This document shows positions 1 to 26,521 of a DNA stretch of 26,521 nucleotides, one piece after another. Below the pieces are notes generated by a model. It saw only the letters and a program-made list of their open reading frames with translations, was not told where the DNA came from and did not search any database. Each line of letters opens with the position of its first letter. The first letter of the stretch is position 1. The position numbers and the translations under genes were made by a program. Location of the stretch: positions 1 through 26,521 of IMG/VR virus record IMGVR_UViG_3300022542_000546; one strand, 5' to 3'. This DNA comes from a virus.

Positions 1-153
1 CCCCCAGTTAATATAGAATACACAGATCACGGAAACGTTTTCGGAACTGGATCGTGGTTTACATTTTACTGCGGTAACTGCAAGTGGCAGGTTTGTGGAG
101 ATGACAAGAAGTGTACCCGTTGCGGGGCCGTCTTGCAGCACAAGGAGAATTAA
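1..153 (+). CDS. C-terminal part of a zinc-ribbon protein (5' end outside window)
   Basis: The frame is open from the window edge to TAA at 151-153 and gives 50 residues. It contains CGNC, a lone Cys (CG), then CTRCG, so four Cys in two CxxC knuckles about 11 residues apart, typical of a small zinc ribbon. The stop directly abuts the ATG of the next gene, and the AGGAG that serves that gene lies inside this one, so the two are probably translationally coupled. Zinc ribbons of this sort occur in many small phage early proteins and do not identify a function. The start and any N-terminal domain lie outside the window. Confidence 0.65.
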   Translation, partial: PPVNIEYTDHGNVFGTGSWFTFYCGNCKWQVCGDDKKCTRCGAVLQHKEN

Positions 154-441
154 ATGCCGCCCATGCCAAAACAAACCAGAGAAGTTGACAAGGCATATCT
201 CAAATACATTCGGTCCCAACCCTGCATAATAAACAACAGCGAGTGTTACGGGGAAATAGTATATCACCATACGATTTCGGTAGGAGCTGGGGGGCCTGAT
301 CATCTATCAATCCCGGTTTGTGTTGCACACCATATCCCAGGGGTTCACGCTCTTGGAAAAGAAACGTTTCAAAAGAAATATAATGTTGAATTTGATAAGG
401 AAATTATAAGACTGTTAATAGGTTACATCAAAGGAGCATAG
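154..441 (+). CDS. Small Cys/His treble-clef (HNH/Ref-like) nuclease-type protein
   Basis: This is a 95-aa protein with the layout of small phage HNH-type proteins (DUF968, or the P1 Ref style). It has Cys24 and Cys31, then YHHT at 37-40, GAGGPDH at 44-50, PVC at 54-56 and AHH at 58-60. The Cys pair plus Cys56/His59 would bind a structural zinc, and the HH doublet with the GG-DH loop would form the beta-beta-alpha metal site. The start at 154 is chosen because AGGAG at 143-147 sits 6 nt upstream; the Met at codon 4 would be too far from it. The gene precedes an ERF/exonuclease module, so a role in phage recombination or DNA processing is reasonable. Nuclease activity is inferred from motifs only. 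Confidence 0.7.
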   Translation: MPPMPKQTREVDKAYLKYIRSQPCIINNSECYGEIVYHHTISVGAGGPDHLSIPVCVAHHIPGVHALGKETFQKKYNVEFDKEIIRLLIGYIKGA

Positions 442-444
442 ATA

Positions 445-657
445 ATGAATCGAACATATAAAGCCCTATTAAAAAAACTACATGAGAAATATCCCGGGAA
501 GCACATATATATTTCGGCAGGATACAATTATTATGAGCATTCCCAAGAATACAAAACCATATACATGGTTTATGTAGAAGAGGGTTGCTGTAATTATTTT
601 CCAAGGCTATCAGAGGCAAAACTATATATCGAAGATTTATGTAAAAAGGAGGTTTGA
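445..657 (+). CDS. Small protein of unknown function (70 aa)
   Basis: I do not recognise this protein. It is rich in aromatic residues, with many Tyr (KHIYISAGYNYYEH, KTIYMVYVEE), and ends in a Lys/Glu-rich helix-like stretch. It looks like a small alternating strand/helix protein without a membrane segment. AGGAG a few bases before the ATG supports the start. Three nucleotides separate it from the upstream nuclease-like gene, and the next gene begins 1 nt after its TGA, so it belongs to the same early transcript. Its own 3' end contains AAGGAGG, which is the ribosome binding site of the next gene. Confidence 0.65.
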   Translation: MNRTYKALLKKLHEKYPGKHIYISAGYNYYEHSQEYKTIYMVYVEEGCCNYFPRLSEAKLYIEDLCKKEV

Positions 658-658
658 A

Positions 659-1600
659 ATGAGCGACTTAATATCAGTTAATGAAAATCCGGTTTCACTA
701 TTCCAAAAAGACAAACTTGAGCCGTTTTTGGCGAAAGTAAAAAAGGCTGTTGATGATTTTAAAAAAGCATCTGAAGTTGAAACGACAAAAGGGCGAAAAG
801 CTGTAGCTTCGTTTGCGTATAAAATCGCCCAAACAAGCGTTCTTATTGACAAAGCGGGGAAAAAACTAAATGAAGAAAAACGAGCGGCAATCAATTTGGT
901 TGACAAAGACCGAAGGCGGTCAAAGACCTTTTTAAAAGGAGAACAAGATAGGGCCAGGGGGTCCCTTACAGAATGGGAAGAAGCTGAAAAAAGGCTCATC
1001 GAAGAAGAGGCGCTCCGGATGGAGTTTGAGGCTGACCACACAGAAGCCCTTGCCGAAGATGATTTGTTCAACAGGCAAAGAGAGGTTGAACGAAAAGAAG
1101 TTGAACTTGCAAAGATGCTGGAAGAAAGGCGAATTGAAGAAGCAGCTGCCCGGATTGAAAAAGAAAAGTTTGAACGTGAAGAACTGCTCAAAAAAGAGGC
1201 GGCCACGCAAGCGAAGAAAGCCGCCGAAGAAAAAATGGACCAAGAGCGCCAGGAGTTTATCCGAAAAGAACAAGCTGCAAAAGATGCGGCTATCCAAGCT
1301 GCACGCGCAAAGATCGTTGCCGAAGAAAGAGCGAAAGCACAAAAAGCGCAAGCTGTTCGTGATGCACTGTTGAAGGCCGAAGCTGAAGCTAAGACTGAAA
1401 AAGAAAAGGCGGAGCGCAAGGCGGCAGAAGCTAAGGCTAAAGCGGATAGAAAAGCTGCACACCACAAACACCGGAAGAAGGTCGAAAGTGAAGCAATCCA
1501 AGGGTTTATAAATGCTGTGAATTGCGCAAAGACCGACGCTGAAAACCTTGTGATCGCCATTAAAAACAATAAAATCAAGAACGTTACACTACTCTATTAA
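659..1600 (+). CDS. Long coiled-coil early protein (313 aa), recombination-module associated
   Basis: This acidic/basic, Ala-Glu-Lys-rich protein is dominated by a predicted coiled coil from about residue 100 to 275 (repeats of AEEKA, KEKAER, EAKAKADRKA). A more globular N-terminus of about 90 residues includes LISVNENP and the segment around TTKGRKAVASFAYKIAQT. Proteins with this N-terminus followed by a coiled coil occur in phage genomes next to ERF or RecT genes and are usually left as hypothetical. A scaffold or partner role for the annealing protein is inference. The Shine-Dalgarno AAGGAGG lies 7 nt before the ATG. Low-complexity codons give a long open frame on the opposite strand (637-1578), which I regard as an artefact. 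Confidence 0.75.
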   Translation: MSDLISVNENPVSLFQKDKLEPFLAKVKKAVDDFKKASEVETTKGRKAVASFAYKIAQTSVLIDKAGKKLNEEKRAAINLVDKDRRRSKTFLKGEQDRARGSLTEWEEAEKRLIEEEALRMEFEADHTEALAEDDLFNRQREVERKEVELAKMLEERRIEEAAARIEKEKFEREELLKKEAATQAKKAAEEKMDQERQEFIRKEQAAKDAAIQAARAKIVAEERAKAQKAQAVRDALLKAEAEAKTEKEKAERKAAEAKAKADRKAAHHKHRKKVESEAIQGFINAVNCAKTDAENLVIAIKNNKIKNVTLLY

Positions 1601-1612
1601 GGAGATGCTGCC

Positions 1613-2440
1613 ATGAAGGACACCACCACAGACGACACAAAAGACTTGGAAAAATATGAGGCAAGGCGACCTGCAATAGCACCACAATCCGAAACGGCGT
1701 TAACGCAACAAGAATCATTTTTGTCAGCCATTGAAAGGCTCTCTTCAAACCCAAGCGTTGATGTTGAAAAAATAAAGCAGATGGTCGAAATACAAGAACA
1801 CCTGTTAGACAGAACGGCAGAACAGGCTTTTAATGCCGCCATGATGCGAGCGCAAAATAAAATAGAACTTGTTGTGGCAAAAGAATATAACGAACAGACA
1901 CATAGCAATTATGCCGACCTGAAGGCAGTTCTAATACAATCAAAACCCATTTATACCACAGAAGGATTTTCTTTAATGTTTTATGAAGGAGAAACAGAAA
2001 AAGAAGGCCACAAACGGGTTTGCGTGGATATTATGCACGAACAAGGATGCACAAAAAAACGTTATGGTGACTTTGCAATTCAGACAACAGGAATTGCCGG
2101 AAAAGCCATGATGACCCAAATACACGGTGAAGGTTCTGCCTTTTCGTATGGCAGGCGATATTTAACCTGTATGATATTCAACATCCCAACCGGTGATGAC
2201 GATGATGGAAATACAGCGGGAAAACCACCAGATCCTATTTCAGCCGCCAGAATAAAAGAAATCAACAACCTGATAAAATCAACCGGAGCCGATAAAACCA
2301 AATTTATGATATGGATGAAAAATATGCACGGTACGGCCAAGGTTGAAGAGCTTACAAAAGATAGTGCAAATCAGGTTTTGGCAACCCTGAAAGAAAAGCA
2401 AAAGGAAAAAGGTTCAAACAATGGAAATACAAGCAATTAA
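1613..2440 (+). CDS. erf: ERF-family single-strand DNA annealing protein
   Basis: The 275-aa length fits the ERF superfamily. Family features are the helical N-terminal part ending near the NYADLKAVL motif (residues 99-107), a central beta-rich region, and the diagnostic block GEGSAFSYGRRYL at about 172-184, followed by an acidic DDDDGN at 195-200. The block matches the family pattern of a Ser-x-x-Ser/Thr-Tyr-x-Arg-Arg-Tyr loop. ERF proteins form rings or filaments on single-stranded DNA and anneal complementary strands in phage recombination, usually with a 5'-3' exonuclease. That partner is encoded at 2612-3220. AAGGAG lies about 9 nt before the ATG. The 3' end overlaps the next small gene by 20 nt. 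Confidence 0.92.
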   Translation: MKDTTTDDTKDLEKYEARRPAIAPQSETALTQQESFLSAIERLSSNPSVDVEKIKQMVEIQEHLLDRTAEQAFNAAMMRAQNKIELVVAKEYNEQTHSNYADLKAVLIQSKPIYTTEGFSLMFYEGETEKEGHKRVCVDIMHEQGCTKKRYGDFAIQTTGIAGKAMMTQIHGEGSAFSYGRRYLTCMIFNIPTGDDDDGNTAGKPPDPISAARIKEINNLIKSTGADKTKFMIWMKNMHGTAKVEELTKDSANQVLATLKEKQKEKGSNNGNTSN

Positions 2441-2621
2441 AAATATAGAGAATGCCGTCATTGAAGCCCGCAGATTTATAATAAAGGCAACCGTTTGGAA
2501 GAGAAGGCTTTGTCATGACAAAGTGGCATATTTGTCAGGAAGTAAAGAGGGTGGAGCCGCGAAAAGGGCAAGTATGGACTTAACCCGAAGTTTAGTAAAG
2601 TTGAGGAGTCCATGGAAATAA
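2421..2621 (+). CDS. Small basic protein between erf and the exonuclease (66 aa)
   Basis: I do not recognise this protein. It is strongly basic (RRFIIKATVWKRRL, AAKRASMDLTRSLVKLR), short and mostly helical in appearance. It overlaps the end of erf by 20 nt and the start of the exonuclease by 10 nt, in a third reading frame. This bridging overlap is the main argument that it is translated, because without it there would be an unused gap of about 170 nt. The ribosome binding site is weak (AAAAGG about 12 nt upstream). A helper of the recombination pair is possible but unsupported. Confidence 0.55.
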   Translation: MEIQAIKNIENAVIEARRFIIKATVWKRRLCHDKVAYLSGSKEGGAAKRASMDLTRSLVKLRSPWK

Positions 2622-3220
2622 TACGGGGGATAGACCAAAATACGGATGAGTGGATGTCGTTACGCTTGGCAAGTGTGGGTTCAACAGCAATTAATAAAAT
2701 AGCTCCACAGGCCGATGCGTATAAAAATCTTGTTTACACTTTTGCTGGAGAGTACCTTTCCAAAACCAAAGCAGAATCAACAAGCTTTCGCTATGCAAGC
2801 AGGGGGCATGAATTTGAGCCAATAGCCAGAGAAGAATATAAAATAATCAAAGATGTTGATGTTGAGTTAATTACAATGGTTAAGGGCGACAAACCACACC
2901 AGCACACATCAACTGATGGCATCATAGGAACTGACGGTATCTTGGAAGTTAAAACCAGGACACCCGCAGAATGGCTTAAATTAGCTGAAGGAAAGATGCA
3001 CCCAATAGCAGATAGACGACAATATTGGTGGGATCTGTATATTTGCCACGACAGAAAATGGGTAGATTACTGTAATTATTGCCCTGAATTACACCAAGCA
3101 GGCAGAGATTACATCCTTATAGACAGAATCACAAGAGATTACAAAATGATAAGCGAGCTAAAGCACGTCGCTGATAAGTTTATAAACGAAATGCTTGCGC
3201 TCGCAAACAAATATCGGTAA
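2612..3220 (+). CDS. YqaJ/lambda-Exo-like recombination exonuclease
   Basis: The 202-aa protein has the PD-(D/E)xK layout of the YqaJ/lambda exonuclease family. An N-terminal block RLASVGSTAINKI (18-30) resembles the family RxGxxTAS motif. RGHEFEP (64-70) carries the first acidic residue. Asp102 and Asp108 precede Glu112-Val-Lys114, the ExK catalytic pair, and Gln137 in RRQYWW fits the downstream Gln motif. The enzyme would resect one strand of double-stranded DNA for the ERF annealing protein encoded just upstream. GAGGAG lies 4-5 nt before the ATG. The array of putative integron cassettes begins about 40 nt after its stop. Confidence 0.9.
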   Translation: MEIIRGIDQNTDEWMSLRLASVGSTAINKIAPQADAYKNLVYTFAGEYLSKTKAESTSFRYASRGHEFEPIAREEYKIIKDVDVELITMVKGDKPHQHTSTDGIIGTDGILEVKTRTPAEWLKLAEGKMHPIADRRQYWWDLYICHDRKWVDYCNYCPELHQAGRDYILIDRITRDYKMISELKHVADKFINEMLALANKYR

Positions 3221-3266
3221 TATAGTGATAGGTGGAAATGGTTTCTGCCTATTCCACTGTTATATT
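3219..3266 (+). repeat. Imperfect inverted repeat at the left border of the cassette array
   Basis: AATATA-GTG-ATAGG (3219-3232) pairs with CCTAT-tc-CAC-tgt-TATATT (3248-3266) around a 15-nt loop. The right arm runs across the proposed left boundary of cassette 1 (between 3259 and 3260). There is no AAC-ended R'' box here, so it is not a complete attC. It could be a decayed attC, the secondary hairpin target used for the first insertion, or chance. Confidence 0.35.
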
Positions 3267-3282
3267 TCTAAGGAGGTGTGCA

Positions 3283-3501
3283 ATGGGATGGTGTTCAGCA
3301 ACAGATATTTTTGATTCGGTCGTTGGAGCGTTACTTGAAGATGATAAGGTTGACAAGGAAACAACCATTAAAGAGCTTATTAATGCTTTAGAAGATGGTG
3401 ATTGGGATTGTCAGCAAGATAGCGTTTATTGGAATGAGCCTTTGGTTCAGAAGTGTTTTAAACTAACAAGCCCAGAGTTGTTTGACGAAGACGAAATATA
3501 A
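3283..3501 (+). CDS. Cassette 1 product: small acidic protein (72 aa), function unknown
   Basis: The start at 3283 is set by a strong AGGAGG at 3271-3276. An in-frame ATG at 3238 would put the start outside the cassette and has no ribosome site. The product begins MGWCSATDIFD and has 19 Asp/Glu against 5 Lys/Arg, a net charge near -14, with a Trp/Cys-rich middle (DWDCQQDSVYWNEP). Small proteins opening MGWCS-T-IFD occur in many bacteria and mobile elements as uncharacterised proteins; this is my recollection, not a search result. The stop TAA at 3499-3501 is embedded in the R'' box of attC1, a common arrangement in integron cassettes. The high acidity would suit a DNA-mimic or inhibitor, but that is speculation. 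Confidence 0.8.
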   Translation: MGWCSATDIFDSVVGALLEDDKVDKETTIKELINALEDGDWDCQQDSVYWNEPLVQKCFKLTSPELFDEDEI

Positions 3502-3559
3502 CCAGTCGTTGCGCATGAGCACAAAACGCCGTGCCATGTGAACTATATCGTTATATTTC
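3493..3559 (+). other. attC1, integron-type recombination site of cassette 1
   Basis: The R'' box ATATAAC (3496-3502) pairs with R' GTTATAT (3550-3556); including flanks, the arms are 10 nt and perfect. The spacer after R'' is CAGTC (5 nt) and the one before R' is TATATC (6 nt). L'' (3508-3522) pairs with L' (3531-3543) over 13 bp, including one G-T pair. There are two unpaired bases, G3511 and A3518, both on the L'' side. The terminal loop is 8 nt (3523-3530). The core length of 61 nt is at the short end of known attC sites. Integron integrases recognise the folded bottom strand through exactly these unpaired bases and spacers. The crossover would lie between G3550 and T3551. Confidence 0.85.
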
Positions 3560-3572
3560 TTGAGGTAAAAAG

Positions 3573-3776
3573 ATGATTATTAATTTAAACGTAAAAATTA
3601 AAGGTGGCCCACGAACTCCGGTTGAAGTTAATGTATATGGAACTTCTGTAAACATAAAAACATTAAAATTCGCAAACAAGGAAACCGTATCCGAGGACGC
3701 AATAGCTATATGGATAGAGCATTATTTATCCGAAATGTTAAATAACGTACAGTCTAAAAACCATGGCGAAATATAA
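3573..3776 (+). CDS. Cassette 2 product: small protein of unknown function (67 aa)
   Basis: I do not recognise this protein. The N-terminal half looks like a small beta sheet with alternating hydrophobic residues (IINLNVKIKGG, VEVNVYGTSVNIKTLKF). The C-terminal half looks like an amphipathic helix (AIAIWIEHYLSEMLNN). GAGG lies 9 nt before the ATG. The gene starts 22 nt inside the proposed left cassette boundary, and its TAA (3774-3776) lies within the R'' box of attC2, just as in cassette 1. It shares no obvious similarity with its neighbours, consistent with independent origin as a cassette. Confidence 0.75.
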   Translation: MIINLNVKIKGGPRTPVEVNVYGTSVNIKTLKFANKETVSEDAIAIWIEHYLSEMLNNVQSKNHGEI

Positions 3777-3877
3777 CCAGCCGCTTAACTCTGAGCGGGC
3801 AAAGCCGGGCTGCGTTCGGAAAGCTCGAAACAACTCAAAACCGTGAGCGCCGCCAGGTTAGCTCATCGTTATTTTAC
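3768..3877 (+). other. attC2, integron-type recombination site of cassette 2
   Basis: R'' is ATATAAC (3771-3777) and R' is GTTATTT (3868-3874). The spacers are CAGCC (3778-3782) and TCATC (3863-3867), both 5 nt. L'' at 3783-3800 pairs with L' at 3849-3862 over 14 Watson-Crick pairs, leaving single unpaired bases only on the L'' side: one T after the first three pairs, then T3790, A3794 and one G near 3799. The variable middle (about 3801-3848) can form further short stems. The core length is 104 nt, inside the known attC range. R' belongs to cassette 3, so R'' and R' match only partly, which is normal between different cassettes. Confidence 0.85.
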
Positions 3878-3878
3878 T

Positions 3879-4049
3879 ATGGATAAATACAAATATATCT
3901 GGTTTTGGAAAGTGAAATTACCAGAAAGAAAAGGAGATCCTTGCTGTATTTTAGCAAGGGGTAAAATGAACTCTATTCTAATTAAATTTACTGATGGCTA
4001 CAAAGTTATTACAAGCCGGTACGCTGTCCGTAAAATAACAAGTAAATGA
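3879..4049 (+). CDS. Cassette 3 product: small basic protein (56 aa), function unknown
   Basis: The start at 3879 lies only 10 nt inside the cassette boundary, and no Shine-Dalgarno is visible. Leader-poor cassette genes of this sort are common in integrons. An upstream in-frame ATG-less extension would run back through the attC2 stem and is rejected. The protein is basic, with KLPERKGD, a Cys pair (PCC), then LARGKMNSILIKF and DGYKVITSRYAVRKI. This pattern suggests a small beta-barrel-like fold. I recall similar LARG-MNS-L-EF-DG-VTSRYAVR proteins as uncharacterised small proteins on mobile DNA, but cannot verify this. The TGA (4047-4049) is inside attC3, where it overlaps the start of the L'' arm. 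Confidence 0.78.
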   Translation: MDKYKYIWFWKVKLPERKGDPCCILARGKMNSILIKFTDGYKVITSRYAVRKITSK

Positions 4050-4168
4050 ACCGTGACGTGAAGGGTCGGGCTGTTGGCAAGGTCTGATAATTGCCAGGGG
4101 ATGATATGTTGGGTGTGATATTTTAAGGGGTGTGCAAACCCTTCACGCAGGTTATTAAATCGTTGGGA
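4030..4168 (+). other. attC3, integron-type recombination site ending the array
   Basis: R'' is AAATAAC (4033-4039), within a 10-nt stretch that is the exact reverse complement of the start of cassette 3. Both spacers are 5 nt: AAGTA (4040-4044) and AAATC (4157-4161). L'' (4045-4065) pairs with L' (4139-4156) over 18 perfect base pairs, with three single unpaired bases, G4048, G4053 and A4056, all on the L'' side. As in attC1 and attC2, the first unpaired base follows exactly three pairs. The middle holds a further hairpin (TTGGCAA with TTGCCA, around 4074-4095). The length is 136 nt. R' GTTGGGA (4162-4168) belongs to the following DNA and does not match R''. Confidence 0.85.
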
Positions 4169-4179
4169 GGCTACTCAAC

Positions 4180-4344
4180 ATGAAAGATATTTTCAAAGAC
4201 AGAGAAGCAATAATGAAACAATGGGATCTGTGGCGAAAGTATATTGCCGAAGGCGGTGGGGGATCGTGGCCGAGGGATGCTTTTGAATCTTTGCTGGATT
4301 ATTATGATGAAAAGTTAAACTCCTCCCACTCTGAATCAAGCTAA
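4180..4344 (+). CDS. Small protein of unknown function after the cassette array (54 aa)
   Basis: The frame begins MKDIFKDREAIMKQW and ends NSSHSESS. It is helical in appearance, Trp-rich, with a GGGG turn in the middle. GGGAGG at 4165-4170 lies 9 nt upstream of the ATG and forms part of the right-hand GTTGGGA box of attC3. Two readings are possible. The gene may be the original neighbour of the exonuclease, displaced by insertion of the array into the GTT just before its ribosome site. Or it may be a fourth cassette whose attC has been lost, since nothing attC-like follows before the convergent gene. Its 3' end overlaps the - strand gene 4336-4728 by 9 nt. Confidence 0.65.
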   Translation: MKDIFKDREAIMKQWDLWRKYIAEGGGGSWPRDAFESLLDYYDEKLNSSHSESS

Positions 4345-4728
4345 ATTAATTTCCTTATTGTTCTTATCTTTCGCATAAACACGACCGCCAGCGTGTTTAA
4401 CGGCAAGATAATATATCTTTATTCGATGTAGGCGTAAGCTTTTTAGCCACTGCCACTTAGTACAAAACAAAACAATGCGTTGCATGTTAACATAAAACCG
4501 TTCATCCGCTACAGCCCTTTCTGTGCCAATGCTGTAATCAAAATCGTGAATTCTGCAAGCACGCTTTATGCTTAACCCCCACACTGTGTCGGGGATTAAC
4601 CTATCTCCCAACCAACCAGGCCCGCAACCCCCTGCTACAGAATCTATCTCTTCTTTTGTTGCATTCCAGAAAGATTCATCGGCATAGAGGGGGACGGGTC
4701 TGCCTTCGTATTTAATTCTTAACTTCAT
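4336..4728 (-). CDS. Phospholipase-A2-like small protein
   Basis: The 130-aa protein contains GGCGPGW (33-39), resembling the PLA2 calcium-binding loop, then ACRIHDFDY (57-65), which fits the PLA2 active-site helix pattern C-x-x-H-D-x-x-Y with His61-Asp62 as the catalytic pair. A further Asp75 is followed by Phe. Small PLA2-like proteins of this type are known in phage and parvovirus contexts, where the enzyme hydrolyses membrane phospholipids. There is no signal peptide. The gene is the last of the late/lysis transcript, right after two small membrane proteins, so a role in disrupting the host envelope at lysis is plausible. Activity is inferred from motif only; the second Cys of the classical CC-x-x-HD motif is replaced by Arg. 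Confidence 0.6.
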   Translation of the reverse strand: MKLRIKYEGRPVPLYADESFWNATKEEIDSVAGGCGPGWLGDRLIPDTVWGLSIKRACRIHDFDYSIGTERAVADERFYVNMQRIVLFCTKWQWLKSLRLHRIKIYYLAVKHAGGRVYAKDKNNKEINLA

Positions 4729-4734
4729 CTTTAT

Positions 4735-4929
4735 TTAGCGTTTCGAACCGGCTTTTTCAACCTTATGGGCTACACCCCATGTTGCAAAAGCGACGGAACA
4801 TACTGAAAGCCCTTGATAAATTTTTTCCGGATCAACGGTCTCTCCAACAAACCCAGCAACGGCCATCGCGATCCCACCACAAAACATACCAATGCAACCA
4901 ACTTTCGTTTTCCAACCTTTCATACTCAT
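4735..4929 (-). CDS. Small membrane protein, holin candidate (64 aa)
   Basis: The start is set at 4929 by AAGGAGG placed a few bases upstream. The longer open frame back to 4977 runs through the previous gene and is not used. The sequence starts MSMKGWKTKVG and has two hydrophobic segments, about residues 10-28 (Gly/Ala-rich, with two Cys) and 41-54, followed by HKVEKAGSKR. This layout, KGWKTK then two membrane helices then a HKxEK tail, is one I associate with small phage membrane proteins near lysis genes. A holin role fits context and topology but is not proven. The gene overlaps the preceding 51-aa gene by ATGA. Confidence 0.65.
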   Translation of the reverse strand: MSMKGWKTKVGCIGMFCGGIAMAVAGFVGETVDPEKIYQGLSVCSVAFATWGVAHKVEKAGSKR

Positions 4930-5081
4930 CTTATCCTCCTTTTTTTTATGAAAAGCCTTGGTATCATTGCCGCCCACGACAATAAACCTTTATACTTTTC
5001 GAACTTCTTGTTTTTGGCAAAGATTTCATCGATTATTTTCCCTGCCAGCATTACGGCTAAGGTTGTTGCCCACGGTTCCAT
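4926..5081 (-). CDS. Very small protein, possibly membrane-associated (51 aa)
   Basis: The frame starts at ATG 5081 with AGGAAGAG about 5 nt upstream and ends in TGA at 4926, overlapping the next gene by ATGA. The product begins MEPWATTLAVMLAGKIIDEIF, has a KNKKFEKYKG charged middle, then LLSWAAMIPRLF and a very basic KKRR tail. The first 20 residues form a short amphipathic or hydrophobic helix and the middle is Lys-rich. The ribosome site and the stop-start overlap on both sides argue that it is real. It sits among lysis genes. Function is unknown; an antiholin or accessory lysis peptide is a guess. Confidence 0.55.
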   Translation of the reverse strand: MEPWATTLAVMLAGKIIDEIFAKNKKFEKYKGLLSWAAMIPRLFIKKRRIR

Positions 5082-5091
5082 TTTTCTCTTC

Positions 5092-5526
5092 CTATTTGTT
5101 GGTAGCGTCTGAATACGCTTGTATCAACGCCCTAACGTTGGTAACGTATGCCGGTCTTTCGTCTGGCAAGATCCCGCTTGCGTCAATTTTTATACCAAAA
5201 AGGTTAATGCCTGATTTAATTAATAAAATTAAAGCTGCGTCGTCCGGCCTCGTTTTCATTGCGTATTCGTAGGCGGTTTGGAGTACATTTGCGTTAAGTA
5301 GCTGTTCGTCGCTCATTAGCAATACACCGTCAATCCAAGGTTTAGCCGTAACGACGAATTCCGGGTCTGTGGTTTTGAGAAATGTTCCCAGGTCGCTGCC
5401 GAATGTTTCATAGTTGCTTTTCTCAAGAGATGGATTCACCTGAATAAACTTGCATCCTGTCAATGCAAACAGGAACACCATAGCTAATACTGCAAAAAAC
5501 ATTGTGTTGCCTTTTTTCCTATACAT
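5092..5526 (-). CDS. Phage-encoded lipoprotein (144 aa)
   Basis: The N-terminus MYRKKGNTM is followed by a hydrophobic stretch and the lipobox ALTGC, with Cys25 as the likely lipidated residue. This indicates export and attachment to a membrane. The mature part of about 120 residues is helical-looking and acidic/mixed (SNYETFGSDLGTFLKTTD, LLNANVLQTAYEYAM). AAGGAGG lies 7 nt before the ATG. The gene follows the endolysin directly, so an outer-membrane spanin-type subunit is one option. However, no inner-membrane spanin partner is obvious and the protein is long and not Pro-rich. Superinfection exclusion by a surface lipoprotein is the other option. Confidence 0.75.
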   Translation of the reverse strand: MYRKKGNTMFFAVLAMVFLFALTGCKFIQVNPSLEKSNYETFGSDLGTFLKTTDPEFVVTAKPWIDGVLLMSDEQLLNANVLQTAYEYAMKTRPDDAALILLIKSGINLFGIKIDASGILPDERPAYVTNVRALIQAYSDATNK

Positions 5527-5530
5527 TTTT

Positions 5531-5965
5531 TTACCTCCTTGGTTTAATTACCTCTTCATAATGCCACAAATCTTGAAAATCCTGGTCGGTAATTGGTTCC
5601 CCGTTTTGATTCCAATTTCCACCCCAACGGATAGGAATGCCAAGTTTTTCACCACAAGCCTGCACAACCCCTGCCAAAAAAATACAATGATACCAATTAT
5701 CTGATGCTTTTCCATTTACATAAGGGGCAGCATCGACAGCGTGAGCAAGATCGTTCGGGTTTAATACGTTATGTTTACTGTTGGGCCACAGAACTCTTGA
5801 TCTGTCTATTTTAAACAATCTGTTTTGTCGTGCCTTAGCTCTTCTACTTTCAATAGCCGCAATATCTATTAATCCCATTGCAAGAGCTTCATCGAAAACT
5901 AATTGAAGATTAAAAGATGCCGTAATTAAAACTCCTGAAGATGTTCTTCCGTAAGAATATTTCAT
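5531..5965 (-). CDS. Endolysin, M15-type zinc peptidase (L-alanyl-D-glutamate/DD-peptidase family)
   Basis: The start is placed at 5965 (MKYSYGRTSS), because AAGGAT lies about 9 nt upstream and the ATG overlaps the preceding TGA as ATGA. A longer open frame to 6037 runs through the neighbour. The 144-aa length matches the T5-style peptidoglycan peptidases. Motifs are SKHN (63-66), HAVDAAPY (75-82), the Trp-Gly-Gly (114-116) with W118, then DFQDLWHYE (129-137). Zinc ligands would be His65, Asp78 and His135, with Glu/Asp catalysis nearby. The enzyme would cleave peptide cross-bridges of the cell wall at lysis. There is no signal peptide, so it needs a holin, and candidate membrane genes flank it. 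Confidence 0.88.
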   Translation of the reverse strand: MKYSYGRTSSGVLITASFNLQLVFDEALAMGLIDIAAIESRRAKARQNRLFKIDRSRVLWPNSKHNVLNPNDLAHAVDAAPYVNGKASDNWYHCIFLAGVVQACGEKLGIPIRWGGNWNQNGEPITDQDFQDLWHYEEVIKPRR

Positions 5966-6195
5966 GACAATATCCTTATAGCACCAAAAACAAGAGATGT
6001 CAAGGCTATTCCTATTCCTGCGCTTTTCCACATCCACGCTATCGCTCTTCTGTTCAGTTCCGTTTGGGTCTTAATTCCCACATTGCCATTACCCTCAAGA
6101 ATTAAAAACAGTTTTTCAAAGCCTTTCTCTTGTCTTTTTGCAAGAGTTTCAACGGTTTCCGTTAATACAGCCACCTCGGTGCTTATATCAGTCAT
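5962..6195 (-). CDS. Small coiled-coil membrane protein (XhlA-like), lysis module
   Basis: The start at 6195 (MTDISTEV) is chosen for AGGAG 7 nt upstream; the open frame to 6231 lacks one. The 77-aa protein has an amphipathic, coiled-coil-like N-terminal half (STEVAVLTETVETLAKRQEK) and one C-terminal membrane helix (about 54-76) ending SLVFGAIRILS. This topology resembles XhlA-type proteins that work with holin and endolysin, and also many small phage membrane proteins encoded just before an endolysin. The stop overlaps the endolysin start by 4 nt, so the two are translationally coupled. The lysis role is inferred from position and topology. Confidence 0.7.
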   Translation of the reverse strand: MTDISTEVAVLTETVETLAKRQEKGFEKLFLILEGNGNVGIKTQTELNRRAIAWMWKSAGIGIALTSLVFGAIRILS

Positions 6196-6205
6196 TGTAT
6201 GCTCC

Positions 6206-6400
6206 TTAGAAAAATTCCCAGAACCAGCCAAACAGACTATTCAGGAACCCGCCCTCTACTGGTGCTGGAGCGTCTTCAAGAAAACCATAGCTTATATATA
6301 AATTAGCAATATTTGCAGCGCCTGTTGCGCTATCGTAGGTTTCTGTATAAACGCCCAATGTGGCTATAGCGGTTATATCAAGACCGTTGTACAGCGACAC
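6206..6400 (-). CDS. Small protein, copy B of a duplicated 64-aa family
   Basis: The gene starts with GTG at 6400 (AGGA a few bases upstream) and overlaps the end of the 162-aa gene by 23 nt. The N-terminal 45 residues (MSLYNGLDITAIATLGVYTETY...) match the 64-aa protein at 6863-7057 at roughly 30 of 45 positions, including MSLYNGLD, GVYTETY, IANLY and EDAP. The C-terminal 19 residues differ completely (VEGGFLNSLFGWFWEFF here) and are very aromatic and hydrophobic. I do not recognise the family. The position after the fibre-like genes and before the lysis module suggests a small virion-associated or fibre-accessory protein, but that is weak. Confidence 0.7.
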   Translation of the reverse strand: MSLYNGLDITAIATLGVYTETYDSATGAANIANLYISYGFLEDAPAPVEGGFLNSLFGWFWEFF

Positions 6401-6866
6401 TTTTCCTTTCCTTTCTTAACAAACCCCTATATTTCCAGTATTTTATTGAAAACAATCTAACAAACCACGGAATGGCTCTAAAGGTTGTATCCAACATAAA
6501 ACGTTTCATTTCAACCGCTCTACCCTCTGCCAGCTTCTTATAGGTTGCAGCGAGCAGAGTCTTCTGGTTAAGCACATCGGCTGCTTGTCTAATGTTCTGG
6601 TCAAGCTCGTTTCCTGCTGAACCGAAAGTTCCGTCACCCTTAAAATGGCCTTCCTTCATTATTCGCATAAAAGTTAACAGGATTGCTCCGCCGGCTACTT
6701 CAACAGAATATTTTTTGCGATTAACCAACCAGTCAACAATCATACCCATCGTCCTTGCGATAGGTTTATCTTTCGATCCGCCTTCACGATATGGTTCCAT
6801 GAGCTTTTCAAAATCAAACTCATTAATTTTGTCTAAAATTTCTTGATCTGTTAATTTCTCTTTCAT
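6378..6866 (-). CDS. Protein of unknown function between the 64-aa paralogues (162 aa)
   Basis: I do not recognise this protein. It is helical-looking, with charged N- and C-termini (MKEKLTDQEILDKINEFDFEKL; RKERKSV) and moderately hydrophobic stretches near AGGAILLTFMRIM and AIPWFVRLFSIKYW, which could touch a membrane. A KDKPIARTMGMIVDWL segment precedes the first of these. The start overlaps the upstream 64-aa gene by ATGA, and the end overlaps the second 64-aa gene. Its insertion between two paralogues suggests that the pair arose by duplication around this gene, or that the gene moved in between them. Confidence 0.7.
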   Translation of the reverse strand: MKEKLTDQEILDKINEFDFEKLMEPYREGGSKDKPIARTMGMIVDWLVNRKKYSVEVAGGAILLTFMRIMKEGHFKGDGTFGSAGNELDQNIRQAADVLNQKTLLAATYKKLAEGRAVEMKRFMLDTTFRAIPWFVRLFSIKYWKYRGLLRKERKSVAVQRS

Positions 6867-7057
6867 TCAAGAACCCTCCTCAATAAATGCATTACTAAAG
6901 GTATAATGTTAAAGCTTATATTTGGAGCATCTTCAAACAAGCCAAAGGAAGCATAAAGATTAGCTATAGCGCCTGGATCTGATGCACTTGTATATGTTTC
7001 TGTGTATACTCCGTGTGAAACAATCGCTATTAAATCCAAGCCGTTATAAAGACTCAT
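6863..7057 (-). CDS. Small protein, copy A of a duplicated 64-aa family
   Basis: It begins MSLYNGLDLIAIVSHGVYTETY and shares about 30 of its first 45 residues with the gene at 6206-6400. Its C-terminal tail (SFNIIPLVMHLLRRVLE) is a hydrophobic/basic helix unlike the aromatic tail of copy B. The ATG lies 3 nt after the stop of the 403-aa fibre-like gene and no strong ribosome site is visible, so translational coupling is likely. The function is unknown. Conservation of the head with exchange of the tail suggests that the N-terminal 45 residues are an attachment or folding module. Confidence 0.7.
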   Translation of the reverse strand: MSLYNGLDLIAIVSHGVYTETYTSASDPGAIANLYASFGLFEDAPNISFNIIPLVMHLLRRVLE

Positions 7058-7060
7058 GGT

Positions 7061-8272
7061 TTATACCCAGCTAAACGCTGTTCGAGTTGTTAAGGTACTA
7101 TTATCTGTGATTGTCTGGCTACCAATATCAGCATCATCAGCCTCGTTTCGCAAAGCAACCGCTCCTGTAGAATTTGTAATAATTTCCTTGTTTTGCATAA
7201 ACCTATAAAGCCTTGCAAGAATAGTCTCAAATGAATGCGTCTGTCCGGTAATAGCTTCTGTTGCGTCCCATATAGCATTGTTTCCGGCTGTTGAAAGCGC
7301 ATAACCTGTCTTATCGCTGACGGTTGTTACAGAGCCAACAGACCCGCTTAAATTACCCGTAATATTCCCTGTAATATCCATTGTTTGGTTGGGTAGATTA
7401 ATATTCGTTAAACCAGCCCCGGCAGCGCCTATTTCTGCGGTATCGGTAAGGATAGAATCTAAAATAGTGTCAAGTCTTCCAGTATTTGTCCAATCCCCCT
7501 GAAGCTCATTCGTATCTGCTACGATTAAAGCAGTTTCAGCCTTCATTGCTATAATATCAGCCGCTATGTCTGCTCCGGCTGCATTCGTTATGACTGCCGC
7601 TTGGATTGCGTCTAATTCTGCTTGTAAGGTAGTTCCCGTGTCTGTGAGAATAGAGTCAAGAATGGTGTCTAATCTTCCTGCGTTTGTCCAATCTCCTTGC
7701 AATTCATTAGTATCAGCAAGAATAGCAGTAATATTAGAAAGCATAGTATCAAAATCCTGAGCGCCAGCATCGCTTACTACAACACCACCAGCAGCATCCG
7801 CAGCAGCAGCAGGTAACGCTGTGCCTGTAAGCCCTCTTGTGACAGAGTAATTAGAACAAGCACTTTCAAGGTTATTTGCTTCTGTCTCTTGAGCATCGGC
7901 TCTCCCTACAGTTTTAATATTCACATCCATAAAACCGACATCTTTAGCGGCATAAAGAGAATCCCAAGCAGCTTCTGAAAGAATATTAAATTCACCTTTG
8001 ACATGTAAAGCCCCAGATTCATGCACTGCGATAACAAGATTTCCTTCTGTGTTAGTGTCTGTTGTATCAAGCTCACAGTTATAATAGCCAATAGAATCAT
8101 GAGCTGCTGCGGTAATATCACTCTTTTGTGTTAACGCCTGACCATTTTTAGAAAGAAGGATGTCAGCTTGTGAAAGTGTTAATGCCGTTTCATCTGTATT
8201 TCCATCTGTGCTATCCACAAAAGGCCCAATTAAAACGTCAGCTGCTGTGTTTGCTCTTAGGTCTAAAGCCAT
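7061..8272 (-). CDS. Tail fibre/baseplate-like protein with internal repeat (403 aa)
   Basis: The protein is low in Cys and Lys, rich in Ala, Thr, Asp and Asn, and typical of fibrous phage structural proteins. Residues 1-105 look like a beta-rich BppU-type N-terminal domain (LRANTAADVLIGPFVD; GYYNCELDTTDT; HVKGEFNI). The middle carries a 27-residue repeat at about 186-212 and 252-278, sharing ADTNELQGDWTN and GRLDTILDSILTDT. The C-terminus has a LARLYRFMQNKEI segment often seen near the end of fibre proteins of this kind. It sits downstream of another fibre-like gene. It would form part of a host-contact appendage; the exact position in the virion is unknown. Confidence 0.75.
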   Translation of the reverse strand: MALDLRANTAADVLIGPFVDSTDGNTDETALTLSQADILLSKNGQALTQKSDITAAAHDSIGYYNCELDTTDTNTEGNLVIAVHESGALHVKGEFNILSEAAWDSLYAAKDVGFMDVNIKTVGRADAQETEANNLESACSNYSVTRGLTGTALPAAAADAAGGVVVSDAGAQDFDTMLSNITAILADTNELQGDWTNAGRLDTILDSILTDTGTTLQAELDAIQAAVITNAAGADIAADIIAMKAETALIVADTNELQGDWTNTGRLDTILDSILTDTAEIGAAGAGLTNINLPNQTMDITGNITGNLSGSVGSVTTVSDKTGYALSTAGNNAIWDATEAITGQTHSFETILARLYRFMQNKEIITNSTGAVALRNEADDADIGSQTITDNSTLTTRTAFSWV

Positions 8273-8274
8273 AA

Positions 8275-9297
8275 TTAAACTCCTATATTCTTAGTTAAAT
8301 GATGCATTGCTACTGGTATTGATAATCCACCTGCTGCCATAAGCCCAGCTTCAAAATCATCAAAAAACGCATTACCAGATGCTGTTGTATCGAAAACAAA
8401 GCCCTCGGATGTCTCTGTGTTATGATCTGATATGGTTTGGTCGCTCCCCTGCTGGACATCGTTACTAAATATTTTTATTGTGTTATCATTGCATTCAATT
8501 TTCACAACCGCATCTACTACACCCTGAAATGTTACAATAGAATCAGTGAGTGAGCCAGCTACATTCTTACATAAGCGAGCGCCTGCTCCACCAGAACCAG
8601 CCACATGGAAACCGACAAAGTTATCTAAATCAACCAAGCGGGAGCATAAATAAATTAATGCTCTAGGCTCAACACGAAGAGTCTTTATCTTAATATAATG
8701 ATCCGCACTTCCCTGGTCAGTACATGTCCAAACTGAAGCCCCGGAACCTCCACCACCGGTGGTAGGCTCCAAGGCGTTAGTTTTAATAAGGGCTCTATAA
8801 CCGCCATCAGTAACTAATGTCCATCCTGCCCTATCTTCAAGCAAATCATCATCATCGCCAGTAAAGTCATCTGTAAAAGTGCCGCTTGTTTTCGGTATGC
8901 CATCAAAAGCTAATTCACAATGATTTGGGTTTAATTTTTTAAGGATAGCATTAATTAGATCCTCATTTGTATTAACTCCTGATAGATCTTGTAACAAGAA
9001 TTCGTTGTTAGAAGAGTTTACAATTTTGTTAATTGTTGATGGAGAAACTTTCTTTGTAAGATCAACTCTTATATCATCAATATCAATATACTCTATTGTG
9101 GTGGTGTGAATTATCTTATCAATTTCCTGAAAATCAGCATCTTCACCACTGACTAAAACTAAACAAGTATTTGTTTTTATAGAATGGTGAGTTGATATCC
9201 AAAATTCTGAGCATAAAGATACATAACCGTCCAGACTGTCCACAATAGGATGGATATCGTTAATATATTTAGTTAAATAAGCTTCAATTTTCGCCAT
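8275..9297 (-). CDS. Fibre-like/adhesin protein with a C-terminal lectin-like beta domain (about 340 aa)
   Basis: The start is uncertain: ATG 9297 (MAKIEAYL) is used here, and an in-frame TTG at 9315 is possible. Neither has a clear ribosome site. Residues 1-130 form a mixed alpha/beta region (EAYLTKYINDIHPIVDSLDG; TCLVLVSGEDADFQEIDK). From about residue 135 there is a beta-sandwich-like domain starting TSGTFTDDFTGDDDDLLEDRAGW, with GGGGSG, then SSRLVDLDNFVGFHVAG and FFDDFEAG. This is the pattern of phage concanavalin/LamG-like domains that begin with a DDFTG-type strand. It would bind a surface glycan or serve as a fibre segment. It is in series with the 403-aa fibre-like gene, with a 2-nt gap. 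Confidence 0.65.
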   Translation of the reverse strand: MAKIEAYLTKYINDIHPIVDSLDGYVSLCSEFWISTHHSIKTNTCLVLVSGEDADFQEIDKIIHTTTIEYIDIDDIRVDLTKKVSPSTINKIVNSSNNEFLLQDLSGVNTNEDLINAILKKLNPNHCELAFDGIPKTSGTFTDDFTGDDDDLLEDRAGWTLVTDGGYRALIKTNALEPTTGGGGSGASVWTCTDQGSADHYIKIKTLRVEPRALIYLCSRLVDLDNFVGFHVAGSGGAGARLCKNVAGSLTDSIVTFQGVVDAVVKIECNDNTIKIFSNDVQQGSDQTISDHNTETSEGFVFDTTASGNAFFDDFEAGLMAAGGLSIPVAMHHLTKNIGV

Positions 9298-9335
9298 ATT
9301 AGTTATACAAATCAACTTAAAATTCGTTTAAAAAA

Positions 9336-9749
9336 CTATGGTGTTTTCACAACGGCAATAATTTCAAGTATTGTTGTTGGTACTGGAGGTGTGCTATCTA
9401 AGGTTGCCGATACTTCATTACTCCTTGTTGCCTCATTATCACTAGTATCGTAAGGAACAACTATCCAATACCATGTTCCATCTTCTATATTGTTCATCGT
9501 TAAAGCTTCTCTGTCAAATTCTAAATCCGGTATTAGGTTGTGGTCGTATATTTCATTATTTGGTAGGACTATTGCCACAGGAATATCCACTCCAATAACT
9601 TGACTACCTGGCGTAGCAGAGCGGTATAATTTATATCCAGCAAGATCTGCTTCCATACTTTTGGCCCATTTGAAAGTTACTGAATTATCCCCAAAAGCTA
9701 CCCCTGCCAACATTACAAAACTTATCAGTGCTATTAAAAGTCTTTTCAT
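9336..9749 (-). CDS. Exported fibronectin-type-III-like protein (137 aa)
   Basis: The N-terminus MKRLLIALISFVMLAGVAFG is a clear Sec signal peptide, with likely cleavage after Gly20 before DNS. Residues 22-118 read as one fibronectin III-like domain: VTFKWAKSMEADLAGYKLYRS for the first strands, then a Tyr-containing middle and DGTWYWIVVPYDTSDNEATRSNEVSATL for the last strands. AAGGAG lies about 8 nt before the ATG. It is unusual for a phage late protein encoded between an ejection protein and fibre genes to be exported. It may decorate the infected cell envelope or be assembled onto the virion from the periplasm. The fold is inferred by eye. Confidence 0.72.
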   Translation of the reverse strand: MKRLLIALISFVMLAGVAFGDNSVTFKWAKSMEADLAGYKLYRSATPGSQVIGVDIPVAIVLPNNEIYDHNLIPDLEFDREALTMNNIEDGTWYWIVVPYDTSDNEATRSNEVSATLDSTPPVPTTILEIIAVVKTP

Positions 9750-9784
9750 CGGTCATTCTCCTTATTTTTTACATAGTTTATACT

Positions 9785-12700
9785 CTATTCTGTATTTTGT
9801 CGTTCCATTTCGATGTATTCTTGTATTTCTGACGCCCTTTCGTACAATTTAGCCCTTGCTTTGTCCTTTGCCTCATTAAAATATGACTGGATTCTTTGAA
9901 TCTTTCGGTCATCACTCAACTTCTTGTAGCTTCTATCGTGTTTAATGAGACGGTTCAAAGCTTCTTTCAGGTTTTTACCCCCGTGAACCTCAACCTTGTT
10001 CATTAAAATTATATAATCATCGTATTCTTGCGGTGTTAATTTAACCGAAATGCCTCTAATTTGCTGTGTTTTGTTTGGCATTGATAACGGAGCTTTCAGT
10101 TCAAAGAGTTCTTTGTCAACCACGGATTCTACTTTTTTACTTGTGTAAATCGGTGAAATAATATCCGGCCCCAACCCGCCCCCTAAGATAATCGGTTCTG
10201 CCCAAAGATTACGCCTTACAGGCAATGTTTCTGAATATCCTGGGATTCTTGACTTAATCTGATCCATATAGCTGTTAACGGCTTCCATTTCGGGGGACAT
10301 CGCCCTTTCAATTTGAGCCACGCCTGTTGGAACGACTGTGCCGGCTAATCTTCTTGTCCACTGTTCACCGTATCTGTCGGAGTCGTTTAGAGCTTCTAAA
10401 GCATCCGACACACCCCGCAACCATGTCTTTGATGTTACATTCTTTGAAATGGAACCTACAATCATTGTAGCGAGGCTGTCTCGTTCTTCATCAGACAATT
10501 GGCCCATAATTTCGGTTGAATCCGCTGCTAAACCGAAAAGCATCCCTATAGGTTCGAGTCTACCATATGCATAATATGTATCGCCGACTTTAACTGAGTA
10601 CGGTTGCCAACCCTGATTATATAAGTGCGCCTTTAGCTTTGGACTTGTCGGCCCTCCACCTGTGATTTGCCCACTTGCCGCTAATGTGGCTACTGTAGCC
10701 ATGGTCATTGAACCCAAGGAAATACGAGCAAGAGCTAAGTCTCGCGCAGCGCCCCCGCCTGCTATATCTGTCCGAACAGATTTCATAAAGGGTGCGAGAG
10801 GTGTTCTTTCAAAGGCAAACTTTACGATATTGGTAGGTGTTCTTATAAAAGGGACAACCACTCTTAAAGCTGCTGAATCGGTTTTAGATAAAGCTTGCAG
10901 CAATTTGCTTTCAAGTGGCTTTGTAAACGTCTGATATCTTGATGCATCAACAGCCGCGGCATGCACATTCGGCGCTAAAGTCTCTGGATCTGATTTTATT
11001 TCCATGATTCTTTTAGCAAGGTTTGTGCCTTTCAACCCTTCATCCGTAGCCATACGATAAGCTTGTGCGTTTAATTCCATTCGATATCCGATAGCCTTAA
11101 ATAGCTCATCTTCAGCCATTAACGCCCTGCCCGGTAATCGAACACCCGCACCCAAAAAGTCAACCGCCCTTGCCGACATTCCGCCAGCTTCTAAAGCGTT
11201 TGGAGCTAACTTTTTAATGACAGGCAATTGTTTTATGTTTTCGGCAGTTATAGAACGATAGCGTTTTAGCTCAATTTTAGATAGTGCATCAGACGGTTCG
11301 CCAGTCACCATTGTTTTTGTGAATAGTTTTATACCATCCTTAAATCCTTCAACCAATCCAAAAGCCTGCCTAATTGCTTCACCTTCTTTAATTGCTTGCG
11401 GACCGGGCATGATCCTTCCAATTGTACCAGCCAAAAGTCTCTCTGGTACTTGCCACATTGCCGTAAGCATGTTAGACATGGTATTCACTGCGTGAGTTTG
11501 TGGGCCTGATAAAAGACCGTTAATCCACGCCTCAAGGAACATATCTTTAGTGGTAGCCCTTTGAACATTTCTGGTAAAGTTCGTAACCTGCCCCACGTCC
11601 TCCATAGAACCGATTGCAGCAGCCATTTTTTCAGGCGATACCCCTTCTGGCATTGATTTTAAAACATCGCCTATCTGCTTAACCTTAAACGCTTCTGTTT
11701 TCGCAGGAATTCTAAAAGCCTGCAAAGCCCTTCCCGCTTCGGCTGTCATGCCTTGCACCTGTGCTTGAATAGCATAATGAAGGTTTAGCGCTTTTTGAAA
11801 TTCAAACTTGTCAACGCCTGTGGCTTCAAGGGTTTGTATTTTCTTTGCTAAATTAGACAAGTTGTCGGCAGAGCTTGCAAGCAAAAACCTCGCTGCGGTT
11901 GCTTCCTCTGCGTTGAATGCCTGCCCCCTGCGTCTTTTTAAAAGCTTTCCAGGAGTCATACCGAGCATTTCGGCGGCTTCTACAGTTCTTTTGTTAGATC
12001 GATAGCCTCTTGTAGCCTCGCCTAATTCTTTCTTAAAGAGCTTTACTGTTTTGCCGTAAATCTTACCTAATTGCTCTGCGTTTTCAACCCTCGAAAGATT
12101 TAAATTGCCTGCAAATTCTCTAACTGCTCCCGCTTTTGATATCTTTTTTACAATGTCCGGTTGTGCTTTTAAAAAATCGCCTATTTCAATGGGTTTTTTT
12201 AGTTTGGGAACGCCGCTTTTAGCTGCAAGCTTCTCTATACCCTCGATTATTTTAGAGGTGGGTGTTTTAAGGGGTGTGGTCACTGTGCTTTTTTCTACTC
12301 TCGCTGCTTTAGATATAGGAACTTCGCCAAGCTCCTTGTTTATTTCTTTAATTATAGCAGCGTGCTTTTTCCTGCTATAAGCTTTGCCGAACTTAATCTC
12401 ACCAGACTCGTTAGCTAATATACCCTTAATTTGTTTAACTTGGGTTTTCATAGCTTCTTTGGTGACTTCTTTCCCGGCTTTCTGTGCCAGCTTGAAAACT
12501 CCTCTTTCGATAGCACTTTCTAAAGTAACCCCTGATATTAAGCCCACCGTTAAAGCAAAAGGTAAAGCCAACATAGGCGCCTTAACTTCTAATGCTTCTG
12601 AAACTGCGCCTATAGGATAATCAGCCGCACCACCTACAATCCCAGAAGTCACAGCTCTACCTAGCGAAGGCATTAATTTCATTCCGGCCCTCATAGACAT

Positions 12701-13000
12701 TTTAAACATTCCGCCCGCTCCACCAGCAAAAGCCATTATAGGATCAAGCACTGGCTCTTCAAGTTCGCCGAAGGATTCTTGTATTTCTTTTTCACCCTTA
12801 CCTTTTGCACGAGCGCTCTCAATAAAAGTCCTTTTTCCCTTCTCGTATTCATCTTTCTCTTTTTTTATCTTTTCCTCGGCCATTGCTGTGTCAGCCTTAA
12901 CCTTTCTTACCCACTCCACAAAAGGTGAATGATATTCTTCAGCAATCTGACGGGATAAAAGATATTGACTTTCTGTATTTAATTCATTATCTTCAGGCAT
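9785..13000 (-). CDS. Large internal virion/ejection protein (1071 aa)
   Basis: This is the largest gene of the window. The N-terminus is charged and helical (KVKADTAMAEEKIKKEKDEYEK). A glycine/alanine-rich hydrophobic region spans about residues 88-165 (AFAGGAGGMFKMSMRAGMKL; MLALPFALTVGLISGV). Long helical stretches follow, then a C-terminal part with the block GPQTHAVNTMSN and conserved-looking text around SVKVGDTYYAYGRLEPIGM. This pattern occurs in very large phage proteins ejected into the host at infection and in so-called large polyvalent proteins (LPD38-like region). Position after tail tube and internal core genes supports an ejection role: forming a conduit across the envelope. No peptidoglycan hydrolase motif was recognised. 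GAGG 7 nt upstream supports the start. Confidence 0.75.
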   Translation of the reverse strand: MPEDNELNTESQYLLSRQIAEEYHSPFVEWVRKVKADTAMAEEKIKKEKDEYEKGKRTFIESARAKGKGEKEIQESFGELEEPVLDPIMAFAGGAGGMFKMSMRAGMKLMPSLGRAVTSGIVGGAADYPIGAVSEALEVKAPMLALPFALTVGLISGVTLESAIERGVFKLAQKAGKEVTKEAMKTQVKQIKGILANESGEIKFGKAYSRKKHAAIIKEINKELGEVPISKAARVEKSTVTTPLKTPTSKIIEGIEKLAAKSGVPKLKKPIEIGDFLKAQPDIVKKISKAGAVREFAGNLNLSRVENAEQLGKIYGKTVKLFKKELGEATRGYRSNKRTVEAAEMLGMTPGKLLKRRRGQAFNAEEATAARFLLASSADNLSNLAKKIQTLEATGVDKFEFQKALNLHYAIQAQVQGMTAEAGRALQAFRIPAKTEAFKVKQIGDVLKSMPEGVSPEKMAAAIGSMEDVGQVTNFTRNVQRATTKDMFLEAWINGLLSGPQTHAVNTMSNMLTAMWQVPERLLAGTIGRIMPGPQAIKEGEAIRQAFGLVEGFKDGIKLFTKTMVTGEPSDALSKIELKRYRSITAENIKQLPVIKKLAPNALEAGGMSARAVDFLGAGVRLPGRALMAEDELFKAIGYRMELNAQAYRMATDEGLKGTNLAKRIMEIKSDPETLAPNVHAAAVDASRYQTFTKPLESKLLQALSKTDSAALRVVVPFIRTPTNIVKFAFERTPLAPFMKSVRTDIAGGGAARDLALARISLGSMTMATVATLAASGQITGGGPTSPKLKAHLYNQGWQPYSVKVGDTYYAYGRLEPIGMLFGLAADSTEIMGQLSDEERDSLATMIVGSISKNVTSKTWLRGVSDALEALNDSDRYGEQWTRRLAGTVVPTGVAQIERAMSPEMEAVNSYMDQIKSRIPGYSETLPVRRNLWAEPIILGGGLGPDIISPIYTSKKVESVVDKELFELKAPLSMPNKTQQIRGISVKLTPQEYDDYIILMNKVEVHGGKNLKEALNRLIKHDRSYKKLSDDRKIQRIQSYFNEAKDKARAKLYERASEIQEYIEMERQNTE

Positions 13001-13270
13001 ATGAAATCCTCTGAGAAATTCGGGCTCCTTTTCAATCTTTTTTTAACATATCCATCACAACTATATCAAACTTTCAAACAATCCTTTGTAAAATATTACG
13101 AAAATGAAGGAATTAGCCTTAAAAATCACAGCAAGGTTGCAAACATTCTTGCTTTTTCTATTTATTACGGTGCTCGTTTGTTTTTATGGATAATGTTTTC
13201 CCTTTGCGGGTGCATAGTAATGAATTTAATCACCGATAAATTCAACCTTCATTTCCCTCCGTTCTTTTAA
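13001..13270 (+). CDS. Possible small membrane protein on the opposite strand (89 aa)
   Basis: The only unusual gap of the late operon (13001-13266) is filled exactly by this + strand frame. Its ATG touches the ATG of the 1071-aa gene back to back, and its TAA shares a TTAA palindrome with the stop of the convergent 555-aa gene. No - strand frame of useful length exists here. The product has a basic N-terminus, aromatic-rich text and one strong membrane segment (ARLFLWIMFSLCGCIVMNLI, about 60-79). There is no convincing ribosome site, so translation is uncertain. If real, it could be a moron-type gene acquired separately. The alternative is a non-coding spacer. Confidence 0.42.
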   Translation: MKSSEKFGLLFNLFLTYPSQLYQTFKQSFVKYYENEGISLKNHSKVANILAFSIYYGARLFLWIMFSLCGCIVMNLITDKFNLHFPPFF

Positions 13271-14934
13271 CGCCTTTTCTTTCTTGCTGCTTCAAGGTCG
13301 GCATCCATTTCGATCATTGCTTGATTTTCTCGCAATACTTTCTGTAAATTTTCAATAGTCTGTATTTCCCGCTTATATTCTTCAATACCGATTAAGTTAT
13401 CATGAAAAGCCATAGCTGTATCATATTTAGCTGTTTCTAAAGCATCAATATCGTCTTTAGAACCTTTTAAATATTTAGGTTTTGATAAGCCTTCAACCGA
13501 TCTGTTCATTTCTGAAATATATTGCGAAACCACTTCTTTAGATGCTAAATCGTAATCAGCACCATTGCTTATTTTAGCCTTAAACAAGTCCATAGCATCA
13601 GCATATTTAACGTGTTTGTCTTCGCTCCACTTATCAGCTTCGCTTGGTTTTAGTGCCCTGGCTATGTAAGAAGATGCGGCTTTGTATTTTTCGTTATTAT
13701 ACTGTTTTAAGTACGCCGTGTATGTAGCACCTTTAATATGTCCGTTATGCAGTGCGAACTTTAATTGATCTTTAAAATCTTCAGTTCCTCTTAATATGTT
13801 TACTTCAAGGTCAGACTTGGTAAAAGGATTTTCAACCATTACGCCTTCGGCTTGTTGTTTTGTAAGGTGTTCATATGTGGCTGAATCTATCTTACGTTCC
13901 TTTAGTAACTGAAGCAAATTAACAGGGTTGTCTGAATAATAATCAATCGTTGCTGTTTCGTTTCCTTCTTCGAGTCTTAAATCCGCAAGCCTTCTTACTT
14001 CGTTTGTCCGCCTGTTGCGTTCTGACATCAATCCACTCAACCGGCTATCTAACTGATTTGCAATATCATAATCGATATTAAGATTGTCCCATTTAGAGGG
14101 ATTGTTCACAAGGCCCATAGACTTTTCGTAATTATCACCATTGTCGCCCATAAGCTTAATAAGAGCCGCACCTAACCTGCTGTCAGATACCTTGCCTTGG
14201 ATCATTTTTTTTAGACTAAAATAGGCTTCTCCAAGCTGTTTCTTATAGGTTTTAAGATATTTTCCGGCTAGAGCAGGATCGCGATCCGCCATTTCTTGTA
14301 ACATTACAGATCGCATAGCTTGTGTTATTTCTGCTTGCTTTACGGTTAAATCTCTATGTGGGTACAAAACATGCGTTTTTTCAAGTAAATCTTCAAGCAT
14401 CCCGTCAGCATCGATAAACTTGATATCATCTCCAGCAAGACTACTGTTTAACCCAGCTACAGTTGCCGCTCTGATTGCGCTTTCTGTTTCCACTATGTGT
14501 TTTTCAAAAGTGTCTTGCTGATTCTTACGCCATTCCAGATTTTCATAACGGGCAAGCACATTTAAATCAGCCTCCCGCCGCTTTGCCACCATGTTATTAT
14601 ACATGTCTTGCTGTGGTCTGCTGCTTAATTGCTTTGAAGTGTCAGCGGATTCTTTTACAACCCACTCTTTATATGAGTCCTGTATACCAGCAGCCGCCGC
14701 ACGTTCGAGTTTTAAATATTCTCCCACTTGCACCCTCGAAGAATTAGAAAAGGTATTATACGCACTCACAGCCTTAACAGTGTCATATTCCCTGGTAAGT
14801 TGTTCCCCCCGAATCTGAAGGACCTTACCAACCTTTCGCCCTAATTGCCCAAGTCCGTTTTTTTGTCCAAAATCAGGCGTTCTTACGTTTGTTGGTAAAG
14901 ATACAGATGGTTCATATGTTGGTAAGCGTGGCAT
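13267..14934 (-). CDS. Putative internal virion protein (555 aa)
   Basis: This highly charged, almost wholly helical protein opens with PRLPTYEPSVSLPTNVRTPDFG, a Pro-rich start I associate with internal virion proteins of podoviruses. It continues with a stretch around LGRKVGKVLQIRGEQL, then long alpha-helical and coiled-coil text to a basic C-terminus (LEAARKKRR). There is no signal peptide or membrane segment. It starts by TAATG overlap with the 176-aa core protein and precedes the 1071-aa ejection protein. The three together look like the gp14/gp15/gp16 set of T7-like phages, although no sequence match to T7 is claimed. Confidence 0.7.
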   Translation of the reverse strand: MPRLPTYEPSVSLPTNVRTPDFGQKNGLGQLGRKVGKVLQIRGEQLTREYDTVKAVSAYNTFSNSSRVQVGEYLKLERAAAAGIQDSYKEWVVKESADTSKQLSSRPQQDMYNNMVAKRREADLNVLARYENLEWRKNQQDTFEKHIVETESAIRAATVAGLNSSLAGDDIKFIDADGMLEDLLEKTHVLYPHRDLTVKQAEITQAMRSVMLQEMADRDPALAGKYLKTYKKQLGEAYFSLKKMIQGKVSDSRLGAALIKLMGDNGDNYEKSMGLVNNPSKWDNLNIDYDIANQLDSRLSGLMSERNRRTNEVRRLADLRLEEGNETATIDYYSDNPVNLLQLLKERKIDSATYEHLTKQQAEGVMVENPFTKSDLEVNILRGTEDFKDQLKFALHNGHIKGATYTAYLKQYNNEKYKAASSYIARALKPSEADKWSEDKHVKYADAMDLFKAKISNGADYDLASKEVVSQYISEMNRSVEGLSKPKYLKGSKDDIDALETAKYDTAMAFHDNLIGIEEYKREIQTIENLQKVLRENQAMIEMDADLEAARKKRR

Positions 14935-15464
14935 TATTTTCCACCCCAGGGTGTTCTTATTTCCGGTTTAGTTTGAGTTATTGCGCTTGTCGTTCTTGGA
15001 GTTCTGCGCATCTGTTGAATCGTTAAATCCGTCATAGTACCGGCTGCTCTGCCAAAGTGCTGCGCTGCTTGACCATATCCGGCAATCTCTTTTTCATAGG
15101 CTTGCCCCTGGAGTCCTATTTTTTCCATGCTGCCGGCAATTCGTATCAGGTTTATGTCAATTTCATTTAATATTTCGCTTTCAATTTGTAATTCCATAGG
15201 TGTTCCGACATCCGGCATGATATTTGCCGCCGCGGTTCTGACCCTTTGAGAACCGATAATCTTCTTAAGTTCCCGCTTTTTCTTGGCAACCTCTAATTCG
15301 GTAACAGCATCTATGTAAGCTGCCTGATATTTGAGTATGTCGGCAGCGTATTTTGATGTCCTTAGAGCGGCATAAGCAGAATACCAATCAGCACCGGCAG
15401 AAAGGAAGCCTCCCCCCACGCTCATAGCGTTGCCCCAATTGAACGTATTATCGGCCAATTTCAA
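14934..15464 (-). CDS. Internal virion (core) protein, T7 gp14-like in position and size (176 aa)
   Basis: The N-terminus has Gly/Ala-rich hydrophobic text (NAMSVGGGFLSAGADWYSAYAAL), followed by a long helix (KYAADILKYQAAYIDAVTEL) and RTAAANIMPDVGTPMELQIES. That last block resembles the conserved QRAAxAASGVDVxSGTP-type motif of podovirus internal core proteins. It ends in a basic, Thr-rich tail. The gene overlaps tail tubular protein B by 17 nt and is linked by TAATG to the 555-aa gene. Such proteins are packed in the capsid and ejected with DNA, inserting in the outer membrane. Confidence 0.72.
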   Translation of the reverse strand: MKLADNTFNWGNAMSVGGGFLSAGADWYSAYAALRTSKYAADILKYQAAYIDAVTELEVAKKKRELKKIIGSQRVRTAAANIMPDVGTPMELQIESEILNEIDINLIRIAGSMEKIGLQGQAYEKEIAGYGQAAQHFGRAAGTMTDLTIQQMRRTPRTTSAITQTKPEIRTPWGGK

Positions 15465-17892
15465 CCTCCATAACCATAGAGTCTATCGTTAGGGGTAACG
15501 GATCATCCTGCCTGATAAAAATACTCGCATTTCGGGTCCAGCCCATATTGACACTTTTATTAGTTATATCACCGCTAAACAAAGAGGTTTGCGACAATAG
15601 TGCAAAAAGGCTTGTCGCATCTTTGCCGTATTTCCCACCTGCACTATCCCGCACTCTAAAATTCACGGTTGGAATCCGCTTTTTCATAAACATTGAACTA
15701 CCTGTTTCCAAGGGGACATCAACATACATCGTCTGTAAATCAGAATCATAGGGCATGCCAATATGAACCATTCCGGCGGAAACATCCAGTGTTATTTCAC
15801 CGCTTGCGTCAACCGTTGTAGACTCAATCAACCCGTCAGCCAATATGTCAACCGTTTCAAGCGCAAGGTGATCAAGACCACTTATAGACATCGTGTCAGC
15901 GCCGTCATAAGTTAACCCTGAATCGACCATAAATGCGTCTGAAAGAGTATCGAATTCAAAGTCTTTAAGTCGCTCAATAAAGGTTTTTGTCGCACTGTCA
16001 ATTACCCTTTCAACAGCTATCCAAAGTTCATCCTCAGGATCCCCAGGAATTGTTGCAATGCTTATAATCTCCCCATTAGTTTCGATTTCAGACCAGCCTA
16101 CAACTTCATGTTCTTTCATGTATGTAAGCGCAAACAGGGTCCCATCAGATCTTAAAACCCACACTATTTGGTAAGGCGTTTGCTGGTAGGCCATTTGTTC
16201 GATTGAATAGCCTTTAAAAATGTGATCTGCTAATATAGTAATATCGTTGCTATTATAACTATCAGTGTCATAATCATAGGTCATTTCGCGCAGCTTGGTT
16301 CCAGGTGCCTGCGCTAAAATAATTATGTTCCCAATATTGACAGGTTGGTGGTCTGTTGAGCCTATTTTTGTGTCGTTTTGAGCTTGCTTTGATGTAGGGG
16401 TTATAATAAGATCGTTCCCATCACCAGATAACCACCACTCCCCACTGTTTGAACCCGCCACCAACCGCCTTTGACTTTCCAGCCAATAAATCATATCCAC
16501 ACTACCGGAAAGGAGCGTAATCGTAAAGCCATCGTCATCATTTGTACCGGTAGTCAAGTCCTCATAATCGCTTGTTTTAGAAAACCAGAATCTTGGGGGG
16601 TAACCCGGACTGCCGGCTAAAACTAATCTATCCTGATGGAATATAATAGCTCTCGGCCAGCCGTTACCACTTCCCCACTCTGACGGTGTGGCGGTAAAGG
16701 ATACCCTTGCCAGTGTCCAATCATCATGATCTGCACGTGTCAGTTTCGCAGGGGATTGATCTTTATGGACAATATACATTGTATCGTATGATTGCGCCCA
16801 TTTTAAGGTGTCAAGTTCGGCTTCTAAGTATCCCGTGCTTGTATCTTCGTAAATAGTGCCATCGTTAAGATCAAGTGGACATGCTCTTGTTGGAGGTGTG
16901 AAGTTAGAAGTCCAGCGAGCTACGCCTTTCGATACTCTGAATTCTTCTATATGGCCATTAAAATAAGCAGCATCCCTATAATTACCAATATCAAGCTCTG
17001 CACCTAAATCGGTAAGTTCGCTTGAATCTGTACCACCTTGTCCATAAGCACTACCATTTACAATAAAGCAATATTCATCTGCATTTTCTTCCCATCCCCT
17101 TATTACAGCTATATGATACCAGGTATTATTAGAAAAAGACACGGGGCTACTTGATTGTACAACAACGGGAGAGGCTGCGGCATAAAATCTAAAAGTAATA
17201 TGGGTGGGTGTTATGTATACTTCCCAATAATTATCACCATCAACATATTGTTGGACCACATTTCTTGAAACGGTTTCAATGTTGCTGGATCTAAACCAAA
17301 AATCTATCGTAAACGGATCATTACCAAAAGTCCAATCAGCATGATCAGGAATACTTAAATAATCGCCCGTACCGTCAAAAAATCCAGAACCGGAACCGAA
17401 TCGTTTAAAGTCCACACCTATCTGAGCATTACCGTTCGCAGTTACAGTATGCCCCGTGTTGCCATCATCGGTAAATGTTGTTGAAGCATCCGCACCATCC
17501 ATATGTAATAAAAGAGCAGTTGAAGCATCAGGGGTGATAATCTGCCCACCGTCTTTAAAATACCGCAAATAATCAACACCGCATTCAACGACATATGACT
17601 GTTCGTCAGAAAATTGGAAAGGAATTAATCGGACTTTTTGACCATCATTTTTAGCATCCGCAATATACTCAAACCCCGGCCGACGGGTTGCGCCGCCCTG
17701 TGGAATAGGTATAAAGTTCTTCATGGTTATACAGCCGTTGTTATACTTCTCTAAATCAACACGGCCGTATATGCTTGGTGAAAATTCCCCTGCGTTAAAG
17801 GATGTTTTTATAAAATTATATCTTGCTGCGAATGCAAAAACAGTCACGCAAAGGACTGTTAATACTGTGTATATAAATAGCCGTTTCTTCAA
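15448..17892 (-). CDS. Tail tubular protein B-like with signal peptide and LamG insertion (about 814 aa)
   Basis: The start is TTG 17892 (MKKRLFIYTVL), placed 6 nt after GGGAGG and overlapping the preceding stop; TTG 17898 would also be in frame but abuts the ribosome site. The first ~22 residues form a typical Sec signal peptide ending AFAA. The classical family start then follows: FIKTSFNAGEFSPSIYGRVD and NFIPIPQGGATRRPG. About residues 123-339 are a LamG/concanavalin-like domain (STALLLHMDGAD; GSGSGFFDGTGDYLSIPD; TWYHIAVIRG; HIEEFRVSKGVARW) inserted into the tube protein. The family framework resumes at DTMYIVHKDQSPAKLTR. The protein would form the distal short tail, and LamG may bind host glycan. 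The signal peptide is unexpected for a tail-tube protein. Confidence 0.85.
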   Translation of the reverse strand: MKKRLFIYTVLTVLCVTVFAFAARYNFIKTSFNAGEFSPSIYGRVDLEKYNNGCITMKNFIPIPQGGATRRPGFEYIADAKNDGQKVRLIPFQFSDEQSYVVECGVDYLRYFKDGGQIITPDASTALLLHMDGADASTTFTDDGNTGHTVTANGNAQIGVDFKRFGSGSGFFDGTGDYLSIPDHADWTFGNDPFTIDFWFRSSNIETVSRNVVQQYVDGDNYWEVYITPTHITFRFYAAASPVVVQSSSPVSFSNNTWYHIAVIRGWEENADEYCFIVNGSAYGQGGTDSSELTDLGAELDIGNYRDAAYFNGHIEEFRVSKGVARWTSNFTPPTRACPLDLNDGTIYEDTSTGYLEAELDTLKWAQSYDTMYIVHKDQSPAKLTRADHDDWTLARVSFTATPSEWGSGNGWPRAIIFHQDRLVLAGSPGYPPRFWFSKTSDYEDLTTGTNDDDGFTITLLSGSVDMIYWLESQRRLVAGSNSGEWWLSGDGNDLIITPTSKQAQNDTKIGSTDHQPVNIGNIIILAQAPGTKLREMTYDYDTDSYNSNDITILADHIFKGYSIEQMAYQQTPYQIVWVLRSDGTLFALTYMKEHEVVGWSEIETNGEIISIATIPGDPEDELWIAVERVIDSATKTFIERLKDFEFDTLSDAFMVDSGLTYDGADTMSISGLDHLALETVDILADGLIESTTVDASGEITLDVSAGMVHIGMPYDSDLQTMYVDVPLETGSSMFMKKRIPTVNFRVRDSAGGKYGKDATSLFALLSQTSLFSGDITNKSVNMGWTRNASIFIRQDDPLPLTIDSMVMEVEIGR

Positions 17893-18797
17893 CCCCAACC
17901 TCCCTCGTCAACATATCGGTTCTTTTGTCTTATCAACTTCCCAGGTGTTACACCTTTCGAGTCTGATTCAATAGCATCCAGGACGTCCGTTACGTACATT
18001 TTATAAATAGTTTCTACGTTTTTCGGCGAAAGGGAATGTGAAAGTTCGTAAGCTATCCGGCCAGCCAAAGCCCTCATAAATCCCACAGAAAGTTCAGTCA
18101 CAAGAGAAACCTGAGCTATATAAATAAGTATCGGATCTTCGTAACTGCTCATTATTCTTTGGGAGTTTCCAGATCCGATCATTTCAAACTGAGCGTCCTT
18201 ATCCTCAAGAGACACGACTTTTAGGAAATCAGCAGGAACGTTATAGACATACCCGCTCTGGTAATCCGTAAGGGGTTCTTTTCTTATAACTGTACCGCCT
18301 GAGGTATACGCCGTAAAATAGGTTGAATTCAAACCGTAGCACTCGAACGTGTTGTCTTCTTTGTTTGCAACCCGGACATAAAATCCGTTTATTTCGGTCA
18401 TACCGGAAACACCATTGATATATCCCTGCCAACCGTCTTCAAGCCCATGAGCCGTAGCAGAAACCACACACGGATTTGCGTTTGTAATGCCTGTAATGTC
18501 CACTGCATCAAAGTCAGCCTCATCATATCCCAGGGCTTTATATAGTTGTAAATGCCGTTTCGCGAATTGCCAGTTGTAATCTCCAATTTCAGGCACAGCA
18601 AAAAGGCCCTGTAGCATTTCGTCTCTTAATTGAGAGTAAACATCATTACAAGCTATTTCTTCAGGTGTAGTAGGACTACCAACATTCTCAACCTTTTCAG
18701 CGCCTAACCTGTGCATTGCAAGATTACAAAGGTCTTCGATATTTTGTAAGCCTACTGCTATTACATCAGCCGTGCCTGCTCCTATCCATTCAGCCAT
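17889..18797 (-). CDS. Tail tubular protein A-like (T7 gp11-like) with FCCH-type insertion (302 aa)
   Basis: The N-terminus has the family pattern CNLAMHRLGAEKVENV (24-39) and CNDVYSQLRDEML, as in T7 gp11-type head-tail adaptors. About residues 102-172 are a small inserted beta domain (NPCVVSATAHGLEDG, GVSGMTEINGFYVRV, TAYTSGGT), the pattern of an FCCH-like domain often found in phage tail proteins. After it the family resumes with YQSGYVYNVPADFLKVVSLE and a helical C-terminus (GRIAYELSHSLS). AAGGA lies upstream of the ATG. The protein would join the portal to the tail tube. It overlaps the following tubular B gene by 4 nt. Confidence 0.85.
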   Translation of the reverse strand: MAEWIGAGTADVIAVGLQNIEDLCNLAMHRLGAEKVENVGSPTTPEEIACNDVYSQLRDEMLQGLFAVPEIGDYNWQFAKRHLQLYKALGYDEADFDAVDITGITNANPCVVSATAHGLEDGWQGYINGVSGMTEINGFYVRVANKEDNTFECYGLNSTYFTAYTSGGTVIRKEPLTDYQSGYVYNVPADFLKVVSLEDKDAQFEMIGSGNSQRIMSSYEDPILIYIAQVSLVTELSVGFMRALAGRIAYELSHSLSPKNVETIYKMYVTDVLDAIESDSKGVTPGKLIRQKNRYVDEGGWG

Positions 18798-18807
18798 GAT
18801 TTATTCC

Positions 18808-20727
18808 TTATGTATTATCGCTTCTTGCCAACTCATACCAATTATTGTCTGCTTTACAAATTAGCGTTAAGGTGTCAGTTGCAGCCATCACAAAATTAAC
18901 GCTACCGTTTAAAAATATGTTTGTACCATCTGTTATGGTAATAGCATGTTCTGAGATTATCCGAATGATTTTTCCTGTTACACCATCATCAAAATCGGTT
19001 ATTGTTGTCGTGCCTCCAGTTAAAAACTTTTCCCCACCAGCAACAGTTGGAGTAGCCTCATTTGCAAGGGTTTTAAAACACGGCAAATAATTACCTGTTT
19101 TGTTGCCAGTTAATGCATTACCTGTCACAATTGTATTGATAATTGATGTATGTGCTTCAATGCCATATGTCTGATCGCCACCTGCGCCCAACGAATCAAA
19201 ACATCTATTACCTGTGACAACACAATCGCTTGCACTATGAGTAGCATCATAATATCCTAAAGTAATTCCTGCTGCTCCAACATATGTGCCATTATTGTAA
19301 CATATATTATTTGCTACTATAGTCTTCTTCCCAAAAATCGAAAGGCCAGAGGAGGCACAGCCATAAATAATATTACCTTGTATACTTGTCCTTGTTGCCC
19401 AACTTTCTATACCGCTGGGAGCTGTGCCATCATCATCTAAAGCTGGATTGCTTGAATAAATAATATTACCATGAAGTATATTGTTATACGAGCCCGCTTC
19501 GCCTTGAGTTGAAATGCCTGCCCCATAGCCCCAACCAGAAATATTATTATTATTTACAGTTAAGTTATATCCTTGAATTATTATTCCAGAATTAGTACAA
19601 ATATTATTACTAATATGAGCATCGCTGAGTACTCCCCCGGAATTTGTTAATAATATTGCTTGATTGAGAGAAAGAGACATAAAATCTTTTGTAATTATAT
19701 TATTTCTTATATTAAAATCAGTGCAAGCGTTTCCGCCTATACCTAGAGTAACAAACTTTTCTATTTCACATCTATAAATCTTGAAATTTGTGCCATATAA
19801 ATTCCCTAATGCACCTATAGTGCCAGTTGTACCGACATTGTCATAGTCAATCGTTATATCATGGATTTGATAGTTTGTCTTTGAAGTAAATTTAACCAGA
19901 TCAACAGTAAGCGCACCACGGGCTTTTATGGTTGTAACTCCGATACCATCACCAGCCCATTCAGTATTAGATACACCTGTTAAATTATCAACTAAATATA
20001 TTCCAGCTACAAATCTTAATCTATGTCCTTCTGCTGCTATTATTGCTAATTGTACTGCTGCTGTATCATCTGTGGTTCCGTCACCTATAGCCCCCCACCA
20101 TTGAGGATAAACTTTTTCAACAAAACCTTTACCAAAAGCAATGGAAATGCTCGAACCAAAAACTTGATATAATTCTGCTTTAAAAGGCCCGTTAATAGTA
20201 AGCGTTCCAGCCCCGTCAAGAATAGTCCCATTTTCAATTTCAAGAGAAATGTTACTTGGAATGGTTTCACTGGCTGTAAGAGTGTAGGCGGTTGTCGCAC
20301 CTCCACTATTATGCCGTAAATATATTGTGGCTTTATCAGAACCGATAGCATCAATAAAAGCTTTAATTGTTTTGCCATTACCAACAACACCCTGATCTGT
20401 TTCGTTGTGGTCTGCTGAATATCTCCCAATACTGTAGCCATCCCCCTCGTCACCAGCATGAGGATGCATAGAAACATTACCTGCGCTGCCAGGCTTTACG
20501 GAACTATACCAGACTTCGGCCAAATTTGACGTGAGATCGTCATTTGAGGATACAAGATTCACTGTGGTATTAGGACTTGAATAGCTTGAACTTTCAACGG
20601 TTCCATACTTGTAGCCATCCGCACCACAGTTGGCCTTCACCCGCCTGCCAGCGATAAAATCAGCCGTTTTATCAAGCGCAACTGTGAATGTGTCTGCGTC
20701 CACGTGAGTAGCTGTGAATCCTATCAT
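18808..20727 (-). CDS. Tailspike with right-handed beta-helix (pectate-lyase-3-like), 639 aa
   Basis: Residues 1-200 are a virion-attachment part with several small beta domains (DTFTVALDKTADFIAGRRV; NTTVNLVSSNDDL; GNGKTIKAFIDAIGS). VYPQWWGAIGDGTTDDTAAVQ (about 206-226) is the hallmark opening of a pectate-lyase-3-type beta-helix. Many short repeats rich in N, I, G follow (NIRNNIIT, ISNNICTNSG, VNNNNISGWG, LHGNIIYSS, IQGNIIYG, VTGNRC, VTGNALTGN), as in parallel beta-helix repeats. A compact C-terminal beta domain ends KADNNWYELARSDNT. It would form trimeric spikes that bind and perhaps cleave host polysaccharide; no catalytic residues can be assigned. AGGA lies 6-7 nt before the ATG. Confidence 0.85.
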   Translation of the reverse strand: MIGFTATHVDADTFTVALDKTADFIAGRRVKANCGADGYKYGTVESSSYSSPNTTVNLVSSNDDLTSNLAEVWYSSVKPGSAGNVSMHPHAGDEGDGYSIGRYSADHNETDQGVVGNGKTIKAFIDAIGSDKATIYLRHNSGGATTAYTLTASETIPSNISLEIENGTILDGAGTLTINGPFKAELYQVFGSSISIAFGKGFVEKVYPQWWGAIGDGTTDDTAAVQLAIIAAEGHRLRFVAGIYLVDNLTGVSNTEWAGDGIGVTTIKARGALTVDLVKFTSKTNYQIHDITIDYDNVGTTGTIGALGNLYGTNFKIYRCEIEKFVTLGIGGNACTDFNIRNNIITKDFMSLSLNQAILLTNSGGVLSDAHISNNICTNSGIIIQGYNLTVNNNNISGWGYGAGISTQGEAGSYNNILHGNIIYSSNPALDDDGTAPSGIESWATRTSIQGNIIYGCASSGLSIFGKKTIVANNICYNNGTYVGAAGITLGYYDATHSASDCVVTGNRCFDSLGAGGDQTYGIEAHTSIINTIVTGNALTGNKTGNYLPCFKTLANEATPTVAGGEKFLTGGTTTITDFDDGVTGKIIRIISEHAITITDGTNIFLNGSVNFVMAATDTLTLICKADNNWYELARSDNT

Positions 20728-20739
20728 ATATTTTCCTAT

Positions 20740-20776
20740 GTGCAGGGTGGGAAGCTACATCAGTTCCCACCCGCAC
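20740..20776 (-). promoter_or_regulatory. Strong hairpin just upstream of the tailspike ribosome site
   Basis: GTGC and GGGTGGGAA (20740-20753, one bulged A) pair with TTCCCACCC and GCAC (20764-20776) around a 10-nt loop, 13 bp in total. On the - strand it is followed only 1-3 nt later by AGGA of the tailspike gene and has no U-run, so it is not a standard terminator. It may act as an mRNA stabiliser, a processing site or a translational control element. Confidence 0.5.
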
Positions 20777-20795
20777 GTCTTAAGGAGGTCGTTTG

Positions 20796-20812
20796 TAACC
20801 CCCGGGGTTACC
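20796..20812. repeat. Short GC-rich palindrome after the HNH gene
   Basis: GTAACCCC and GGGGTTAC (with one extra C) form an 8-bp hairpin that ends at the HNH stop codon. No T-run follows on the - strand. It could help to end or insulate the HNH transcript. Confidence 0.35.
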
Positions 20813-21336
20813 TAATTAATATATGCGAACTTCCCAAAATATTCAATTGCAGCTTTATTATAAGCCATAGCTGCTTCCTTAATATCTTCAAACCGCCCAA
20901 GATGAATATTTTTATAATTTACCATTATTGTGCTGCTCCATTTTTTTGTTCGCTTATCCCAACAAACTCCCTTAAATCCAGATTTGTTTCGTTTCGTTTT
21001 CCCGACATTCCTACAATTTTCTAAATGTGTACAAATCCTAAAATTAGACTTGCAATTATTTAATGGATTTCTGTCTCTATGGTCTATAAGTTGGTTTGTG
21101 CCGGCCATAAAATTCATAATAATGTTTTGAATAGCAGCCATGTTGTTGCCATTACTTGATGTCCGAACGTACCCATCAGTTGCTAAACACCATTTGTAAT
21201 TATTTACTTTTTCAACATCTTCGGTATCAATTATCGCCCTTGCTTTTTCTTTGCAATGTTTGTCATATAGAACAATATTAGCGATATTCCCCATAGTTAT
21301 GATTTTGTTTGGGTCGTAACGTGTTCTTTTTTTCAT
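20812..21336 (-). CDS. Free-standing HNH homing endonuclease with AP2 DNA-binding domain
   Basis: The 174-aa protein has an N-terminal strand region (NIVLYDKHCKEKARAIID; NNYKWCLATDGYVRT) and an HNH core with IDHRDRNPLNNCKSNFRIC (84-102), containing His86, Asn90, Asn93/94, Asn98 and Arg100. An AP2-type domain follows at about 119-172 (SGFKGVCWDKRTKKW; GRFEDIKEAAMAYNKAA; YFGKFAYIN). This domain order is typical of mobile phage homing endonucleases that cut intron-less or intron-free target alleles and spread by repair. It sits alone between a small capsid-region gene and the tailspike, flanked on both sides by structured spacers. That fits insertion into the late operon. GGAGG is present 5 nt before the ATG. 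Confidence 0.88.
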   Translation of the reverse strand: MKKRTRYDPNKIITMGNIANIVLYDKHCKEKARAIIDTEDVEKVNNYKWCLATDGYVRTSSNGNNMAAIQNIIMNFMAGTNQLIDHRDRNPLNNCKSNFRICTHLENCRNVGKTKRNKSGFKGVCWDKRTKKWSSTIMVNYKNIHLGRFEDIKEAAMAYNKAAIEYFGKFAYIN

Positions 21337-21357
21337 ACTTACCTCCGTTTAGGTTTA

Positions 21358-21413
21358 CCGGATGAGGTTGTTGAAACGGCAACAACCCTTGACCCCATGC
21401 ATAGGGCATCCGG
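21358..21413 (-). promoter_or_regulatory. Three-way-junction-like structured leader before the HNH gene
   Basis: An outer stem CCGGATG/CATCCGG (21358-21364 with 21407-21413) encloses two inner hairpins: GGTTGTTG/CAACAACC around 21366-21387 and CCATGCATAGG-type pairing around 21395-21405. It lies between the stop of the 88-aa gene and the HNH start. No U-run follows on the - strand. It resembles a compact structured RNA that could separate the HNH gene from the capsid transcript. Confidence 0.45.
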
Positions 21414-21421
21414 TTTGTTGC

Positions 21422-21688
21422 CTATGAGTTATGAATTAATACCGATGCACCAGCGCCGGTTAACGTTAAATACAAACCAGTATCACACCGCACACCACGT
21501 GGAGGATTGACGTTACCGCCGCCATAGTTGTTTGCATCAACGACAGTAGTTTCATCAACAACCTCACCGCTTGCAGCCGTATTGTTATGAATCACAGCTT
21601 TTGCGTCAGCTCCATCTGCAATAACCTTGACATATAACAATGTTGTTGGCCCACCGGAGACTAACCCGGTTGCTGTATATTCCTTCAT
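21422..21688 (-). CDS. Small protein downstream of the capsid genes (88 aa), unknown
   Basis: I do not recognise this protein. It begins MKEYTATGLVSGGPTTLLYVKVIADG and is a compact beta-rich sequence, low in charge, with several Gly/Thr/Asn turns (ANNYGGGNVNPPRG) and a final strand LYLTLTGAGASVLIHNS. AGGAG lies about 6 nt before the ATG. It starts 2 nt after the stop of the 121-aa gene. The sequence resembles small phage decoration or fibre-tip-like beta domains; a capsid decoration or head-fibre role is inference from position only. Confidence 0.65.
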   Translation of the reverse strand: MKEYTATGLVSGGPTTLLYVKVIADGADAKAVIHNNTAASGEVVDETTVVDANNYGGGNVNPPRGVRCDTGLYLTLTGAGASVLIHNS

Positions 21689-21690
21689 GC

Positions 21691-22056
21691 TTATTTCTCC
21701 TTCTTAGGATTCGTCTGAGCATCCTTCGACTCAGCCGTTTCCCGCTTATTCAGCTCACCCCACACTTTCCTGCGCTTCCAGCTTGCAGGAACCGTCATAA
21801 AAGCTTTGAGCGCCGTCCTTAAATCGTCAGTGCTTCTTTTGTCATCTCCGGCAGTTATTGCCCTTCTGTCATCTTGCCCAGACTTGATGATCTTTTTTGC
21901 TTCAGTGGCAAGTTTGAAATGAGTGCATCCGTTAGCGTCTGGTATCCAACCCTCAGGCAGCTTCTCTCCTACGGTAAAATATTTATGCCGGTAAACTCCG
22001 TCTGAATAGTAACAAGCCCTTATCGCTACACATTCTCCTTCTTTTGCTACTGTCAT
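21691..22056 (-). CDS. Small protein downstream of the cement gene (121 aa), unknown
   Basis: I do not recognise this protein. The N-terminal half looks like a small beta domain (GECVAIRACYYSDGVYRHKYFTVGEKLPEGWIP...), and DANGCTHFKLATEAKK leads into a charged helical C-terminus (KRSTDDLRTALKAFM; SWKRRKVWGELNKRE; AESKDAQTNPKKEK). AAGGAGG lies 8 nt before the ATG. A GC-rich hairpin separates it from the cement gene upstream. A similar short protein with GEKLPEGW-type text is often found beside phage capsid genes, but its role is unknown to me. Confidence 0.65.
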   Translation of the reverse strand: MTVAKEGECVAIRACYYSDGVYRHKYFTVGEKLPEGWIPDANGCTHFKLATEAKKIIKSGQDDRRAITAGDDKRSTDDLRTALKAFMTVPASWKRRKVWGELNKRETAESKDAQTNPKKEK

Positions 22057-22077
22057 GTTATGCCTCCTTAAGTCTAA

Positions 22078-22095
22078 GGGGGCGTTTCAGCCCCC
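22078..22095 (-). promoter_or_regulatory. GC-rich hairpin between the cement gene and the next gene
   Basis: GGGGGC (22078-22083) pairs with GCCCCC (22090-22095) around the 6-nt loop GTTTCA. On the - strand it follows the cement gene stop and precedes AAGGAGG of the 121-aa gene by about 10 nt. There is no U-run, so it is more likely an mRNA-stabilising or partial-attenuation hairpin than a full terminator. It would help keep capsid and cement expression high relative to downstream genes. Confidence 0.5.
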
Positions 22096-22103
22096 GGCTA
22101 GCG

Positions 22104-22520
22104 TTAATCAATCAATTCCTGTTTCAGTCCTAACCAGCAATTAATATTGCCAGCACCGATCGTGCCCGATACAGTAATAAGACCGCCTAAGTGTTTTAGG
22201 CGTTCAGTGCCAGCAGGCAAGATCACGGAATGTTTTGTTCCCGCAACAGACCCAGCAGCAAGGTTAATTGTCGCTTTTGTTGTGGCACCAGATGATAATG
22301 TCGCATCGGCTGTTTTTGTTGCAAGGGTAATTACAGCCGTTCCAGTATTGGTCATCGCAGTCGTTACGGTTACGTTAAACGACATACCTCCAATTTGATT
22401 GTTCTTTGCAGTTCCCCAAACATCTTTGGAGGCTTTGGAATTTTCATGGACAACAGTGCTCACCGCAGTTGAGGTGATAACCTGCTTGTCGCTAAATTCT
22501 AAAGTTTTATCTAAACCCAT
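22104..22520 (-). CDS. Capsid cement/decoration protein, Bbp16-like (138 aa)
   Basis: It begins MGLDKTLEFSDKQVITSTAVSTVVHE, matching the pattern LDxxLxxSDxQxxTxTAxST seen at the start of Bbp16-family cement proteins of BPP-1-like phages. The rest is a beta-rich fold with many Thr/Ala/Val (MSFNVTVTTAMTNTGTAVITLAT; LSSGATTKATINLA; GTKHSVILPAGTERLKHLGGLITVSGTI; NCWLGLKQELID). The position directly after the major capsid gene (41-nt gap) is the family's usual place. The protein would bind the outside of the capsid shell and stabilise it against DNA pressure. AAGGAG lies upstream of the ATG. Confidence 0.8.
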   Translation of the reverse strand: MGLDKTLEFSDKQVITSTAVSTVVHENSKASKDVWGTAKNNQIGGMSFNVTVTTAMTNTGTAVITLATKTADATLSSGATTKATINLAAGSVAGTKHSVILPAGTERLKHLGGLITVSGTIGAGNINCWLGLKQELID

Positions 22521-22561
22521 TATACTATCTCCTTATATGTTAAAAGTTGAGGTTTCTCTGA

Positions 22562-23530
22562 TTATGTCAGAGCCGTTTCGGTGATTGTCAGAGCGTCAAC
22601 CTGGCGAATCGGTACACCCTTGAAATGCAGTACCGGACCTGGGGCTAAACCGTCTTCTTTATAGAAATTCACGTTCGTCTTGTCCTTGAACAGGATTTCC
22701 ATTTGAGTCATAACGGTTTCGTTAACGTAGATTCTCCGACCAGGCCCTTTGGTCATCCTGTTCATAAGGGTGATCAGGTTATCCTCATCAAAGATGTTGG
22801 TCGTTCCGGCTGATTCAATGTTAGCCAACCTGCCAATACTCTTATGGTTTTTTACAACCATACCGGCTTTCCACTTGAAAATATCACAGTAGGCCAGGAA
22901 CTCCTTACTGTTGGAGTCCTTTGTAAGAACCTTACCCATATCGACATGTTCCAAGCCTACCTTGGAATTCCGGGGATACATCATGTAAACGCTGTTAATC
23001 CCCCAATCCACAACGAATATAGAACACAGATCGCTACCTGTCCCACCCTCATTAATTACATTTGCCGCGGCGGCTATATCGTCCAGCCTGGGAGCCAGTC
23101 CGGTGAACTTTTCAGGATCGGCGGAAGCGTCGCCATAAATCATAGCCGTTGCCATGTCTTGTGACAGTCCTTCAACAAAGGACATAGCCTCGTCCATCCG
23201 GGCCTGCTGAGGGTCTTTAAAAGATTTGATCAGATCCACATCATTATTGGAGTGTGCTTCGAGGATGCCAATCACATCAACCAGTTCAACAGTCTCGCTC
23301 GATGCGTTGTCAACACCCTCGTTGAACTTTCTCCACGTACCGCTCGGAAGGTTTGAACGCCGGGTCGTTTTGTTAGAATAATTGTCATTTGCCTCTCTCC
23401 AGACAGCATCCGCGACTATGTCGTTTTGCTTATTTAAAACCTCTGCAATTGTCGAAAGGTTTCCGTCCGGATCGTGACGTTTGACGACCTCAACCAAACT
23501 CATTCTTACTTCATTAACGTCCATTGCCAT
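22562..23530 (-). CDS. Major capsid protein (322 aa)
   Basis: Length, position between scaffold and cement genes, and sequence style identify the HK97-fold capsid protein of this podovirus group. The N-terminal region MDVNEVRMSLVEVVKRHDPDG is helical. The E-loop/P-domain-like text is TTRRSNLPSGTWRKFNEGVD and MDEAMSFVEGLSQDMATAMIYG. The C-terminal part is RRIYVNETVMTQMEILF followed by LHFKGVPIRQVDALTITETALT, as expected for the A-domain end. It assembles the icosahedral shell with the scaffold encoded upstream. AGGAG is located 10 nt before the ATG. Met at codon 3 is an alternative start. Confidence 0.88.
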   Translation of the reverse strand: MAMDVNEVRMSLVEVVKRHDPDGNLSTIAEVLNKQNDIVADAVWREANDNYSNKTTRRSNLPSGTWRKFNEGVDNASSETVELVDVIGILEAHSNNDVDLIKSFKDPQQARMDEAMSFVEGLSQDMATAMIYGDASADPEKFTGLAPRLDDIAAAANVINEGGTGSDLCSIFVVDWGINSVYMMYPRNSKVGLEHVDMGKVLTKDSNSKEFLAYCDIFKWKAGMVVKNHKSIGRLANIESAGTTNIFDEDNLITLMNRMTKGPGRRIYVNETVMTQMEILFKDKTNVNFYKEDGLAPGPVLHFKGVPIRQVDALTITETALT

Positions 23531-23551
23531 TTTTTGTATCTCCTATGGCCT

Positions 23552-24232
23552 TCAGTCCATATCCTTAAACACCAAGCGTGGTGAACCATCAGGCCCTCTT
23601 GGTCTCGTTTTACCTCCGGTGTCGCCTATTTTAAGCACGTCCTCAGAGATTTTTTCTTTAATGGAAAGCATGGCTTTTACGAATTCAGGGTCGGACTTTA
23701 AATCTAACCTGTCGGTTAAGTCTCCCAGCCCTAAAGCCTTGCTTACCGCCTCTATCTTCTTTTCGATTTCGGATTCCTCAAAGCCTGTATCCTGTTTAAT
23801 CTGCTTCCACGCCTCTACTCGTTTCGCCTCGTAAGACTCCATGACATTGCCAATGCGCTGAATATCATACTCATTAAGCGCCTTGAACTGCCCTTGCGTA
23901 AGTCCCTCTTTTAAAGCAAAATCTTTGAAGAGCTTGTGGTCAGCTTCGTTAAACGGTACATTCTCCGGGAACTCGAAACTATATTCATCAGGCTTACCCG
24001 GGATAACCGGCACTTGGCCTTGAATATCTATGTAAGACGTTGCTAGTTTCCCAACGTCCATATCTTTGAACATTTCGTTTTCTCTCAAGTCTTCAGGCAG
24101 TTGGCTTGCAAAGTCTGTAGGCTCCGACATCTTTTCTACAAATTTTGATGCAAGTGCGCCTGTGTCCTCAATGCCTGTTAAATGCTCGCTTTCCCTTAAA
24201 TCCTCTGGTATTGCGTCTGTAAATTTACTCAT
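23552..24232 (-). CDS. Capsid scaffold protein (226 aa)
   Basis: The start is ATG 24232 (MSKFTDAIPEDLRE), with AAGGAGG 6 nt upstream; an in-frame TTG at 24238 would be too close to that site. The acidic, helical protein carries two related segments of the form DAIPEDLRE-SEHL and QLPEDLRENEMFKDM, then KPDEYSFEFPENVPFNEADHKLFKDFALKEGLTQGQFKAL. The last block is the pattern of phage scaffold proteins. A helical region (KLKSDPEFVKAMLSIKEKISED) and a short basic C-terminus follow. It would template the procapsid and leave before DNA packaging. It overlaps the 108-aa gene by 8 nt. Confidence 0.82.
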   Translation of the reverse strand: MSKFTDAIPEDLRESEHLTGIEDTGALASKFVEKMSEPTDFASQLPEDLRENEMFKDMDVGKLATSYIDIQGQVPVIPGKPDEYSFEFPENVPFNEADHKLFKDFALKEGLTQGQFKALNEYDIQRIGNVMESYEAKRVEAWKQIKQDTGFEESEIEKKIEAVSKALGLGDLTDRLDLKSDPEFVKAMLSIKEKISEDVLKIGDTGGKTRPRGPDGSPRLVFKDMD

Positions 24233-24551
24233 CGTCAACCTCCTTAAGTTGAGTTTCTAACTGTTTAAATTGCGCCTGCCTGTCGGCTTGTACCTCTCTG
24301 TGTCTTATATCAATTAACTTCTTCGCTACTTCCGGGGCAGCCTTTGAAACATCCGCCCAAACCTGACTTGATACGTAATACCGCCCACAGTCAAAATCAC
24401 CTTTGATTATTCCTCCGAAATTGCCAAGATTAAGAATATATTCAAAAACCTTCATTCCGTTCGGAGTGCTAAACACTACCTGTAAAGCTCGGTGAAACTC
24501 AGCCTCGTCAGATAGTTGCTGTCGCTGTTTTTCTATGCCTTCTCTGTTCAT
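24225..24551 (-). CDS. Small protein between portal and scaffold (108 aa)
   Basis: The protein is helical with a core VFSTPNGMKVFEYILNLGNFGGI and GRYYVSSQVWADVSKAAPE. This resembles a small family with the pattern F-T-G-R-L...G...N-GRR--G found between portal and scaffold genes in many podoviruses. Its function is unknown. The C-terminus is charged (HREVQADRQAQFKQLETQLKEVDDE). The ATG overlaps the portal stop by ATGA, and the end overlaps the scaffold start by 8 nt, so all three are translationally coupled. Confidence 0.7.
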   Translation of the reverse strand: MNREGIEKQRQQLSDEAEFHRALQVVFSTPNGMKVFEYILNLGNFGGIIKGDFDCGRYYVSSQVWADVSKAAPEVAKKLIDIRHREVQADRQAQFKQLETQLKEVDDE

Positions 24552-26242
24552 ATTGCGGCATCCTTTAGGTCAGCCAAAGCGGTTCCCGATTCAGTACTTG
24601 CTTGGCCCAAATCCTTCACGTTTTGAACGGCAGCTTGTTGCTCCATCATTTGTTGCTCTTTCGCCTGTTGCTCTTGGGCTTGGGCTTTCGCTTCCTCAAC
24701 GTCTTCGTTATCGTTCATCACCTTTGCCGGTAGCCCGACCATATCCCCAAACTGATCCAGGTATTCATTCCAATCAGTTTTGTAGACAGTGAAGGGATCG
24801 AGCTGGGCAACCCGTTCCGCAATCCCTAAATATGCGTGCATTGATTGACTCATAACTAATTTTTGGGCTTGAGCCAGGAGGCTGATATACTCTATTTTGT
24901 ATTCAGCCTCACTTAGCTCTGGCGGAGGTGGTGGTATAGCCCCCACAGCAAGGGCCTTGGATAGTGTCCGGTTGACGATAATGTCTAAAAGCTCATGGAG
25001 TTGCCTTTCAATTGCCGGGCCTATCATGAGCAACTTTTCTTCGTGTCGCTCTAATATTTCTGTTGCTGTCTTCTGGCCTGTACGGTCGTTAATTATCATT
25101 AAAAACAAGTCGTTATAGAACAACTGTCTCATCTTTTCGTCATACCGATCAATTTTCTGGTCGAGCGCTGACAGGCTGTTGAGATCAACCTTTATAAGAG
25201 GGAACAGCCCTTTTTCTTCGTTAGGCCCGATAGGGTTTTTAGCACCAGGGGTAAGATCAAGCATCCGGTCTTTTAATGATGGAGGAACACCCATGGGCGG
25301 CTCGCTCGCAAGGTCTACCAGCTTTATAGAAGTTTTCTCCATCTTTTGAGCAGCTTTAGACAATCCTAATCCTATTAAACCAGGCCCCCAACCCCAAGCC
25401 TCATTTGTGAGTGCTGTCCACCTGGGAGTCGCTAAAGGCATTTCTTTATAACCTCTGAAACTTAGCTGCTTATTATCCTCACCCTTCTCAAAATATACAG
25501 ACCGGATAGGCATGTTTGTATAATCAATCTTATTAATATCTCTATCCGGATTTTGCTCTATTACGTGGATGATATTCACCCACTCAAATTCATTTGTGTC
25601 GTGCAGCTTGAGCAGCTTAGAAGTACAGTTTTCAGCGCCGAACATCTCAACGACCTGAAATGCAGCCATCTTTATCTCTCTGGTCATTGTGTGGCATGTA
25701 CCGTCAGGGTTTACAGCCACTCGAAAATCGCCTATCGTGAATTGATGAAACTGCACTATGTTCTTGGGGTGGTCATCAATAAGCACGCATCCGATGCCAA
25801 ACGCTCCCAACTCCTCATAAACACCATGTATCATATTGTATAAATTGGACTTTTTGAATATAGAGAACAGTCTTTTTTCAGCATCATCCATCCAGTTCCT
25901 GAACGGTCCATAACTGTTCATGTCGGTGTCTTCCAAACCTAACTGTATCCAAGGACGCGCGGGAGAGGATAACCCACCATGCAAGCCTGCTCCTAAAACT
26001 GTAAGCGCCTGCGCGGGTGTGGGGTCTATCAATTTGTAGCCTTTTTTGATGTCTCGGTATGGGTGATAACCCTGATCAACGAACCTACCCCTACCAACGG
26101 CAATAAACTGTGATATTTCTTGATGCATAGCCTTATGCTCGGAATATTGCTTATCAAGAAACTTGTGTTTCCGGGCAAGCTTCGCATTAAGCTTTGTTGG
26201 TTGACCGTCTGTTATCGCTATTACATTTGTGCTTGTTGGCAT
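24548..26242 (-). CDS. Portal (head-to-tail connector) protein (564 aa)
   Basis: The length and sequence fit the podovirus head-tail connector family (T7 gp8/Bbp-type). Key stretches are LIDPTPAQALTVLGAGLHGGLSSPARPWIQL (about 70-100), YEELGAFGIGCVLIDD, the FHQFTIGDFRVAVNPDG strand region, WTALTNEAWGWGPGLIGLGL, and a C-terminal helical part with NDRTGQKTATEILERHEEKL, AIPPPPPELSEAEYKIEY and a Gln-rich tail. Twelve copies would form the ring at one capsid vertex through which DNA is packaged and to which the tail tube attaches. AAGGA lies upstream of the ATG, and two tandem terminators precede the gene, so it likely has its own promoter or is read through. Confidence 0.93.
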   Translation of the reverse strand: MPTSTNVIAITDGQPTKLNAKLARKHKFLDKQYSEHKAMHQEISQFIAVGRGRFVDQGYHPYRDIKKGYKLIDPTPAQALTVLGAGLHGGLSSPARPWIQLGLEDTDMNSYGPFRNWMDDAEKRLFSIFKKSNLYNMIHGVYEELGAFGIGCVLIDDHPKNIVQFHQFTIGDFRVAVNPDGTCHTMTREIKMAAFQVVEMFGAENCTSKLLKLHDTNEFEWVNIIHVIEQNPDRDINKIDYTNMPIRSVYFEKGEDNKQLSFRGYKEMPLATPRWTALTNEAWGWGPGLIGLGLSKAAQKMEKTSIKLVDLASEPPMGVPPSLKDRMLDLTPGAKNPIGPNEEKGLFPLIKVDLNSLSALDQKIDRYDEKMRQLFYNDLFLMIINDRTGQKTATEILERHEEKLLMIGPAIERQLHELLDIIVNRTLSKALAVGAIPPPPPELSEAEYKIEYISLLAQAQKLVMSQSMHAYLGIAERVAQLDPFTVYKTDWNEYLDQFGDMVGLPAKVMNDNEDVEEAKAQAQEQQAKEQQMMEQQAAVQNVKDLGQASTESGTALADLKDAAI

Positions 26243-26252
26243 ACTGTTCCTT

Positions 26253-26301
26253 AAAATAAAAACGGGCTGTAAATGAAGGTAATGGCTCCATTACAGCCCG
26301 T
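26253..26301 (-). terminator. Rho-independent terminator 2 upstream of portal
   Basis: ACGGGCTGTAA (26262-26272) pairs perfectly with TTACAGCCCGT (26291-26301), 11 bp, with an 18-nt loop. On the - strand it is followed by TTTTTATTTT (complement of 26253-26261). The U-run ends just before AAGGA of the portal gene. Confidence 0.85.
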
Positions 26302-26312
26302 CTTTGCGCAAT

Positions 26313-26346
26313 AAAAAAAGGGATTAAGCGAGTGCACTCAATCCCT
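26313..26346 (-). terminator. Rho-independent terminator 1, in tandem
   Basis: AGGGATT (26319-26325) pairs with AATCCCT (26340-26346) around a loop that itself contains the palindrome GAGTGCACTC. On the - strand the stem is followed by a seven-T run. It lies 7 nt before the next hairpin. Together the two form a tandem terminator for the gene block to the right. Confidence 0.85.
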
Positions 26347-26363
26347 ATTGTTTACTGCTGGTT

Positions 26364-26383
26364 TTCCTCCTGGCCGGGAGGAA
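26364..26383. repeat. Short hairpin between the partial gene and the terminators
   Basis: TTCCTCC (26364-26370) pairs with GGAGGAA (26377-26383), 7 bp with a 6-nt loop, 16 nt past the stop of the partial right-edge gene on the - strand. It has no U-run. It may add to the tandem terminators as a 3' mRNA stabiliser. Confidence 0.4.
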
Positions 26384-26398
26384 GCTAATTTTTAATAT

Positions 26399-26521
26399 TT
26401 AAGCTCCTAAAAGCCTCTTTCGCTGAACCGCAGCGCCGCCCAATGCACCAGAGAAACCGCCCTCCGGTGTTGATGTATATCTGCGCCCCATGTAGCCCCT
26501 TCGTCTTGTTAGCCATGTTTC
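26399..26521 (-). CDS. C-terminal part of a small protein upstream of portal (5' end outside window)
   Basis: The frame is open from the window edge to TAA at 26399-26401 and reads 40 residues. It contains RRRGYMGRRYTSTPEGGFSG and then a Gly/Ala-rich stretch ending QRKRLLGA. Small Gly/Ala/Arg-rich proteins that end in -LLG or -LLGA are common just before the portal gene in podoviruses. A competing frame from an ATG at 26516 would give a 43-residue protein with a less phage-like sequence (MANKTKGLHGAQIYIN...). The choice between them is a judgement. The stop is followed by a hairpin and two terminators. Confidence 0.55.
   Translation of the reverse strand, partial: ETWLTRRRGYMGRRYTSTPEGGFSGALGGAAVQRKRLLGA

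Follow-up and report, generated by a model that had tools for sequence, protein, structure and literature searches.

How do units with the architecture of integron gene cassettes come to lie in the early operon of a phage, and by what route could they have entered it? The window analysed here is the entire IMG/VR virus record IMGVR_UViG_3300022542_000546, a linear fragment of 26,521 b. Its minus strand codes for a portal/head-tail adaptor protein (phrog_332; it has relatives in named phages, phiV10-like podoviruses among them, with a top identity of 37%), a major head protein (phrog_212) and tail proteins. The plus strand codes for an HNH-like protein, an ERF ssDNA-annealing protein and a YqaJ-type exonuclease, the genes of the latter two also matching phrog_155 and phrog_149. 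A separate HNH-type endonuclease ORF lies amid the structural genes (20812-21336; its relative on L024 shows 49% identity). The array sits where two operons converge and is oriented as the recombination operon, with the ERF and YqaJ genes upstream and lysis and virion genes downstream (Table 1).

Table 1. Coordinates of the cassette array, its recombination sites and the adjoining phage genes in the window.
Feature	Position	Strand	Description
Flanking recombination operon	1613-3220	+	Same orientation as cassettes
ERF ssDNA-annealing protein	1613-2440	+	Pfam ERF, E 1.5e-16
YqaJ-type exonuclease	2612-3220	+	Pfam YqaJ, E 9.7e-11
attI-like leader	3220-3259	+	Left edge of array, ~40 bp before first crossover
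Cassette 1	3260-3550	+	ORF 3283-3501, 72 aa; RBS AAGGAGG
attC1	3496-3556	+	61 nt; 13-bp L stem (one G.T), two extrahelical bases on L''
Cassette 2	3551-3868	+	ORF 3573-3776, 67 aa, no family
attC2	3771-3874	+	104 nt; 13-bp L stem, three extrahelical bases on L''
Cassette 3	3869-4162	+	ORF 3879-4049; ATG 10 nt past boundary
attC3	4033-4168	+	136 nt; 19-bp L stem, three extrahelical bases on L''
Terminal unit	4163-4344	+	ORF 4180-4344, 54 aa; no attC after

Cuts between G and TT at 3259/3260, 3550/3551, 3868/3869 and 4162/4163 mark off three units, with a fourth beginning at the last cut, so that the bounds given in the initial annotation (3260-4162, with its three units) proved exact. Each unit carries one ORF, starting 10-23 nt past the cut, and ends in an attC-type site, with the stop codon inside R'' in units 1 and 2. 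The boxes of attC1 are R'' ATATAAC and R' GTTATAT, whereas the R' of attC3 as it stands in the array, GTTGGGA, is the start of unit 4. As had been described at the outset, the spacers measure 5 and 5-6 nt, the unpaired bases (2, 3 and 3) are confined to the L'' arm, and the first of them follows three pairs in 3/3 sites; stem lengths had been put at 13, 14 and 18 bp, of which the first held and the other two were recounted as 13 and 19. A C precedes GTT in all three sites. In box sequence, length, extrahelical bases and the G after AAC, attC1-3 agree with the published description of attCs, in which R'' ends in AAC and R' begins with GTT, conservation lies mainly in AAC/GTT, the length is ~57-142 nt, two or three extrahelical bases stand on the R''-L'' arm, the central spacers are unpaired and the bottom strand usually has a G following AAC (PMC2727003). 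The R' extension GTTATAT is off GTTRRRY by one base, as are the sites of the Tetrasphaera phage TJE1.

Palindromes of this kind might instead be ordinary hairpins (terminators, processing or regulatory elements) rather than recombination sites, and for two of the three many shuffled sequences fold just as well on the bottom strand (z -1.5 for attC1, -0.3 for attC2 and -2.5 for attC3). The prediction that the bottom strand would fold better than shuffled controls thus failed for attC2, and fold energy alone is weak evidence because this site does no better than shuffles by energy. Geometry was more informative: under a strict definition (Watson-Crick pairs only, >=13 bp), two sites were counted in the window (attC2 and attC3) and 0 in 120 dinucleotide shuffles, attC1 being missed because of its single G.T pair. 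This count and a covariance model replaced a first home-made site scanner, which was too noisy, returning 10 chance matches as good as attC1 in 120 shuffles. The model was built from 33 attCs adjoining integron-integrase genes in bacterial genomes, hence from bacterial attCs only, and the window was searched with filters off. It recovered attC2 (29.3 bits, E 6e-6) and attC1 (28.6 bits, E 1e-5), both on the plus strand and at the boundaries first proposed, and the third-best match anywhere in the window reached 14 bits. The expectation that an attC covariance model would recognise the sites was borne out for these two but not for attC3, which in its in-array form gave no match up to E 10 because its R' comes from unit 4 and does not match. 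As a positive control, TJE1 gave three strong matches (22.6, 29.6 and 23.1 bits; the rest <=12.1) grouped within 244-1519, in keeping with the three-attC array published for this phage, and the scores of attC1 and attC2 fall within the range of these sites (22.6-29.6 bits).

The pairing of the boxes bears on the origin of the units. R''/R' boxes were present, as initially claimed, but each R'' pairs with the start of its own unit (10, 10 and 10 nt for units 1-3) and not with the downstream R' (10, 5 and 3 nt); units 2 and 3 are the informative ones and both favour the own start. In cassette 1 the 10-nt pairing is between the start, GTTATATTTC, and the R'' of the same unit; in cassette 3 it is between the start, GTTATTTTAC, and the R'' GTAAAATAAC, which pairs with the next unit over 3 nt only. 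Such pairing indicates that the units were once circular, since simple hairpins have no reason for it, and it is explicable only by a circularised unit. Together with the matches to a bacterial attC model, a strict geometry absent from shuffles, the C before GTT in 3/3 sites and the finding that no terminator-like match overlaps the three sites, it makes the reading as ordinary hairpins very improbable. An Rfam search of the window gave no match. We therefore regard the units at 3260-4162 as integron cassettes with near certainty, and the view that cassettes of this kind lie in a phage, with phage genes on both flanks, was sustained.

The cassette genes are small. The ORF of cassette 1 matches phrog_11183 (function not known; E 2.5e-11), and its protein, which begins MGWCSATDIFD, has viral relatives (L043-L046) that all lie outside detectable attC arrays, distant matches only in Streptomyces phages, and no match in the bacterial genomes or plasmids searched. 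Since relatives occur in Streptomyces phages and on unrelated viral contigs, phrog_11183 also exists outside detectable cassettes. The protein of cassette 2 had no match in the phage search, and PADLOC returned nothing convincing for the four window ORFs. No further attC-model match was found downstream of the terminal unit, whose ORF, beginning TTGGGAGG, is probably the phage gene that originally adjoined the leader site described below.

No match to the integron integrase model TIGR02249 was found in the window record, itself a fragment of the phage, and the record therefore holds no intI gene of the kind that defines a complete integron. An array with >=2 attCs and no integron integrase is a CALIN. 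The suggestion in the initial annotation that this is not a usual phage feature does not stand, as 17 phage-borne CALINs have already been described, including three from virulent phages that had been isolated experimentally (Qi et al. 2023, PMC9892861); the array is a correct finding but not an unprecedented one. In the same study 5/6 tested phage attCs recombined with IntI1, including two of those in the TJE1 CALIN, which comprises 3 attCs and 4 ORFs (PMC9892861). The CALINs of Tetrasphaera phage TJE1, Pseudoalteromonas phage H101/PH101 and Polaribacter phage P12002L are likewise integrase-less attC arrays amid phage genes, and TJE1 shares with the window the layout of 4 ORFs and 3 attCs, R' boxes of the GTTAT type and the range of model scores. 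The window differs from all three in phage lineage (phiV10-like portal) and in cassette genes. Sedentary chromosomal integrons resemble the window in attC architecture, in the circular-cassette signature, in small unknown ORFs and in stop codons at or near R''; unlike them, the window array has no intI and sits in a phage early operon.

Both the window and the partner contig introduced below are metagenomic assemblies, which raises the question of an assembly chimera joining a phage to a bacterial integron fragment. The window is a single metagenomic contig, and a second contig of the same phage, L002 (metagenome 3300022540; 99.94% over 18764-26521), stops short of the array and consequently provides no independent copy of this region. 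Searches for relatives spanning the array gave no close relatives with YqaJ, distant relatives only with ERF and with the 1071-aa protein, and, with the portal, L002 (right end only) and the fragments L003 and L004, which lack the early region. The endolysin scan yielded L214; its early side differs and carries no attC. L214, from the same metagenome as L002, has an endolysin (82%) and the adjoining small gene in common with the window, and its early side, without cassettes, shows by eye a long primase/helicase-like ORF. Against a chimera stand the phage genes on either side, the direction of the cassettes, which is that of the operon, and an independent contig on which phage genes likewise enclose this leader and this attC type, so that we assign a chimera a very small probability.

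That contig was found through the attC type. Scanning viral contigs for the R'' motif GAAATATAACCAGNCG gave 55 candidates, and in one of them (L266) the model confirmed attCs of this type. L266 lies on a 94,313-b contig (G015, IMGVR_UViG_3300031578_009495) of a tailed phage coding for a portal, major head protein, polymerase processivity factor, SbcCD, DnaC loader and RusA. Its attC type is that of the window (GAAATATAACCAGCCGCT...CGTTATAT), six attC-model matches fall at three places (8399-9470, 65849-65951 and 81512-81821), and no integron integrase was found in its record. One of its cassettes codes for an N6_N4 DNA methyltransferase, and the R'' of this cassette is complementary over 10 nt to the cassette's start. 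The methyltransferase cassette lies directly downstream of a large ORF that looks terminase-like by eye, for which there was no HMM match.

The two phages have in common the left edge of the array, where the initial annotation had placed the start correctly at 3260 and had overlooked the leader before it. The leader has inverted arms ATAGGTGGAAA (3228-3238) and TTTCTGCCTAT (3242-3252), with a hairpin z of -4.4 on the top strand, and an L-like box TGCCTAT (3246-3252) followed by a 6-nt spacer and the G/TT cut. A fourth full attC was considered and ruled out, as there is no R'' box and GTT is preceded by T, as opposed to C in the array attCs. Right before the first cassette, both phages carry ATAGGTGGA-(loop)-TTTCTGCCTAT-NN-CACTG/TTATATT. 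Left of the crossover, the similarity score between the window and L266 was 33, a value reached by 1/800,000 shuffles, and no other of the 3,808 TGTTA sites in the DNA compared scored >23; L266 had been picked by its attC and not by its leader, so the leader match is independent. The leader block begins only a few bases from the stop codon of the gene before it and ends exactly at the crossover in both phages, and in both it follows a recombination-nuclease gene (YqaJ in the window, SbcC in L266/G015), yet the first cassettes behind it differ.

Because attI sites are poorly conserved, recognising an attI layout by eye is weak evidence, and of 23 bacterial integron loci examined, the majority showed no leader-like pattern near intI. 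A similar CTA[AT]-(5-7 nt)-GTT layout does occur in the attI of class 1 and in a few others, and TGCCTAT-6 nt-GTT resembles attI1 (GCCCTAA-AACAAA-GTT). The layout also resembles the Shewanella attI quoted in PMC9892861. On the strength of the L box, 6-nt spacer and G/TT cut, and of these two resemblances, we call the segment at 3220-3259 attI-like, a designation of position and layout that is predicted from sequence. Its core gave two 2-mismatch matches in 399 Pseudomonadota genomes, judged to be chance, with no host integron carrying the site, and nothing above chance level in the phage and plasmid collections; the leader is known from two phages only, the window and L266/G015. As far as the literature could be searched, no description of a common leader with differing cassettes was found.

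The published proposal for cassette entry into phages is off-target homologous or illegitimate recombination (PMC9892861), and the main rival to a docking site follows from it: a host attI with its leading cassettes would have been captured once as a block by such recombination and would persist as a passive relic, with no site-specific exchange in the phage. An attI captured in this way would likewise appear conserved in two phages of one host group, and in M16-3, a cryptic prophage of Shewanella, a CALIN is indeed headed by a host-type attI (PMC9892861). M16-3 and the window are alike in being headed by an attI-type site in phage DNA, but the M16-3 site is of host type, in an inactive prophage that also holds a complete integron, whereas the window and partner records are without integrase and the leader is kept across two unrelated phages. 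A single block capture also sits poorly with different cassettes behind the same leader, with a leader that in both phages runs from near the stop codon of a phage recombination gene exactly to the crossover, and with the lack of attached host DNA such as intI in either record. We consider it unlikely, albeit far less so than a chimera.

That two unrelated phages have this leader and the attC type in common but differ in the cassettes behind the leader points instead to site-specific loading at a fixed place, in contrast to the capture proposed for the TJE1, H101 and P12002L CALINs. The reading we favour, with a probability of roughly 0.68, is that the window holds a CALIN of genuine cassettes behind an attI-like leader that was loaded by a host integrase in trans. 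On this reading, at the end of the ERF-YqaJ operon, with ORF 4180-4344 as the leader's original neighbour, a host integron integrase acting in trans would have inserted cassette circles at the leader, the folded single bottom strand of the attC recombining with the double-stranded leader by a cut between G and TT. Later cassettes would have been added at the same place, giving a small integrase-less array of three attC-type cassettes and a terminal gene, and the cassette genes, as an accessory locus open to exchange, would then be expressed from the early promoter of the phage. The cassettes, their circular signature and the common leader are observed, and we infer the integrase, the docking and the benefit to the phage; for the leader as a docking site used in trans, the odds seem to us about even. 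Counting against the favoured reading are the energy of attC2, the model's miss of attC3, the poor diagnostic value of an attI layout, the failure to find the leader core above chance level in the genomes and collections searched, and the occurrence of the leader in two phages only.

A broader and more tentative claim, to which we give slightly less than even odds, is that phages keep an attI-like docking site of their own where a recombination operon ends and use the host integrase in trans to take up and swap cassettes there, forming an integrase-less phage integron across unrelated phages. Site-specific loading would open the pool of bacterial cassettes to phages as an accessory locus with exchangeable content, perhaps with anti-restriction genes among it, given the DNA-methyltransferase cassette of the partner phage.

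At least 270 IMG/VR contigs code for integron-integrase relatives, and among the best 80 of these (L134-L213) about 45 also have attC-model matches, almost always on the other strand from intI; some of these contigs may be bacterial DNA at prophage edges. One intI-bearing contig, L212, with a site of the GTTATAA type, was inspected and proved to have a different leader. On KX853513 (Virus Rctr41k), a gene annotated as xerD (4680-5678) aligns to integron integrases across the extra domain (MPNALDRKYPN), and methyltransferase genes lie near it.
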